From: Streptomyces griseus subsp. griseus
Lineage (GTDB): Bacteria; Actinomycetota; Actinomycetes; Streptomycetales; Streptomycetaceae
Assembly (NCBI RefSeq): GCF_003610995.1
Contig: NZ_CP032543.1
Coordinates: 2,170,001-2,234,000, forward strand
Reading direction: 5' to 3'
Length of the DNA stretch: 64,000 bases
Positions 1-64,000 of the stretch are shown here, piece after piece (positions within the stretch are counted from its first letter, which is position 1; every line of letters starts with the position of its first letter). A model generated the notes under the pieces. The model had not been told where the DNA came from. It made no database searches and saw nothing but the letters and a program-made list of their open reading frames with translations. The translations under genes were made by a program, and so were the position numbers.

Positions 1-84
1 GTCGAAATCAGCCCCCGCTCCGACACTCGTCAGGGCGCGGCTGCCCGTGCCTCGGGGCGACGCCCCCGGGCGCGCTCGTCTCAC
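1..84 (-). CDS. Partial ORF of unknown product, running off the left edge
   Basis: A GTG at 84-82 is preceded by an AGGAGG six bases upstream, which is a strong ribosome-binding site, and the frame stays open to the window edge. The 28 visible residues are rich in Arg, Gly and Ala and match nothing I recognise. It follows proB by about 130 bases on the same strand. In Streptomyces proA usually lies downstream of proB, but these residues do not look like a ProA N-terminus. The frame is the same one the frameshifted proB runs into. Confidence 0.35.
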   Translation of the reverse strand, partial: MRRARPGASPRGTGSRALTSVGAGADFD

Positions 85-211
85 CGGCGGCCTCCTGTGA
101 TGTGTTGCTGTGCGGACCCCTGTTTCCCCGCTACAAAGTGGACCAGTCCACGGCCTGGTCTGGGGCGGTTTTGGTAAAGGTCCCTGCCCGATGGCGGGAC
201 TTTCAGCCGTT

Positions 212-1425
212 TCAGGGAGTGAGGCGGGGCGTGAGAATGACCAGATCGTCCCTGTGTACGACCTCGCGCTCGTAGGCGGGGCCCAGTTCACGGGCGAGAT
301 CGCGGGTGGAGCGGCCGAGCAGCTGGGGATCTCCTTCGCGTCGAAGTTGACGAGTCCGCGCGCGACCGGGGTGCCGCGCAGGTCGCGCAGCTCCACCGGG
401 TCGCCGGCGCTGAACTCGCCCTCGACGGCGGAGATCCCGGCGGGCAGCAGCGAGGTGCGGCGCTCCACGACGGCCCGTACGGCGCCGTCGTCCAGGGTGA
501 GCGCGCCCTGCGGGGTGGAGGCGTGGGCGAGCCAGAGGAGCCGGTCGGCCGAGCGGCGGCCGGTGCGGTGGAAGTACGTTCCGGTGTCACGGCCCGCGAG
601 GGCGTCGGCGGCCCGGCTGGCGGAGGTGAGGACGACGGGGACCCCGGCGGCGGTGGCGATGTTGGCGGCCTCGACCTTGGTGACCATGCCGCCGGTGCCC
701 ACGCCCGCCTTGCCGGCGCTGCCGATGGTGACGCCCGCCAGGTCGTCGGGGCCGGTGACCTCGGCGATGCGGGAGGCGCCGGGGGTGCCGGGCGGGCCGT
801 CGTAGAGGCCGTCGACGTCGGAGAGGAGGACGAGGAGGTCGGCGTGGACGAGGTGGGCGACGAGGGCGGCGAGCCGGTCGTTGTCGCCGAAGCGGATCTC
901 GTCGGTGGCGACGGTGTCGTTCTCGTTGACGACGGGGACGGCGCCCATCTCCAGGAGCTGGTCCAGGGTGCTGTAGGCGTTGCGGTAATGGGCGCGGCGG
1001 CTGGTGTCGTCGGCGGTGAGGAGCACTTGGCCGACGCGGACGCCGTACCGCGCGAAGGAGGCGGTGTAACGGGCCACCAGGAGGCCCTGGCCGACGCTGG
1101 CGGCGGCCTGCTGGCGGGCGAGGTCCTTGGGGCGGCGGACCAGGCCGAGCGGGGCGAGCCCGGCGGCGATGGCTCCGCTGGAGACGAGGACGACCTCGCG
1201 TTCGCCGCCGTCCCTGACCTTGGCCAGGACGTCGACGAGGGCGTCGACGCGGTCGGCGTCGAGGCCGCCGGAGGCGGTGGTGAGCGAGGAGGAGCCGACC
1301 TTGACGACGATCCTGCGGGCGCCGGTCACTTCCGGCCTGTGGCCCGACGGCGTACGGTCCGACGGCTCGCGGCCCGGTGCCGCGCCGTCCGACGACATAC
1401 GGTCCGACGGCCTCTGCTCTGCCAC
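212..1425 (-). CDS. proB: Glutamate 5-kinase, interrupted by a one-base frameshift
   Basis: ProB phosphorylates L-glutamate with ATP to give gamma-glutamyl phosphate, the first step of proline synthesis in the cytoplasm. The kinase domain begins with RRIVVKVGSSSLTT and contains VSSGAIAAGLAPLG and VVNENDTVATDEIRFGDND. A C-terminal PUA domain follows. The expected end, EIPQLLGRSTRDLARELG to LTPRLTP and a TGA at 214-212, is present but in another frame. The switch falls at the GGGG run 325-328, and one extra G restores a full-length protein. As written, the first frame reads on past the window edge. Two starts are possible. GTG at 1425 has GAGGAAG just upstream and adds about 32 unusual residues. 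GTG at 1329 gives the usual length of about 372 residues but has no spaced ribosome-binding site. The identification is certain; the frameshift is probably a sequence error. Confidence 0.9.
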
Positions 1426-1563
1426 GTGCTTCCTCGCTCTGGATCGCCCCGGTGTCCTGCACGGGGCGTACGTGCCGCCCCCGGCACAGCACAGTACGCG
1501 AGCGACCGCCCCCGCTGCCCGCCGGTTTCGCCCGGTGGACAGCCGTGGGGCGGCCGGGGTGGA

Positions 1564-4332
1564 TCAGCGCTGCTGCTCGTCCTTGACGGCGAGCATCCGG
1601 TCCACGACGCGGGCGGCGGCGCGCCCGTCGGAGGGCTCGCAGAAGTCGACCCGGAACTGGGCGTACTTCTCCTTGTACTCCTCGCTCACCTCGTCGATGT
1701 TCCGGATCGCGGCGACCAGGTCCTCGGAGGTCTTGATCAGCGGTCCGGGGGCGCGGGAGGTGAAGTCGAAGTAGAAGCCGCGCAGGGTGTCGCGGTAGTG
1801 CTCCAGGTCGTACGTGAAGAAGAGCATCGGCCGCCCGGAGTGGGCGAAGTCGAACAGCACCGAGGAGTAGTCCGTGATCAGCACGTCGGCGATCAGGTAC
1901 AGGTCGGCGATGTCCGGGTAGTACGTGACGTCGTGGACGAAGCCCTGTCCGGCGCCGGGGATGGAGTCGAGGACCTTGTGGTGCTTGCGGTAGAGCAGCA
2001 CGTGGTCCTCGCCGAGCTCGCGCCGGGCGGCCTCGACGTCGATCTGGTTGTCCAGCTTGAAGCGGCGGCCGCCGTAGCGCTGGTCGTCGCGCCAGGTGGG
2101 CGCGTACAGCACGACCTTCTTGCCCGCGGGGATGCCGAGCTTCTCCCGTACGGCCGCGGCGCGCTTGACGCGGTCGGGGGCGTGGAAGACGTCGTTGCGC
2201 GGGTAGCCCGCCTCCAGCACCTCGCACTGGAGGCGGAAGGAGTTGGTCATGATCGGGGTGGTGAAGGCGTTCGGCGTGATGAACAGGCTGTACTGGCGCG
2301 AGCGCTGCGGGAGGCTCGCGATGTAGGCCAGGTTCGCCTTGGGGGTGCCGAGCAGATCGGCGCCGATGCGCTTGAGCGGGGTGCCGTGCCAGGTCTGGAC
2401 GACGACCTGGCCCTCGCGGCGGACGAACCACTCGCGGATGCCGCCGTTGGTGACGACGTACCGGCTGCGGGCCAGCGCCTCGTACCACTCGGTGCTGCCC
2501 CACTCCACGCCGCGCACGCCGGGCGGCAGGACGACCTGCTGGTCGTGGACCATCGCGATGTGCTCCACGTCGGTGCCCCGGCGCTTGAGCTCCTCGTAGA
2601 CCGCGCGCGGCGAGTCGGAGAACTGCTTGCCGCCGAAGCTGTTGTAGAGCACGGCCTCGCGCAGCGGCAGCTTGCGCTGCTCGGGGGTGTAGACGTCGCG
2701 CATGAGGCGCTGGCGGTAGGCGCCGCGCAGCTCGGGGCCGAGGACCGGGCCGGACTCGATGAAGAGCCGGTCGAAGTCGAGGCGCTCCACGGTGTACGTG
2801 CGGCGCTCGCCCCGGTGGGAGAGCGGCAGCACGGAGACGAGGTCGGGGCGGAGCGTGACGGGGAGGTCGCGGGTGTGGTCCCACTCGGTGCGCAGGCGCA
2901 GGCGCGGCATCCAGCGGCCGGCGCGCAGCGGCACGGTGCCCTCGTAGGTGGGCATGGTGTCGGGGCGCAGGCGGGCGGTGAAGCGGCCGTCGGCGAAGTC
3001 GACGGGCAGCGGGCGGTCCTCGTTGCGGCCGGTGTGGCGCAGCACCATCTTCATCTGCTCGGCCGGGCCGGTGTAGGCGCCGGAGAGCAGCAGCTCGCCG
3101 TCGGCGGTCCACTCGACGCTGTCGACGACCGGCTGGACGGTGCGCAGCTGCGGGGTGAAGTTCCCGGCGCCGTCGGTGAGGATCGCCAACTCGCGCCCGT
3201 CGGGCAGCGGGTGGACGCCGGTGTTCAGGTTCTCGCCGTTGGTGGCGCGGCGGGTGGTGCCGTCGGCGAAGACGATGAGCGCGCGGTACTTGCGGGACTT
3301 GCCGGGGGTGATGCCGTCGACGGGGAGGTCGGCCAGCGGCAGCTTCGCGGTGTGGCGGAGCCAGCCGTCGTCGCCGGTGCCGGTCTGCTGGAGCGGCAGG
3401 TCGGTGGCGTAGCCGCTCGGCTCGTGGTCGATGCGGAGCGCGGTGGGGTACTTGCCCGCGGGGGCCGTCACGCGGGAGCGGAGGGTGACGGTGAGCGTGT
3501 CGCCGTCCACCTTCTGGGAGTCGATCTCGGCGGGGACGACGTCCACGGTGAGTTTGAGCCGGTTGCGGTCGAAGCCGGCGACGAGCCGGACGCCGTCGTC
3601 GAGGGAGCGGGTGTAGCTGTGTCCGGCCGCGCCGGCGTTGTTCTTGGTGATGCTGCCCACGGACATGCCGCCGGGGCGCGGGATGCCGATGCCCAGGCGC
3701 CAGGTGCCGGACTGCCACTGGCCGCGGACGCGCAGCCGGCCCGGGTCGATGCCGATCTCGAAGCCGGACCAGTCGTAGTTGTGCAGGGCGCCCTTGGCCT
3801 CGGTGGTGGCGCGGGGCTCCTCGACCGTGCGCAGGCGCAGCGGGAGGGTGGAGCGGCTGCCCTGGCGGCGGAGCACGGCGACGCGCAGGGAGCGTTTGCC
3901 GGTGGCCGAGGGGACGTTGGGGATGTAGGCGTAGCCCTTGACGACGAGCTTGCCGTCCTCCCAGACGAGGTCCAGGAGCTTTCCGCGTACGGGGAGTTCG
4001 CTGCGGTTGAAGTTGCGCACCGAGGACGGCAGCGAGGAGCTTTCGATGCCGGGCAGCTCGATGCGGGCCCGCCGCAAACCCTTGACGGAGAAGGCGCCCG
4101 GGTTCTCCCGTTCGTAGTGGAGCAGGCCCGCCAGCTCCTCGCCCCGCCCGCTGGCCGCCAGGTGCCACTTGACCCGGGCCATCGGGGAGAACTGCCGGAC
4201 GATCTTGGGAGCGGCCCTGTCCAGGAAGTCCTTGGCCGCGCTGTGGAAGGCAGGGCGCTCCTCGGCCGGGGTCTCCGGGAAGTACTTCATGAGCCGGCTG
4301 AGCTCTTCGGGGATCGCTTCGAGGGACGCCAC
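1564..4332 (-). CDS. CDP-glycerol/CDP-ribitol glycerophosphotransferase family polymerase
   Basis: This 922-residue protein has a C-terminal Glyphos_transf domain (about residues 540-900) of the TagF/TarL type, which transfers polyol phosphate from a CDP-polyol to a growing wall teichoic acid at the inner membrane face. Visible family motifs are VVQTWHGTPLKRIGAD, the acid-base region LLYRKHHKVLD and ITDYSSVLFDFAHSGRPM. The first 530 or so residues are strand-rich, carry no membrane segment and resemble tandem beta-sandwich modules. Their role is not known to me. The GTG start at 4332 has GGAAAGG upstream. There is no N-terminal GT2 domain as in some Streptomyces homologues; instead a separate GT2 gene lies next door at 4502. 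Glycerol versus ribitol phosphate cannot be decided from sequence, but the CDP-ribitol-type enzyme at 8253 favours ribitol. Confidence 0.85.
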   Translation of the reverse strand: MASLEAIPEELSRLMKYFPETPAEERPAFHSAAKDFLDRAAPKIVRQFSPMARVKWHLAASGRGEELAGLLHYERENPGAFSVKGLRRARIELPGIESSSLPSSVRNFNRSELPVRGKLLDLVWEDGKLVVKGYAYIPNVPSATGKRSLRVAVLRRQGSRSTLPLRLRTVEEPRATTEAKGALHNYDWSGFEIGIDPGRLRVRGQWQSGTWRLGIGIPRPGGMSVGSITKNNAGAAGHSYTRSLDDGVRLVAGFDRNRLKLTVDVVPAEIDSQKVDGDTLTVTLRSRVTAPAGKYPTALRIDHEPSGYATDLPLQQTGTGDDGWLRHTAKLPLADLPVDGITPGKSRKYRALIVFADGTTRRATNGENLNTGVHPLPDGRELAILTDGAGNFTPQLRTVQPVVDSVEWTADGELLLSGAYTGPAEQMKMVLRHTGRNEDRPLPVDFADGRFTARLRPDTMPTYEGTVPLRAGRWMPRLRLRTEWDHTRDLPVTLRPDLVSVLPLSHRGERRTYTVERLDFDRLFIESGPVLGPELRGAYRQRLMRDVYTPEQRKLPLREAVLYNSFGGKQFSDSPRAVYEELKRRGTDVEHIAMVHDQQVVLPPGVRGVEWGSTEWYEALARSRYVVTNGGIREWFVRREGQVVVQTWHGTPLKRIGADLLGTPKANLAYIASLPQRSRQYSLFITPNAFTTPIMTNSFRLQCEVLEAGYPRNDVFHAPDRVKRAAAVREKLGIPAGKKVVLYAPTWRDDQRYGGRRFKLDNQIDVEAARRELGEDHVLLYRKHHKVLDSIPGAGQGFVHDVTYYPDIADLYLIADVLITDYSSVLFDFAHSGRPMLFFTYDLEHYRDTLRGFYFDFTSRAPGPLIKTSEDLVAAIRNIDEVSEEYKEKYAQFRVDFCEPSDGRAAARVVDRMLAVKDEQQR

Positions 4333-4455
4333 GGGGGGAGGGCCTTTCCGGGGGGACGTGCAGATGATGAACCCCTGGAAGACGGGGCGTAAATGAGACG
4401 TCTACAACGGTCTCATGGTTGCACCCCAGTATGGCGTGACACCAATCACAGGATC

Positions 4456-4486
4456 GACCCGCCCCGGGCCCTGGTCGGGGCGGGTC
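4456..4486 (-). terminator. Hairpin terminator after the GT2 gene
   Basis: A 10-bp perfect stem (GACCCGCCCC with GGGGCGGGTC) around an 11-base loop lies 16 bases past the stop of the 4502-5734 gene. There is no T-tract, as usual in Streptomyces. Confidence 0.65.
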
Positions 4487-4501
4487 CGCAGGTGGGCGGC
4501 G

Positions 4502-5734
4502 TCAGACGCGGTGTGCGCGGGGAGCCCGCAGGGCGGTCAGCACCGTACGGCGGGCCTTGCGGACCACGCGCCGGGCGAAGGACACGTGCGGCTTCGGGCG
4601 CGGCGGGTCGATCCGCTTGCCGCCGGCCCATTCGGTGACGGCCACCTCGTAGGCGCTTTCGGGGAGTACGGAACCCTTGCCCGCCTCCTCGAAGTGCGGG
4701 TAGGCCAGGAGGGTCCGGCCGTCCCGGCGGACCACCTCGGGCTGCTTCTTGTCACGGAGGAAGGCCGCGATGTCGAGGAGGAGGTCGAGTCGCCCTTCGG
4801 CGAGGGCGGTGAGCCGCAGCCGCTCGTGGACCTTGAGACGGCGGCCCAGCTCCGGTGTCCAGTAGGCGTCCATCAGGGGGGCGGCGAGCGCCATCTTCTT
4901 CGTGCGGACGGCGGCGGACTGTTTCACCAGTCCGGGTCCGAACTGGGGCAGCAGCGTGATGACGAACGGACGCACCATCAGGGAATCCCGGCGGGGTCCG
5001 GCGGGCACCAGGTCGGCGATGAGCCCCATGAGGGCGCGGGCGGAGTCGAAGCGGCGGGTGTAGCTGCCCTTCTTGGTCATCTGGTTGCGGTCCTCGCGGC
5101 CCACCAGGTAGTAGCAGGTGTAGTCGGCGACGACGGAGACGCCGTTGCCGCGCAGATACGCCTCCATGGTGAACAGGGCGTCCTCGCCGGTCTTCAGCTT
5201 CTCGTCGAAGCGCATGCCGAGCCGTACGAGGAGGTCGCGCCGGAACAGCTTCTGGGCGCTCAGCGTGAATTTGATGTTGGACGCGTAGAGGTCGGCGCGC
5301 TCCACGGTCTCTTTCCACATCGACTTCGCGGCACCGCGGTTGACGCCGACGATCTTTCCGAGGATCACATCCGTGCCCGCCCGGTCCCCCATGGCGACCA
5401 TGCGCTCCAGGGCCTCCTCGCCGAAGTAGTCGTCGGCGTCGAGGAAGAAGACGTACCGGCCGCGGGCGAGCTCCAGGCCGGTGTTCCGCGGGCCGCTGGG
5501 GCCACCGGAATTGGGCTGCCGGACGACGCGCGTGGGGATCGCCGTACGGGCGGCGAACTCTTCCAGGTACTCGCCCGTGCCGTCCGTGGAGCCGTCGTCG
5601 ATCGCGACGATCTCCAGGCGTCCGGCGCCGATCGTCTGGGCCTCCACGGACTCCAGGCACCGGACCAGGTAGGGCATCGCTTCATACGCTCCGATGATCA
5701 CACTGACATCGGGCTCGTGGTTCGTCCTGGGCAT
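4502..5734 (-). CDS. GT2 family glycosyltransferase, teichoic-acid type
   Basis: The 410-residue protein has an N-terminal GT-A fold: VSVIIGAYEAMPYLVRCLES at the start, the nucleotide-binding IDDGSTDGT, QPNSGGPSGPRNTG, and the metal-binding DAD in FFLDADDYFGEEALERMV. The remaining 200 residues are helical with a basic tail. This architecture is that of enzymes decorating or priming wall teichoic acid (TarS/TarP-like or the GT2 half of Streptomyces GT2-glycerophosphotransferase fusions). It is clearly paralogous to the gene at 29646, which has the same GEEALERMV and NSGGP blocks. The ATG at 5734 is preceded by AGGGA at proper spacing, so it is preferred over the GTG at 5749. The sugar donor is not predictable. 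It sits between two polymerase-family genes but is bounded by its own terminators. Confidence 0.85.
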   Translation of the reverse strand: MPRTNHEPDVSVIIGAYEAMPYLVRCLESVEAQTIGAGRLEIVAIDDGSTDGTGEYLEEFAARTAIPTRVVRQPNSGGPSGPRNTGLELARGRYVFFLDADDYFGEEALERMVAMGDRAGTDVILGKIVGVNRGAAKSMWKETVERADLYASNIKFTLSAQKLFRRDLLVRLGMRFDEKLKTGEDALFTMEAYLRGNGVSVVADYTCYYLVGREDRNQMTKKGSYTRRFDSARALMGLIADLVPAGPRRDSLMVRPFVITLLPQFGPGLVKQSAAVRTKKMALAAPLMDAYWTPELGRRLKVHERLRLTALAEGRLDLLLDIAAFLRDKKQPEVVRRDGRTLLAYPHFEEAGKGSVLPESAYEVAVTEWAGGKRIDPPRPKPHVSFARRVVRKARRTVLTALRAPRAHRV

Positions 5735-5820
5735 GTCGTCCCTGCGCACCTGTCGATTTCATCACGAAAGAGGGTGGATTGCCCGACTCTGCACCCTTTT
5801 GTGCTTCGACACGCCGAACG

Positions 5821-5856
5821 ACCCGTACATCCCTCCCTGAGGGGAGACGTACGGGT
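5821..5856 (-). terminator. Hairpin terminator after the 5926-8115 gene
   Basis: ACCCGTAC and GTACGGGT form a perfect 8-bp stem around a purine/pyrimidine loop with further internal pairing (CCCTC/GGGG). It lies about 70 bases past the stop. Confidence 0.6.
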
Positions 5857-5925
5857 CGCCGTCGAGGTTGCCTCATTTTCGGCCAGTTCGATCAGGTGTG
5901 CGCCTGCTGGCCGGTTGTACGTCTG

Positions 5926-8115
5926 TCAGCGCGCCGCCGAGGTGCCCTCGGTGACCGGGCTCTCCGCCTCGCTCTCCACCGCCGCGTCCGGGTCCGCGTC
6001 GGCACCGGCGTCGGCCAGCGCCTCCGGCTCGCCCGTGCCGACACCGCTGGTGACCGCCTCGCTGTCCGGTACGGCCACGGCCTGGTCGCCGATCCGCTGG
6101 GCGACACCGGCGTTGCGGGCCTCGGCCTTGGCGGCGAGCGCCCGTACGGCGGCGTTGAACTGCTCCATGGAGGTCGGCTCGTCCGGGCCCAGGAGATACG
6201 TCTTCAGCTCCCGGCGCGCCCCGGCCAGCGTGTCGGCCGCCGGGTCCGCGACGGCGGCGAGCAGCTCGTCGAGTTCCCCGGCGCCGTTGGAGAGGATGAC
6301 CGCGGCCCGTACGGCGGTGTTCTGCCGCTTGAACTCCTCGGCGCCGAGCCCCGCGGAGTCGGTGACCGCGTACGGCTTGCCGCTCGCGATGAAGTCGGAG
6401 ACCACGCTGGAGATGTCCGAGACCATGGCGTCGGACTCGTTGAAGCAGTCGTACAGCTTGGGCTGCGCGCCCGTCACCGTACGGTGCTCCCACCAGCCGA
6501 AGGAGCGCCAGTAGGCGTCGTTCCAGCCGGCGCGCAGCTGCGCCGCCTCGGCCTCGCGGGCGGGGTCGGCGAGCGAGACCCGCGACTCCTCCGCGTCGTC
6601 CCCGCCGGAGCGGCCCACGGCCGCCAGCTCCGCGAGGCGGGCGTCGATCCGCACCAGCTCGGCCTTGGCGGCGCTGTGGGCGGCGGCGGCCCGCTCGGCC
6701 TCCTTCGCCCAGCGCGGCTCGGCGGCCCGCTCGGTGGCCGCCTTGCCCAGCATGCCCCGGATGCGGGCGTCGACCGCCTTGGCCTTGGCGCTGCGGATGC
6801 CGGTGAAGGGGTGCGGCTTGTAGATGATCCGGACCGGGTCGTCGGCGGCGAGCAGCCGGCGCACGATGTTCTCGCCCGCCAGCAGCAGGGAGGTGTTGCC
6901 GGGGTTGTCGTCCCAGCCCTCCCAGGTGGGGGCGTACAGCACGGTCGGGATGGGGTTCTTGACCGTGCCCGTCCAGCCCTTGATGGGCTCCAGCTGCGGG
7001 CGGCCGACCTCGACGATGTCCTCGTCCCGGACGCCCACGTCGGCCAGCGCGTAGCGGTCGCGGCCGGCCCGGCCGGCCGTCCAGACCTCGTCGTACACCT
7101 TGGAGTACGGGTTGACGCTGGCGAGCTTGTCGCTGTCGCCGTGGCCGATGAAGACGTGCTTCATGGTCGGCACGCGCAGGATGTGGATGTTCTTGCCGAC
7201 GTTGGCCGGATACAGGCAGACCCGGACGGTGGAGAGGTCCAGGTTCATCAGGTGCGTGCCCGCCGGGACGCAGATCACCGGGACGGAGGTCTCGGCCAGC
7301 TGCGGGACCAGTCCGCGCTCGCGCATGACGATCAGCGGCCGGCCCTCGACCCGGGCCATGGTGTCCAGCCACATGTTGCCCTGGTAGGCAGACTCGTTGG
7401 AGCCGGAGAAGTAGAGCACCACGGTCGGCTGGTACTCGCGCAGCCAGGTGTCGACGGCCTTGAGCACGGCGGCGGCCGGGGGCACCAGGGCGCCGCGGCG
7501 TACGTACGGCAGGAGCGCCGCGAGGTAGGCCAGGGCGAGCACCAGGGTGAGGGCGGCGCCGACGTAGCCGACGACGTACTCGCGGGTCCCGGCGGCGATC
7601 AGGATGCCGACCATCGCGGGGATGTCGAGGTGCAGCATCTTCTCGGCGCAGCGGCGCAGCAGCGCACCCGGCGGGGCGTCGGGGATGCGTACGGCGTGCA
7701 GGTCCACGTTGCGGGTGACGACCGGCATGGTGCGGCGGAGCCGGATCAGGGTGGTCAGGGCGCCGTGCGGAGCCTGCAGCCCGTAGAAGAGCAGGAAGGT
7801 GGCGACCGCCGTGTAGAACAGCGGCTCCTCGGCGAGGTCCAGCCGGGCCAGCAGCAGGATGAGCATCAGCTGGCGCAGCAGGAAGCGGATCGGCAGCCCG
7901 GCCCGCACCTTGCTGAGCCGGTTGACCAGATAGCTCCCCCGCTGATGCAGATACCAGTCCGCGGCGTACGTGACAGCCGTGGCCGCCGCGAAGAACCAGA
8001 CGTTCGGAATGAGCGCGGCGAGCATGACGCAGGGATATCCCAGCCCCATCAACAACGCTGCCGCCAGTTCTGACCTGCTGCCCACGCGGGCCAGGCGAAT
8101 GGCTGTCGAAATCAC
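5926..8115 (-). CDS. Membrane CDP-glycerol glycerophosphotransferase-like protein
   Basis: This 729-residue protein starts with several hydrophobic helices (about residues 20-120 and 165-215). A cytoplasmic Glyphos_transf-like domain follows: IGHGDSDKLASVNPYSKVYD, LYAPTWEGW, IIYKPHPFTG and MVSDISSVVSDFIASGKPYA. These correspond to the WHGT, KxH and TDYSS motifs of TagF, and GHGDSDK is the usual replacement in this membrane-anchored actinobacterial subfamily. A charged, Ala/Glu/Arg-rich helical insert of roughly 80-100 residues (about 450-540) separates the KPHP motif from the C-terminal part. The tail is acidic and low-complexity. The GTG start at 8115 has GGAG 12 bases upstream. The likely role is polyol-phosphate transfer or export-linked wall-polymer synthesis. 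Exact substrate and whether it polymerises or primes are unknown. Confidence 0.8.
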   Translation of the reverse strand: MISTAIRLARVGSRSELAAALLMGLGYPCVMLAALIPNVWFFAAATAVTYAADWYLHQRGSYLVNRLSKVRAGLPIRFLLRQLMLILLLARLDLAEEPLFYTAVATFLLFYGLQAPHGALTTLIRLRRTMPVVTRNVDLHAVRIPDAPPGALLRRCAEKMLHLDIPAMVGILIAAGTREYVVGYVGAALTLVLALAYLAALLPYVRRGALVPPAAAVLKAVDTWLREYQPTVVLYFSGSNESAYQGNMWLDTMARVEGRPLIVMRERGLVPQLAETSVPVICVPAGTHLMNLDLSTVRVCLYPANVGKNIHILRVPTMKHVFIGHGDSDKLASVNPYSKVYDEVWTAGRAGRDRYALADVGVRDEDIVEVGRPQLEPIKGWTGTVKNPIPTVLYAPTWEGWDDNPGNTSLLLAGENIVRRLLAADDPVRIIYKPHPFTGIRSAKAKAVDARIRGMLGKAATERAAEPRWAKEAERAAAAHSAAKAELVRIDARLAELAAVGRSGGDDAEESRVSLADPAREAEAAQLRAGWNDAYWRSFGWWEHRTVTGAQPKLYDCFNESDAMVSDISSVVSDFIASGKPYAVTDSAGLGAEEFKRQNTAVRAAVILSNGAGELDELLAAVADPAADTLAGARRELKTYLLGPDEPTSMEQFNAAVRALAAKAEARNAGVAQRIGDQAVAVPDSEAVTSGVGTGEPEALADAGADADPDAAVESEAESPVTEGTSAAR

Positions 8116-8189
8116 GAAGAACCTGCTCCAGGGGGGTGCCGGTTTGATTCACCTATTGAGGGAAATGTGAAGGTGCGGCTTCACGCATA

Positions 8190-8228
8190 CGGGCCTCTGT
8201 GATCGCGCTAAGCGATAACAGAGGCCCG
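8190..8228 (-). terminator. Strong hairpin terminator after the cytidylyltransferase-reductase gene
   Basis: CGGGCCTCTGT pairs with ACAGAGGCCCG, and GATCGC/GCGAT inside extends the stem to about 16 bp around GCTAA. It lies 25 bases past the stop of the gene at 8253 and just upstream of the 8115 gene, so it separates the two units. Confidence 0.75.
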
Positions 8229-8252
8229 AATAAGCACAATTGTCAAGAATTA

Positions 8253-9752
8253 TTACACATCTTCTTGACGGTCCAGCACGGAGGCCAGCGCCTGCTCGAA
8301 ACCGGAGGACGCGGAGGCTCCGGCCGTCGGGTCCTGCTGACGTACGTCGATGACGTGGCCGGTCAGCGCGGAGAGCAGCACGTCCAGCGAGGTGCGCGCC
8401 ACGGCCTCCGAGGAGAGCAGCGAGCCCTCCGGCTCCTGGCCGAACGCCTTGGTGCGCATCGGCGTCGCGGTCCGCTCGGGGTTGACGCAGTTGACGCGGA
8501 TCCCCTCGCCCGCCCACTCGTCGGCGAGCGCCTGGGTCAGGTTGACCATGGCGGCCTTGGTGGAGGAGTAGAGGCTGTACTCGGCGCGGCCGCGGGTGTA
8601 GCTGCTGGAGGTGTAGAGCAGCAACTGGCCCTGGGTCTCGGCGAGGTACTTGTAGGAGGCGCGCGCGATCTGGACGGGGGCCAGGTAGTTGACGTTCAGG
8701 GCTTCCTGGATCGTCGCGTTGTCGGTCTCGGCCAGCTTGCCGATGCGCAGGACGCCCGCGGTGTTGATGACGTAGTCGATACGACCCGTCTCGGCGTACG
8801 CCTTGGAGAGCGCCTCCTCGACGTGCTCGGGGTTCTCCACGTGCGTGCCGGTGGTGGAGCGGCCCAGGGCGTAGACGTCGGCGCCGTAGTTCTCGGCCAG
8901 CGTGGCGATGTCGGCGCCGATCCCGTACGAACCACCGAAGACGACGAGGGTCTTGCCGGAGAGCAGCTCACGGTAGGCAGCCTCGTCGGCCTGGCGCGGG
9001 GCGGCGGTGGAGGCGAGCTGGAAGAGCTTGTCGGTGATGAAGACGTCGACCGGCTGGGTGACCTTCATGTTGTACTCGTCGCCCGCGACCACGTAGATCG
9101 GCACGTCGGGGAGGTACTTGAGGACCACCGAACAGTCGTCGGTCGCCTGGAAGTTGGGGTCCCCCGCCGCGATCGTGTACGCCTTGCGGATCGTGGAGAG
9201 CTTGAACGCCTGCGGGGTCTGGCCGCGGCGCAGCCGGGAGCGGTCGGGGACCTCGGTGATGAACTCCCCGTCGCCGCCGTGGGTGCGGGTCACGATGATC
9301 GTGTCCGCGGACGGGATGGCGACGTCGACGGCGTCGTAGCGGTCGAGGGCGTCGACACAGTCCTTGATCACACGCTGTGACAGCAGGGGGCGCACCGCGT
9401 CATGGAAGAGGACGTTGCGGTCCTCGCCCTCGGCCAAGCCCTCGCCGAGGGCCGCGATGGCACGCTCGGTGGTCTCGTTGCGGGTGTTGCCGCCCTCGAT
9501 GATCCGGGTGACCTTGGTCAGTCCGGCCTTGGCGACGATCTTCTCGACGTCGGGCACGAAACCCGGCGCCATCAGCACGATGACGTCGTCGATGTCCTCG
9601 GCGTTCTCGAAGATGGTCAGCGTGTGCTCGATGACTGCCTTGCCGGCGATCTTCAGCAGCTGCTTGGGGATCGACAGTCCCACGCGCTGACCGGTTCCAC
9701 CGGCGAGCACGACCGCTGTGGTCCGGGGCTTGGCTTCGTGCGGCACAGACAC
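8253..9752 (-). CDS. Bifunctional cytidylyltransferase/SDR oxidoreductase (CDP-ribitol synthesis type)
   Basis: This is a fusion of 499 residues. Residues 10-235 are an IspD/TarI-type cytidylyltransferase with VVLAGGTGQRVGLSIPKQLL, LFHDAVRPLLS and ATDDCSVV. Residues 245-490 are a short-chain dehydrogenase with VVFGGSYGIGADIA for NAD(P) and the catalytic Tyr and Lys of YSLYSSTK. Fusions of this type (for example Haemophilus Acs1/Bcs1) reduce ribulose 5-phosphate to ribitol 5-phosphate and activate it with CTP to CDP-ribitol, the donor for poly(ribitol phosphate) wall teichoic acid. That fits the two polymerase-family genes downstream. The alternative, isoprenoid MEP synthesis, is unlikely because IspD is not fused to an SDR. 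The GTG start at 9752 follows an AAGGTAGG element. Product specificity is inferred from domain order and neighbours. Confidence 0.85.
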   Translation of the reverse strand: MSVPHEAKPRTTAVVLAGGTGQRVGLSIPKQLLKIAGKAVIEHTLTIFENAEDIDDVIVLMAPGFVPDVEKIVAKAGLTKVTRIIEGGNTRNETTERAIAALGEGLAEGEDRNVLFHDAVRPLLSQRVIKDCVDALDRYDAVDVAIPSADTIIVTRTHGGDGEFITEVPDRSRLRRGQTPQAFKLSTIRKAYTIAAGDPNFQATDDCSVVLKYLPDVPIYVVAGDEYNMKVTQPVDVFITDKLFQLASTAAPRQADEAAYRELLSGKTLVVFGGSYGIGADIATLAENYGADVYALGRSTTGTHVENPEHVEEALSKAYAETGRIDYVINTAGVLRIGKLAETDNATIQEALNVNYLAPVQIARASYKYLAETQGQLLLYTSSSYTRGRAEYSLYSSTKAAMVNLTQALADEWAGEGIRVNCVNPERTATPMRTKAFGQEPEGSLLSSEAVARTSLDVLLSALTGHVIDVRQQDPTAGASASSGFEQALASVLDRQEDV

Positions 9753-10012
9753 AGACGACCTACCTTGCTATGACGAGGGAACAGTGTGATGGTCGCACTC
9801 TCCGTGACCGTCTCGCAAGGTGGACGTCGTCCGCCGCTCGTCCCACGGAAACCCGCAGTTCACCCTCTGGTCAGGGAGGTTGGATGGTACGGGGCCGGTA
9901 CGCGGGGTGATCGACCCCACAGAGGTGTTGCGCAATCGGCACATCCCGTGGCCCGGCCACCCGGTGTGACCGCCACAGCGGCCGGCCTGGCCGGCATCCG
10001 GGGGCGAGGCTA
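9753..10012. other. Intergenic region without a convincing gene
   Basis: Together with 10013-10114 this is a gap of about 360 bases between obgE and the cytidylyltransferase-reductase gene. It must hold the promoter of the latter, but I see no clear -35/-10 pair. Short open frames here have no ribosome-binding site and atypical composition. Confidence 0.5.
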
Positions 10013-10050
10013 CCGGACGGCCCGGCTCCACAGGGAACCGAGCCGTCCGG
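10013..10050 (-). terminator. Hairpin terminator after obgE
   Basis: CCGGACGGC pairs with GCCGTCCGG, and the inner CGGCTC pairs with GAGCCG, about 65 bases past the obgE stop. Two smaller hairpins at 10051-10068 and 10072-10088 lie between it and the gene and may be part of the same termination region. Confidence 0.6.
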
Positions 10051-10114
10051 GACCGCGCTGAAGCGGTCTCGCCCGGCCAGAGGCCGGGGCTCGCCCGTCC
10101 GAAGCCGATCCTGG

Positions 10115-11551
10115 CTAGAAGGGGTCGAACTCGTCGTACTCCTTCTCCGCGTCGTCGCGCTCGGCGTCGCGGTCGCGGCGACGCTGCGCGGCGGGGCGCG
10201 GCTCCTCCAGGCGGTGGTCCTCGCCACGGCGGCCGAGCATCTCGGCGCCGGCGCTCACGGTCGGCTCCCAGTCGAAGACGACCGCGTTCTCCTCGGGGCC
10301 GATCGCCACACCGTCGCCGGCCCGGGCGCCCGCCTTCATCAGGGCGTCCTCGACGCCGAGGCGGTTGAGCCGGTCCGCGAGGTAGCCGACGGCCTCGTCG
10401 TTGTTGAAGTCGGTCTGGCGCACCCAGCGCTCGGGCTTCTCGCCGCGCACCCGGTAGATGCCCTCGTCGTCCAGGGTGACGGTGAAGCCCGCGTCGTCGA
10501 CGGCCTTGGGCCGGATGACGATACGGGTCGCCTCCTCCTTCGGCTTGGCGGCACGCGCCTCGGCGATGATCCCGCCGAGCGCGTAGGAGAGCTCGTTGAG
10601 GCCCTTGTGCGCGATCGCGGAGACCTCGAAGACGCGGTAGCCGCGGGCCTCCAGATCGGGCCGGATCATGTCGGCGAGGTCCTGGCCGTCCGGGATGTCG
10701 ATCTTGTTGAGGGCGACGATGCGGGGCCGGTCGTCCAGGCCGCCGTAGAGCCGCAGCTCCTCCTCGATCATGTCGAGGTCGGAGACGGGGTCGCGGTCGG
10801 ACTCCAGCGTCGCGGTGTCCAGGACGTGTACGAGGACCGAGCAGCGCTCCACGTGGCGCAGGAACTCCAGGCCGAGCCCCTTGCCCTGGCTGGCGCCGGG
10901 GATGAGCCCGGGGACGTCGGCGATGGTGTAGACGGTGGAGCCGGCGGTGACGACGCCGAGGTTGGGGACGAGCGTGGTGAAGGGGTAGTCCGCGATCTTC
11001 GGCTTGGCCGCGGAGAGCACCGAGATCAGCGAGGACTTGCCCGCGCTCGGGTAGCCGACGAGGGCCACGTCGGCGACGGTCTTGAGCTCGAGAACGATGT
11101 CCCGGCTCTCACCCGGCTCGCCCAGCAGCGCGAAGCCGGGGGCCTTGCGGCGGGCGGAGGCGAGCGCCGCGTTGCCGAGGCCGCCGCGGCCGCCCTGGCC
11201 GGCGACGAAGGTGGTGCCCTGGCCGACGAGGTCGGCGAGCACATTGCCGGCCTTGTCCAGGACGACGGTGCCGTCGGGGACGGGCAGGACCAGGTCCTGG
11301 CCGTCCTTGCCGGAACGGTTGTCACCGGCGCCGGGCTGGCCGTTGGTGGCCTTGCGGTGGGGGCTGTGGTGGTAGTCCAGCAGCGTGGTCACGGCCTGCT
11401 CGACGACGAGGATCACATCGCCGCCGCGCCCGCCGTTGCCCCCGTCGGGGCCGCCCAGCGGCTTGAACTTCTCACGGTGTACGGAGGCGCAGCCGTGGCC
11501 TCCGTTACCCGCGGCGGCATGCAGCTCGACGCGGTCCACGAAGGTGGTCAT
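10115..11551 (-). CDS. obgE: GTPase Obg/CgtA
   Basis: This 478-residue GTPase is involved in 50S ribosome maturation and, in Streptomyces, in the control of aerial growth. It has the three-domain Obg layout. The glycine-rich N-terminal Obg fold (residues 1-160) includes [18 protein letters not shown] and the repeated GGxGGxG pattern. The G domain (160-330) shows the P-loop [28 protein letters not shown] and NKID. The C-terminal OCT domain follows, then a charged tail. The ATG at 11551 has GGAGG seven bases upstream; the frame is open further but the extra residues are not Obg-like. It is downstream of rplU-rpmA as in most bacteria, although a hairpin separates it from rpmA. Confidence 0.97.
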
Positions 11552-11606
11552 GGTTGGTGCCTCCAGGTACAGCAGGAAAATACGGAATTGTCTCTGTCGT
11601 AACACG

Positions 11607-11659
11607 CCGAGGGCGGACCCGCTTCCCCGGTTGCCGGGAAAGCTGAGATCCGCCCTCGG
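11607..11659 (-). terminator. Hairpin terminator or attenuator between rpmA and obgE
   Basis: CCGAGGGCGGA and TCCGCCCTCGG form a perfect 11-bp stem with a 31-base loop, 38 bases after the rpmA stop and about 55 bases before the obgE start. It may limit read-through from the ribosomal-protein genes into obgE. Confidence 0.6.
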
Positions 11660-11696
11660 AAGGTGCTGTGTGCCGTTCTGCGCGCGTCGAAAAGGA

Positions 11697-11954
11697 TCAG
11701 ACGGCGAGCGGAACGATGTTCACGACCTTGCGGCCACGGTGCGTACCGAACTCCACCGCACCGGCGGTCAGCGCGAACAGCGTGTCGTCGCCGCCACGGC
11801 CGACGCCCGTGCCCGGGTGGAAGTGCGTGCCACGCTGGCGGACCAGGATCTCACCGGCGTTGACGGCCTGACCGCCGAAGCGCTTCACGCCGAGCCGCTG
11901 AGCATTGGAATCGCGCCCGTTCCGAGTGGACGATGCGCCCTTCTTGTGTGCCAT
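11697..11954 (-). CDS. rpmA: 50S ribosomal protein L27
   Basis: The 85-residue basic protein begins [19 protein letters not shown], the standard L27 N-terminus, which reaches the peptidyl-transferase centre. It continues with [20 protein letters not shown] and [20 protein letters not shown], all diagnostic. Length is normal for the family. It lies 14 bases after rplU and is presumably cotranscribed with it. There is no Firmicutes-type cleavable N-terminal extension. Confidence 0.98.
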
Positions 11955-11968
11955 GTGTTCTCAGTCCC

Positions 11969-12289
11969 TTACTTCGCAGCCGCGGGGATACCGGTGACCT
12001 TGATCGCCGTGTACTGCTGGCGGTGACCCTGGCGACGGCGGTAGCCGGTCTTGTTCTTGTAGCGAAGGATGTCGATCTTCGCGCCCTTGTGGTGGTCCAC
12101 GATCTCAGCCGTGACCTTGATGCCGTCCAGCACCCACGGGTCGCTGGTGACCGCGTCACCGTCGACAACGAGCAGGGTCGAGAGCTCGACCGTGTCGCCA
12201 ACCTTGGCAGTGGAAATCTTGTCAACCTCAACGATGTCGCCGACAGCAACCTTGTGCTGGCGACCACCGCTGCGCACGATGGCGTACAC
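11969..12289 (-). CDS. rplU: 50S ribosomal protein L21
   Basis: The 106-residue protein starts with a GTG read as (M)[17 protein letters not shown] and contains [20 protein letters not shown] and [12 protein letters not shown], the L21 signature. It binds 23S rRNA in the large subunit. The GTG at 12289 has GAGAGA upstream at good spacing; the frame is open beyond it but the extra residues are not L21. It is first in the rplU-rpmA(-obgE) unit. In other Streptomyces rne lies just upstream of rplU; here about 21 kb of other DNA separates them. Confidence 0.98.
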
Positions 12290-12614
12290 GCGGATCTCTC
12301 TCTCGCTCGGAACGGATCCCCTGATGCCAGCCGCTCGCACGGGCCGAAGCCCGCACCGATCCGGAAGGATGAGCGGCCTCTCCTGGCGGACGGCGCGAAC
12401 ACCGACCGTTACCGGGAGGGATGTGCTCAGGGGTAGGTGCGTACGGAAACACACCGAGGGTCAAGGTTACGGGGCGGGGGTGTGGGGGTCAAACCGGGGT
12501 CTCCCGAGTCGGCCTCTGTCCCGGCCCGCACAGTCCACCTCCTGCCGAAGGTAGGGCCCGGCCGACATCGGCTACCGCCTACGCCCGCCCCTTCGAAAGG
12601 AGGGGGACACCACC
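12290..12614 (-). promoter_or_regulatory. rplU leader and probable promoter region
   Basis: About 325 bases without a gene lie upstream of rplU. A TTGACC at 12459-12464 (minus strand) is the best -35 candidate. A convincing -10 at 16-18 bases is not visible (TACGCA is at 15), so the exact promoter is uncertain. The right end is cut by the IS630-family element at 12617, so upstream control sequence may have been displaced. Confidence 0.3.
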
Positions 12615-12616
12615 TA

Positions 12617-13778
12617 CTGAGGTTGATCTGGTGGAGTCGTAGAGGCTGACGGCTCGCCTTCCCTGCGGTGTCACCGGAGGCATGCAGTATCCACAAGGGG
12701 GCGGGCTGACCCCCGAACGGCACCAGTTCCGCGAGGAGTTACGGCTCAGGGCGGCCGAGCGGTTCGCCCAGGGCACGAGCTCGGTGATCGCCAGGGACCT
12801 GCGGGTCAGCGTCCACTCTGTGCAGCGATGGCGGCAGATGTGGGACGAGGGCGGCCCGCGGGCTCTGCGGTCGCAGGGGCCGGCGTCGCTGCCGAGGCTG
12901 GGCAAGAAGCAGTTCGCCCAGCTGGAGGGGCTGAGCTGGCCGACGCGCCGGCCGCGCACGGCTGGGAGGACCAGCGATGGACGCTCTCGCGGATCAGGAC
13001 GGTGATCGGCCGACGCTTCCATCTGACCTACACCATCCAGGGTGTGCGGAAACTGCTGGTGCGCAGCGGCTGGTCCTGCCAGGTCCCGGCCCGACGCGTC
13101 ATCGAGCGGGACGACGACGCGGTGGCCGGGTGGGTCAAGGAGGTGTGGCCCTGCGCGGAAGACTCGCGGCGGCCCGTGGAGCCTGGCCGGTCTTCGAGGG
13201 CGAAGCCGGATTCTCCATGACGCCCCGCAGGCGAAGACGTTGTCCCAGCGCGGGCGGACCCCGGTGGTGCGGGTCCGCGGCCGTTCCCGCAGGCGGATAG
13301 CCATCGCCGCGCTGGCCTGCTGCAAACCCGGCCGCCGATCCCGGCTGATCTACCGACCACGCCGGGACGACGGCCGCCGCGACGCGCGTAAGAGCTTCTC
13401 CTGGCGCGACTACCGCGACCTGCTGATCGCCGCCCATCAACAGCTCGGCGGCCCGATCGTGCTCTTCTGGGGCAACCTCAACGTCCACAAAGCCGCCGAC
13501 CTCCGAGAGTTCGCCGAGGCACGGGACTGGCTGACCATCCACTACCTGCCGCCCTACGCACCCGACCTCAACCCCGTCGAAGGGATCTGGTCCCTCCTGT
13601 GACGTGGCTGGCTCTCCAACGTCGCCTTCAACACCCCCGAACACCTCATCCAGCGCATCAGACGCGGCCTACGACACGTCCAGTACCGCAGCGACCCCAT
13701 AGGCGGCTGCCTCGCCGAGACCGGTCTGACCAACCGACCCACCTGAGCAACCACGCGACATCACGAGTTCAACCTCAG
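12617..13778 (+). mobile_element. IS630-family insertion sequence, inactive
   Basis: The element is 1162 bp. Its ends are perfect inverted repeats of 10 bp, CTGAGGTTGA (12617-12626) and TCAACCTCAG (13769-13778), with weaker matching beyond. Each end abuts a TA (12615-12616 and 13779-13780), the target duplication expected of IS630/Tc1-type transposition. Size and internal transposase agree with the family. It separates rplU from the AT-rich stretch on its right. Confidence 0.85.
12682..13746 (+). pseudogene. IS630-family transposase, multiply disrupted
   Basis: The N-terminus (ATG at 12682 with GGAGG upstream) is a helix-turn-helix: SSVIARDLRVSVHSVQRWRQ. The DDE domain is then split over all three frames, with shifts near 12930, 13160-13180 and 13215-13225, and a TGA at about 13600 interrupts SLL-RGWLSNVAF. 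Two of the three catalytic acidic residues are also changed: the usual FEDEAG reads FEGEAGFS, and the usual WDNLNVHK reads WGNLNVHK. Only the Glu of PPYAPDLNPVEGIW remains. The gene therefore cannot encode an active transposase even if the frameshifts were sequencing errors. Confidence 0.88.
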
Positions 13779-14168
13779 TAATTCATCGGTAGCTAACTCG
13801 CATTCGACCACCCTCACTTCGCCTGAATTTGCCACTACTTCAATAGCGATATTATCGCGTGTCATGCCGGAGAAGGAAGTGTGGTGTTGAGACTGAACTT
13901 GAAGGCATGAATTTCGCGGGTGAGGCCCAGCACGATCGAACACCTACGGGCTGATTTATTCACTCCGCTAGCGATACCCACGACGGAAAACTGAAAGAGT
14001 CGCATGAATGTACCACCACGTCAGCTATTCCAGACGGGTCGATATCCCCCCTGCAGTTCGGTGAGGCGCATCTGCCACGCAAAAAAATTATTAATGGCCA
14101 GCCCATAAAATCACCGAACAGTATATCTTTCCCCTCAAGAGTGCCACCACTAATTGCACAACTCCCGG
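13779..14168. other. AT-rich non-coding stretch between two insertion sequences
   Basis: About 390 bases have clearly lower GC than the rest of the window, including runs such as AATAGCGATATTATCG and AAAAAAATTATTAATG. No gene is supported. A minus-strand frame starting near 13863 (MTRDNIAIEVVANSGEVRVV) runs directly into the IS630 right end, so it could be the stub of a small gene broken by the insertion, but it lacks a ribosome-binding site. Confidence 0.5.
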
Positions 14169-14250
14169 CTAGTACTCCAGCTGTAGATCTTGATCGCGGT
14201 GCGGCCGCCGCGCGTTGAGCGGCCTCATGCTGGGATGGGCGTCTCGCGGG

Positions 14251-14646
14251 TCATTTACTCGGGATAACGACGTCGATAGCGTTGACATCTGGCCCGGCGT
14301 GTTCACTGCGACGCGTACTTTGAACTGGCCGCGGTCGCCCACTCGGTGCACGAAGCGGGTCTGCTGCTCGACATCGCCGACTGCGATGCGCCCGTCGGGC
14401 AGTCGGAGGGGGCCGTCGAAGACAGTGGTGAACTCCGGGTTCGGGCGTTGGGCCTGATGGATCATCAGGCGATGTGAAGAGACGCACCTTGATCAGCCCT
14501 CTCTGGAGTCGAACCCGGACGGCCACGTGAGTGTCTCAACTGACTGCGGGGGCGGTGTCCAGAGCGAGGGAGAGGGGCACCCAGTCGGTTGCCCCGAGGT
14601 GCAGAACGGGGTGATTGACGTAGATGTCGACGCCGGCGATCTGCAT
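14251..14646 (-). pseudogene. Broken small hypothetical gene inside the IS701-family element
   Basis: The ATG at 14646 has a perfect AGGAGG at good spacing and reads MQIAGVDIYVNHPVLHLGA, but stops at PAVS. Coherent sequence continues in other frames as LRLPDGRIAVGDVEQQTRFV and GDRGQFKVRVAVNTPG, ending PDVNAIDVVIPSK at 14251. The reconstructed protein of about 130 residues is strand-rich and soluble with no signal peptide. I do not recognise the family. It is divergent from the transposase and wholly inside the terminal repeats, so it is either a passenger gene or a host gene trapped by a larger event. Confidence 0.6.
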
Positions 14647-14695
14647 GGTGTTCCTCCTGACCGGTATGGCTGCGGCCACCGTTGATCATCGGTGT

Positions 14696-16016
14696 GTGAA
14701 GACAAACGATCATGTGGTGGCCGCAGGTCACAGCGTAGACCCTGCCCGCTGGCAGGCAGCGTTCGAGGAGCTGATGGGGCGCATAGCCGGACGGTTAGCG
14801 CGGGTGGAGGCCCGGCGCCGGGCGGGACGGCTGGTGCTCGGGCTGCTGTCGGACCTGCCACGCAAGAACTGCTGGACGATCGCCGAGTGGGCCGGGGAAG
14901 CGACACCACACGGCATGCAGCATTTGCTGTGCCGAGCCTCCTGGGACGCCGACGCGGTTCGGGACGACGTACGCGACTACGTCGTGGAGCAGCTGCACGA
15001 TGAGCGGCCAGTCCTCGTCGTCGACGAGACCGGCGACCTGAAAAGGGGCACCCACACGGTCGGGGTTCAGCGTCAGTACACCGGCGCCGCAGGCCGGATC
15101 GAGAACTCTCAGGTCGCTATCTACCTCGTATACGCGGGAGCGCGCGGACACGCGGCGGTGGACCGTGAGCTCTACATCCCGCGTTCGTGGACATGTGAGC
15201 CGGACCGCTGCCGGGCCGCCGGCCTCCCCGAGGACACCGCCTTTGCAACCAAGCCGGAGCTGGCCAGCCGTATGATCGGCCGGTTCCTCGACGCCGGACA
15301 CCGCGTGGACTGGGTCACGGGCGACGAGGTCTACGGCGGCAACCCGCGTCTGCGGACCGCACTGGAAGAGCGTGGGATCGGCTTCGTGTTGGCCGTCGCT
15401 CCTCGGCGGACGTCATCACCGGTGCGGGCAGGTTTCGGGCCGACGCGCTGGCCGCGAAGGTGCCCAACCGGGCCTGGCAGAAGCTGTCGGCCGGGGCCGG
15501 CGCCAAAGGGCACCGCTTTTACGACTGGGCAGTCATCGACTTGGCCGACTCCGGACCGAACCACCACCAACTGCTAATCCGCCGCAACCGCACCACCGGC
15601 CAACGGGCCTACTACCGTTGCTCCTCACCTAATCCGGCACCCCTTGCCACGCTGGTCCGCGTCGCCGCGTCGCCGGGTCGAGGTGGCGAGTTGAGGAGAC
15701 GTTCCAGTCGGGAAAGGGCCTTGCGGGACTGGACGAGCACCAGGTCCGCCGCTTCACCTCCTGGTCGCGCCGGGTCACCCTGGGCATGCTCGCGCACGCC
15801 TTCCTGGCGGTCACCCGTGCCACAGAACATGCCCGCCATCCCGCTCCGGACGGGTTGATCCCGCTCACCTGCAACGAGATCCAGCGGCTGTTCACGGCGC
15901 TCTTTGGACCTGTGCCTGATGCGGTCCACCGGCTGCGCTGGTCCCTCTGGCGGCGCCGCCACCAGGCCCGATCCAGAACCAGCCATTACCACCGGCAAGC
16001 CGCCGATCAGACATGA
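14696..16016 (+). pseudogene. IS701-family (DDE) transposase, frameshifted
   Basis: The protein is recognisable as an IS701-type transposase: LSDLPRKNCWTIAEWAG, the first Asp in VLVVDETGDLKRGTHTVGVQ, the second in VDWVTGDEVYGG, and the Glu in VEETFQSGKGLAGLDEHQ. The frame changes near 15400 (after GFVLAVA) and again around 15650-15700, where the sequence before EETFQ is scrambled. The end is intact, YHRQAADQT with a stop at 16016. GTG at 14696 is the likely start; an upstream ATG at 14624 would overlap the opposing gene. All three catalytic acids survive, so inactivation is by frameshift. Confidence 0.8.
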
Positions 16017-16129
16017 AGATCACGAAGTACTGCTGGGGTACTGGGAAGCCATAGAGTTAAAAATGCTCAGCCTACACATACCATCGCGACATAACATTCC
16101 CGCATATCCTGTATGTGCGTCATCCTAAC

Positions 16130-16173
16130 GGTATGGGGTACGGCTCACACTTACGTGAGCCGTACCCCATACC
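16130..16173 (-). terminator. Long perfect hairpin terminator after the barstar-family gene
   Basis: A 19-bp perfect stem (16130-16148 with 16155-16173, containing GGTATGGGGTACGGCTCAC) surrounds a six-base loop. It starts 22 bases past the stop at 16195 and closes the toxin-immunity transcript. Confidence 0.85.
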
Positions 16174-16194
16174 AACGGTGATATTGCCGAAATG

Positions 16195-16638
16195 CTATGC
16201 GTATCTCTGCTGGAGCAAATGTCGAGCGACCAGTTCGGTCTCTGCGGAGACTGCCACATAGATCGACAGTTGTGTGGGTTCTCCGACTGTCGCTTCGGCA
16301 TCGGCCAGGCCTTCCACTAGATCGCACAGAACCCACAGTGCGATTTGGAAGTCCTGCTCGTGACCTTCAGCAGTGCCCGCGTCGGTCCATACGAGAACCA
16401 GGCGGGGAGCTTTCAGCCTGTGGAGACCCTCCCAGAGAGAGTCGGAGAGAGCATCCCAGCTCCGTGAGCTCTCCAGGGGGGGGTCAAGGGGAAGCGACTC
16501 GCGTACAGCGGCAATAAATGTCTGCCTGTCCACTCTTCCGCCGGTCGACAGGGTCAAGGTTGGCGTGTTGTGACTTTTGGCCGTCTCAAGGATGCCGGCC
16601 ACCTCATCGTGCAACACGATCGCGAACTCACTATTCAT
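16195..16638 (-). CDS. Barstar-family immunity protein
   Basis: The 147-residue protein shows the barstar core: TFIAAVRESLPLDPP, then SRSWDALSDSLWEGLHRL, the W-D-A-L-x-D-x-L helix, then APRLVLVWTDA. Barstar inhibits barnase-type RNases by blocking the active site. It begins five bases after the stop of the RNase-toxin gene, so the two are cotranscribed and probably translationally coupled. Such linkage is what an immunity gene needs. ATG at 16638 is the natural start; an upstream in-frame ATG lies inside the toxin gene. It is longer than barstar (about 90 residues) by N- and C-terminal extensions, as in many actinobacterial members. The partner assignment is an inference from adjacency and domain pairing. 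Confidence 0.8.
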   Translation of the reverse strand: MNSEFAIVLHDEVAGILETAKSHNTPTLTLSTGGRVDRQTFIAAVRESLPLDPPLESSRSWDALSDSLWEGLHRLKAPRLVLVWTDAGTAEGHEQDFQIALWVLCDLVEGLADAEATVGEPTQLSIYVAVSAETELVARHLLQQRYA

Positions 16639-16643
16639 GGAAA

Positions 16644-19600
16644 TCACCGAACCCGCACGAAGGGAGGATTTCCAGCATCTCCATAGTGTGTCCATGTGTA
16701 GTAGGTCTCGCCGGTCAGTTTGTCCTTGACCACCCTCAACGCCCCGGCACCACTTCCGTACGGATTGGCCACGCGGTACTCCTCATAAGGAGAATTCTTC
16801 CCTTTGGTACCAGGCAGGTCACCCGCCCAATTCTTGAACTGGGTTCCCCACTTCGTCGCCGTAGGCCCGCCCGGTACCGTTCCGGCATCGATGTGCGCCA
16901 AGGTGTCCTTGAGTCCGGCTTCCTCAGCAGCAGGCAGCTTGCCGGAGATCCATGGAACACATGGCCCCCCAGGTGCGCTACGCGTCAGACTGCGGCTCTG
17001 CGGCTTGACGCATTTCGCGAGCTTCCCTACCCGTGTGGCCTCGACGATGTCGTCGATCTTCTCCAGGCTCTTCAGAGATTTAATTTTGCCAACTGGCAGG
17101 AACGCCATCGCAGCGATCGCACATTTGCCGAGGCTGGGGTCTTTGGCACAGTCCTTGGCATCGTTCAAGCCGAGAACTTCCCATACGATCTCCTTCATCG
17201 CCGGATCAATCGTCGGGAAGACCAACTCATGGCCGGCCAGGGCACAGGGAGGAAGACTGTCCCGATTAATCGATATATAACACTTAGGCTTGTTTTCCTG
17301 ATTCCTTAGACGCTTGCGGAGCTCTGCGGCTTCACGCCGCATCTCGGCTTCTTCCGCTTCTCGTTTGACCGCCACATCCTTCCATGCGGCGCTTGCCAGG
17401 GCGTCGGCTTCATCCTTGCTCTTTCCCGCGTCAAGTGCAGACTGCCGTGCTCCCTCAGCTGATTCCTTCGCCTCGCGTGCCGAGTTGCGTGCGTACTGCG
17501 CCGAGAATTCGGCTTGATCTGCAGATTCTTCTGCGGCGGCCGCGTCCTGGCTGGCGCGATCGGCGGCAGCACGTGCATTGCTGGCGGAGGCTTTGGCCTT
17601 AGTGGCGCTGGCCTCGGCTCGGTCTGCGGCCTTGTTTGCCTCGGACGCGTAGCCTCGGGCTTCCGTGGCACTTTGTGCTGCGGCGTTCCTGGCCTTCTCG
17701 GCGTCGGCTGCGGCGCCGACGGCATCGGCGGCGATCTGCGCGGCAAGATGGCTGTTCTTGCGGGCGTTGGCCGCGATGCTCTGCCCTTCGGCGATGAGGC
17801 GTTCGACCTGGGCCATGTGGTTGCTGGCGAGCTGGTCCTTGCGGTGGGCCATGTACTGGCCGGTCTGGACGAATGTACGGACCTCGTTCGCGGAACCCGC
17901 CAGCGCGATCTTGGCCGCAGACTTCGCCTCGGGACCACCATCGTTGTACGCCTTGCTCGTGGTCACCCGCTCGTCGGCCTGGCGGGCCTCGTACTGGCCG
18001 CTGTTGAGGAACCCAAGCAGTGCCTGAGCACTGCCATCCTCAAGAGCCTTCTTTGCGGCTTCCTTGACTCCCGGGCCACCGTCGTTGGAGAGCTTGGAGA
18101 CCGCGATCCTGTAGTCGGCGTTGGCTGTCCGGTGCTGGCCGGTGGTGTAGAAGTCGAGGATCTGCTGGTCGGTACCCTCGAGCGCTTCGGCCGCCGCAGC
18201 GCGCACAGTCTCGTAAGGACTGGATGACGCGAGGTTGGAGACCTGCTGACGTGTCTCATCAGTGGCCGCCTTGGCCCAGCCGGTCTTCAGATACTCGATC
18301 ACATCTGCGTCAGTACCGGACAGCGCCTGAGCAGCAGCGTCCTGGCGCCACGACCCAAAGTGCTTCAGTGCACGCAACGCCAGCGCGCGCCCCTTTGCGG
18401 CGATAACGGCCTTGTCGGCACCGAGCTTGTCCACGTCGACGGCCAGCGCCTTGGTGTCGTTCTCGATCGCCTTGCCCTCGACAACGGACTTCGCGACCTC
18501 GACGGTGAAGGCTTCGGTGGTGGCCCTCTGCGTCAGAGCCGTCTCAACGCCCGCGTTCGTGCGAGTGGCCAGGTCCTCGGCCTCGGTCTCCCGTGCGACG
18601 TTGAAGGTCTTCTGCGCGGTCGCCACTGCCTTGGTGGCGGAGCCGGCGGCAGTCTTGGCAGCGGCAGCATGCTTCTTGGCCTCCGCCGCTTGATCGGACG
18701 CCTCGCCGGCGTGTTCAGCAGCCCTGTCCGCCGCAACAGCGGCGTTCTCCGCATGCGTGGCAGCCGAATTGGCCGCGTCTCGAGCCTCAGCTGCGGCCGT
18801 GGCCGACTTACGGGCCAGATTCTCCGCAGCGGCGGCCGCCCGGTTTGCCTCTTTGGCGTGACGGCGGGTCTCCGCCGCAGCCGCCCGTGCCTCGGCTGCG
18901 GAGCCTCCAGCGGCGGTCGCGTTGGTAGCGGCTTGATCAGCTGCATCGGCCGCCTTGTCGGCGTTCATGATCGCATTACGCGAGGCAACAACTGCATCTG
19001 CGGCAGCCAGGGACGCCTTAGCGGCCTGTTCTGCGGCCTTGGCGGACCTCTTCGCCAGCTCCCCCGCCTTGCGCGCCTCGGCAGCCTGGTCCCGGGCTGC
19101 CTGCGCCTTGCCCTTGTCCTGACTGGCGGCGTAAGCGGCATTCGACGCCCGGCCGGCCGCAGCTGCGGCCGCGGCCGCAGCGCTCGCAGTCTGCGCTGCG
19201 GCCAGTGCCGCCCGGCGCGCCGCCGCATTGGCCGCGTTGGCCGCGCTGATCGCCTGCTGTGCGGCGGCCGCCGCTGCACGGGCTGCGTCTGCGGCTTGTA
19301 GGGCTTTCACGGTCGCGCGAGTGGCATCGTCCTTGGCGGCCTCAGTCTCCCTGGCGGCCTCCTCCGCAGCCGTCCGAGCGAGCTCCGAAGCCGCTTTGGC
19401 TTTCTCCTTCGCTTCCTCAGCCTTGTCCTTCGCCTGCTCGGCCTGCTGGCCGGCCTTCTCTGCCTGCTTGGTCAGCTGCGCAATCGTGGCGTGCTCCTGG
19501 TCACGGTTGCGCGCGACGAACTGCCCGACCTCCAGGAACTCCACAATGTCATCTGCAGTGCCCCGGAGTGCAAGCTTGGCAGCCGCCTTCACATTCGTGC

Positions 19601-20225
19601 CACCGGAACTGTGGAGCTTCGAGACCTCGACGCGATCGTCAGTCTCCTGAGCCTCGTACTGACCGACCTCCAGGAACTGCTTGACATCCTCCGGTGTGCC
19701 CAGCAGCGCAGCCTTTCCTGCATCCTGGACACCGGGACCACCGAAGTTCACGACCCGGCTGGCCTCCACCCGTTGGTCCTGCTCGAACCAGGCCTTCCAG
19801 CCTGCGTCCAAGAACGTCTCTACATCCTGCTGACTACCCTTCAGCGCGGCCATTGCGGCATCCCGCACCGCCGGGCCACCGGCATTCACCACGCGCGAGA
19901 CATCCACGCGGTCATCAATCCGCTGAATGGCAGGGGCATCCGTAAGGAAGGCCCGGATGTCATCGTCCGTACCCAAAAGGGCTTTCTCGGCAGCCTCCCT
20001 GATGCCCGCACCAGCGTCCAGCCAGTAGCTCACGACCAAGCCACGGTCCGTCACCGGCTGAGCTTCGTCGGACGCAATGGCCTGGGGCGACCCGAGAAGC
20101 GTAGCCGCGAGTACGGCCGAGACCAGGCTGGCACAGGTGGCCCGGCTGACCGAAGAACTTAGCGCCCCTCCTCTACGGGATGCGCGCTTCCTCTCTCTTC
20201 GCCGGAAGAGCAAGAAATTCTTCAT
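16644..20225 (-). CDS. Secreted ALF-repeat/coiled-coil polymorphic toxin with C-terminal barnase-like RNase
   Basis: The 1193-residue protein starts with a basic, Sec-type signal peptide (about 1-51, ending LLGSPQAIA). Four ALF-type repeats of about 46 residues follow (70-250; for example GPAVRDAAMAALKGSQQDVE), then an extreme Ala/Glu/Lys coiled coil (250-570), a second set of four repeats (620-800), a second coiled coil (800-960) and a Cys-containing pre-toxin region. The last 50 residues match guanyl-specific RNases (barnase/RNase Sa): candidate catalytic Glu1149 in YEEYRV, Arg1164 in GALRVV and His1180 in YYTWTHYGD. The ATG at 20225 follows AGAGGA. Coupling to a barstar-family gene downstream supports a contact or secreted toxin used between bacteria. 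The repeats are likely structural, reaching from the cell surface. Target and delivery are inferred. Confidence 0.82.
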   Translation of the reverse strand: MKNFLLFRRRERKRASRRGGALSSSVSRATCASLVSAVLAATLLGSPQAIASDEAQPVTDRGLVVSYWLDAGAGIREAAEKALLGTDDDIRAFLTDAPAIQRIDDRVDVSRVVNAGGPAVRDAAMAALKGSQQDVETFLDAGWKAWFEQDQRVEASRVVNFGGPGVQDAGKAALLGTPEDVKQFLEVGQYEAQETDDRVEVSKLHSSGGTNVKAAAKLALRGTADDIVEFLEVGQFVARNRDQEHATIAQLTKQAEKAGQQAEQAKDKAEEAKEKAKAASELARTAAEEAARETEAAKDDATRATVKALQAADAARAAAAAAQQAISAANAANAAARRAALAAAQTASAAAAAAAAAGRASNAAYAASQDKGKAQAARDQAAEARKAGELAKRSAKAAEQAAKASLAAADAVVASRNAIMNADKAADAADQAATNATAAGGSAAEARAAAAETRRHAKEANRAAAAAENLARKSATAAAEARDAANSAATHAENAAVAADRAAEHAGEASDQAAEAKKHAAAAKTAAGSATKAVATAQKTFNVARETEAEDLATRTNAGVETALTQRATTEAFTVEVAKSVVEGKAIENDTKALAVDVDKLGADKAVIAAKGRALALRALKHFGSWRQDAAAQALSGTDADVIEYLKTGWAKAATDETRQQVSNLASSSPYETVRAAAAEALEGTDQQILDFYTTGQHRTANADYRIAVSKLSNDGGPGVKEAAKKALEDGSAQALLGFLNSGQYEARQADERVTTSKAYNDGGPEAKSAAKIALAGSANEVRTFVQTGQYMAHRKDQLASNHMAQVERLIAEGQSIAANARKNSHLAAQIAADAVGAAADAEKARNAAAQSATEARGYASEANKAADRAEASATKAKASASNARAAADRASQDAAAAEESADQAEFSAQYARNSAREAKESAEGARQSALDAGKSKDEADALASAAWKDVAVKREAEEAEMRREAAELRKRLRNQENKPKCYISINRDSLPPCALAGHELVFPTIDPAMKEIVWEVLGLNDAKDCAKDPSLGKCAIAAMAFLPVGKIKSLKSLEKIDDIVEATRVGKLAKCVKPQSRSLTRSAPGGPCVPWISGKLPAAEEAGLKDTLAHIDAGTVPGGPTATKWGTQFKNWAGDLPGTKGKNSPYEEYRVANPYGSGAGALRVVKDKLTGETYYTWTHYGDAGNPPFVRVR

Positions 20226-20350
20226 TTATATCCTCTAGTCATCCATCATCGCCATCAAAGCATGATGGGGCATGAAGTCCCAACGTCACCAAAAGAGTTG
20301 ACGCACCGCGCGCGGAACCACTCCCGCAGGGGCGGGCGCCAGGGGGTGCA

Positions 20351-20383
20351 CACTCATGGACATTACATGAGCTTTACATGAGA
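20351..20383. promoter_or_regulatory. Three tandem 11-bp units in the divergent promoter region
   Basis: CACTCATGGAC, ATTACATGAGC and TTTACATGAGA follow each other without gaps. On the other strand the last two read TCTCATGTAAA and GCTCATGTAAT. Spacing of 11 bp places each unit on the same DNA face, as in Streptomyces PhoP boxes (GTTCA-type direct repeats), although the match to that consensus is only partial. The site lies about 125 bases upstream of the toxin gene and about 60 bases upstream of the secreted-protein gene at 20445. Confidence 0.35.
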
Positions 20384-20444
20384 TCATCAGCGTGATTACC
20401 TTGTGGTCACATTTGCTTCACATGCCATCTCATGCGAGGAATCC

Positions 20445-20963
20445 ATGTCGACAACCCCCGCCCGAAAGACTCTTCTTGCCGGTTTGACGGCTGCCCTTGT
20501 GCTGGGCATCGGCGCCACCGCACTGGCCCTCCCAAGGACGGCACCCGGCGCCGAGCGGGCCGCCGTGTCTGCCGACGAAGTACCCCTCGTGGTCGAGGAC
20601 TTCATCCACCCTGGCGCCGCAAGACTGCTCCAGGAGCGCGGAATCACCCTTAAGCGCGGGGACGGACACATCTGGCTCACCGATGTGACCAGCCTCGATG
20701 AATGCGTCGACGGCTCGAACATCGCGATCGAGGCACGCAAGGGCGTCTACTGCTTCAATGCCAGCTCCAAGTCCGGCTACTTGACCCTCGAGCTACCCGA
20801 CACCTTCAACATTTGGACTCAGGACCACCCCGTCAGGGCCACCCTGACCGCCGAGGGCAGGAAGACCGTCGTCAATGCCCCGGCCGACGACCTTACGTCA
20901 GTCGGCGAAGCCGGTGACACAGGTCAGCGTTCGGCACTCGTCGAGATTCGCATCACTGGTTGA
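20445..20963 (+). CDS. Small secreted protein of unknown function
   Basis: The 172-residue protein starts at ATG 20445 with GAGGAA six bases upstream. It has a clear signal peptide (KTLLAGLTAALVLGIGATAL, cleavage near ALALP). The mature part includes HPGAARLLQERGITLKRGDG, two cysteines (ECVDG and GVYCFNA) that may pair, and KSGYLTLELPDTFNIW. Its composition suggests a small beta-rich exported domain. I recognise it as the type of secreted hypothetical protein common in Streptomyces but know no function. It is divergent from the toxin gene and lies upstream of the FG-GAP pseudoprotease gene on the same strand, with 211 bases between them. Confidence 0.75.
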   Translation: MSTTPARKTLLAGLTAALVLGIGATALALPRTAPGAERAAVSADEVPLVVEDFIHPGAARLLQERGITLKRGDGHIWLTDVTSLDECVDGSNIAIEARKGVYCFNASSKSGYLTLELPDTFNIWTQDHPVRATLTAEGRKTVVNAPADDLTSVGEAGDTGQRSALVEIRITG

Positions 20964-21174
20964 TACCAGACCGGTAGGGCATCCACGTGCTCTCCAGCAC
21001 CCTCAGAGACATCTCCGTGCTGAGCCAACCCCTGAGCGAAAGCAGTTTGCTGATCACTGTGGAACGCACCCGCTCTGCCCCCGGCGCAACGTCTGATTCA
21101 GGACACCAACACGCTGACCACGCCCGCCAAACGAGTCCCACTGCCCCCTCAGCTCAACCTGCCAAGGAACACAT

Positions 21175-23025
21175 GTGAACATCCACTCTACCCGCCGTGT
21201 GCGGGGCACAGCTCTGCTCGCGGTTGTCGCCGCAGCGGGTGCGTTGACCGCTACTTCCCCGGCGCAGGCCGTGGTCGGTGACCCGGTCGCCAACGGCTCG
21301 TACGCGTTCACCGCGAAGCTGGACATCGGTGAGGGCGATGCGAAGCGCGCCTGTACCGGTTCTCTGGTCGATGCCCAGTGGGTTCTGACCGCGAGCAGTT
21401 GCTTCGCGGGGGCAGGGCAGGCCGCGTTCCCTCTTCCGGCGGGTGCTCCGGCGTTGAAGACCACTGCGACGATCGGCCGTACGAACCTGACGGGTACGGG
21501 TGGCAAGGTCGTCCAGGTCACCGAGCTGGTCTCGCGTACGGATCGTGATCTGGTGATGGCGAAGCTGGCACAGCCGGTCACCGACATCGCTTCGGTGTTG
21601 CTCGCGGACTCCGCTCCGGTGGCGGGCGAGAGCCTGCGGGCGGTGGGTTACGGGCGTACGGCGACGTCCTGGGTTCCCGACCGGCTGCACGCGGGCACTT
21701 TCGCGGTGAGCGCGACCGGTTCGACGACTGTCGCGGTCGAGCGTGCGGGCGGGGCGATCTGCAAGGGTGACGCGGGCGGTCCCGCACTGCGTGAGCAGGA
21801 CGGGAGAGTTCTGCTGGCCGCTGTCCACAGCGCCTCCTGGCAGGCCGGCTGCTTCAACTCCGACGAGACCCGCGGCGGAGCCGTGGAGACCCGTACCGAC
21901 GACATCACCGACTGGGTGACCCAGGTCCGCGGCCTGCCGCAGGGCTCCCAGGTCGCCTCCGGCGACTTCAACGGCGACGGCCGCGAGGACATCGCCGCCT
22001 TCTACGACAACGGCACCTCCGTCGAGGGCAAGAACAGGGCCTCGCTGTTCGCCTTCTACAGCAACGGCACCGGCTTCGCCGCACCGAAGAACGTTTGGTC
22101 CACCCCGGGTGGCTTCACCTGGAGCAAGAGCCAGCTGACCTCCGGAGACTTCGACGGTGACGGCAAGGACGACATCGCCGTCTTCTACGACAGCGGCTCC
22201 TCCGACACCGGCCAGGTCTCCTCGATCTACACCTTCACCAGCACCGGATCCGGCTTCAGCGCTCCGAAGCAGACCTGGACCACGCCCGGTGGCTTCACCT
22301 GGAGCAAGAGCAAGGTCACCTCGGGCGACTACAACGGTGACGGCAAGGACGACATCGCCGTCCTCTACGACGGGGGCTCGTCCGAGACCGGCCAGGTGTC
22401 CTCGCTCTACACGTTCAACAGCACCGGAACCGGATTCGCCAACCCGCGCAAGACCTGGACCAGCACCGGCGGCTTCACCTGGTCGGCCGGCCAGGTGACC
22501 TCGGGCGACTACAACAAGGACGGCAAGGACGACGTCGCCGTCCTCTACAACGGCGGCAGGTCGGCCGACGGCAAGTTCATCTCGTCGCTCTACACGTTCA
22601 ACAGCAACGGGACCGCCTTCGACAACCCGCGCAAGTCCTGGACCAGCACCGGCTCCTTCAACTGGAACGCCACCAAGCTGACCTCCGGCGACTACAGCGG
22701 GGACGGCCGGGACGACGTCGCCGTCCTCTACAACCGGGGCACGACGGAGGCGGGCGTGCACCAGTCCGCGCTCTTCACCTTCACGAGCAACGGCACCGAC
22801 TTCGGCGCACCCCGCGAGGTGTGGACCAGCACCGGGTCATTCTCCTGGGCGGCCGGCCAGCCCGTGTCCGGTGACTTCGACAAGGACGGCAAGTCCGATG
22901 TCGGCGTCCTCTACCGCACCGGCACCTCCCCCGACGGCCGGCGGATCGACTCGCTGTTCTCCTTCATCAGCACCGGCACCGGCATCAAGGCGCCGGTGAA
23001 GCACTGGACCGGCAGCGTCGTCTGA
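21175..23025 (+). CDS. Secreted FG-GAP repeat protein with a catalytically dead trypsin-like domain
   Basis: This 616-residue protein has a signal peptide ending near ATSPAQA (residue 32). A chymotrypsin-fold (S1) domain covers about 33-250. The catalytic Asp is kept (Asp125 in DRDLVMAKL), but the His of the usual TAAHC motif is Ser75 (LTASSCF) and the Ser of GDSGGP is Ala200 (CKGDAGGPAL). It therefore should not cleave peptides. Residues 255-616 hold six FG-GAP/VCBS repeats of about 60 residues, each with a calcium-type DxDxDG loop such as DFNGDGREDIA and DYNGDGKDDIAVLYD, probably forming a beta-propeller. The GTG at 21175 follows AAGGAA. It is likely a surface binding protein; ligand unknown. 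It is convergent with the genes at 23806 onward. Confidence 0.85.
   Translation: MNIHSTRRVRGTALLAVVAAAGALTATSPAQAVVGDPVANGSYAFTAKLDIGEGDAKRACTGSLVDAQWVLTASSCFAGAGQAAFPLPAGAPALKTTATIGRTNLTGTGGKVVQVTELVSRTDRDLVMAKLAQPVTDIASVLLADSAPVAGESLRAVGYGRTATSWVPDRLHAGTFAVSATGSTTVAVERAGGAICKGDAGGPALREQDGRVLLAAVHSASWQAGCFNSDETRGGAVETRTDDITDWVTQVRGLPQGSQVASGDFNGDGREDIAAFYDNGTSVEGKNRASLFAFYSNGTGFAAPKNVWSTPGGFTWSKSQLTSGDFDGDGKDDIAVFYDSGSSDTGQVSSIYTFTSTGSGFSAPKQTWTTPGGFTWSKSKVTSGDYNGDGKDDIAVLYDGGSSETGQVSSLYTFNSTGTGFANPRKTWTSTGGFTWSAGQVTSGDYNKDGKDDVAVLYNGGRSADGKFISSLYTFNSNGTAFDNPRKSWTSTGSFNWNATKLTSGDYSGDGRDDVAVLYNRGTTEAGVHQSALFTFTSNGTDFGAPREVWTSTGSFSWAAGQPVSGDFDKDGKSDVGVLYRTGTSPDGRRIDSLFSFISTGTGIKAPVKHWTGSVV
21937..23010 (+). 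repeat. Six tandem DNA repeats encoding the FG-GAP units
   Basis: Units of about 180 bases recur with high nucleotide similarity, especially GACGGCAAGGACGAC and ACCTGGAGCAAGAGC. The second and third units are nearly identical over long stretches, suggesting recent internal duplication and possible copy-number change. Confidence 0.7.
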
Positions 23026-23104
23026 CCGACCGGTCCCGCACGCGGGGCGGTGGGCCGGACACCCTTATGCTTTCGAGGCGCATCAGCTCTCCGAAAGGCA
23101 TGCC

Positions 23105-23701
23105 GTGAACAACAGGGTCCAGCCCACCGCCCAGGTCGACGAGACCGCCGAGATCGGGGCAGGCAGCAGCGTCTGGGAGCTGGCGCAGATCCGTGAGGGG
23201 GCGAAGCTCGGCGAGGGCTGCGTCGTCGGCCGCGGTGCGTACGTCGGTACCGGCGTGCGCATCGGCGACAACGTCAAGCTGCAGAACTACGCCCTCGTCT
23301 ACGAGCCCGCCGAGCTGGGCGACGGAGTCTTCGTCGGCCCGGCGGTGGTCCTCACCAACGACCACAACCCGCGTTCGGTGGCCCCTGACGGCACGCAGAA
23401 GCGCGGCGGTGACTGGGAGGCCGTGGGCGTCAAGGTCGCCGAGGGCGCCTCGCTCGGTGCGCGGTCGGTCTGTGTCGCACCGGTGCGGATCGGCCGGTGG
23501 GCGATGGTCGCGGCGGGGGCCGTGGTGACCAAGGACGTCCCGGACTTCGCCCTGGTCGTCGGCGTACCGGCCCGGCAGATCGGCTGGGTGGGCCGCAGCG
23601 GCGTACGCCTAGTGGCGCGTGAGGGTGAGCCGGGTGTGTGGGAGTGCCCGCAGAGCGGTGAGGTGTACGAGGAGAAGGACGGGGCGCTGTCCGAGCGCTG
23701 A
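23105..23701 (+). CDS. WbpD-like hexapeptide N-acetyltransferase (UDP-amino-sugar uronate)
   Basis: The 198-residue protein is a left-handed beta-helix acetyltransferase. Hexapeptide turns are visible in VWELAQIREGAKLGEGC, GAYVGTGVRIGDNVKLQ and LGDGVFVGPAVVLTNDHNPR, the last being the active-site segment of WbpD/WlbB enzymes. These use acetyl-CoA to acetylate the 3-amino group of UDP-2-acetamido-3-amino-2,3-dideoxy-glucuronate. The C-terminus (PDFALVVGVPARQIGWVG) is typical, followed by a short Cys-containing tail. GTG at 23105 with GAAAGG upstream is the start. It is on the plus strand, convergent with the glycosyltransferases. The matching dehydrogenases and aminotransferase are at 28354, 31259 and 32281, so the pathway is complete but split into two transcription units. 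Confidence 0.82.
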   Translation: MNNRVQPTAQVDETAEIGAGSSVWELAQIREGAKLGEGCVVGRGAYVGTGVRIGDNVKLQNYALVYEPAELGDGVFVGPAVVLTNDHNPRSVAPDGTQKRGGDWEAVGVKVAEGASLGARSVCVAPVRIGRWAMVAAGAVVTKDVPDFALVVGVPARQIGWVGRSGVRLVAREGEPGVWECPQSGEVYEEKDGALSER

Positions 23702-23751
23702 CGCCGGTTTCTCTCCCATCCGGCTCCGCTCCCGGCCTGGCAGGAAACGAT

Positions 23752-23790
23752 GAGGGCCGGGGCCCGTTGATGAAACGGGTCCCGGCCCTC
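23752..23790. terminator. Bidirectional terminator between convergent genes
   Basis: GAGGGCCGGGGCCCGTT pairs with AACGGGTCCCGGCCCTC, a 17-bp stem with one mismatch, between the acetyltransferase (plus) and the GT4 gene (minus). Confidence 0.8.
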
Positions 23791-23805
23791 GGTGCGTCGG
23801 GGGCC

Positions 23806-25920
23806 TCAGCGGCCGAACAGCAGCCGGTCGAAGTCGAGCCGGACGACCGGCCAGTCCCAGGTGGTCAGCGCGTGCTCGGTGGCCATCTTCCCAGCGTTGC
23901 GCCAGCTCTCGTCGGAAGCCGTGAGGGACAGCACCCGCTCAACCGCCTCCTCGACGGTCCCCACGACCCACTCGGCCGGATAAAGCGTTCCCGCCCCGTG
24001 CTCGCCGCCGGCGAAGAACGGCCAGTCGCGAACGACGGGTGCGGCGCCACTGGCCGCCCCCTCCATGAGGCCCACATGGCAGCCCTCGCGTACCGACGTA
24101 CTGAGGATGACGCCAACATCCTCCAGCGCCCCGGGGACGTCATCGGTGGAACCGACCTGTACGACAGCCCCCTCTTCGGTGAGCCGCTTGAGCGCCTTCT
24201 CCAGCTTCCGTGCGTACGCTTTGGCCGCATTGCTCGGCCGGCCCATCTCCCCGCCGATCACGAACAGACGGTAGCGCTCGTCCCGCTCACGCAACAGCTG
24301 CAGGACCTGTAGAGCCCAGAGCGGGTCCTTCGCCACCTGACCGATGCCGACCAGACCGAGATTGAAGCGGGTGGACGGATCCTTCGTACGCCGGAAGTTG
24401 GCCAGATCCATACCGTTGTCGATCACATGGGTACGGGGCGTCCGCTCGCCGCTGAGCCCGGGAATGGCCGCCAACGACAGGTCCCGGATGTGATCGGCGA
24501 CGAACACCAGGTCGTCGACGCGCGAGAAGTCCATCACGTGGGGCCACCGGGTGAAGGCCTCGTAGCTGTGCAGCCGGACGATGATCCGGGTGTCGCCCGG
24601 GTCGATCACGGTGAACAGAGCAGCGGGAGCCACACACCAGTCCACGAACACGGTGTCGGCCCAGTCCAGATAAGGCCGCAGCTGTTGCTCCACGCCATGC
24701 GCGAAGAGCGGATCGCCTCCCAGGCGGTACTCGACGTGGCGCTGCGTCGCGCCGTTGAGCCGCTTCATGCCCGGGTGCTCCGCCATGTCGAGGAAACGCA
24801 ACTCGACATCCGGATTGGCTTCGTAGTGTGACCGGATGAGGTGCAGGAAGTTCGCGTTGGAGGTCGTGGCGACGAGCAGCCGCAGCGGCCTGTCCTTCGG
24901 CGGGGCGGCCGCCGGGGTCAGCCGGCCCTTCGGCCGGACCACGGCGGAAGCCGCCGTGGATTTCCGGAAAGGGGCGGTGAATCCGGCCGGGTCCGCGGCC
25001 AGCGGACTGCTGAGCTGGTCGATGTGGACGACCCGGTGAAAAGCCAGCTTCGTGGCGTGCAACAGGGCGTCGGCAGCCGCGGGCCGGTCACCAGACACGA
25101 GCTTCGCGTCAGCCAGGTCGAGATAGGCCGTGACCGCCTCGGTGAGGTTGTCGGGAGTGCGACCGTTCTTGATGACCCTGCTCGCCACCTCGTCCAGCAG
25201 CCGGGCCTTTATCGCCGGGTCCGCGAGTTTCTCGGCGGCCGCACGGGCCGTGACGAGTGCCCCCGACTGGCGCCCGGCCAGCCACATGCCCTGGATAACC
25301 TGTTCCGTGGCCGTCACACGCAGCGTGTCCGGGATGCCCGGAGCCGAGACGGCCGCGCGCCAGGCGCGGGCGCCGACGCGGCTGCGCAGGGTCAACGGTC
25401 CGGTGGCGTTGCGCAACAGATCCGCCGGCAAGGTGCGGATACGGCGCCGCAGTCCGTCGGTGGCCACGGTGATGGGGCCGGGGACGTGCTCGGGCAGGTG
25501 TCCCTCGCCCGACTCACGTCGTTTCTCCAGAGCACGGAGACCTGCGGCGATACCGAAGCACACGTCGGGGTGGCGCCGGAACTGGGAGATGCGCCACGCG
25601 CTGTACACGGCGCGGTTGTCGAGCGCCACGACCAGGTCGGCCGAGCGCACGGCCGCACGAGCGGCCCGGTCATGCTCCAGGTGGAACCACAGCCGCTCGG
25701 GGAATCGCATCGCGTCTGTCTTGCGCTGGATGTGCTTGTCGGTCGAAGCACGGGCGGGCACCTTGTGCACGCCGGCCCACCCGAGGTCGGCGTCGATTTC
25801 CGCCACCTTGAAGTTGCCGACGAGGTGGACGCAGGCGCCGAGCTTCTGGAACTTGTCCACCGCCGCGGCGAGGACGGTCGGCCTGGGCGTGGAGCCCGTG
25901 ATCATCAGTACGTCGGTCAT
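23806..25920 (-). CDS. GT4-type glycosyltransferase with large N-terminal region
   Basis: The 704-residue protein has a C-terminal GT-B donor domain (about 500-700): FNLGLVGIGQVAKDPLWALQ, the linker RYRLFVIGGEMG, VQVGSTDDVPGALEDVGVIL and STSVREGCHVGLMEGAASG, the last replacing the EPFGLxxxEAMA glycosyltransferase motif. An acceptor-side Rossmann domain starts around 345 (PLRLLVATTSNANFLHLIRS). Residues 1-330 form a further domain beginning MTDVLMITGSTPRPTVLAAA, rich in helices with no membrane segment. The function is presumably addition of a sugar to a lipid-linked or wall polymer in the cytoplasm. Its start codon overlaps the stop of the next upstream gene (ATGA), so it is translationally coupled to the GT4 at 25917. 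Donor and acceptor are unknown. Confidence 0.78.
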   Translation of the reverse strand: MTDVLMITGSTPRPTVLAAAVDKFQKLGACVHLVGNFKVAEIDADLGWAGVHKVPARASTDKHIQRKTDAMRFPERLWFHLEHDRAARAAVRSADLVVALDNRAVYSAWRISQFRRHPDVCFGIAAGLRALEKRRESGEGHLPEHVPGPITVATDGLRRRIRTLPADLLRNATGPLTLRSRVGARAWRAAVSAPGIPDTLRVTATEQVIQGMWLAGRQSGALVTARAAAEKLADPAIKARLLDEVASRVIKNGRTPDNLTEAVTAYLDLADAKLVSGDRPAAADALLHATKLAFHRVVHIDQLSSPLAADPAGFTAPFRKSTAASAVVRPKGRLTPAAAPPKDRPLRLLVATTSNANFLHLIRSHYEANPDVELRFLDMAEHPGMKRLNGATQRHVEYRLGGDPLFAHGVEQQLRPYLDWADTVFVDWCVAPAALFTVIDPGDTRIIVRLHSYEAFTRWPHVMDFSRVDDLVFVADHIRDLSLAAIPGLSGERTPRTHVIDNGMDLANFRRTKDPSTRFNLGLVGIGQVAKDPLWALQVLQLLRERDERYRLFVIGGEMGRPSNAAKAYARKLEKALKRLTEEGAVVQVGSTDDVPGALEDVGVILSTSVREGCHVGLMEGAASGAAPVVRDWPFFAGGEHGAGTLYPAEWVVGTVEEAVERVLSLTASDESWRNAGKMATEHALTTWDWPVVRLDFDRLLFGR

Positions 25921-27296
25921 GACCCCGATCCTCCGGAAAGTACGGGCTTCTGGGCGAGCGCCAGTGCGGTCAGCCCCTGTACGGCGGTTGCCATCAGGGA
26001 ATCACGGGCGTAGCCCGTTCCGTGGTCACGGGCGGCGGCGCGTTCCTCGGGCGAAGCCTCGACGACCATGCGGGCGGCTTCGCAGAACGCGTCAGCAAGT
26101 AGGTCCTCGTCAAGTCCGCGGGGGCCGGTCCACAGCGGACGGCCCTCCAGCAGGCGTGAGGCGTCGTGGTCGGCCGCGTGCATGGAGACGACCGGCAGGC
26201 CGGTGGCCATGTACTCGTAGACCTTGCCGGAGGTCATGAACGGACCACCGATGATGACGAGCACGAGTGCGTCCCAGGCGGCGTACACGTCGGCGACCTC
26301 CGCCTTGGGCACGGCACCGCCCACGACGACACCGTCATCGGCCGCGGCACGCAGGACCTCGACGTGCCGGTTGGCCTCGCGGTTGGAGCCCGAGCCGATG
26401 TGTCCGCGCACCTCGAAGCGGGCGTCGGCCAGGAGCGGCTCCCGGCCGCGCGCGGTGCGCCAGGCCGCCAGGACGGACTCCAGAAGCTGGACGGAGAAGC
26501 TGACTGTGCCCAGGTGCCCGAAGACCAGGCTCCTCCCGGCGGGCGAACGGAGCTCGGCCGGGGGCACGCTCTCCCGGTCGTAGCCGTTGCGCACGACGTG
26601 GATCCGCTCGGCGTACTCGGGGTAGCGGGCGCGGTAGAAGTCGGCGATCTGATCGTTGACCACCCAGAGCGACAGGGCGTTCTCCAGCAGACTGGATTCC
26701 CAGCGTCCGGCCTCGGAGTCCTTAGGGAACGCTTCGACACCGTCGATGACGTCCAGGGACCAGCCGTCGCGGAAGTCCACCGCGTACGGGACCCGGTGTT
26801 CCTCCCAGAGCCTGCGGACGGCGGCGAGCTGGACGTACGGAACACAGCTGGCCAGGACAAGGTCGGCCGGCCGCTCGCGGTAGAGGTCGAGCGCTGCGGT
26901 CTCCAGGGAACTCCGCCAACCGCCGAACACCGGCTCGGGGAAGCTCTTGAGCGCCTCGGCCCGGAAGTTGCTCAGCCACTTGTGGGGGTCCAGCGCCCGC
27001 TCCTCGGAGTACAGGCGGATGTCCGTCTCCAGGTCGGCCCGGGACAGCGGCAGCTCCACGATCCTGATCCGCTTGTCGACGGACTCCGAGAGCGTATGGT
27101 CCACGCCGGAGTCACGGAGCCAGGACTCCTCCGCGATCGTGACGACGGTGACGTCCCAGCCTGCGGCGGCGAACTGGTTCGCTGTCTCCCGCATCCGAAA
27201 AGCGGAACTCTTCGCGGCGGGCGGAAACCCGATCGCGAAATACAGCAAATGCGGACGCGGTCCGCTGCGCTCGTCCATGCCTGGCACTTCAGTCAT
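25917..27296 (-). CDS. GT4 family glycosyltransferase
   Basis: The 459-residue protein shows a GT-B fold. The acceptor domain starts PHLLYFAIGFPPAAKSSAFR, as in WbuB-like transferases. The donor half has ERIHVVRNGYDRESVP, SLVFGHLGTVSFSVQLLES, VVVGGAVPKAEVADVYAAWD and FMTSGKVYEYMATGLPVVSM, where SGKVYEYMA is the nucleotide-sugar contact motif. It is the first gene of a two-gene unit with the GT4 at 23806. A hairpin at 27330-27355 separates it from galE. ATG at 27296 is the start given; a second ATG six codons in is possible because the ribosome-binding site is weak. It probably adds a hexose, HexNAc or uronic acid to a wall glycopolymer. Confidence 0.82.
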   Translation of the reverse strand: MTEVPGMDERSGPRPHLLYFAIGFPPAAKSSAFRMRETANQFAAAGWDVTVVTIAEESWLRDSGVDHTLSESVDKRIRIVELPLSRADLETDIRLYSEERALDPHKWLSNFRAEALKSFPEPVFGGWRSSLETAALDLYRERPADLVLASCVPYVQLAAVRRLWEEHRVPYAVDFRDGWSLDVIDGVEAFPKDSEAGRWESSLLENALSLWVVNDQIADFYRARYPEYAERIHVVRNGYDRESVPPAELRSPAGRSLVFGHLGTVSFSVQLLESVLAAWRTARGREPLLADARFEVRGHIGSGSNREANRHVEVLRAAADDGVVVGGAVPKAEVADVYAAWDALVLVIIGGPFMTSGKVYEYMATGLPVVSMHAADHDASRLLEGRPLWTGPRGLDEDLLADAFCEAARMVVEASPEERAAARDHGTGYARDSLMATAVQGLTALALAQKPVLSGGSGS

Positions 27297-27329
27297 TCCT
27301 GTTCTGCTGAGAATTGGGGGCCGTTGGCC

Positions 27330-27355
27330 GTACCGGCCGGGTCGGAGGCCGGTAC
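27330..27355 (-). terminator. Hairpin terminator after galE
   Basis: GTACCGGCC and GGCCGGTAC form a perfect 9-bp stem with an 8-base loop, 13 bases after the galE stop. Confidence 0.6.
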
Positions 27356-27368
27356 GAGTCGCGGTACT

Positions 27369-28349
27369 TCATGTCGAGAACTGCCGGCCGTGCCGCAGGC
27401 GCCAGCCCTCCCAGGCCGACTCGATCATGGTGCGGATGTCGTGCCGGGCCGACCAGCCCAGCTCCTTGCCGATGGCGTCGACGGCGGCGACCACCCGGGC
27501 CGGGTCGCCCGGCCGGCGTGGACCGGTGACCGGTGGAAGGCCGGTGTGTCCGGTGACGTCGAGGATGATGTCGACCATCTCGGCCACGGAAGCACCCTCG
27601 CCGCGCCCGATGTTCAGGACCAGTGCGGCGGAGGGATCCTCGGTGAGGCGGTGTGCGGCGGCCACGTGTGCGGAGGCGATGTCCTCCACGTGGACGTAGT
27701 CGCGGACGCAGGTGCCGTCCGGCGTCGGGTAGTCGTCGCCGAAGACCCGCGGCGCCTCACCGGCCGTGAGCCGTTCGAAGACCATGGGCACCAGGTTGAA
27801 CACCCCGTCGTCGCCCAGTTCCGCCGAAGCGGCCCCGGCCACGTTGAAGTAGCGCAGTGACGCTGTCGCCATGCCGTACGCCCTGCCGGCGGCGGTCACC
27901 ATCCACTCCCCCGCCAGCTTGGTCTCCCCGTAGGGGGAGAGCGGCAGGCAGGGGGTGTCCTCGGTCACCAGGTCGACATCGGGCATGCCGTAGACGGCCG
28001 CCGACGAGGAGAACAGGAACCGGCCGACACCGGCGGCCGCCGCGGCCTCCAGCAGGGTGCGCAGTCCGTCGACGTTCTCACGGTAGTAGTGCAGCGGCCG
28101 CTCCACGGACTCCGCGACCTGCTTCTTGCCCGCGATGTGCACGATGCCGGTCACGGAGTGGTCGGCCAGCACCCGGTCGAGGAGCGGCCGGTCCAGGACC
28201 GAGCCCACGACCAGGGGCACGCCCTCGGGCAGCCGCTCGGCCCGGCCGGTGCTCAGGTCGTCCAGGACGACGACGGACTGACCGTCCGCCATCTCCCTGA
28301 CGACATGGGACCCGATGTAGCCGGCACCGCCGGTGATCAGCCAGGTCAT
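27369..28349 (-). CDS. galE: UDP-glucose 4-epimerase
   Basis: The 326-residue extended SDR has the NAD motif MTWLITGGAGYIGSHVV, VVVLDDLSTGRAERLP, the GalE marker IVHIAGKKQVAESVERPLHY, the SSSAAVYG strand and catalytic Tyr/Lys in SPYGETKLAGEWM. CVRDYVHVEDIASAHVAA is also typical. It interconverts UDP-glucose and UDP-galactose or the N-acetyl forms. Placement four bases after the nucleotide-sugar dehydrogenase gene indicates it is the last gene of the 33399-to-27369 operon and serves polymer precursor supply rather than galactose catabolism. The C-terminus is slightly short but complete. The replacement of the usual AAL by AGK is common in actinobacterial members. Confidence 0.9.
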   Translation of the reverse strand: MTWLITGGAGYIGSHVVREMADGQSVVVLDDLSTGRAERLPEGVPLVVGSVLDRPLLDRVLADHSVTGIVHIAGKKQVAESVERPLHYYRENVDGLRTLLEAAAAAGVGRFLFSSSAAVYGMPDVDLVTEDTPCLPLSPYGETKLAGEWMVTAAGRAYGMATASLRYFNVAGAASAELGDDGVFNLVPMVFERLTAGEAPRVFGDDYPTPDGTCVRDYVHVEDIASAHVAAAHRLTEDPSAALVLNIGRGEGASVAEMVDIILDVTGHTGLPPVTGPRRPGDPARVVAAVDAIGKELGWSARHDIRTMIESAWEGWRLRHGRQFST

Positions 28350-28353
28350 GTGC

Positions 28354-29640
28354 TCAGCCGCCGATGACGACGCGGCGCACGCCCGTCCACTTCGCCGGGT
28401 CCGTGGTGCGGCGGCCGTCGACCAGGACGCGGACGTCCGGCAGGTCGGCGGCGGAGAGCTCGCGGTACTCGGCGTGGTCGGCCTGGAGGATCGCCGCGGT
28501 GACGGCCTGGTGGCTGTCGTGCGGGACGAGGCCCAGCGCCGTCAGCTCCTCGGGGGTGTACATCGGGTCCGAGACGAACGGCACCGCGCCGCGTGCCTTG
28601 AGCGCCTCGACGACGCCGAAGACACCGGAGAACGCCGTCTCCTTGACACCGCCGCGGTAGGCGGCGCCCAGCACCAGGACCCCGACGCCCTCCAGGTCGC
28701 CGTAGGCGGCGGCCAGCAGGTCGACGGCGTACGCGGGCATCGCGGCGTTGGCCTCACGGGCCGAGCGGACGACGGTCGCCTCGGGGTCGTTCCACAGGTA
28801 CATCCGCGGGTAGATCGGGATGCAGTGGCCGCCGACGGCGATGCCGGGCTGGTGGATGTGGCTGTAGGGCTGGCTGTTGCAGGCCTCGATGACCTTCTTG
28901 ATGTCGATGTCGTTCTGGTCGGCGAACCGGGCGAACTGGTTGGCCAGGCCGATGTTGACATCGCGGTAGGTGGTCTCGGCGAGCTTCGCCAGCTCGGAGG
29001 CCTCCGCCGTGCCGAGGTCCCAGACGCCGTTGGGGCGGGGCAGGTCCTCGCGCTCGTCGAAGTCGAGCACGGCCTCGTAGAACGCGACGCCCGCGGCGGC
29101 GGACGCCTCGTCGATGCCGCCGACGAGCTTGGGGTAGCGGCGCAGGTCGGCGAAGACCCGGCCGGTCAGGACGCGCTCCGGGGAGAAGACCAGGTGGAAG
29201 TCCTCGCCCGGGGTGAGGCCGGAGCCCTCGGCCAGCATCGGCGCCCAGCGGGTACGGGTCGTGCCGACCGGCAGCGTGGTCTCGTAGCTGACCAGGGTGC
29301 CGGGCTTCAGGCCCGCCGCGATGGCCTTGGTGGCGGCGTCCATCCAGCCGAAGTCCGGGGTGCCCTCGGCGTCCACGAAGAGCGGGACGACGACCACGAC
29401 GGCGTCGGACGCTGCGACCGCGGCCGTGGTGTCCGTCGTCGCGGAGAGCAGGCCGGCGCCGACCGTCTCCTTGAGCTTGACGTCGAGGTCGTGCTCGCCG
29501 GGGAACGGCTCGGTGGCCGCGTTGACCAGCTCCACCACCTTCTCGTTGACGTCCGCGCCGATGACCTTGTGGCCCTTGGCGGCGAACTGCACGGCGAGCG
29601 GAAGCCCGATCTTGCCGAGCGCGACTACACAGATGTTCAT
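28354..29640 (-). CDS. Nucleotide-sugar 6-dehydrogenase (WbpA/WecC type)
   Basis: The 428-residue protein oxidises C6 of a UDP-sugar to the uronic acid using two NAD+. It starts MNICVVALGKIGLPLAVQFA with GAGGAAG upstream; the frame is open further but the extra residues are not part of the family. Also visible are VSYETTLPVGTTRTRW, LVFSPERVLTGR, AKLAETTYRDVNIGLANQFA and the catalytic cysteine in GIAVGGHCIPIYP. The C-terminal domain follows with VLGAAYRGGVKETAFSG. The GHCIPIYP form and the SPER segment fit enzymes acting on UDP-N-acetyl-hexosamines. With the WbpB-, WbpE- and WbpD-like genes nearby, UDP-GlcNAc is the likely substrate, but UDP-glucose cannot be excluded by eye. Confidence 0.85.
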   Translation of the reverse strand: MNICVVALGKIGLPLAVQFAAKGHKVIGADVNEKVVELVNAATEPFPGEHDLDVKLKETVGAGLLSATTDTTAAVAASDAVVVVVPLFVDAEGTPDFGWMDAATKAIAAGLKPGTLVSYETTLPVGTTRTRWAPMLAEGSGLTPGEDFHLVFSPERVLTGRVFADLRRYPKLVGGIDEASAAAGVAFYEAVLDFDEREDLPRPNGVWDLGTAEASELAKLAETTYRDVNIGLANQFARFADQNDIDIKKVIEACNSQPYSHIHQPGIAVGGHCIPIYPRMYLWNDPEATVVRSAREANAAMPAYAVDLLAAAYGDLEGVGVLVLGAAYRGGVKETAFSGVFGVVEALKARGAVPFVSDPMYTPEELTALGLVPHDSHQAVTAAILQADHAEYRELSAADLPDVRVLVDGRRTTDPAKWTGVRRVVIGG

Positions 29641-29645
29641 CGGGG

Positions 29646-31262
29646 TTACTTCCTCTTCGAGCTGGACAGCGCTCGGCGCAGCCGTGCGCCCACGCCAAGC
29701 TTCGGTTCCCACAGGGGGGCAGTGGTGATCACGAGCCGCCCCTTGGTGTTGGGGCTCGCCGCGACCCGGTGGGGAGTGGTGCTCCCCCACCGGCGGGCCA
29801 GCGGCATCGGCAGGCCCTCGGTGCGGACGGGGATCTCGTACGTGGCGCCCGCGACGTCGACGTAGACGCGTACGCCGCGCTTGGCCCGGACGGACTCGAC
29901 GGGGATGCGGGCGCCCAGCAGGGTGCCCGTGCCGTCCTCGGCGGGCTTCCTGGTGAACTCGCCGACCGCCTTGGGGCGCAGGGCGTCCTCCGGCAGCTTG
30001 CGGGCACCGGGCTTGTCGGCGGTCTTCGGCATCGCGCCTTGGGCGAGGGCGACGAAGGCGGACGAGGTGTCACCGGAGACGCCGAGGCGCAGCTTCAGGG
30101 CGAGGGTGAGCTTCTCGCCGCTCTGCTCCCACTCCGCCGACTCCAGCTTCGTACCGTTCGCGAGCCTGCCCGCGACCGATTCCCGCGCCTCGTACCAGTG
30201 GTCGTCGAGGCCGACCGCGGGGTCCCGGAAACCCGGGTAGAGCGCGAAGGCATGCTTGCCCTCCAGGAGGAAGGGCGGCGCCCCGTGGGCCGTCTCGTCG
30301 GCGATGGCGCGGGTGAGCTCGTCGACGGCGCCGCGCCGGGCGAGGCCGAAGCGGACCCGGCGCTTGACCCCGGTACCCGCGCGCAGCTCGTCCGTGTAGT
30401 ACGCCTCCAGCAGCGCGCCGACGCCCTCGCAGACCTGGCGCCGGGTGTCGGGGTCGAGTGCGGGGAAGTCCTTCTGGAGGAGCTTGGAGAGCTCCCAGTC
30501 GAAGTGCCGCTTGAGGACCGCGTCACGCCGGGGACCGGGCGGGATGAGTCCGGCGGTGTGCTCCATGATGCGTGCGGTGCACCGGAGCCGGGCCAGGTGG
30601 TTCGCCCGGTAGGTGATGTTGCTGGCGTCGCCGCGCTTGACCGCGTAGTAGTACGTGTAGTCGGAGAGCACGGAGATCCTGCGGGCCCGGACGCACGCCT
30701 CGATGGTGAACGGCTGGTCGCTGCCGACGGGCAGGTCCTCGGGGAACCGCAGTCCGTGCTTCTCCACCAGCTCACGGCGGAAGAGCTTGGTGTTGGCGAG
30801 CGTGTAGGGCAGCTCGGAGTCGTAGAGGCTGATCTCCGGCCGGTCGCCCGTGTACAGCTTCTGGTGGACATAGCGCCCGTTGGTGCCGACCATCTTGCCG
30901 ACAACCACGTCGGACTCGTTGGCGTCGGCGCAGGCGACCATGCGCTCCAGCGCCTCCTCACCGAGGTGGTCGTCCGAGCCGATGAAGTAGACGAAGCGTC
31001 CGGTGGCCAGGTCCAGCGCCCGGTTGCTCGGGGCCGCGGGACCGCCGGAGTTGGCCTGGTGGACGACGGTGAAGGTGTCCGGGTACAGCTGGGCGAAGCG
31101 GTCGAGTTCCTTGCCGCTGTCGTCGGTCGAGCCGTCGTCGACGGCGACGACCTGGAGCCGGTCGAGGCCGATGCTCTGACCCACCAGCGAATTAAGGCAT
31201 TCGGTCAGATACGGCATCGTGTTGTAAACAGCGACGACTACCGTGACATCGGGTGTAGTCAA
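29646..31262 (-). CDS. GT2 glycosyltransferase with C-terminal beta domain, TarS-like
   Basis: I propose a TTG start at 31262 overlapping the upstream stop (TTGA), with AGGGG nine bases before; no ATG or GTG fits the conserved N-terminus LTTPDVTVVVAVYNTMPYL. The 538-residue product has a GT-A domain (1-225) with VAVDDGSTDDSG, HQANSGGPAAPSNRALDL and GSDDHLGEEALERMV. In place of the DXD of its paralogue at 4502 it has SDD. A helical middle follows, and the last 170 residues are strand-rich, like the C-terminal modules of TarS/TarP poly(ribitol phosphate) glycosyltransferases. It lies six bases upstream of the nucleotide-sugar dehydrogenase gene in the operon. The role is likely transfer of a sugar to a teichoic-type polymer. 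Confidence 0.8.
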   Translation of the reverse strand: MTTPDVTVVVAVYNTMPYLTECLNSLVGQSIGLDRLQVVAVDDGSTDDSGKELDRFAQLYPDTFTVVHQANSGGPAAPSNRALDLATGRFVYFIGSDDHLGEEALERMVACADANESDVVVGKMVGTNGRYVHQKLYTGDRPEISLYDSELPYTLANTKLFRRELVEKHGLRFPEDLPVGSDQPFTIEACVRARRISVLSDYTYYYAVKRGDASNITYRANHLARLRCTARIMEHTAGLIPPGPRRDAVLKRHFDWELSKLLQKDFPALDPDTRRQVCEGVGALLEAYYTDELRAGTGVKRRVRFGLARRGAVDELTRAIADETAHGAPPFLLEGKHAFALYPGFRDPAVGLDDHWYEARESVAGRLANGTKLESAEWEQSGEKLTLALKLRLGVSGDTSSAFVALAQGAMPKTADKPGARKLPEDALRPKAVGEFTRKPAEDGTGTLLGARIPVESVRAKRGVRVYVDVAGATYEIPVRTEGLPMPLARRWGSTTPHRVAASPNTKGRLVITTAPLWEPKLGVGARLRRALSSSKRK

Positions 31263-32284
31263 TTCTTCGACCCCTGGATCTGTTCCGGAACAGCCGGGAA
31301 CCGGACGGTGACACCGGTCGTGGCGGATTCCAGGACGGACGCGGCCACCTCGACCGTCCGAAGCCCCTGCCGCAAGGTGCAGATGTCGGCGGGCTTGCCC
31401 TGCACAGCGTCGCGGAAGAGCTCGTGCTCGACAAGCAACGGCTCGCGCTTGGGGATGGCGTAACGGATCATGTCGCCCTCGGAGACCCCGCGGAAGGCGC
31501 GCAGCGCCTCCCATTCGGTGGTGACCGCGGCGTTGGAGTGGAAGGTGAGGTCGGCGGTGAGGGTGTCGGCGATGAAGCAGCCGCGCTCGCCGGTGACCGA
31601 GGTGAACCGCTCCTTGAGCGGGCTCAGCCAGTTGACCAGGTGGTTGACCATCGTGCCGTCGGAGAGCTGGCCGACGGCGGAGACCATGTCCTCGTGCGGA
31701 CGGCCCGACTTGGAGACGGTGTGGGCGGCGATCGAGGTGTACGTCTGGCCGGTGACCCAGCCCGTCAGGTCGATGTCGTGGGTGGCGAGGTCCTTGACCA
31801 CGCCGACGTCGGCGATGCGGTGCGGGAAGGGGCCCTGGCGGCGGGTGACGACCTGGTAGACGTCGCCCAGCTCGCCGGCCTCCAGGCGGGCGCGGAGCGA
31901 GAGCAGGGCCGGGTTGCAGCGCTCGATGTGGCCGACGCCCGCGACCAGGTCGCGGGACTCGAACGCCTCGACGAGGCGGCGGGCGCCCTCGACGGTGTCC
32001 GCCAGCGGCTTCTCGATCAGGGCGCAGACACCGGCGTCGGCGAGCTGGAGGCCGACCTCCTCGTGCAGGCCGGTGGGGCAGGCCACGACGGCGTAGTCGA
32101 TGCCCAGGCCGATGAGCTCCTCGACGGTGGACAGCACGGGGGCGCCCTGCGCCCAGCCGTTCTTGTCGCCCATCGGGTCGACGACGCCGACCAGTTCCAC
32201 GCCCTCCAGGCCGGCGAGGACGCGGGCGTGGTGGCGGCCCATGGAGCCGAGGCCGATGAGCCCGGCCTTCAGTACGGCGGTCAC
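31259..32284 (-). CDS. Gfo/Idh/MocA oxidoreductase, WbpB/WlbA-like
   Basis: The 341-residue protein has an N-terminal Rossmann fold (LKAGLIGLGSMGRHHARVLA), the family EKPLADTVEGARRLVEA with its catalytic Lys, and VGHIERCNPALLSLRARLEA. That last segment is characteristic of WlbA/WbpB enzymes, which oxidise C3 of UDP-N-acetylglucosaminuronate. The C-terminal sheet domain contains VVKDLATHDIDLTGWV with the substrate-binding His/Asp. GTG at 32284 overlaps the stop of the aminotransferase gene (GTGA), and its own stop overlaps the next start, so translation is coupled. The 3-keto product is the substrate of the aminotransferase immediately upstream in the operon. Substrate specificity is inferred from this context. 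Confidence 0.85.
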   Translation of the reverse strand: MTAVLKAGLIGLGSMGRHHARVLAGLEGVELVGVVDPMGDKNGWAQGAPVLSTVEELIGLGIDYAVVACPTGLHEEVGLQLADAGVCALIEKPLADTVEGARRLVEAFESRDLVAGVGHIERCNPALLSLRARLEAGELGDVYQVVTRRQGPFPHRIADVGVVKDLATHDIDLTGWVTGQTYTSIAAHTVSKSGRPHEDMVSAVGQLSDGTMVNHLVNWLSPLKERFTSVTGERGCFIADTLTADLTFHSNAAVTTEWEALRAFRGVSEGDMIRYAIPKREPLLVEHELFRDAVQGKPADICTLRQGLRTVEVAASVLESATTGVTVRFPAVPEQIQGSKN

Positions 32285-33399
32285 AGGTTCTCCCCCAGGG
32301 AGTTCACGGCGGTCACGATGCGCTCCAGGTCGTTCTGGGTGAGCGAGGGGTGGACGGGCAGAGAGACGACCTCGGCGGCCGCCTTCTCGGTCTGGGGCAG
32401 GTCCCAGGTGCGGCCCGCCTTCTGGTCCGGCTCCCAGTACGGCTTGAGGCGGTGGATCGGGGTCGGGTAGTAGACCGCGTTGCCGATGCCCGCCTCGGTG
32501 AGCTTGGCCATCGCGGCGTCCCGGTCACCCCGGATCCGCACGGTGTACTGGTGGTAGATGTGCCGGGCGCCCTCGGCGACCGGCGGCAGGGTGACGCTCG
32601 GGGCGGTGATGTGGGCGTCGAGGTAGGCGGCGTTGGCGCGGCGCTGCTCGGTCCAGCCCTCGACCTTGGCGAGCTGGACACGGCCGACGGCCGCGTTCAC
32701 GTCGGTCATCCGCATGTTGGCGCCGACGATCTCGTTGGCGTACCGCTGCTCCATGCCCTGGTTGCGCAGGAGGCGCAGGGTGCGGGCGAGTTCGGCGTCG
32801 GCCGTGGAGACCATGCCGCCTTCGAGGGAGTGCATGTTCTTGGTCGGGTAGAAGCTGAACGTTCCGCCCGCGCCGAACGCGCCGACCGGGGTGCCGTTCA
32901 GTGCCGCCGTGTGGGCCTGGCAGGCGTCCTCGACCACGGCGAGCCGGTGCTTCTCGGCGATCGGCATGATCTTGTCCATCGCGGCCGGGTGGCCGTAGAG
33001 GTGGACCGGCATGATCGCGGCGGTGCGCGGGGTGATCGCGGCTTCGACGGCCGCCGGGTCGAGGCCGAAGCTGCCCGGCTCGATGTCGGCGAAGACCGCG
33101 TCGGCGCCGACCAGGCGGACCGCGTTGGCGGAGGCCGCGAAGGAGAACGAGGGGACGATGACCTCGTCGCCGGGGCCGATCCCCAGCGCCAGGAGCAGCA
33201 GGTGCAGGGCCGAGGTGCCCGAGTTGACGGCGACGCAGTGCCTGCCGTCGACCAGCCGGGAGAAGCCCTCCTCGAAGGCCGCGACCTCGGGCCCCTGCAC
33301 GACCCGGCCGCTGCGCAGTACGCGTACGGCCGCCTCGATCTCGTCTTCCCCGATGACCGGACGGGCAGCAGGGATCGGCTGCTCGTTGATGCTCGTCAT
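32281..33399 (-). CDS. DegT/DnrJ/EryC1/StrS aminotransferase, WbpE-like
   Basis: The 372-residue PLP enzyme has VNSGTSALHLLLLALGIG, EVIVPSFSFAASANAV, PVHLYGHPAAMDKIMPIAEK, the PLP-binding VVEDACQAH and the Schiff-base lysine in FSFYPTKNMHSLEGGM. Its likely reaction is glutamate-dependent amination of the 3-keto UDP-sugar made by the neighbouring oxidoreductase. ATG at 33399 follows GGAGG at good spacing and is the first gene of a five-gene operon: aminotransferase, oxidoreductase, GT2, dehydrogenase, galE. A 9-bp inverted repeat sits in its leader. The WbpE assignment rests on partner genes; the sequence alone fits several sugar aminotransferases. Confidence 0.87.
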   Translation of the reverse strand: MTSINEQPIPAARPVIGEDEIEAAVRVLRSGRVVQGPEVAAFEEGFSRLVDGRHCVAVNSGTSALHLLLLALGIGPGDEVIVPSFSFAASANAVRLVGADAVFADIEPGSFGLDPAAVEAAITPRTAAIMPVHLYGHPAAMDKIMPIAEKHRLAVVEDACQAHTAALNGTPVGAFGAGGTFSFYPTKNMHSLEGGMVSTADAELARTLRLLRNQGMEQRYANEIVGANMRMTDVNAAVGRVQLAKVEGWTEQRRANAAYLDAHITAPSVTLPPVAEGARHIYHQYTVRIRGDRDAAMAKLTEAGIGNAVYYPTPIHRLKPYWEPDQKAGRTWDLPQTEKAAAEVVSLPVHPSLTQNDLERIVTAVNSLGENL

Positions 33400-33420
33400 G
33401 GACGTCCTCCTTGAACACCG

Positions 33421-33449
33421 CAAGAGCTCGTTACAGGGCAGAGCTCTTG
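33421..33449 (-). promoter_or_regulatory. Inverted repeat in the leader of the aminotransferase operon
   Basis: CAAGAGCTC and GAGCTCTTG are perfect 9-bp arms separated by 11 bases, 22 bases upstream of the start codon. The half-site spacing of 20 bp suits a dimeric repressor. As RNA it would form a hairpin close to the ribosome-binding site. Confidence 0.4.
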
Positions 33450-33670
33450 GGGTGCGGGACGTCTTACGAGGCCGCGCGAAACCCCACCGGCGCGATGCCG
33501 ACGCCCTGCCGAGGAATCTGGTCCGGCCTGTCGTTCACCGGGCCGGTCACCGGTTGTAGTTTTCTGCGAAGAATCCTGACAGCCCAGCAACCGCCGTCAC
33601 ATTATCAGGGATTTCTCGTCCCATTTCGGGCCCGTTAACCGGTCACTGCATCAGTTCTGAAACAAAGCAC
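33450..33670 (-). other. Intergenic region holding the operon promoter
   Basis: No gene is seen. A minus-strand GATAAT at 33599-33604 is a possible -10 element but no matching -35 at 16-19 bases is clear. GC content is lower than in neighbouring genes. Confidence 0.3.
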
Positions 33671-33705
33671 GTGGCCCGCCCCGAATGTATCGGAGCGGGC
33701 CACGG
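33671..33705 (-). terminator. Hairpin terminator after rne
   Basis: CGTGGCCCGC and GCGGGCCACG form a perfect 10-bp stem, extended inside by CCGA/TCGG. It lies about 40 bases past the stop at 33744. Confidence 0.75.
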
Positions 33706-33743
33706 ACAATGAACGGCCGATTACGCAATCGGCGTCCGGTACG

Positions 33744-36700
33744 TCATCCGGCCGACGCCTCACCCTCGGGGGACGAGGCCGAAGCGGTCACGGAAGGCGA
33801 CGACTGCTCGGCGGCGACGGTCTTCTTCGTCGCCTTCTTCGCGGTCGTCTTCGCCGTCGTCTTCTTCGCGGCGGTCTTCTTGGCGGCCGTCTTCTTGGCC
33901 ACCGCCTTCTTCGCCGGAGCCTTCTTGGCGGCGGCCTTGCGGGCCGTCTTCCTCGCCGGGGCCGCTTCGTCGGACGCGACGGCCTCGGTCTCCGGTGCGG
34001 CGGCCGCCGGGGCCGTCGCCTCGGGTGCCGACTCCACGACGACGACCGCCGCCTCCTCGGAACCGGTGGGCGAACCGGCCGGAGCGGTGACCTTACGGGT
34101 CGCCCGGCGACGGGCCCGCGGCGGCGCGGCCTCCTTGGGGGCCTCCGTCCCAGGCGCCTCCTGTACGGGGGCGGGCTCGGCCGGCGCCTCGACGACCGGG
34201 TCCTCCACGGCGACCGGCTCGGCGCTCGGCTCGGCCGGCTGCACCGGCTCCGCCGACTTCGGCGAACCCGCCGGGGCGGACGCCTTACGGGTGGCGCGAC
34301 GACGCGTACGGCCCTGCGGCGCGGCCTCGGCCGCCTCAGCAGGGGCTTCCTGAGCGGCGGGAGCCTCCTGCGCGGGCGTGTCGACGGCCGGCGCGACCGG
34401 CTCCGGCTCGGCGGCGGGAGCGGGCGCCTCGGCCACCGGGGCGGGAGCCTCGGTCCTCGGGGCACCGGCCGGGGCCGAGACCTTGCGGGATGCCCGGCGG
34501 CGGCCACGGCCACGACCGGCGGCCGCCTCGGCCTCGGCGGGGCTGCTGTAGAACTCCTCGTCGGCGGCCGGCTCCAGGTCCGCCAGGGACACCGGGGCGG
34601 CGACCTCGGCTGCCAGCTCGGCCTCGGACTCGGTCTCGACGGGCTCGGCCGTGTGGTCCTCGTGGCCGTGGTCCTGGTCGTGGCCGTGCTCGTGGTCCTG
34701 ACCGGCGCCGCCACGGCCGCGCTTCTTGGACTTCTTGCCGCCGCCACCGCCACCGGCGGACGTCGGCTGCTCCATGTGCACGATCACACCGCGCCCGTTG
34801 CAGTGGACACAGGTCTCGGAGAACGACTCCAACAGCCCCTGGCCCACCCGCTTACGGGTCATCTGGACCAGGCCGAGCGAGGTGACCTCGGCGACCTGGT
34901 GCTTGGTGCGGTCCCGGCCCAGGCACTCCAGCAGTCGCCGCAGCACGAGGTCCCGGTTGGACTCCAGCACCATGTCGATGAAGTCGACGACGACGATGCC
35001 GCCGAGGTCGCGCAGCCGCAGCTGGCGCACGATCTCCTCGGCCGCCTCCAGGTTGTTCCTGGTGACGGTCTCCTCCAGGTTGCCGCCCTGGCCGGTGAAC
35101 TTGCCGGTGTTGACGTCGACGACGACCATCGCCTCGGTCTTGTCGATCACCAGCGAACCGCCGCTGGGGAGGTAGACCTTGCGGTCCAGCGCCTTCATCA
35201 GCTGCTCGTCGATGCGGTACGTGGCGAAGACGTCGACCTCGGAGGTCCAGCGGGAGAGCCGCTCGGTGAGGTCGGGCGCCACGTGCGAGACGTAACCGTG
35301 GATGGTCTCCCACGCGTCGTCACCGCTGACGATGACCTTGGAGAAGTCCTCGTTGAAGATGTCGCGGACGACCCGGACGGTCATGTCCGGCTCGCCGTAG
35401 AGCAGCGTCGGCGCGTTGGAGCCGCTGGTGCCCTTCGCCTTCTTCTGGATCTCCTCCCACTGCCCCTGGAGCCTCTCGACGTCACGGCGCAACTCGTCCT
35501 CGCTCGCGCCCTCGGCGGCAGTGCGCACGATGACGCCCGCGTCCTCGGGGACGATCTTCTTGAGGATGGTCTTGAGGCGGGAGCGCTCGGTGTCGGGCAG
35601 CTTGCGGCTGATCCCGGTCATGGAGCCCTCGGGCACGTACACGAGGTAGCGGCCGGGCAGCGAGACCTGGCTGGTGAGGCGGGCGCCCTTGTGGCCGATC
35701 GGGTCCTTGGTCACCTGGACCAGGACGGACTGGCCGGACTTGAGGGCGGTCTCGATGCGGCGCGGCCCGTGGGCCATGCCGAGCGCCTCGAAGTTGACCT
35801 CACCGGCGTACAGGACGGCGTTGCGGCCCTTGCCGATGTCGACGAACGCGGCCTCCATGGAGGGCAGGACGTTCTGCACCTTGCCCAGGTAGACGTTGCC
35901 GACGTAGCTGGTGGCCTGCTCCTTGTTGACGTAGTGCTCCACGAGCACGTTGTCCTCGAGGACGCCGATCTGGGTGCGCTCGCCGCTCTGGCGGACGACC
36001 ATCACGCGCTCCACGGCCTCGCGGCGTGCGAGGAACTCCGCCTCGGTGATGATCGGGACGCGGCGGCGGCCCTGCTCGCGGCCCTCACGGCGGCGCTGCT
36101 TCTTCGCCTCCATACGAGTGGAGCCCTTGATGGACTGGACCTCGTCGAAGCCGGTGCCGGGCTCGCGCTCGGCCTCCTTCTTGCGGGGCTCGCGGACCTT
36201 GACGACCGTACGCTCCGGGTCGTCCGTGCCGTTGTCGGCCTCGGCCGCGCCCTCACCGCTGCGGCGACGGCGACGGCGGCGACGCCGGCTGCTGCTCGAA
36301 CCGGAGGCGGAGGAGTCGTTGTCGTCGTCCTCCTCCTCGTCGGCGTCCTGGGGCTGCTCGGCCTCGGCGCGGGTGTCCTCGGAGCGGGACGGGGCGGGCG
36401 CCTCGTCGGCGTGCTGCTCGGCCTCGTCCGCGTCACTGGCCTCGCCACGGCGGCGACGGCGGCCACCGCGACGACGGCGGCGCGAGGGGCGGTCGCCGTA
36501 CTCGTCGGTGTCCTCGCCCTCGTGCTCGTCCGCCTCGGCCTCGGGGGCCTCCTCGGCGGGCTGCTGCTCGGCGGGGGCCTCCACCGGGGCGGCGGGCGCG
36601 GCGGCCTGCTCGGCCTCGGCGGCCTCACCACGGCGGCGGCGACGGCGGCGCGAGCCGCCCTGCGGCGCGGCCTCGGCGGGTGCGGGGGCCTGTGCGGCCT

Positions 36701-37962
36701 CGGCGGTCCGCTCCTCGGCCTCCTCGACCTCGTCGTACGCGGAGGAGGAACCGGCCGCGGCAGCTGCGGCGGCCGCCGTCTCGGGGGTCTGGAACATCGG
36801 CTCGGCGAAGACCGGGGCCTGGAACACGGCGACGGCGGGGCGCGTGGCGCGGCGGCCCTTGCGGGTCGGCTCCTCGGTCTTGGCGGTGAACTCGGGGCGG
36901 CCGGCGGCGGCGGTGGCCCGGCGGCGCTGGCGTCCGCGCGGTGCGGCCTCCTCGACCTCCTCCACCTCGGCGGCGAGCTCCTCGGCCACGGCGGCGGGCA
37001 GGCTCTCGGCGGCCTCGACGGCCTCGACGGCCTCCGCGGGCTCCTCGACGGGGGTGGAGGCGACCGGCTCGGCCGTCTCGCCGACCTGGGGGGCACCGGC
37101 GGGCGAAGTGGCCTTACGGGAGGCACGGCGGCGGCTGCGCGGCGCCGGGGTCTCCTCGGCGGGCTGGGCTTCGGCGGCGGGCGCGGGCTCGTTCACCGCG
37201 TCCGTGACGGTTTCCGGCGCGGCGGCCTGCGGGGTGCCGGCCGGGGCGGAGGCGCGGCGGCGGGTACGGCCACGCGGGGCCTCAGCGGCGGGCTCAACGG
37301 CCTCGGCCACGACAGGCTCGGCCACGGGCTCGGCGGGCGCGACCGGCTCGGCCACGACAGCGGCCTCGGCGGCCTGCGGGGCACCGGCGGGCGAAGTGGC
37401 CTTGCGGGAAGCGCGGCGGCGGCGCGGGGCGGGCGGCTCCGGGGCGACCTCGGCCACCGGCTCCTCTTCCTCCGCGACAGGCTCCTCCTCCGCGAGGGGC
37501 TCGGCCGGGGTCTCGACAACCTCCACGACCTCGGCGGCCTGCGGGGCACCGGCCGGAGCCGTCGCCTTGCGGACCGCGCGACGGCGGGTGCGCGGGGCGG
37601 GTGCTTCCTCGGCGGGCTCGGCGGACTCCACGAGCGGGGTCTCGGCCACCGGGGCAGGGGTCTCGACGACTTCGGCGACCACCTCGGCGGTCTCCGGAGC
37701 CCCTGCGGGCGCGGTCGCCTTGCGCACGGCACGGCGGCGCGTACGGCGGGGGGTGCGGTCTCGGAGGCCGGCTCGGGGCGCTCTCCTGGGCCGCGGGGAC
37801 CGGGGTCTCCACGACGGCGGTCTCGGCGGCCGGGGTCACGGGCGCGCCGGGCGGGCCGGCCGGGCGGGAAGCGGCGCGGCGCCTGCGGCGCGGCGGCAGC
37901 TTGTCGCCGGGGGTGTTCTCTTCGTTGTTCCCGTTGGAAGCGGGTTCGTTCGGCTGAGGCAT
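33744..37962 (-). CDS. rne: Ribonuclease E/G (RNase ES-type scaffold), N-terminal region frameshifted
   Basis: The enzyme cleaves single-stranded RNA and organises a degradosome. The catalytic core lies in the middle: an S1 domain (SYVGNVYLGKVQNVLPSMEA, FVDIGKGRNAVLY), the DNase-I-like part with VVDVNTGKFTGQGGNLEET and VVDFIDM for metal binding, and the zinc-link CVHCNGRG. Long disordered Pro/Ala/Glu/Arg arms flank it, as in Streptomyces RNase ES. They carry repeated RKATAPAGAP-like motifs, RG/RR-rich patches and a histone-H1-like KKAPAKKAVAKKTAAKK tail. The start MPQPNEPASNGNNEENTPG (ATG 37962) is out of frame with the rest. The frame is restored by one extra G in each of the runs 37775-37778 and 37748-37753, giving about 1406 residues. 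I treat these as probable sequence errors. Confidence 0.92.
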
Positions 37963-38192
37963 GCGGGCGGTTCTCCCGTCGCGCTCCCGGGCGCCGCGTC
38001 TGTTTCCGGTCCGGCACGGTCCGCAGTGGTGCGATACCGCTCGTCCGGGGCGCGGGCGCCGCACGGGAGCTGATGTCTGGCTCGCCGGTTCCGTCCGCGG
38101 TGTTGCGGACGGCCTGGCGAAAGTCTTATGGGTCAGTGCGCGGCCCGACCCAGGTGGCTCCCGAGTCGGAGGGCTGCGCTACGACGACCGCC

Positions 38193-38972
38193 TTACGCGG
38201 AACCTGCACCTTCCGGCGCCGTCGCGACGGCTGCTGCGACCGCGGGATGTGCGGTCGGGGCGGCCTCGCGGTCGGGCGCGAGCGGGTCGGTCACCGTGCC
38301 GGACTCCTCGTCGAAGAGCCCCTGCGCCAGCCTCGTCACCGCAGCGGGGACAGGCGGCGCCAGGTCGGCCACAGCGCGGAGACCGGACAGGACGTCGTCG
38401 GGTCGCACGGCAGGTGTCACGTGCCGAACAACCAGCCGCAGTATCGCACAGGGCTTGTCCCCCGGCCTATCAGCCGGTGGATCAAGGGCCTGCAGGTCGG
38501 CGACGGCGGAGCGGGCGTCGAAGGTGCGGATGCCGTTCTTCGCCTTGCGCTGGACCTCGACGCTCTCGGCCGCGTTGAACGTGTCGACGGCTCTGCGCGC
38601 CTCGTCGGGATCGACGCCGTCCAGGCGCAGCTCCCAGACGGAGGCGGTCAGCCGCTCGGCGAGGCCCGAGGTGCGGGCCTCCACCGCGTCGGTGATGTCG
38701 AGACCGTCCGGCAGTGAGCTGTTCAGCAGCTCGCGCAGGAGGCCGGGGTCGCGTGCCTCGGTGAGGGCGATCTCCAGGAACTCGGCCTCGCTGCCCGTGC
38801 CGGTGGGGGCGGCATTGGCGTAGGAGACCTTGGGGTGCGGGGTGAAGCCCGCCGAGTACGCCATCGGCACCTCGGAGCGGCGCAGTGCCCGCTCGAAGGC
38901 CCGCTGGAAGTCACGGTGACTGGTGAACCGGAGGCGGCCGCGCTTGGTGTAGCGCAAACGGATGCGCTGCAC
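38193..38972 (-). CDS. TIGR03936/DUF2344 radical-SAM-associated protein
   Basis: The protein contains QRIRLRYTKRGRLRFTSHRD, FERALRRSEVPMAYSAGFTP and HPKVSYANAAPTGTGSEAEF, diagnostic of the DUF2344 family that accompanies, or is fused to, the TIGR03960 B12/radical-SAM protein encoded at 39696. Function is not established; a tRNA-modification or ribosome-linked role has been suggested from its neighbourhood. GTG at 38972 is the first standard start but has no ribosome-binding site. The family usually begins about 14 residues earlier (GKRQPEGPPPAPA), and that stretch is present with a CTG at 39014 preceded by GAGGAGAAG. The true start may therefore be CTG. The C-terminus is low-complexity Ala/Pro. 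Confidence 0.87.
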   Translation of the reverse strand: MQRIRLRYTKRGRLRFTSHRDFQRAFERALRRSEVPMAYSAGFTPHPKVSYANAAPTGTGSEAEFLEIALTEARDPGLLRELLNSSLPDGLDITDAVEARTSGLAERLTASVWELRLDGVDPDEARRAVDTFNAAESVEVQRKAKNGIRTFDARSAVADLQALDPPADRPGDKPCAILRLVVRHVTPAVRPDDVLSGLRAVADLAPPVPAAVTRLAQGLFDEESGTVTDPLAPDREAAPTAHPAVAAAVATAPEGAGSA

Positions 38973-39096
38973 TGCCGGTGCGGGCGGCGGGCCTTCGGGC
39001 TGTCGCTTGCCCAGTGGTTCTTCTCCTCGGTGCGGGGCGGGCGCTGGGGAGCGCCGCCCACGAAATACGGGGTGGTCCCCGGGGTGCCGCTCCGGC

Positions 39097-39638
39097 TCAC
39101 CCCTGCTTGACGAGTTTCTCGCTCAGCAGGGAGGTCTCGGACGCCTGCGCCGCGCTGGGGACAGTCGTTGTACTACCCAGAGTACGCGCAGGCACCCCCA
39201 GCGGTTCCCCGGACCGCGCGCCGGCCGTCTTGCCGACCAGTGCGCGCCCCGCGTCGCGGCGGGCCTGCCGCACGGTTTCGCGGGCGGTGACGGGGGCTCC
39301 GCGGGCGGCGCGGCCCGCCCCGGCGGCGGCGCGTCGGGCTGGGACCCAGAGGGCATCCCGTACGAAGGGGCCGACCGGGGTGCACACCGTGCGGTAGGCC
39401 CAGGCCACCGGTGTGCCGGTCAGGTGCCGGAGCAGCCGGGTCGGCCCCCGGCCCGGCGGGCGGAGCAGGGTCCGGTCGAGGGGTGCCAGCCGGCGGCCAG
39501 CAGGTCCCGGACCATGCGGACGGGCAGGACCACGACCAGCACCACGATGCGCACGGGGATCCTGATCACCCTGGCCAGGCCGGTGTCGGGCGCGTACCGG
39601 TCCAGGATCTGGTGCTCCCCGGCGTCCATGCTCTCCAT
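39097..39638 (-). CDS. Hypothetical protein with one membrane segment, frameshifted
   Basis: The first part reads MESMDAGEHQILDRYAPDTG, followed by a hydrophobic helix (VIRIPVRIVVLVVVLPVRMV) and DLLAAGWH. From there the sensible sequence continues in another frame as LDRTLLRPPGRGPTRLLRHL, TGTPVAWAYRTVCTPVG, and ends LLSEKLVKQG at 39097. One extra G in the run 39480-39483 joins the two into a 180-residue protein. It is a Streptomyces-specific protein encoded between the two radical-SAM-related genes; I know no function. The arginine-rich C-terminal half after the membrane helix is probably cytoplasmic. The second ATG (39629) has a better-placed GGAG than the first. Confidence 0.65.
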
Positions 39639-39642
39639 GACG

Positions 39643-39679
39643 CGCAGGCCCGGTCCGGGGTTGCCGGGCCGGGCCTGCG
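39643..39679 (-). terminator. Hairpin terminator after the TIGR03960 gene
   Basis: CGCAGGCCCGG and CCGGGCCTGCG form a perfect 11-bp stem, 17 bases past the stop at 39696. Confidence 0.7.
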
Positions 39680-39695
39680 GAGTGTCAGGGACGCG

Positions 39696-41624
39696 CTACT
39701 TGTTCACCACGCTCAGCGGAAGCAGCTTCTTGCCCGTCGGGCCGATCTGGATGTCCAGGTCCAGCTGCGGGCAGACCCCGCAGTCGAAGCAGGGGGTCCA
39801 GCGGCAGTCCTCGACCTCGGTCTCGTCGAGGGCGTCCTGCCAGTCCTCCCAGAGCCAGTCCTTGTCCAGGCCGGAGTCGAGGTGGTCCCAGGGCAGGACT
39901 TCCTCGTAGGTGCGCTCGCGGGTGGTGTACCAGTCGACGTCGACGCCGTACTCGGGCAGCGTCTTCTCGGCGCAGTTCATCCAGAGGTCGTAGCTGAAGT
40001 GTTCGCGCCAGCCGTCGAAGCGGCCGCCGGACTCGTAGACCGCGCGGATGACGGAGCCGACGCGCCGGTCGCCGCGCGAGAGCAGGCCCTCGACGATGCC
40101 GGGCTTGCCGTCGTGGTACCGGAAGCCGATGGAGCGGCCGTACTTCTTGTCGCCGCGGATCTTGTCCCGGAGCTTCTTCAGCCGGGCGTCGGTGTCCTCG
40201 GCGGACAGCTGCGGGGCCCACTGGAAGGGCGTGTGCGGCTTGGGCACGAAGCCGCCGATGGAGACCGTGGCACGGATGTCGTTCTGGCCGGAGACCTCGC
40301 GGCCCTTGGCGATGACGTTGACCGCCATGTCACCGATCTGGAGGACGTCCTCGTCGGTCTCGGTGGGCAGGCCGCACATGAAGTACAGCTTCACCTGACG
40401 CCAGCCGTTGCCGTAGGCGGTGGCGACGGTCCGGATCAGGTCCTCCTCCGAGACCATCTTGTTGATGACCTTGCGCATCCGCTCGGAGCCGCCCTCGGGG
40501 GCGAAGGTCAGGCCGGAGCGGCGGCCGTTGCGGGTCAGCTCGTTGGCCAGGTCCACGTTGAACGCGTCGACGCGGGTGGAGGGCAGCGAGAGGCCCACCT
40601 TGTCGTCGGTGTAGCGGTCGGCGAGGCCCTTGGCGATGTCACCGATCTCGCTGTGGTCCGCGGAGGAGAGGGAGAGCAGGCCGACCTCTTCGAAGCCGGT
40701 CGCCTTGAGGCCCTTGTCGACCATTTCGCCGATGCCGGTGATGCTTCGCTCCCGCACGGGGCGCGTGATCATGCCGGCCTGGCAGAAACGGCAGCCGCGG
40801 GTGCAGCCGCGGAAGATCTCCACGGACATCCGCTCGTGCACGGTCTCCGCGAGGGGAACGAGGGGCTGCTTGGGGTAGGGCCACTCGTCGAGGTCCATGA
40901 CGGTGTGCTTGGAGACGCGCCACGGCACGCCGGACCGGTTGGGCACGACCCGGCCGATGCGGCCGTCGGGGAGGTATTCGACGTCGTAGAAGCGCGGGAC
41001 GTAGACGCCGCCGGTCTTCGAGAGCCGGAAGAGCACCTCGTCGCGGCCGCCGGGGCGGCCCTCCGCCTTCCAGGCGCGGATGATCTCGGTGATCTCCAGG
41101 ACGGCCTGCTCGCCGTCGCCGATGACCGCGCAGTCGATGAACTCCGCGATCGGCTCGGGGTTGAACGCCGCGTGGCCGCCCGCGAGGACGATCGGGTGGT
41201 CCACCGTGCGGTCCTTGGCCTCCAGCGGGATGCCCGCCAGGTCCAGGGCGGTGAGCATGTTGGTGTAGCCGAGCTCGGTGGAGAAGCTGAGCCCGAAGAC
41301 GTCGAAGGCGCCGACGGGGCGGTGGCTGTCCACGGTGAACTGGGGCACGTTGTGCTCGCGCATCAGCTCTTCGAGGTCGGGCCAGACGCTGTACGTGCGC
41401 TCGGCGAGGACGCCCTCGCGCTCGTTCAGTACCTCGTAGAGGATCATGACGCCCTGGTTGGGCAGCCCGACCTCGTAGGCGTCGGGGTACATCAGGGTCC
41501 AGCGGACGTCGCAGCTGTCCCAGTCCTTGACGGTGGAGTTCAGCTCACCGCCGACGTACTGGATGGGCTTCTGCACATGCGGGAGCAGAGCTTCGAGCTG
41601 TGGGAAGACCGATGCGGCAGACAT
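39696..41624 (-). CDS. TIGR03960 family B12-binding-domain radical SAM protein
   Basis: The 642-residue protein has an N-terminal cobalamin-binding-like region (LMYPDAYEVGLPNQGVMILY, HPIVLAGGHAAFNPEPIAEF, IGDGE) and a radical-SAM core with the 4Fe-4S cluster motif CTRGCRFCQAG (CxxxCxxC). LYFMCGLPTETDEDVLQIG follows. The C-terminus has a cysteine set (CRWTPCFDCGVCPQLD) that may bind a second cluster. It is the usual partner of the DUF2344 protein encoded downstream at 38193. The reaction is unknown; methylthiolation or methylation of RNA or protein is plausible by similarity. ATG at 41624 follows GAAGG. Length is normal for the family. Confidence 0.93.
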   Translation of the reverse strand: MSAASVFPQLEALLPHVQKPIQYVGGELNSTVKDWDSCDVRWTLMYPDAYEVGLPNQGVMILYEVLNEREGVLAERTYSVWPDLEELMREHNVPQFTVDSHRPVGAFDVFGLSFSTELGYTNMLTALDLAGIPLEAKDRTVDHPIVLAGGHAAFNPEPIAEFIDCAVIGDGEQAVLEITEIIRAWKAEGRPGGRDEVLFRLSKTGGVYVPRFYDVEYLPDGRIGRVVPNRSGVPWRVSKHTVMDLDEWPYPKQPLVPLAETVHERMSVEIFRGCTRGCRFCQAGMITRPVRERSITGIGEMVDKGLKATGFEEVGLLSLSSADHSEIGDIAKGLADRYTDDKVGLSLPSTRVDAFNVDLANELTRNGRRSGLTFAPEGGSERMRKVINKMVSEEDLIRTVATAYGNGWRQVKLYFMCGLPTETDEDVLQIGDMAVNVIAKGREVSGQNDIRATVSIGGFVPKPHTPFQWAPQLSAEDTDARLKKLRDKIRGDKKYGRSIGFRYHDGKPGIVEGLLSRGDRRVGSVIRAVYESGGRFDGWREHFSYDLWMNCAEKTLPEYGVDVDWYTTRERTYEEVLPWDHLDSGLDKDWLWEDWQDALDETEVEDCRWTPCFDCGVCPQLDLDIQIGPTGKKLLPLSVVNK

Positions 41625-41676
41625 CTCGCGAACCTTCGTGAGCCGGCTGGGGTGACCATCCAGCGTACCGCGCGGC

Positions 41677-43203
41677 TCAGTGCTTCAGATCCGCCCGGAG
41701 TACGGGGTCGGAGGCGCGGGCCCACACCTCGGGCAGCTCGCGCTCCCGTGCCTCGGCGGTGGCCTCCTCGCGCCCGTACAGGAGTCCCCAGGTGAACGTG
41801 GTCTCACCGGCCGCGTGGGCCTGTACCGCGAGGGTGCGCAGGGCGTCGCGGGCCACCACGCTGTCCTGGTGGTCGCCGAGGAGGGACTGCACGGCCTTCA
41901 CCCGCCTGGCGAACCGCTTGGCGGGCCTGCCGAGGGCGGGCCGCGCCGCCTCGCCCGCGTACCGGGCGCGCTTGGCGGCCTTGCGGGCCTCGTGCATCGC
42001 CTCGTCCCGCTCGGGGCCCGGCGGGTGCTCCAGGGCGTGCTCCATGCGGCGCGCGAGCTTCCCGTAGTCCTTGAGCACCGCGCGCGGCAGGGCCTTCCCG
42101 GGGGCGCGGGAGGCCGCGGGACGCAGGGGCGGGTCGTCGCTGAGCGCGTCGAGGGTGTCCAGGAGGTCCAGATACCGCTTCCCGTCCAGTACGTCGATGA
42201 TCCTGCGCCGCGATCCGGAGCGGCGGGCGGCCGACCAGACCTGCAACCGGCCGCGGACCGGGCCGAGGACGAGGGTGGCGGGAAGGGCCTCGGTGCGGTC
42301 GCCCAGCCGCTTGTCGAGGACCTCCTGGTCACGGTCGACGCCCAGTTCACCGGCGAGCCACTTGAGCTCGGCGCCGACGGGGTCGGTGACCTCGCGGTCC
42401 AGGATCTTGCGGTACGTCTTGAAGGCGCTGCGCAACCGCCGGGTGGCCACGCGCATCTTGTGCACGGAGTCGGGCAGGTCGCGCCGGACGGCGGGGTCGA
42501 GGTCGACGATGGTGCGGATCTGCTTGCGTACGTAGGCGAGGACATGGTCGCCCGCGGTCTGCGGGTCTTCCTCCGTCCGCCTTTCCCCCTCCCGTACGGG
42601 CGTGGTCTCCGACAGCGCCCTGGCCAGCTTCGACGGCGAGTCCGAGGGGCGCACCCCGGCCTTGCGGAGCCGCTTCTCGACCGCGTCCAGGAAGGCGGGG
42701 TCGCCGCCGTCGGCCAGCTCCACCTCGATCTCGGTCCAGGTGGCGGTGGCGCCGGTCCCCTCCCCCGCCAGCCGTTCGGCGCGGACGGTGTCGACGCTGA
42801 CCTCGGCGAGGAGGGTGCCGTCGGTGTCCGTGAGGTGCTGGACGTCACGGGAGGAGAGCAGGCGGACGACCGGGGCCGGTTCGGTGTGGCGGAGGCGGGA
42901 GCGGAGCAGGCCCGCGAAGGAGCGCGGCAGGGTGTCGGCCAGCGGTTCCTGGAGCTCGTCGCGGATGCCGGTGGCGACGGGGAACTTGAGGTGCCAGCCT
43001 TCATCGGCCCCGCCGGTCCTGCGGCGCAGGGTGAGGGAGTGGGCGGCGAGGCGGAGGTCGGCGGTGTCGTAGTAGACGGCGTCCAGCTCCGTGACGCCGC
43101 GCTGGACGACCCGGGCGACCCCGGCCACCCGGCTCAGGTCGGGCAGCCGGGTGGCGTCGGTGGCTTCGTACTTCCGCTCGATCTCGCGCTTGGTGTCCGC
43201 CAT
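41677..43203 (-). CDS. CYTH and CHAD domain-containing protein
   Basis: Residues 1-205 are a CYTH (triphosphate tunnel) domain marked by REIERKYEATDATRLPDL, YYDTADLRL, LTLRRRTGG and alternating Arg/Glu strands. Residues 225-500 are a CHAD domain of helical hairpins with conserved histidines: SVHKMRVATRRLRSAFKTYR, MHEARKAAKRARYAGEAARP and SLLGDHQDSVVARDALRTLA. CYTH domains hydrolyse or bind triphosphates and CHAD domains bind polyphosphate, so a role with polyphosphate is likely. ATG at 43203 is 25 bases past the rodA stop on the same strand. The protein length is typical of actinobacterial CYTH-CHAD fusions. Confidence 0.93.
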   Translation of the reverse strand: MADTKREIERKYEATDATRLPDLSRVAGVARVVQRGVTELDAVYYDTADLRLAAHSLTLRRRTGGADEGWHLKFPVATGIRDELQEPLADTLPRSFAGLLRSRLRHTEPAPVVRLLSSRDVQHLTDTDGTLLAEVSVDTVRAERLAGEGTGATATWTEIEVELADGGDPAFLDAVEKRLRKAGVRPSDSPSKLARALSETTPVREGERRTEEDPQTAGDHVLAYVRKQIRTIVDLDPAVRRDLPDSVHKMRVATRRLRSAFKTYRKILDREVTDPVGAELKWLAGELGVDRDQEVLDKRLGDRTEALPATLVLGPVRGRLQVWSAARRSGSRRRIIDVLDGKRYLDLLDTLDALSDDPPLRPAASRAPGKALPRAVLKDYGKLARRMEHALEHPPGPERDEAMHEARKAAKRARYAGEAARPALGRPAKRFARRVKAVQSLLGDHQDSVVARDALRTLAVQAHAAGETTFTWGLLYGREEATAEARERELPEVWARASDPVLRADLKH

Positions 43204-43228
43204 ATACGGACACCTACCCCCACCGGGT

Positions 43229-44422
43229 TCAGGCAGACATCGGCCGCTGCACCCTGATCGACTGCAACAGCCCGATCGCGACCCAGACGGCGAACATCGA
43301 GGACCCTCCGTAGGAGACGAAGGGCAGCGGCAGACCGGCCACCGGCATGATGCCGAGCGTCATGCCGATGTTCTCGAAGGCCTGGAAGGCGAACCAGGCG
43401 ATGATGCCGGCGGCGACGATCGTGCCGTACAGCTCGGTCGTCTCGCGGGCGATCCGGCAGGCGCGCCACAGCACGGCACCGAGCAGGACGATGATCAGCC
43501 CGGCGCCGAGGAAGCCCAGCTCCTCACCGGCGACGGTGAAGACGAAGTCGGTCTGCTGCTCGGGGACGAACTGGCCGGTGGTCTGGGTGCCCTGGAAGAG
43601 CCCGGTGCCGGAGAGGCCGCCGGAACCGATCGCGATGCGGGCCTGGTTGGTGTTGTAGCCGACGCCGGCCGGGTCGAGTGCCGGGTTGGCGAAGGCGGCG
43701 AAGCGGGCGATCTGGTAGTCGTCCAGCAGCCCGAGCTGCCAGACCGAGACGGCTCCCGCCGCCCCCGTGCCGATCAGGCCGAAGACCCAGCGGTTGGAGG
43801 CGCCAGAGGCCAGCAGGACGCCGAGGACGATGACGGCCATCACCATCACCGAGCCGAGGTCCGGCATCAGCATGACGACGGCCATCGGGACGGCCGCGAT
43901 GCCCAGCGCCTTGGCCACGGTCCGGTGGTCGGGGTGCGCCTGGTCGCCCGCGTCGACGCGGGCGGCGAGCAGCATCGCCATCCCGAGGATGATGGTGATC
44001 TTGGTGAATTCGGAGGGCTGGATCGAGAAGCCGGCCGGGAGCTTGATCCACGCGTGGGCGCCGTTGACGGTGGTGCCGAGCGGGGTGAGGACGGCGGCGA
44101 CGAGCAGCACCGAGATGCCGTAGAGGATCGGGACGGCCCCGCGCAGGGTGCGGTGGCCGAGCCAGATCGTGCCGATCATCAGGGCGAGGCCGATGCCGGT
44201 GTTGAGGGCGTGCCGGAAGAGGAAGAAGTACGGGTCGCCCTGGGTGAGGTGGTCGCGGTTGCGGGTCGCGGACCAGACGAGCAGCGAGCCGAGGAAGGAG
44301 AGCGCGATCGCGGCCCCCAGCAGCGGCCAGTCCAGCCGCCGGGCCAGGGAGTCGCGGGCGGTCAGCTTGGCCCAGGAACCGCGCTCGGGGCCGTAACGGC
44401 CCACGGAGAAGCCACCAGCCAT
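43229..44422 (-). CDS. rodA: Peptidoglycan glycosyltransferase RodA/FtsW family
   Basis: The 397-residue SEDS protein polymerises lipid II at the membrane together with a class B PBP. Ten hydrophobic segments are visible, and the family motifs WIKLPAGFSIQPSEFTKI, VMLMPDLGSVMVM, GTGLFQGTQTTGQFVPEQQT with DFVFTVAGEELGF, and LPFVSYGGSSM are present. ATG at 44422 overlaps the stop of the PBP2 gene (TGATG), so the two partners are coupled. It corresponds to the sporulation-wall gene called sfr in S. coelicolor. The frame is open upstream through the PBP2 gene, but the overlap start matches the family N-terminus. Confidence 0.95.
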   Translation of the reverse strand: MAGGFSVGRYGPERGSWAKLTARDSLARRLDWPLLGAAIALSFLGSLLVWSATRNRDHLTQGDPYFFLFRHALNTGIGLALMIGTIWLGHRTLRGAVPILYGISVLLVAAVLTPLGTTVNGAHAWIKLPAGFSIQPSEFTKITIILGMAMLLAARVDAGDQAHPDHRTVAKALGIAAVPMAVVMLMPDLGSVMVMAVIVLGVLLASGASNRWVFGLIGTGAAGAVSVWQLGLLDDYQIARFAAFANPALDPAGVGYNTNQARIAIGSGGLSGTGLFQGTQTTGQFVPEQQTDFVFTVAGEELGFLGAGLIIVLLGAVLWRACRIARETTELYGTIVAAGIIAWFAFQAFENIGMTLGIMPVAGLPLPFVSYGGSSMFAVWVAIGLLQSIRVQRPMSA

Positions 44423-46641
44423 CAGGGCCGCCTCCCGGTCATCGCGGGTGATCCGGTGAGTCCCGGCTGGCCCGGCGGCTGCGGCACCAGGTTCTCCGGG
44501 TCCGCCTCCTGGCCTTCGGGCTGGGTCGGGACGGGGTTGTACGGCTTGATCTTCGGGGCGTGGATCGATCCGTCGGGCTGGACCTTCGGCAGCGCCTTCT
44601 GGGGCTTGGGCAGCAGGGCCTTCTTCACATCCTGGTTGCCCTCGGCGTCGAGGCCGTAGAGCGCGTCGTAGATCTTGCGGACGGCGGGCCCGGAGGCGCC
44701 GGAGCCGGTGCCGCCCTGGGAGATCGTCATGATGATGGTGAAGTCGTCGGTGTAGGTGGCGAACCACGAGGTGGTCTGCTTGCCGTAGACCTGCGCGGTG
44801 CCGGTCTTGGCCCGCATCGGGATCTTGTCCTGCGGCCAGCCGCCGAACCGCCAGGCGGCGGTGCCACCGGGCTCCACGACCGAACGCAGCCCCTTGTCGA
44901 GGTCCTTGATGGTCTGGGCGTTGACGGGCAGCTTGCCGGTGGCCTTGGGCTTGATCTCCTGGACCGACTTGCCGTCCGGGCTGATCACGGCCTTGCCGAC
45001 AGTGGGCGCGTGCAGGGTGCCGCCGTTGCTGATGGCGGCGTAGGCGGTGGCCATCTGGATGGGGGTGACGAGGACGTCACCCTGGCCGATGGCGTAGTTG
45101 ATGCTGTCGTAGGCCTTGAGCTGGTTGCCCTCCAGGCAGCTCTCGTACGCGATCTGCTGCACGTACGTACCGCCCTTCTTGCCCTCCTTGCACCAGGCGT
45201 CCTTGTTCGCCTTCCAGAAGTCCTGCTTCCACTGGCGGTCCGGGATGCGGCCCTTGACCTCGTTGGGCAGGTCGATGCCGGTCTCGGCGCCGAGGCCGAA
45301 GTCGCGGGCGGTGCGGTAGAACCAGTTCTTGGCGTCCTTCTTCGGCCTTATGCCGCCGTCCTTGACCCACTCGTCGTGGCCCAGGCGGTAGAAGACGGTG
45401 TTGCACGAATACTTGAGCGCGTCCCCGAGGGTGATGGGGCCGTGTCCCTGCGACTCGAAGTTGGCGAAGGTCTGGTTGCCGAGGCTGTAGGAGCTGCTGC
45501 ATTCGTACCGGTCGTTGAAGGCGTGGCCGCCTCGGACGGCGGCGCTCGCGGAGACCACCTTGAAGATGGAGCCGGCGGGCGCCTGGCCCTGGATGCCCCG
45601 GTTGAGCAGCGGGTAGTTGGACTTCTTGCTGGTCAGCTTGGCGTACTGCTTGCCGGAGATGCCGCCGACCCAGTCGTTGGGGTCGTAGTCGGGCTGGGAG
45701 GCCATCGCGACGATGCGGCCGGTCTTGGACTCCATGACGACGACGGCGCCGGAGTCGGCCTCGTACGGCCGGCCCGTGATCTTGTCGGTCTCGCCCCGGA
45801 CCTGCTTCATCGCGGCGGCGAGCTCGTACTCGGCGACCGCCTGGACCCGGGCGTCGAGGCTGGTGACGAGGTTGGAGCCGGGCACCGCCGGGTCGTTCTC
45901 CGCCTCGCCCATGACACGGCCGAGGTTGTCGACCTCGTAGCGGGTGACGCCCGCCTTGCCGCGCAGCTCCTTGTCGTACGTCCGCTCAAGGCCCGAGCGG
46001 CCGACCTGGTCCGAGCGCAGATACGGCGACGGGCCGTCCTTCGCCTTCTGGATCTCCTCGTCGGTGACGGGCGAGAGGTAGCCGAGGACCTGTGCGGTCT
46101 TCGCCTTGCCGGGTGCAGCGTAGCGGCGTACGGCGGTGGGTTCGGCGGTGATGCCGGGGAAGTCCTCGGCGCGCTCGCGGATCTGGAGGGCCTGCTGGGT
46201 GGTGGCCTCGTCGGTGACCGGGATCGGCTGGTAGGGCGAGCCGTTCCAGCAGGGCTGGGGGGTCTTGGCGTCGCAGAGGCGGACCTTGTCCCGCACGTCC
46301 TGGGGCTTCATGTCCAGGACGTCGGCGAGCCGGGTGAGGACGCCGACGCCGTCGTCCTTCATCTTCAGCAGCTCGGTGCGGCTCGCGGAGACGACGAGCC
46401 GGGTCTCGTTGTCGGCCAGCGGTACGCCGCGCGCGTCGAGGATCGACCCGCGCACGGCGGGCTGGACGACCTGCTGTACGCCGTTGCCGGCGGCCTTGTC
46501 GCTGTACTCGTCGCCGTTGCGGATCTGGAGGTACCAGAGGCGGCCGCCGAGGGTGAGCAGCAGGGAGAAGACGAGGACCTGGATGACGATGAGGCGGATC
46601 TGGACCCGCTGGGTCCGTCCGGTCTCGGGGATGTTGCTCAC
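44422..46641 (-). CDS. mrdA: Penicillin-binding protein 2 (class B transpeptidase)
   Basis: The 739-residue protein cross-links peptidoglycan and partners RodA. It has one N-terminal membrane anchor (IRLIVIQVLVFSLLLTLGG) and a dimerisation domain with RGSILDARGVPLADN. The transpeptidase domain has the serine motif PAGSIFKV (SxxK), the SCN motif in LKYSCNTVFYRLG, and the KTG motif in RAKTGTAQVYG. The C-terminal tail is Pro-rich. GTG at 46641 follows a G-rich element. In Streptomyces this gene lies in the mre cluster and acts in spore-wall synthesis. Four cysteines in the catalytic part (CSSSY, WCKEG, ESCLE and PCWNG) are more than usual and may pair outside the cell. Confidence 0.95.
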   Translation of the reverse strand: MSNIPETGRTQRVQIRLIVIQVLVFSLLLTLGGRLWYLQIRNGDEYSDKAAGNGVQQVVQPAVRGSILDARGVPLADNETRLVVSASRTELLKMKDDGVGVLTRLADVLDMKPQDVRDKVRLCDAKTPQPCWNGSPYQPIPVTDEATTQQALQIRERAEDFPGITAEPTAVRRYAAPGKAKTAQVLGYLSPVTDEEIQKAKDGPSPYLRSDQVGRSGLERTYDKELRGKAGVTRYEVDNLGRVMGEAENDPAVPGSNLVTSLDARVQAVAEYELAAAMKQVRGETDKITGRPYEADSGAVVVMESKTGRIVAMASQPDYDPNDWVGGISGKQYAKLTSKKSNYPLLNRGIQGQAPAGSIFKVVSASAAVRGGHAFNDRYECSSSYSLGNQTFANFESQGHGPITLGDALKYSCNTVFYRLGHDEWVKDGGIRPKKDAKNWFYRTARDFGLGAETGIDLPNEVKGRIPDRQWKQDFWKANKDAWCKEGKKGGTYVQQIAYESCLEGNQLKAYDSINYAIGQGDVLVTPIQMATAYAAISNGGTLHAPTVGKAVISPDGKSVQEIKPKATGKLPVNAQTIKDLDKGLRSVVEPGGTAAWRFGGWPQDKIPMRAKTGTAQVYGKQTTSWFATYTDDFTIIMTISQGGTGSGASGPAVRKIYDALYGLDAEGNQDVKKALLPKPQKALPKVQPDGSIHAPKIKPYNPVPTQPEGQEADPENLVPQPPGQPGLTGSPAMTGRRP

Positions 46642-46740
46642 TGGGTGCCCCCGGTGGTGGTCCGGCTGGGGGTACGGGGGGCGTCCCCCGGGAGATACGG
46701 CCTCACGCGGTGCCCCCGGTCTCCTTCGTCACGTACGGCT

Positions 46741-47406
46741 TCACAGTCGCTTGACCCCCTTGATGCGGCCCGCGCGGGCGGCGCGGCTGCGGGCGGCCTT
46801 CATCCGCAGGCCGCCGCGCTGGTTGCCGATGCGCAGCCCGGTGCCCGAGGCGAGCCAGCCCGCGGCGACGTCGTTGGGGCCGCCGGACGCCTCGGAGAGC
46901 GGGTCGTTCTCGGTGCGTCTGGCCAGCGCCATGATGAGCGGCACCGTGAAGGGGGCCAGCAGCAGGTCGTAGACCAGGGCGGTGAGCAGCAGGCTGCCCA
47001 GGCCCACATGGCGGGCGGCCGTGTCGCCGACGAGGGCGCCGACGCCCGCGTACATCAGGGTCGATCCCAGCGCGGCGGCGACCACCACGGCCATCGGGGC
47101 GAAGGCGGACTTGAGCTGCCCGTTCTCCGGCCGGGCGAGGCCCGCGAGGTAGCCGATGACGCAGAGCACCAGGGCGTAGCGCCCGGCGGCGTGGTCGGCG
47201 GGGGGTGCGAGGTCCGCGAGGAGGCCCGCGCCGAAGCCGATGAGGGAGCCGCTGACCGGCCCGTACACGAAGGCGAGTCCGAGCACGGTGAGGAGCAGCA
47301 GGTCGGGGACGGCGCCGGGCAGCTGGAGGCGGGCGAGGACGGACACCTGGATGACGAGGGCGACGACGACCAGGGCGGTGGAGAGCAGAGTCCGGTTGAG
47401 GCGCAT
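46741..47406 (-). CDS. mreD: Rod-shape-determining protein MreD
   Basis: The 221-residue integral membrane protein has about five or six hydrophobic helices (LSTALVVVALVIQVSVLARL, LPGAVPDLLLLTVLGLAFVY, GSLLLTALVYDLLLAPFTVP) and a basic C-terminal tail ending AARAGRIKGVKRL. Such tails are typical of the actinobacterial proteins. It bridges MreC and the cytoplasmic MreB. Its start is 11 bases past the mreC stop. The gap of 99 bases to mrdA contains a short G-rich direct repeat but no clear terminator. Confidence 0.9.
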   Translation of the reverse strand: MRLNRTLLSTALVVVALVIQVSVLARLQLPGAVPDLLLLTVLGLAFVYGPVSGSLIGFGAGLLADLAPPADHAAGRYALVLCVIGYLAGLARPENGQLKSAFAPMAVVVAAALGSTLMYAGVGALVGDTAARHVGLGSLLLTALVYDLLLAPFTVPLIMALARRTENDPLSEASGGPNDVAAGWLASGTGLRIGNQRGGLRMKAARSRAARAGRIKGVKRL

Positions 47407-47417
47407 GGGGATCAGCT

Positions 47418-48458
47418 CTACTCCTGGTTGTTTGCCGCGTTGTCGGGTTGGCCGTCGCCCTGCTGGTCGCCGGCCGCTTCACCATCGCCCGGCTTCTCGT
47501 TGATGTTGCCGACGACCTTGCCCGAGCCGTCGACGAGGTCGCCGTTGGGCTGGACGGTGACGGTGACCGTGGGGGTCGGCTTGGGCTTCGTCTTGACGGG
47601 CTGCTTGGGCAGGACGGCGTCGCGGGGGTCGGAGCGCGGGGCCTGGACGACGACGCCGACGATGTCGAGTTTGGTGAACCCGACGTACGGCTTCACATAG
47701 ACGGTCCGGGTGAGCGCGCCGCCCGAGGGGTCGACGCGGACGACCTCGCCGACGGGGACGCCGGGCACGAAGGGCTTGTCCTTGCTGGAGCCGAAGGTGA
47801 CGAGCCGGTCGCCCGCCTTCACCTGGGCCTTGCCGTTGAGGAACTGGACCGAGAGCGGGCGCGAGCCCTGGCCGGTGGCGAAGCCGAGCTCGTCGGTCTT
47901 CTCCATCCGGGTGCCGACGGTGAAGTCCGGGTCGCTGGCGAGCAGGACCGTCGAGGTGGAGGGGCCGACGGTGGTGACCCGCCCGACCAGCCCTTCACCG
48001 TTGAGGACGGTCATGTCGCGGCGGATGCCGTCGTTCGCCCCGGCGTCGATGGTGATCGTCCAGGAGAAGCCCTGGGCCGCTCCTATGGCGATGACCTCGG
48101 CGCCCTTGATGCCGTACTGTCCGGCGCCCGCGTTCTTCAGCATGGCGTCCAGTTGGCGGACGCGGCTGTTGGTGCGGTCGTCGCTGCCGAGCTTGGCCTT
48201 CAGCGCGGCGTTCTCCTGCTCCAGGGCGGAGATCCGGTCGTGCCTTCTGCCGGAGTCCCGTACCGCCCCTATGGCGTTGCCCACCGGGTCGACCGCCGAC
48301 GCGACGCCGTTCTCCACGGGTCCGAAGACCGTGGCCGCGGCATGCCGTGCGCCGTCGACCGGTGAGCCTTCGCCGCCTCGGATATCCACCGTGATCAGGG
48401 CGAATGCGATGGCGATCAGCAGCACCAGGAGCAGCCGGCTCTCTCGTGTGTCCCTCAC
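47418..48458 (-). CDS. mreC: Rod-shape-determining protein MreC
   Basis: The 346-residue bitopic membrane protein has an N-terminal anchor (SRLLLVLLIAIAFALITVD), a coiled coil (DRISALEQENAALKAKLG) and the beta-domain signatures AQGFSWTITIDAGANDGIRR, GEGLVGRVTTVGPSTSTVLL and FVPGVPVGEVVRVDPSGG. It links MreB filaments to extracellular wall enzymes. The C-terminus is a Pro/Gln/Asn-rich extension. GTG at 48458 is the start. A gap of 172 bases separates it from mreB, so an additional promoter for mreC-mreD-mrdA-rodA is possible. Confidence 0.94.
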   Translation of the reverse strand: MRDTRESRLLLVLLIAIAFALITVDIRGGEGSPVDGARHAAATVFGPVENGVASAVDPVGNAIGAVRDSGRRHDRISALEQENAALKAKLGSDDRTNSRVRQLDAMLKNAGAGQYGIKGAEVIAIGAAQGFSWTITIDAGANDGIRRDMTVLNGEGLVGRVTTVGPSTSTVLLASDPDFTVGTRMEKTDELGFATGQGSRPLSVQFLNGKAQVKAGDRLVTFGSSKDKPFVPGVPVGEVVRVDPSGGALTRTVYVKPYVGFTKLDIVGVVVQAPRSDPRDAVLPKQPVKTKPKPTPTVTVTVQPNGDLVDGSGKVVGNINEKPGDGEAAGDQQGDGQPDNAANNQE

Positions 48459-48630
48459 GTGCGGCGGCCGTGCCTTCCTCGTCGGAATGTTCGTGCCTGT
48501 GTGTACGTGGCTGTCGTGACGTCAGCACCCGTGTGCTGCCGTCGGTGTACAGCAACGATCTATATCAACGATCCGGCGGGCGGAGCCGCAGCGTCCGCGC
48601 GCCGGATCGGGTGGTGTCGCGCCTGTCGTC

Positions 48631-49650
48631 CTACCGGCGGGGCTGGGCGTCCAGCACCTGCTGGAGCGCCTCGAACTCCTCGACGCACTTGCCGGAGCCG
48701 AGCGCCACGGAGTCCAGCGGGTCCTCGGCGATGTGGATCGGCATGCCCGTCTCGCGGCGGAGCCGCTCGTCCAGGCCGCGGAGCAGTGCGCCGCCGCCCG
48801 TGAGGACGATGCCGCGGTCCATGATGTCGCCGGAGAGCTCGGGCGGGCACTTGTCGAGGGTCGTCTTCACGGCGTCGACGATCGCGTTGACCGGCTCCTC
48901 GATCGCCTTGCGGACCTCGGCGGCCGAGATGACGACGGTCTTGGGCAGCCCGGAGACCAGGTCGCGGCCGCGGATCTCGGTGTGCTCGTCCTTGTCCATG
49001 TCGTACGCGGAACCGATCGTGATCTTGATCTGTTCGGCGGTCCGCTCACCGAGGAGGAGCGAGTACTCCTTCTTGATGTGCTGGATGATCGCGTTGTCCA
49101 GCTCGTCACCGGCGGTCCGGATCGACTGGGCGGTGACGATCCCGCCGAGCGAGATCACCGCGACCTCGGTGGTGCCGCCACCGATGTCGACGACCATGTT
49201 GCCGGTGGCCTCGTGGACCGGCAGGCCGGAGCCGATGGCCGCGGCCATGGGCTCCTCGATGATGTGCACCTGGCGGGCGCCGGCCTGCGTCGATGCCTCG
49301 ATGACGGCGCGGCGCTCCACTCCGGTGATGCCGGAGGGCACGCAGACGACGACCCGGGGGCGGGCCAGGTAGCGGCGCTTGTGGATCTTGAGGATGAAGT
49401 AGCGGAGCATCCGCTCCGTGATCTCGAAGTCGGCGATCACGCCGTCCTTCAGGGGCCGCACGGCAACGATGTTGCCGGGCGTGCGCCCGATCATCTTCTT
49501 GGCCTCGGCTCCGACCGCCAGAATTCCGCCGGTGTTGGTGTTGATGGCCACGACGGACGGCTCGTTCAGGACGATGCCGCGCCCCCTGACGTACACCAGC
49601 GTGTTGGCAGTCCCGAGGTCGATAGCCATGTCACGGCCGATGAACGACAT
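48631..49650 (-). CDS. mreB: Rod-shape-determining protein MreB
   Basis: The 339-residue actin-like ATPase starts [20 protein letters not shown]; its ATG at 49650 has GGGGA six bases upstream, better than the in-frame GTG/ATG seven codons before. Phosphate-binding and adenosine motifs are present: [25 protein letters not shown] and [18 protein letters not shown]. In Streptomyces MreB acts mainly in the spore wall. It is first in the mre cluster, and the 232 bases upstream must carry its promoter, which I could not define. Length and sequence are canonical. Confidence 0.97.
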
Positions 49651-49882
49651 TGAGTTCCCCTTGTTCCCCATGAGGATGCGTCGGGCCTTCCCAGGTAGCG
49701 AAGATGGCTTGTTCTGGTAGGCGAGGTTGGCGCTGCGGGCGTGGAAGTTTCCATCGTAGTGCCGTATGCACGGACACAGCGCGAGGGTCCTTCGCCGGTG
49801 TGGGCGGAACGGGTGCCCGTCCTACCCATGGTGACGTTACGTCGGAGGGATGCGTTCCCGCGACACCGAACCCTATGCCGAA

Positions 49883-49908
49883 GGGCGACCGAATTACTTC
49901 GGTCGCCC
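49883..49908 (-). terminator. Hairpin terminator after ndk
   Basis: GGGCGACCGA and TCGGTCGCCC form a perfect 10-bp stem with a 6-base loop, 31 bases past the ndk stop. Confidence 0.85.
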
Positions 49909-49938
49909 CAGGCAAGCAGCGCTGTTTGGCCGATCGAG

Positions 49939-50352
49939 TCAGGAAAGTCCGGGAAAGAAAAGCTTCAGTTCTCGCTCTGCGGACTCCTGCGAGTCCGAGG
50001 CGTGGATGAGGTTCTCCCGGGTGATCGTGCCGAAGTCACCGCGGATCGACCCGGGCGCGGCGGCGATCGGGTCGGTGGGGCCGGCCAGGGTACGGATGCC
50101 CTCGATCACCCGCTCACCTTCGGCCACCAGGGCGACGACGGGGCCGGAGGCCATGAACTCCATGAGCGGCTCGTAGAACGGGCGGCCCTTGTGCTCCCCG
50201 TAGTGCTGCTCCAGCGTGTCGTGGTCCAGGGTCCGCAGCTCCAGCGCGGTGATCCGCCACTCCGCCTTGCGCTCGATCCGGCCGACGATCTCGCCGATCA
50301 GGCCGCGGCGGACCGCGTCGGGCTTGAGCAGGACGAGGGTGCGCTGGGTCAT
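49939..50352 (-). CDS. ndk: Nucleoside-diphosphate kinase
   Basis: The 137-residue enzyme transfers the terminal phosphate of ATP to NDPs through a phospho-histidine. TLVLLKPDAVRRGLIGEIVG at the start and the catalytic His in TRENLIHASDSQESAE are diagnostic, and length is normal. ATG at 50352 is clear. It is 117 bases downstream of the DUF4233 gene and has its own terminator. The order folC, DUF4233, ndk is conserved in Streptomyces. Confidence 0.98.
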   Translation of the reverse strand: MTQRTLVLLKPDAVRRGLIGEIVGRIERKAEWRITALELRTLDHDTLEQHYGEHKGRPFYEPLMEFMASGPVVALVAEGERVIEGIRTLAGPTDPIAAAPGSIRGDFGTITRENLIHASDSQESAERELKLFFPGLS

Positions 50353-50469
50353 GTGCGGCTCCTTGCAGACACTACGGGTGCGGTGAGGCGAGATTACAGG
50401 GGTACGGGACGGGGTCTGCGCCCGGGTTCACTCAGGGTCACCCTCGCGCCCCGGGCATCTGCCGTCCCA

Positions 50470-50841
50470 TCAGGCCGTGGCCCCGCCGGCCTCCTGCTGG
50501 GCCTGCCGGTCCTGCTGGGCCGCCCAGCGGGCCTTGGCCTCGTCGATCTTGCGGCCGTAGTGGACGGAGGCCCACCACAGCCCGCCGAAGACCAGGCCGA
50601 GGATGAACATCATCGGGACCACGAAGCCGCTGAGGACCAGCGCGACCTGGAGCGCCCAGCCGAGCTGGATGCCGCCGGGGCGGGTGAGCATGCCGCAGAG
50701 CAGCAGGGAGAGCACCATGCCCACCCCGCAGACGGTCCAGACCGTGGCCTGGGAGACGTCGTCCAGCTTCATCGCGACGAGTCCGGCGAAGCCGATCACG
50801 AAGAACTCACCGAGCAGCGTCGAGGCGCAGAGCGTACGCAT
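50470..50841 (-). CDS. DUF4233 family membrane protein
   Basis: The 123-residue protein starts MRTLCASTLLGEFFVIGFAG and has four hydrophobic helices, the later ones being VWTVCGVGMVLSLLLCGMLT and VALVLSGFVVPMMFILGLVF. A charged, Gln/Ala-rich cytoplasmic tail follows (YGRKIDEAKARWAAQQDR). The family is found in actinobacteria next to folC; its function is unknown. Here it begins seven bases after the folC stop, so the two are cotranscribed and probably coupled. Confidence 0.88.
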   Translation of the reverse strand: MRTLCASTLLGEFFVIGFAGLVAMKLDDVSQATVWTVCGVGMVLSLLLCGMLTRPGGIQLGWALQVALVLSGFVVPMMFILGLVFGGLWWASVHYGRKIDEAKARWAAQQDRQAQQEAGGATA

Positions 50842-50848
50842 CCCTGAC

Positions 50849-52381
50849 TCAGCCCCTTCCCAGAAGCAGCCGGGCCTCGCCGACCGTGATCACCGATCCG
50901 GTCACCAGGACCCCGGCGCCCGCGTACTCGTCGTCCTCCTCGGCCAGCGTGATCGCCGCCTCCAGTGCGTCGTCGAGTCGCGGCTCGACCTGGACCCGGT
51001 CGTCGCCGAAGACCTCGACGGCGATGGCGGCCAGCTCGTCCACGTCCATCGCGCGCGGGGTGGAGTTCTGTGTGACGACGACCTCGGCGAAGATCGGCTC
51101 GAAGGCCTCCAGGAGCCCACGGACGTCCTTGTCACCGCTGGTGCCGACCACACCGATCAGCCGGGAGAAGCTGAACGCCTCGGAGACGCCGTCCGCCGCC
51201 GCCTTGGCACCCGCCGGGTTGTGCGCTGCGTCCAGGACGACGGTCGGGCTGGAGCGCACGACCTCCAGCCGGCCGGGCGAGACCACCGCGGCGAACGCCT
51301 TGCGGATCGCGTCGATGTCCAGGGAGCGGGCCTGCTCGGCGCCGATGCCGAAGAACGCCTCGACGGCGGCGAGCGCGACGGCCGCGTTGTGCGCCTGGTG
51401 GGCCCCGTACAGCGGCAGGAAGATCTCTGTGTACTCGGTGGCCGCACCGCCGAGCCCGCGCAGGGTCAGCAGCTGTCCGCCGACGGCGATCTCGCGGGAG
51501 GTGACGCCGAACTCCATGCCCTCGCGGGCCACGGTGGCGTCCACCTCGACGGCCTTCTTCAGCATCACCTGCGCGGCGTCCACCGGCTGCTGGGCCAGGA
51601 TGACGGTCGCGCCCTGCTTGACGATCCCGGACTTCTCCCCGGCGATCTCGGCGGGCGTGGTGCCGAGGCGGTCGGTGTGGTCCAGCGAGATCGGGGTGAC
51701 GACGGCGACCGTGGAGTCGATGACGTTGGTGGCGTCCCAGGTGCCGCCCATGCCGACCTCGACGACCGCCACGTCGACGGGCGCGTCGGCGAAGGCCGCG
51801 TACGCCATGCCGGTGAGCACCTCGAAGAAGGAGAGCCGGTAGGGCTGCTGGGCGTCGACCATCTCGACGTACGGCTTGACGTCCTCGTACGTCTCGATGA
51901 ACCGCTCGGGGGCGATCGGCGAGCCGTCGAGGCTGATCCGCTCGGTGATCGACTGGACGTGCGGCGAGGTGTAGCGGCCGGTGCGCAGCTCGAAGGCGTT
52001 GAGCAGGGCCTCGATCATGCGGGCCGTGGAGGTCTTGCCGTTGGTCCCCGTGATGTGGATCGAGGGGTAGGCACGCTGCGGCTCGCCGAGGACGTCCATC
52101 AGGGCGGCGATGCGCGTGACGGAGGGCTCCAGCTTGGTCTCGCCCCAGCGTCCGGCGAGCTCCTGCTCCACCGCGCGCAGCGCCTGGTCGGTCTCGGGGT
52201 CGGTGGGTCGGGCGGGGACCGCTTCGCCCTGGGGGGAACCCGCGTAGGTACGCAGGGTGCGGCTCCCGGCTTCGATCACCGCCAGGTCGGGGTCGCGCTG
52301 GGTCTCTTCGCCGACGATCTCCTCGAAGGTGTCGTCGGGCTCGGACGCGTCGTGCCGGTCTGAAGGGCGGGGCTCACTCAC
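50849..52381 (-). CDS. folC: Folylpolyglutamate synthase / dihydrofolate synthase
   Basis: This Mur-ligase-family enzyme adds glutamate to dihydropteroate and folates with ATP. The P-loop is in SIHITGTNGKTSTARMIEAL, followed by TGRYTSPHVQSITERIS, AVVEVGMGGTWDATNVID, PISLDHTDRLG and the C-terminal VVLDAAHNPAGAKA. I take GTG 52381 (VSEPRPSDRHDASEPD, 510 residues). An in-frame ATG ten codons upstream is also possible, and neither has a good ribosome-binding site. The first 75 residues are an acidic extension common in Streptomyces. It lies downstream of valS beyond a hairpin terminator. Confidence 0.95.
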   Translation of the reverse strand: MSEPRPSDRHDASEPDDTFEEIVGEETQRDPDLAVIEAGSRTLRTYAGSPQGEAVPARPTDPETDQALRAVEQELAGRWGETKLEPSVTRIAALMDVLGEPQRAYPSIHITGTNGKTSTARMIEALLNAFELRTGRYTSPHVQSITERISLDGSPIAPERFIETYEDVKPYVEMVDAQQPYRLSFFEVLTGMAYAAFADAPVDVAVVEVGMGGTWDATNVIDSTVAVVTPISLDHTDRLGTTPAEIAGEKSGIVKQGATVILAQQPVDAAQVMLKKAVEVDATVAREGMEFGVTSREIAVGGQLLTLRGLGGAATEYTEIFLPLYGAHQAHNAAVALAAVEAFFGIGAEQARSLDIDAIRKAFAAVVSPGRLEVVRSSPTVVLDAAHNPAGAKAAADGVSEAFSFSRLIGVVGTSGDKDVRGLLEAFEPIFAEVVVTQNSTPRAMDVDELAAIAVEVFGDDRVQVEPRLDDALEAAITLAEEDDEYAGAGVLVTGSVITVGEARLLLGRG

Positions 52382-52463
52382 GGGGCCCAGTCTACGGATG
52401 GGCACCGACATCGCGCGCAGCGCCCGGGGCGGAGGCCGATGCGTGCCCTGGAGGGCGTACGGC

Positions 52464-52505
52464 GAGGCCCCCGCTCCCCCGGTCGGTCGGGGGTGCGGGG
52501 GCCTC
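52464..52505 (-). terminator. Hairpin terminator after valS
   Basis: GAGGCCCCCGC and GCGGGGGCCTC form a perfect 11-bp stem with further CCCCCG/CGGGGG pairing inside, 14 bases past the valS stop. Confidence 0.8.
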
Positions 52506-52518
52506 GGCCCTGAGCCGA

Positions 52519-55140
52519 TCAGCTCTGCGGGAGGGCCGCCAGCTGGGCGGAGATCCGGTCGATGTCGGCCTCGGCCTTGGAGAGCCGGCCGCGGATCTTG
52601 TCGACCACGTTGTCCGGGGCCTTGGCCAGGAACGCCTCGTTGCCGAGCTTCCCGGTGGCCTGCGCCTTCTCCTTCTGCGCCGCCTCCAGGTCCTTCGTGA
52701 GCCGCTTGCGCTCGGCCGGGACGTCGATGGTGCCGGAGAGGTCCAGGGCGACGGTGGCCCCGGCGACCGGGAGGGACGCGGTGGCGTGGAAGCCGTCGCC
52801 GGCGGGCTGGAGCCGCAGCAGCTGGCGGATGGCCGCCTCGTGCGGGGCGAGCGCCGTGCCGGTCAGGGTCAGCTCGGCCGGGACCTTCTGGCCGGGCTGG
52901 AGGCCCTGGTCGTTGCGGAAGCGGCGGACCTCGGTGACGACCTGCTGGACCAGCTCGATCTCCTTCTCGGCCGCGTCGTCGCGGAAGCCGGAGTCGCCCG
53001 GCCACTCGGCGATGACGATCGACTCGCGCCCGGTGAGCCCGGTCCACAGCGCCTCCGTGACGAACGGGACGATCGGGTGCAGCAGCCGCAGCATCACGTC
53101 CAGGACCTCGCCGAGGACCCGGCCCGAGACCTCGGCCGGACGGCCGCCCGCGAAGAACGTGGTCTTGGAGAGCTCCACGTACCAGTCGAAGACCTCGTCC
53201 CACGCGAAGTGGCGCAGCGCCTCACTGATCTTGGCGAACTGGAAGTCGTCGTAGAAGGCGTCGACGTCCGCGACGGTCTTGTTGAGGCGCGACAGGATCC
53301 AGCGGTCGGTGACCGACATCTCCTCGGCCGGGGGCAGCTCGCCCTCGATCGTGGCGCCGTTCATCAGGGCGAAGCGGGTGGCGTTCCAGATCTTGTTGGA
53401 GAACTTCGCCGAACCCTGGACCCAGTCCTCGCCGATGGGCACGTCGGTGCCGGGGTTGGCGCCGCGCGCGAGGGTGAAGCGCAGGGCGTCGGAGCCGTAC
53501 TTGTCCATCCAGTCCAGCGGGTTGACCACGTTGCCGAAGGACTTCGACATCTTCTTGCCGTGCTCGTCACGGACCATGCCGTGCAGGACGATGGTGCCGA
53601 AGGGCGGGACGCCGTCGTTGACGTAGAGGCCGAACATCATCATCCGGGCGACCCAGAAGAAGAGGATGTCGTAGCCGGTGACCAGGACGGAGTTCGGGTA
53701 GAACTTCGCGAGGCTGTCGGTCTGTTCGGGCCAGCCGAGGGTGGAGAAGGGCCACAGGCCCGAGGAGAACCAGGTGTCCAGGACGTCGCTGTCCTGGGTC
53801 CAGCCCTCGCCGGTGGGCGCCTCGTCGTCCGGTCCGACGCAGACGACCTCGCCGTTCGGGCCGTACCAGACGGGGATGCGGTGGCCCCACCAGAGCTGGC
53901 GCGAGATCGTCCAGTCGTGGAGGTTGTCGACCCAGTCGAAGTACCGCTTCTCCATCTCCTGCGGGTGGATCTTGACCTTGCCGTCGCGGACCGCGTCACC
54001 GGCGGCCCGGGCGAGCGGGGCGACCTTGACCCACCACTGGAGGGAGAGGCGCGGCTCGATGGTGGTCTTGCAGCGCGAGCAGTGGCCGACGGAGTGGACG
54101 TACGGCCGCTTCTCGGCGACGATCCGGCCCTCGGCGCGCAGGGCGGCGACGATGGCGGAACGGGCCTCCAGCCGGTCCAGGCCCTCGAAGGGGCCGGGGA
54201 CGGTGATGACGGCGCGCTCGTCGAGGACGGTGATGAACGGCAGGTCGTGACGGTTGCCGATCTCGAAGTCGTTCGGGTCGTGCGCGGGGGTCACCTTGAC
54301 CGCGCCGGTGCCGAACTCCGGGTCGACGTGGTGGTCGGCGACGACCGGGATCGTCCGGTCGGTCAGCGGCAGCTTGATCTGCTTGCCGATGAGGTGCTGG
54401 TAGCGCTCGTCGTCGGGGTGGACGGCGACGGCGGTGTCACCCAGCATCGTCTCGGCGCGGGTGGTGGCGACGACGATGGTCTCGTCCCCGTCCCCGTACG
54501 TCATGGAGACGAGCTCGCCGTCGTCCTCCTGGTACTCGACCTCGATGTCGGAGATCGCGGTGAGACAGCGCGGGCACCAGTTGATGATGCGCTCGGCGCG
54601 GTAGATCAGCCCGTCGTCGAACATCTGCTTGAAGACGGTCTGGACGGCCTTGGAGAGGCCCTCGTCCATGGTGAAGCGCTCACGGGACCAGTCGACGCCC
54701 TCGCCGAGGCGGCGCATCTGGCCGGAGATCTGGCCGCCGGACTCGTCCTTCCACTGCCAGACGCGCTCGACGAAGGCCTCGCGGCCCAGGTCGTGGCGGG
54801 ACTTGCCCTCCTTGGCCAGCTCGCGCTCGACGACGTTCTGGGTGGCGATGCCGGCGTGGTCCATGCCCGGCTGGTAGAGCGCCTCGAACCCCTGCATCCG
54901 CTTCCGGCGGACGAGGGCGTCGATCAGGGTGTGCTCGAAGGCGTGGCCCAGGTGGAGGGAGCCGGTGACGTTCGGCGGCGGGATGACGATGCTGTAGGGC
55001 GGCTTGTCGCTGTGCTCGTCGGCTTCGAAGTAACCACGCTCTACCCAGCGCTCGTACAGCTTCCCCTCTACATCGGCCGGCGCGTACGAGGTCGGCAGTT
55101 CGGGGTTGCTGGCTGGCTGCTGCGATGAGTTCTCGGTCAC
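52519..55140 (-). CDS. valS: Valine--tRNA ligase
   Basis: The 873-residue class I synthetase charges tRNA-Val. The HIGH motif is in [19 protein letters not shown] and the KMSKS motif in [19 protein letters not shown]. The editing domain shows [19 protein letters not shown] and [19 protein letters not shown]. The C-terminal anticodon-binding and coiled-coil region ends [21 protein letters not shown] at 55140 gives [20 protein letters not shown], the usual Streptomyces N-terminus; the longer open frame upstream is Arg/Gly-rich noise. No T-box leader is visible in the 137 bases upstream. Confidence 0.97.
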
Positions 55141-55277
55141 GGGGGACAGTTTAGGGCCGTCACAGCTCTGCACTGAAACGGATTGGTTCAGTAACGGTGT
55201 CCGGGCCGATGGCCCATGCCAGGGCGGCTTCCGCCAGGATGTACGCAACGCATAAAAGTTTCGGAGGGGACACCGCA

Positions 55278-56330
55278 ATGAGCTACAACCAGCCGGGCCC
55301 GTACGGCGGGCAGTCGCCGCAGGGCCAGCCCGGACCGTACGGACAGCAGCCCGGGCCGTACGGCGGCCCGCCGCCGCAGGGCCCGCCCCAGGGCCAGCCC
55401 GGCTACGGCTACCCCCAGCAGGCCCCTCAGGGCGTCCCGCCGCAGCAGCCGGGCCCCTACGGCGCACCGCCGCAGGGCCAGCCCGGCTACGGCACCCCTC
55501 CCCCGGGCCAGCCCGGCTACGGCTACCCGCAGCCCCAGCAGCCGGGCCCGTACGGGCAGCAGCCGCCCACCCCGCCGTACGGCGGCCAGCCGGTGTACGG
55601 GGGGCAGCCGCCGTACCCGCCGCAGCAGCAGCCGAAGAAGAAGACCGGGCTGATCGTGGGGGCGTCCGTGCTGGCGCTCGCGGTCATCGGGGCCGGGGTG
55701 TGGTTCTTCACCTCGGGCGGCGCGAGCAACAGTGATGTGGCCGACTCCACCAAGGGCTACAAGCTGACGCCCGCCGCCTCGGTGGACGACTACGTGAAGG
55801 ACCCGTCCAAGCCGGACCGGTCCGGTCCGCTGACGGGGAAGTCGAAGGAGGACGCCGAGGCCGCGGGCGTGAAGGACCCGCAGCAGGTCGGCTCCCAGTA
55901 CCAGAGCGGTTCGAAGGAGAACCCGCTCACGCAGAAGATGCTCCTGCTCCAGGGCTACTGGGGTGAGGTCCAGGACCCGGCCAAGGTCATCAACAACTCC
56001 TTCAGTGACGCCGAGAAGAAGATGACCGAGAGCAGCAACGGCGCCGAGGTGTCGCTCGTCGGCAGCCCCAAGGACGTCAAGCCGGCCGGTTTCGACGGCG
56101 CCCTGATGCGGTGCCAGGACATCAGGACCGTCAACGACAAGGCCGACGGCACCCTCGCGAAGGGTCCGAAGGAGGTCATCACCCCGGTCTGCATCTGGGC
56201 CGACTACAGCACCGTCGGGATGGTCGTGGCCGTGGACGTCGGTGGCGCGCTGACCGGCAAGGGCATCGCCCAGGACGATGTGGCCGCCCTCGCCGCCAAG
56301 CTCTACAACACCTCACGCACCAAGATCTGA
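55278..56330 (+). CDS. Membrane-anchored protein with Pro/Gly/Gln-rich N-terminus
   Basis: The 350-residue protein starts [20 protein letters not shown] at ATG 55278 with GGAGGGG upstream. The first 115 residues are almost only Gly, Pro, Gln and Tyr in QPGPYG-type repeats, a disordered cytoplasmic segment. After KKK comes one membrane helix ([20 protein letters not shown]) and an extracellular domain of about 200 residues with two cysteines (MRCQDI and [10 protein letters not shown]). This is a common Streptomyces layout, and the gene is conserved between valS and clpX. No function is known; the domain resembles lipoprotein-like ligand modules only in general form. It is divergent from valS and convergent with clpX. 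Confidence 0.85.
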
Positions 56331-56353
56331 CGCACCGCATTCGCGCTCAACCT

Positions 56354-56394
56354 CGAAGGGGCGCCCGCCGGTTGACCGGTCGGGCGCCCCTTCG
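56354..56394. terminator. Bidirectional terminator between the 55278 gene and clpX
   Basis: CGAAGGGGCGCCCG and CGGGCGCCCCTTCG form a perfect 14-bp stem; CCGG/CCGG in the loop can extend it. It lies between convergent stops at 56330 and 56416. Confidence 0.85.
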
Positions 56395-56415
56395 GCGTAG
56401 GCAACTTCCGTGCCG

Positions 56416-57714
<1,299 letters not shown>

Positions 57715-57806
57715 GAGGTGCTTCCCCTTCGCCTGGGAGGCCGCCTGGTTCAGCGGCTCCTGGTGCCTCTATCCGACGGTACCTTGCCTGGGCCCCCGTT
57801 CGGGCC

Positions 57807-57860
57807 CCCCTTGGCACGGTTCACACGGCCGAGACCGTGCGAACGGAATGTGCCAAGGGG
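57807..57860 (-). terminator. Long hairpin after clpP2
   Basis: CCCCTTGGCAC and GTGCCAAGGGG are perfect 11-bp arms. Inside, GGTTCACAC/GTGCGAAC-type pairing continues the stem with a bulge. It starts 12 bases past the clpP2 stop and separates it from clpX. Confidence 0.75.
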
Positions 57861-57871
57861 AAAGACCGACG

Positions 57872-58540
57872 TCAGACCGATGCGCCCGCGGTCGTCTTGC
57901 GGGTGGACACGATCTGGTCGACGAGCCCGTACGCCAGGGCGTCCTCGGCCGTGAGGATCTTGTCACGCTCGATGTCCTCGCTGATCTTCTCCAGCGGGGT
58001 CGTCGAGTGGCGGGCCAGCATCTGCTCCAGCTGCGTACGCATCCGGAGGATCTCGTTGGCCGCGATCTCCAGGTCGGAGAGCTGCTCGCGGCCCGTCTGC
58101 GAGGACGGCTGGTGGATGAGGACGCGGGCGTGCGGGAGCGCCATGCGCTTGCCCGGGGTGCCGGCGGCCAGCAGGACGGCGGCGGCGGAGGCGGCCTGGC
58201 CCATGCAGACCGTCTGGATGTCCGGCTTCACGAACTGCATCGTGTCGTAGATCGCGGTGAGCGCGGTGAACGAGCCGCCGGGGCTGTTGATGTAGATCGA
58301 GATGTCGCGGTCCGGGTCCATCGACTCCAGGCAGAGCAGCTGCGCCATGACGTCGTTGGCCGAGGCGTCGTCGATCTGGACGCCGAGGAAGATCACGCGC
58401 TCCTCGAAGAGCTTCGCGTACGGGTCGTACTCACGCACACCCTGCGAGGTGCGCTCCACGAAGCGCGGGACGACGTAGCGGTTGTCCACCTGCGGGCCGG
58501 TGTAGAGGCCGCTCGCGGAGGCGCCGGGGAAGTTGTTCAT
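57872..58540 (-). CDS. clpP2: ATP-dependent Clp protease proteolytic subunit 2
   Basis: This is the second of a tandem pair of ClpP serine peptidases. It contains [20 protein letters not shown] and [20 protein letters not shown], the catalytic Ser in [13 protein letters not shown], the catalytic His in [11 protein letters not shown], and the Asp in [19 protein letters not shown] take ATG 58540 ([20 protein letters not shown], 222 residues); ATG 58555 five codons upstream is possible but has no spaced ribosome-binding site. It follows clpP1 by 94 bases and is cotranscribed. In Streptomyces the mature proteins form mixed complexes with ClpX, ClpC1 or ClpC2. Confidence 0.95.
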
Positions 58541-58634
58541 GTGGGTGTTCACCATCCTGGTGGCGTTCTGTGGGCTGGGGGTCTCGGCGTACGAGAGGTG
58601 TGCGGGAGGTGCTGCCGGTCCGGTGGGAACCGGA

Positions 58635-59252
58635 TCAGGCACCCGTGCCGCCGCCGCCCGGGATGCCCGACGCGACCGTGATGATCTCGTCGATGAGGCC
58701 GTAGTCCTTGGCCTCCTCCGCCGTGTACCAGCGGTCGCGGTCGCCGTCGCGGATGATCGTCTCGACGGTCTGGCCGGAGTGGTGGGCGGTGATCTCGGCC
58801 ATGCGCGTCTTGGTGCGGAGCAGGTACTGGGCCTGGATCTTGATGTCCGAGGCCGTTCCGCCGATGCCGGCCGAACCCTGGTGCATGAGGATGTCGGTGT
58901 TCGGGAGCGCGAAGCGCTTGCCCGCGGCGCCACCGGTGAGCAGGAACTGGCCCATCGAGGCCGCCATGCCCATCCCGATGGTGACCACGTCGTTCGGGAT
59001 GTACTGCATGGTGTCGTAGACCGCCATGCCGGCCGTCACCGAGCCACCGGGGCTGTTGATGTAGAGGTAGATGTCCTTGTCCGGTTCGGCGGCAAGGAGC
59101 AGGAGCTGTGCGGTGATCTTGTTGGCGATGTCATCGTCGACCTGCTGACCGAGGAAGATGATGCGCTCGCCGAGCAGTCGGCTGTAGACCTGGTCACCGA
59201 GGCCTCCACCGAGGGACGGCTCTCCGGCGGCGTAGGGCATCAGATTCGTCAC
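58635..59252 (-). CDS. clpP1: ATP-dependent Clp protease proteolytic subunit 1
   Basis: The 205-residue peptidase has [40 protein letters not shown], the catalytic Ser in [14 protein letters not shown], the His in [13 protein letters not shown] and the Asp in [19 protein letters not shown]. Start [20 protein letters not shown] at 59252. It heads the clpP1-clpP2 operon. A ClgR-type operator 135 bases upstream indicates control by ClgR, the known activator of clpP1 in Streptomyces. Clp proteolysis affects aerial growth in this genus and clpP1 is the housekeeping copy. Confidence 0.97.
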
Positions 59253-59386
59253 GTATCCACCTGCTCGTCTCTGACGGCTCCGGCCGTCTCAGCGTCTTCG
59301 TACCGGGCGGGTGAGGGACTCCCCCACCCTTCCTCTTCATGGACCCTAACGCGCAGGTGGGACAACGCCATCCCGGTTCCGCAACT

Positions 59387-59400
59387 GTTCGCTGGGAGCG
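59387..59400 (-). promoter_or_regulatory. ClgR-type operator upstream of clpP1
   Basis: GTTCGC-TGGGA-GCG matches the GTTCGC-N5-GCG form described for Streptomyces ClgR sites, with the CGC and GCG half-sites one helical turn apart. Position about 135 bases before the clpP1 start suits activation. A TAGGGT that could be a -10 element lies at 59343-59348 on the minus strand. Confidence 0.55.
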
Positions 59401-59457
59401 CAAGGTCCGCAGTGGGCACAGGGGTTCCGGGCCCGCACAGCGATGCGAGGGATACGG

Positions 59458-59498
59458 CGACGGGCCCCGGGCGCGTGTGGTGCGTCCGGGGCCCGTCG
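59458..59498 (-). terminator. Hairpin terminator after tig
   Basis: CGACGGGCCCCGG and CCGGGGCCCGTCG form a perfect 13-bp stem with a 15-base loop, 40 bases past the trigger-factor stop and upstream of the clpP1 operator. Confidence 0.85.
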
Positions 59499-59538
59499 TT
59501 GCCGATCGGCGTGGGACCGGCGGGGGTCAGGGCGAGGC

Positions 59539-60918
59539 TCAGGCCTCGTTCTTCTCCTCGGCCTTGTCCTCGGTGGCGGCCTCGGCCGTCTCCGTGGTCT
59601 CGTCCTCGTCGTCCTCGAGGTCGACGACCTCACCGTTGGTGTCGACGACCTTGGCGGCCTCGACGACGACGGCGAGCGCCTTGCCGCGGGCGACCTCGCC
59701 GACGAGCATCGGCACCTGGCCACCCTCGACGACGGCCTGGGCGAACTGGTCGGGGCTCATGCCGGAGGAGGCCGCACGCCGCATGAGGTGCTCGGTGAGC
59801 TCCTCCTGGTTGACGTTCAGCTTCTCCTTGTTGACGAGCTCGTCCAGGATGAACTGGGTCTTGATGCCCTTGACGGCCTGCTCGGAGGTCTCGTTCTCGA
59901 ACTCCTCCAGGGTCTTGCCCTGGATCTCGAGGTACTTCTCGAGGTCGAGGCCCATCTGACCGAGCTGGTGGTGCTCCAGGTTGTGCTTGCGGGTCTGGAC
60001 CTCGTCCGCGAGCAGCTTCTCCGGGATCGGGACCTCGGCGAGCTTCAGCAGCTCCTCCAGGACCCGCTCCTGGGCCTGGGTGGCCTGGTCGTACTGCTTG
60101 GTGGTCTCCAGGCGCTTGCGGCTGTCGGCCTTCAGCTCCTCCAGCGTGTCGAACTCGCTGGCCATCTGGGCGAAGTCGTCGTCCAGCTCGGGGAGCTCAC
60201 GGGCGGCGACGGCGGTGACCTTGACGGTGACCTCCGCGGCCTTGCCCTCGGCGGAGCCGCCCTTCAGCTCGGAGGTGAAGGTGGCCTCGCCACCGGCCTC
60301 CAGGCCGGTCACGGCCTCGTCGATGCCGTCGAGGAGCTCGCCGGAACCGATGGTGTACGAGACACCCGCGGCCACGCCGTCCTCCAGGACCTCACCGTCG
60401 ACCTTGGCCTCCAGGTCGATCGTGACGACGTCGCCGTCGGCGGCGGCGCGCTCGACCGGGTTGGTGGAGGCGAAGCGCTCGCGCAGCTGCTCCACGGCCT
60501 TCTCGACCTCTTCGTCGGTGACCTCAAGGGCGTCGACGGTGACCTCGATGCCGGAGTAGTCCGGGATCTCGATCTCGGGGCGTACGTCAACCTCGGCGGT
60601 GAAGGCCAGCAGCTCGCCGTCCTTCAGCTCGGTGATGTCGACCTCGGGCTGGCCGAGGACGTTCAGCTCACCCTCGTTGACCGCCTCGGTGTAGAACTTC
60701 GGGAGGGCGTCGTTGACGGCCTCCTCCAGCACAGCACCGCGGCCGAACCGCTGGTCGATGACGCGGGCGGGGATCTTGCCCTTGCGGAAGCCCTTCACCG
60801 TGACCTGCTGGTTGATCTTCTTGTACGCCGCGTCGAGGCTGTCCTTGAGCTCCTCGAAGGGCACCTCGATGCTGAGCCGAACCCGGGTCGGGTTCAGGGT
60901 CTCCACGGCGCTCTTCAC
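59539..60918 (-). CDS. tig: Trigger factor (ribosome-associated chaperone)
   Basis: The 459-residue peptidyl-prolyl isomerase/chaperone binds the ribosomal tunnel exit. The N-terminal ribosome-binding signature is [20 protein letters not shown], the FKBP-type domain (about 150-245) includes [20 protein letters not shown] and [14 protein letters not shown], and the C-terminal arms are helical. The tail is acidic ([14 protein letters not shown]), as in Streptomyces. GTG at 60918 with GGAGA upstream gives [20 protein letters not shown]. The tig-clpP1-clpP2-clpX order is standard. Confidence 0.97.
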
Positions 60919-61070
60919 GGTTCGGTCTCCTTGGTGGCTGACTTCTTGGGGTTCTGCTCGACCGCCGACGGCGGCTTCGCGGACCGAGCCCGGTACATCA
61001 GACACACGGGCACGCATTCCGCATAGTAACGGCAAGGAGGAGGACTCCCCCAATGCGATCTTGCCGGTGG

Positions 61071-61144
61071 TCGGGGTGGCCGGATTCGAACCGACGACCT
61101 TCCGCTCCCAAAGCGGACGCGCTACCAAGCTGCGCCACACCCCG
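61071..61144 (-). tRNA. tRNA-Pro (anticodon TGG)
   Basis: The acceptor stem CGGGGTG/CACCCCG, D arm GCGCAGCTTGGTAGCGC, anticodon arm TCCGC-TTTGGGA-GCGGA with TGG at the centre, and T arm GTCGGTTCGAATCCGGC all fold. CCA is not encoded. It lies 150 bases upstream of tig on the same strand. Confidence 0.93.
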
Positions 61145-61310
61145 TCGGTGCGACACGTAGGGTACATGTACCGGAGCCGTGCGTCGGCCGCTTTGCGGGG
61201 CGGGCGGGGACCGGTGGTCCGGGGCCGGCGTCAACGGGTGTGCGGACACCGCCGCCGACCCGCTACGATGCTCTTCGTGCCGCGGTCCTCGGACCTGCGA
61301 TGCGGTGCTC

Positions 61311-61384
61311 GCGGGCGTAGCTCAATGGTAGAGCCCTAGTCTTCCAAACTAGCTACGCGGGTTCGATTCCCGTCGCCCGCTCCA
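61311..61384 (+). tRNA. tRNA-Gly (anticodon TCC)
   Basis: The acceptor stem GCGGGCG/CGCCCGC, D arm TAGCTCAATGGTAGAGC, anticodon arm CTAGT-CTTCCAA-ACTAG with TCC, and T arm GCGGGTTCGATTCCCGT fold well. The 3' CCA is encoded (61382-61384), unlike in the adjacent tRNA-Pro. A terminator follows at once. Confidence 0.95.
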
Positions 61385-61390
61385 TGCCTG

Positions 61391-61422
61391 GGCCCGGTCC
61401 GACATCCTCGTCGGACCGGGCC
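61391..61422 (+). terminator. Hairpin terminator after tRNA-Gly
   Basis: GGCCCGGTCCGAC and GTCGGACCGGGCC form a perfect 13-bp stem with a 6-base loop, followed by TCTTGCGT. Confidence 0.85.
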
Positions 61423-61483
61423 TCTTGCGTCCGTGCGGGCCGCGCGACGGACGCGGCGGCCCCCTCGCGGGGGCCGAACCGCC

Positions 61484-61678
61484 TCAGAAGCTGATCTGGT
61501 TGATCGTGTCGGCTATCGAGTTCATGAACCTGTTGATCGACGGGGCCATGCCGGTCGACGCCAGGAAGAAGCCGAAGAGCACGGCTACGAGCGCGGGGCC
61601 GGGCTTGATCGAGCCGCCCCGGATCATTACCACCAGGACGACCGCGAACAGCAGCACCATAGACAGTGAGATAGCCAC
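61484..61678 (-). CDS. Small two-helix membrane protein, conserved in Streptomyces
   Basis: The 64-residue protein has two hydrophobic segments (SMVLLFAVVLVVMIRGG and GPALVAVLFGFFLASTGMAP), and its polar C-terminus is NRFMNSIADTINQISF. The start is GTG 61678. Small proteins of this form are encoded in many Streptomyces chromosomes and plasmids, sometimes near transfer genes, but no function is established. It is convergent with the tRNA-Gly gene and separated from it by the hairpin at 61391. The long intergenic region upstream presumably holds its promoter. Confidence 0.7.
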   Translation of the reverse strand: MAISLSMVLLFAVVLVVMIRGGSIKPGPALVAVLFGFFLASTGMAPSINRFMNSIADTINQISF

Positions 61679-62134
61679 GTCTGATCACACCCTCGGTCGG
61701 TCTTGGTCGGTCCGCTTCGCCGGCCCGGAAACGTGCACCACTGCGCGCCCCGTCGCGTCCATCGTGCCACCAACTCCCCGGTGTCTGCTGCCGGGTGACG
61801 GATCGCACTGACCGGATCCCGCCATCCTGCCCCGCTCACCGGGCGCCACGCCGGACGCTTCGCGCTTTGGCCGCCGAATCCGCGCGGCCGCATATTCACC
61901 GGCCCGGCCGGCGGTGACCGTTTCCTTGTCGCCACAGGTCGTTCACAGGTAATTCGGGCTGTTCGATGCGACGTAATTCACGTGCCCAACACCCCTGCCG
62001 ATATGCCCTGTTTAAGTGGGATCAAGTGTGTCATAGCGGTCAGCGTTCTCCTGTTTCATAGGCGAATACGGGGGAACACGCGTTATCTCATCGCGTTTTT
62101 ACGCAAGGCAATCGACGGGTCTAAGGTGCCTTAG
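61679..62134. other. Intergenic region between divergent genes
   Basis: About 455 bases separate the small membrane protein and the acyltransferase. The right half (61930-62110) is AT-richer than its surroundings and probably holds both promoters. I see no clear sigma-factor consensus, RNA gene or riboswitch. A short palindromic element TCACCGGCC-CGGCCGGCGGTGA lies near 61897-61918. Confidence 0.4.
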
Positions 62135-63268
62135 ATGTTCCAAGCTCCCAGCGTATTCACAAGGGCCCCGCTCCCCCCGGCGACCCGGGAGCCGGAGCCC
62201 GGACGCGAGCAGACGCCCACCGCCCCGGCGCCCGCCAAGGCCCCGCCGACTACGGCGAAGAAGCGTGACCCCTACTTCGACAACGTGAAGTATCTGGCCA
62301 TCGTCCTGGTCGCGGTGGCGCACGCCTGGGAACCGGTGATGGACGGCAGCCGGACCACCCGGGCGCTCTACATGGTCGTGTACGCGTTCCACATGCCGGC
62401 CTTCATCCTCATCTCCGGCTATTTCTCCCGCACGTTCGACATGTCGGCCCCGAAGGTGAAGCGCCTGATCACCGGCGTCGCCGTGCCGTACGTCCTGTTC
62501 GAGACGGCCTACTCGCTCTTCAAGCGGTACGTGGGCGACTCGCCCGACACCGCGATCACCCTGGTCGACCCGCTGTTCCTGACGTGGTTCCTGATCGCCC
62601 TGTTCATCTGGCGGGTCACCACGCCGATTTGGCTCACACTGCGCCATCCGCTACCGGTGGCGCTCGGCATCGCCATGCTGGCCTCGATCTCCCCGGACAT
62701 CGGTGACGACCTGGATCTCCAGCGGGTCTTCCAGTTCCTGCCGTTCTTCGTCCTCGGCCTGCTGATGAAGCCCGAGCACTTCCAGCTGATCCGGCGCCGC
62801 GAGGTGCGGCTGCTCTCCCTGCCGCTGTTCGCGGGCGCGCTGCTGTTCGCGTACTGGATCGCCCCGCACATGCAGCTCGGCTGGCTCTACCGCGCCAACA
62901 GCGCCCAGGAGATGGACGCCCCCTGGTGGTCCGGTGCGGTGATGTCGCTGGCCCTGTTCGGCTGCGCGCTGGTGCTGACCGTCGGTTTCCTGGCCTGGGT
63001 GCCGCGCCGGAACATGTGGTTCACGGCGCTGGGCGCCGGGACCATCTGCGGCTATCTCCTCCACGGCTTCCTGATCAAGGGCGCTGTCTACACAGGCCTG
63101 TTCGACCGGTACACCTGGCTCTCCGACCCCGTCGGCCTGGTCGTGGTCTCGGTGGTGGCCGCCGTCGCGGTGACGCTCATGTGCTCGCCGCCGGTGGGCC
63201 GGGCCCTGAAGTTCGCCACCGAACCGGACATGCCCTGGGCGTTCCGGAAAGATCCCGCGAAGCGCTGA
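62135..63268 (+). CDS. Acyltransferase-3 family membrane protein
   Basis: The 377-residue protein begins with a Pro/Ala-rich cytoplasmic segment, then shows the acyltransferase-3 pattern: RDPYFDNVKYLAIVLVAVAH with the catalytic-type His, YAFHMPAFILISGYFSR, and about nine to ten further membrane helices (LFLTWFLIALFIWRVTTPIW, FQFLPFFVLGLLMKPEHFQL, GTICGYLLHGFLIKGAVYTG). Family members O-acylate sugars or peptidoglycan outside the membrane (OatA-, Cps-type). The substrate here is unknown; a cell-wall glycan is possible in view of the neighbourhood. ATG at 62135 follows AAGGTG. It is convergent with the HD-domain gene. Confidence 0.87.
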   Translation: MFQAPSVFTRAPLPPATREPEPGREQTPTAPAPAKAPPTTAKKRDPYFDNVKYLAIVLVAVAHAWEPVMDGSRTTRALYMVVYAFHMPAFILISGYFSRTFDMSAPKVKRLITGVAVPYVLFETAYSLFKRYVGDSPDTAITLVDPLFLTWFLIALFIWRVTTPIWLTLRHPLPVALGIAMLASISPDIGDDLDLQRVFQFLPFFVLGLLMKPEHFQLIRRREVRLLSLPLFAGALLFAYWIAPHMQLGWLYRANSAQEMDAPWWSGAVMSLALFGCALVLTVGFLAWVPRRNMWFTALGAGTICGYLLHGFLIKGAVYTGLFDRYTWLSDPVGLVVVSVVAAVAVTLMCSPPVGRALKFATEPDMPWAFRKDPAKR

Positions 63269-63303
63269 GCCCGCTCCCTCTCTCCGCGCCTCTTCCTGCT
63301 TTC

Positions 63304-63335
63304 GATCCACCCGTGACGTCGGCCACGGGTGGATC
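63304..63335. terminator. Bidirectional terminator between convergent genes
   Basis: GATCCACCCGTG and CACGGGTGGATC form a perfect 12-bp stem with an 8-base loop between the acyltransferase gene and the HD-domain gene; the right arm touches the latter's stop codon. Confidence 0.8.
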
Positions 63336-63834
63336 ACTGCGTTTCGGGGTTGGCCGAATCCTTTCGGTCCGAGGGCATTTCCCCGCCGGCCAGCCCCAAC
63401 AGCGCCCGCACCTGCGCATACTTCGCGGTCAGCCGGGTACGCACCGGCTCGTCCAGGACCGCGAGGCGGGCCGGATCCGCGTTGTGGGCCAGATCCGCCT
63501 CCTTGATGAGCAGCGCGCCCTCGGTGGCGAGGATCCGGGCCGTGTACGCGGACAGCTCCTCCCCCGGCCGCTTGGTGACGGCCAGGACCATGTCCTTGAC
63601 CTCCTGTGGCAGGGCGACCTCCGCCAGCCACCGCGCGGAGAGCGCACCGTCCTCGATCGCGTCGTGCAGCCAGGCCGCCGCGATCTGCCGGCCGGTGCCG
63701 CCGCGCACCCGTACGCCCTCGGCCACCGCGGCCAGGTGTTCCGTGTACGGGCGGCCCGCCTTGTCGGTCTGTGTCGCATGGGCCTCACGGGCAAGAGCCT
63801 CGATCTCGGCCAGGTCCAGATGGTCGTCAGCCAT
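63334..63834 (-). CDS. HD-domain phosphohydrolase
   Basis: The 166-residue protein has the metal-binding pattern of small SpoT/RelA-like HD hydrolases: LAREAHATQTDKAGRPYTEH with the first His, IAAAWLHDAIEDG with the HD pair, and IKEADLAHNADPARLAVLDE with the last Asp. YTEHLAAVA resembles the Mesh1/SpoT start. It could hydrolyse (p)ppGpp or another nucleotide, but residues around the site differ enough that this is only a possibility. ATG at 63834 is preferred; an upstream start adds an Arg-rich segment. Its stop lies within the shared terminator. Confidence 0.8.
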   Translation of the reverse strand: MADDHLDLAEIEALAREAHATQTDKAGRPYTEHLAAVAEGVRVRGGTGRQIAAAWLHDAIEDGALSARWLAEVALPQEVKDMVLAVTKRPGEELSAYTARILATEGALLIKEADLAHNADPARLAVLDEPVRTRLTAKYAQVRALLGLAGGEMPSDRKDSANPETQ

Positions 63835-64000
63835 GGCCCGAACTCTACGGCGGCGCCTCAACGCCCGTCCTGGCCTGTGGTTTCACGGGGAGCGACCGCC
63901 CCTCCCCAGCGAACAGAAGCCGACAATTCGGCGGCGTCATAGTTGCAGAGTCAATCGTTCGGTAAACTAATTACTGATGGTTTATTGACGCCCTCTTGAC
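63835..64000 (+). promoter_or_regulatory. Promoter-like region at the right edge
   Basis: The last 60 bases are AT-rich, with an imperfect inverted repeat TAAAC-N12-GTTTA (63963-63984) and TTGACG/TTGAC sequences. This looks like the operator and promoter of a plus-strand gene starting beyond the window. Confidence 0.3.

Follow-up and report, generated by a model that had tools for sequence, protein, structure and literature searches.

A predicted umbrella-toxin particle of Streptomyces griseus with an RNase Sa-type tip and a barstar-family immunity gene

Introduction

How would a toxin be delivered that consists for the most part of repeats and coiled coils and carries an RNase-like domain only at its very C-terminus? 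This question is raised by a gene pair in the window, by which we denote the whole 64,000-nucleotide stretch of DNA analysed here. An earlier note on this DNA had considered the ALF/coiled-coil arrays of the protein to be its delivery architecture and knew of no characterised toxin with this layout. A precedent is provided by the umbrella toxins, secreted weapons of Streptomyces against competitors that have been described in detail (Nature 2024, PMC11062931). In these particles lectin spokes made of UmbB and UmbA are borne on a ring of ALF repeats, and the coiled coils make up a stalk. Here and below, PMC11062931, PMC13274773 and PMC3482391 are drawn on in excerpts.

Gene content of the locus

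The gene pair consists of two open reading frames on the minus strand that are separated by a 5-nt gap. Two further genes adjoin divergently:

16195..16638, minus strand: umbD, encoding a putative immunity protein of the barstar family (147 aa), 5 nt past the umbC stop
16644..20225, minus strand: umbC homologue, 1193 aa; matches PDB 8w20_A over residues 8-1113 (E 2.4e-259)
umbC domain order: signal region, four ALF repeats, coiled coil, four ALF repeats, coiled coil, pre-toxin segment, RNase tip
20445..20963, plus strand: umbB homologue, adaptor; PDB 8w20_B, E 5.1e-34
21175..23025, plus strand: umbA homologue with a trypsin-like domain and FG-GAP repeats; PDB 9oee_A, E 2.8e-76, and 8w20_C, E 3e-70

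The umbrella locus is complete and its reading frames are free of internal stops. The mechanical open reading frame of umbB opens at a GTG at 20403 (20403-20963), and the ATG at 20445 is a likely start. The interval of the earlier note ends before the partner genes at 20403-23025. In Pfam the umbA product matched PF00089, PF13517 and PF01839, the FG-GAP repeats being expected to form a lectin-type propeller. UmbB had no Pfam match, and UmbC and UmbD had no NCBIfam match.

From these homologies we consider it very probable that the locus encodes one umbrella-toxin particle composed of an RNase-tipped UmbC, UmbB, UmbA and UmbD. The homology of the four proteins, the gene order, the RNase fold of the tip model, the Glu/Arg/His set and the linkage of tip and immunity gene directly support this assignment. 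The layout reported before, i.e. the coordinates, the eight ALF repeats in a 4+4 arrangement, the barstar-family gene 5 nt past the stop and a 19-bp hairpin, was reproduced. The supposed novelty of the architecture did not hold: UmbC has been characterised with solved structures (8w20, 8w22), UmbB and UmbA are present, and the locus is an ordinary copy of an already published system. The same genome contains a second umbrella locus, whose core is 73% identical over 999 aligned residues; a search with the tip found no match in it.

Downstream of umbD the following element was found:

16130..16173, minus strand: inverted repeat with exact 19-bp arms (16130-16148 and 16155-16173) and a 6-nt loop

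The 85 nt around the hairpin gave a folding energy of -45.6 kcal/mol (z -7.2). Since it has no T-run and is absent from a terminator scan whose criterion includes such a run, we retain it as terminator-like only. A dispersed repeat was ruled out, as no other copy of the arm occurs in the rest of the genome at up to 2 mismatches.

The UmbC core

Pfam detected eight ALF stretches (PF03752, 258.6 bits in total) in two blocks of four:

19512..20036, minus strand: ALF repeats 1-4 (19938-20036, 19794-19910, 19650-19772, 19512-19634), PF03752 over cut-off
18456..19508, minus strand: putative Ala-rich coiled-coil (stalk) segment 1, approximately residues 240-590, boundaries set by eye; aligns to the UmbC1 chain
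17847..18389, minus strand: ALF repeats 5-8 (18267-18389, 18132-18251, 17985-18110, 17847-17969), PF03752 over cut-off
17286..17828, minus strand: putative Ala-rich coiled-coil segment 2, approximately residues 800-980, boundaries set by eye; aligns to the UmbC1 chain

Alanine accounts for 43% of residues 241-560 and for 36% of residues 801-960. The N-terminus, inspected by eye, is of signal type with an Arg-rich n-region and a hydrophobic segment; TAT signals have been reported for UmbC proteins (PMC11062931), which makes the Sec export stated in the earlier note uncertain. In the published particle ALF2 is reported to lose its binding to UmbB1 upon the substitution I4Q (PMC11062931). ALF6 carries a Gln where ALF2, 3, 4, 7 and 8 carry Val or Ile, at what we read as the position of I4Q. 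From this Gln, the sole support here, a particle with five spokes is predicted.

The RNase tip and its putative inhibitor

The last part of UmbC was assigned as follows:

16647..16970, minus strand: C-terminal toxin domain of RNase Sa type, residues 1086-1193; PF00545, Foldseek to RNase Sa2/Sa3/Sa

The PF00545 (Ribonuclease) match covers residues 1099-1183 with 27.1 bits at a cut-off of 24. Glu1149, Arg1164 and His1180, previously proposed to mark an RNase tip, correspond to tip residues 64, 79 and 95. They are invariant in 20/20 aligned tips, the window's own among them, and align to the Glu, Arg and His of RNase Sa3 and Sa; we take them to be the catalytic residues of PF00545 RNases. Structure prediction, suggested earlier as a check, gave an AlphaFold model with a pLDDT of 88.2, for which Foldseek returned 20 PDB chains at E <= 0.001. 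These were RNase Sa structures, with RNase Sa2 as the best match (E 2.2e-5). The best PDB match by sequence was RNase Sa3.

Searching the tip against 120 genomes, including its own, provided matches in 58. Outside the own genome no listed match scored above 36.8 bits, and the open frames concerned were 139-485 aa long, so that these matches probably represent secreted RNases in free form and not UmbC. ALF repeats were present in 43 of an equal number of genomes. In its own genome the tip and its neighbour are the single PF00545 and the single PF01337 match at E <= 0.001, encoded by these two adjacent genes.

PF01337 (Barstar) was matched at UmbD residues 27-114 with 27.7 bits at a cut-off of 23.4, and all 32 members of the UmbD-family alignment (A2) matched it at E <= 0.01. 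Of the DxxxD motif named for Imm-Barstar (PMC3482391), Asp62 occurs in at least 90% of these 32 sequences and Asp66 is invariant. For the UmbD model, Foldseek against the PDB returned no match at E <= 0.001, with ORC, Lon and other ATPases as top rows; in VIA-align the barstar chains came below P-loop ATPases, at ranks 46, 49 and 50. Neither the UmbD sequence nor the UmbD profile found a barstar in the PDB. We take these resemblances as a generic alpha/beta arrangement; the barstar-family assignment rests on Pfam.

Distribution of the tip-immunity cassette

A scan with two short motifs, taking one genome per species, provided 20 tip loci, 4 of which are MAG contigs. Barstar-like frames were searched with two queries, the profile and UmbD alone. 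A same-strand barstar-like match was found in the downstream scan of all 20 loci, in each case as a frame directly downstream of the tip, and no second such match appeared when all 281,641 bases of the loci were translated in six frames and frames of at least 50 aa were searched. The fragment-start rule held in 14 of the 20 loci with either query. In L040, L042, L044, L047, L055 and L058 the stop-to-stop fragment lies in another frame, starts 75-189 nt ahead of the carrier stop and extends 401-443 nt beyond it; given this geometry these loci were scored as directly downstream. Together with the tip fold and the catalytic residues, the linkage in 20/20 loci supports the earlier idea that the two genes would form a toxin-immunity pair.

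The carriers of the RNase-barstar cassette were ALF, RHS or CDI-type proteins, or none was recognised. In Streptomyces it resides on ALF/UmbC proteins; RHS proteins carry it in Actinobacteria, Proteobacteria and Paenibacillus, and CDI-type proteins in Variovorax. By its distribution among these sequences, the cassette is mobile. Tips are also swapped among UmbC proteins: clustering the C-terminal 100 residues of the own protein and of the 120 core relatives listed (121 proteins) gave 33 clusters, and only 2 of the 120 share the tip studied here. It is tempting, though doubtful at present, to suppose that umbrella particles draw their tips from a toxin pool common to quite different delivery machines, in this instance without the usual HINT.

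The junction without HINT

In UmbC no PF07591 (pre-toxin HINT) match was detected at E <= 1, while this domain is carried by the second UmbC of the genome and by 117 of the 120 listed core relatives. The missing domain is a small variation on a known umbrella toxin. Assuming that HINT normally frees the tip, HINT-less UmbC proteins would need another delivery route. The entry of umbrella toxins could then be compared directly, the second UmbC of the genome, which bears a HINT, being the natural counterpart.

Proposed mode of action and alternatives

By analogy with the published system we infer secretion, assembly, spoke number, glycan binding, entry, killing and inhibition. UmbC (16644-20225) would form the ALF ring and the coiled-coil stalk, with a guanyl-specific, RNase Sa-type enzyme exposed at its distal tip. 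The adaptor UmbB (20445-20963), bound to five of the eight ALF repeats, would hold UmbA (21175-23025), whose FG-GAP propeller may act as a lectin for a surface glycan of the competitor. Once inside the target, the RNase would cut RNA, and UmbD would protect the producer by binding the RNase. How cytoplasm-acting tips cross the target membrane is a question left open in PMC11062931. With tip and immunity protein from families of well-understood biochemistry (RNase Sa, barstar), the locus may serve as a convenient model for this step, since cleavage of RNA can be measured readily.

A Sec-exported toxin of new architecture that stands alone, with ALF repeats and coiled coils as its only delivery stalk, would fit a single open reading frame holding signal region, repeats and toxin, as well as L042, an ALF-carried homologue with no UmbA or UmbB in its flank. 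We rejected this hardly tenable reading because UmbB and UmbA homologues adjoin divergently; both are also present in the other three of the four ALF-carried loci (L040, L041 and L043). The idea that the arrays deliver the toxin stands in outline, as ring and stalk (PMC11062931), but had missed the partners UmbB and UmbA. It is likewise very unlikely that the tip has degenerated or lost catalysis and is retained as a binding domain: the fold alignments at E <= 0.001 show only 28-32% sequence identity with the RNase Sa group, but Glu, Arg and His as well as the barstar-like frame are retained in 20/20.

The barstar-family gene might instead inhibit another cellular or secreted RNase and lie next to umbC by chance. 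Such genes do occur elsewhere, a control search being positive in Escherichia coli and Bacillus subtilis, and the fold comparison of UmbD with barstar was not decisive. The lack of a second PF00545 match in the genome at E <= 0.001 and a linkage that spans several phyla and carrier types make an incidental position scarcely credible. A particle aimed at non-bacterial cells, e.g. fungi or protists, is conceivable because any cytoplasm could be attacked by such an RNase, and the PDB title of RNase Sa3, the best sequence match, calls it a cytotoxic microbial ribonuclease. Against this highly improbable target range, the umbrella particles described in the excerpts inhibit Streptomyces species (PMC11062931, PMC13274773), and the presence of a cognate immunity gene points to bacteria as the cells at risk. 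We retain the RNase-tipped umbrella particle as the preferred reading.

Comparison with known systems

RNase Sa, Sa2 and Sa3 (PF00545) are free secreted enzymes. The tip has their fold and their Glu/Arg/His set but, unlike them, forms the end of a particle protein of 1193 aa, next to a gene of an inhibitor family.

The terms barnase, barstar and ribonuclease have 0 occurrences in the main texts of PMC11062931 and PMC13274773; 77 tip families are listed in supplementary material. None of the matches listed in the literature search combined the umbrella term with barnase or barstar; PMC13392607 and PMC11796102 name umbrella toxins in their reference lists only, and the excerpts of PMC3482391 (2012) contain both 'ALF repeats' and 'barstar'.

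The closest described system is Umb1 of Streptomyces coelicolor (UmbA/UmbB/UmbC/UmbD; 8w20, 8w22; PMC11062931), to which UmbC is homologous over residues 8-1113. Both systems have UmbB and UmbA homologues, two ALF blocks of four, a Gln in ALF6 and an immunity gene directly downstream. Umb1 carries a cytosine deaminase and an Imm1 protein, whereas the tip here is of RNase Sa type with a barstar-family immunity protein. In the PDB, 8w20_A is named "intein C-terminal splicing domain-containing protein", which suggests that UmbC1 includes a HINT, in contrast to the UmbC studied here, in which none was detected. The single umbrella particle of S. griseus in PMC13274773 also has an RNase-type tip (predicted activity) and an immunity gene directly downstream; in the excerpts of that paper its UmbA is encoded elsewhere and its RNase family is not named, and our scan, based on two short motifs in one genome per species, did not recover it among its 20 loci. 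Among polymorphic toxins, the Tox-Barnase row of Zhang et al. 2012 (PMC3482391) lists RHS repeats, not ALF, which appears in other rows, and this Tox-Barnase/Imm-Barstar pair is likewise a barnase-type cassette accompanied by a barstar immunity gene.

Locus organization and identity

The system contains two open reading frames separated by a gap of 5 nt, whose coordinates agree exactly with those of the earlier note:

16195-16638, minus strand, small ORF (UmbD), 147 aa
16644-20225, minus strand, large ORF (UmbC), 1193 aa

The hairpin reported together with them is genuine and forms an exact 19-bp inverted repeat. Pfam searches detected eight ALF repeats over the curated cut-off in UmbC as well as a PF00545 ribonuclease domain (residues 1099-1183), while UmbD carries a PF01337 barstar domain; the latter two each lie 3-4 bits above their curated cut-offs.

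A full-length search of UmbC against the PDB sequences provided 8w20_A as the sole distinct match at E <= 0.01 (residues 8-1113, E 2.4e-259). This chain is the UmbC subunit of the umbrella particle solved by cryo-EM. On the divergent side, the gene at 20403-20963 matched 8w20_B, an UmbB-sized chain (E 5.1e-34), and the product of 21175-23025, which combines a trypsin-like domain with FG-GAP repeats as UmbA does, matched 9oee_A and 8w20_C. These UmbB and UmbA genes lie outside the coordinates of the earlier note. The 8w20_A chain agrees with UmbC as described in PMC11062931, and the umbrella features given there are present in the window, the TAT signal possibly so. Annotation of UmbA by FusH or esterase names may be misleading; with the NCBIfam model for the fusidic acid esterase FusH the product reached 240.9 bits, where the cut-off is 999, and UmbA chains in the PDB carry the name secreted esterase.

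RNase tip and its barstar linkage

The AlphaFold model of the tip (UmbC residues 1086-1193) had a pLDDT of 88.2. Foldseek returned RNase Sa2, Sa3 and Sa as top matches (20 chains at E <= 0.001), such that structure prediction bears out the RNase fold proposed for the C-terminus. Glu1149, Arg1164 and His1180, previously recognized as a guanyl-specific RNase set, align with the RNase Sa set, in which Glu, Arg and His are catalytic. None of the three varies among the 20 aligned tip sequences. Tip matches occurred in 58 of 120 genomes (own and 119 relatives); those listed from outside the own genome were weak, reached at most 36.8 bits in frames of 139-485 aa and are probably free secreted RNases. 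A second PF00545 match was absent from the own genome.

The tip family was found at 20 named loci, with record titles including Streptomyces, Prauserella, Methylomonas, Sphingomonas, Marinobacter, Rhizobacter, Brenneria, Variovorax and Paenibacillus; four records are MAGs. According to Pfam scans of the carrier ORFs, four carriers contain ALF repeats (L040-L043), seven RHS repeats (L044-L046, L048-L050, L058; weak in L048) and two a CDI-type DUF637 hemagglutinin domain (L055, L056). Four consist of the ribonuclease domain alone (L047, L051, L053, L054; L051 below cut-off) and one joins it to a transposase fragment (PF01609, L057); L052 and L059 gave no Pfam match at E <= 0.001. The L057 frame is short (7842-8243) and possibly a sign of cassette movement. 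In L040 (S. lilacinus, about 4042-8321), the umbC homologue appears interrupted, with its N-terminal match on one piece and the C-terminal ORF on another.

At all 20 loci a barstar-like frame lay directly 3' of the carrier on the same strand; this count includes six fragments whose start does not satisfy a narrow rule but which are taken as directly downstream. Six-frame translation of 281,641 bases (frames >= 50 aa) revealed no barstar-like match elsewhere in these loci at E <= 0.01, whether the query was the profile or the single UmbD sequence. The profile includes P0044 (S. zingiberis), probably L041's own gene; the UmbD search is independent of it.

Modularity of core and tip

Scoring of 7989 candidates gave 581 core relatives, of which the 120 listed were compared. 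Only two of these 120 carry the own tip type, and clustering of their C-terminal 100 residues together with those of UmbC produced 33 clusters. The closest core relatives among those listed, P0131 (77% identical) and P0132 (76%), have a different tip. The closest tip, 75% identical, is that of P0003, whose corresponding record L040 matches the core at 48% (residues 507-997) and 56% (residues 10-310). On this evidence stalk and tip have separate histories, in line with expectation for polymorphic toxins. P0016 (Streptomyces sp. NPDC059759, 196 aa) lacks the toxin domain; its first 80 residues match the UmbC pre-toxin segment 986-1065 at 76%, and the remainder (81-196) matches UmbD at 60%. It is possibly a natural tip-less remnant retaining the immunity domain.

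The own genome holds a second umbrella locus (L009, C1:6744000-6753500) with umbA, umbB, umbC and a candidate immunity gene. Its core is 73% identical to that of UmbC and it carries a HINT domain. The own tip query found no match there; the L009 tip and candidate immunity gene received no Pfam or NCBIfam name, that UmbC matching only ALF and HINT/intein-type models. The tips of P0131 and P0132 closely resemble the L009 tip. Genome searches at E <= 0.001 detected neither UmbB nor UmbA beyond these two loci. On the umbD side, 12682-15577 holds transposase remnants, with an IS630-like gene split across two frames and a gene of the IS701 family that covers its model only in part.

Proposed mechanism and relation to known toxins

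For the mechanism beyond gene content and fold we infer from published particles that the locus products would assemble into a secreted umbrella particle. The UmbA lectins would bind a surface glycan of the competitor, the RNase tip would enter the target and cut RNA, and UmbD would protect the producer. ALF6 carries Gln at a site occupied by Val or Ile in ALF2, 3, 4, 7 and 8. Judged from sequence numbering, this site presumably equals position 4 of PMC11062931, in which I4Q in ALF2 abolished UmbB binding. Together, the ALF6 Gln and this I4Q effect would predict a five-spoked particle.

The earlier note knew of no characterized toxin with this layout; the umbrella kind is, however, known and its structure solved. 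The S. griseus particle already has a predicted RNase-type tip (PMC13274773, legend to Figure S3), and barnase with barstar is known as a cassette of polymorphic toxins (PMC3482391). PF07591 (HINT) was present in 117 of the 120 core relatives listed (of 581 found), such that the HINT-less layout is in the minority; ALF without HINT also occurs in L041 and L042. An RNase Sa type tip with barstar on a HINT-less UmbC may be additional to the known layouts.
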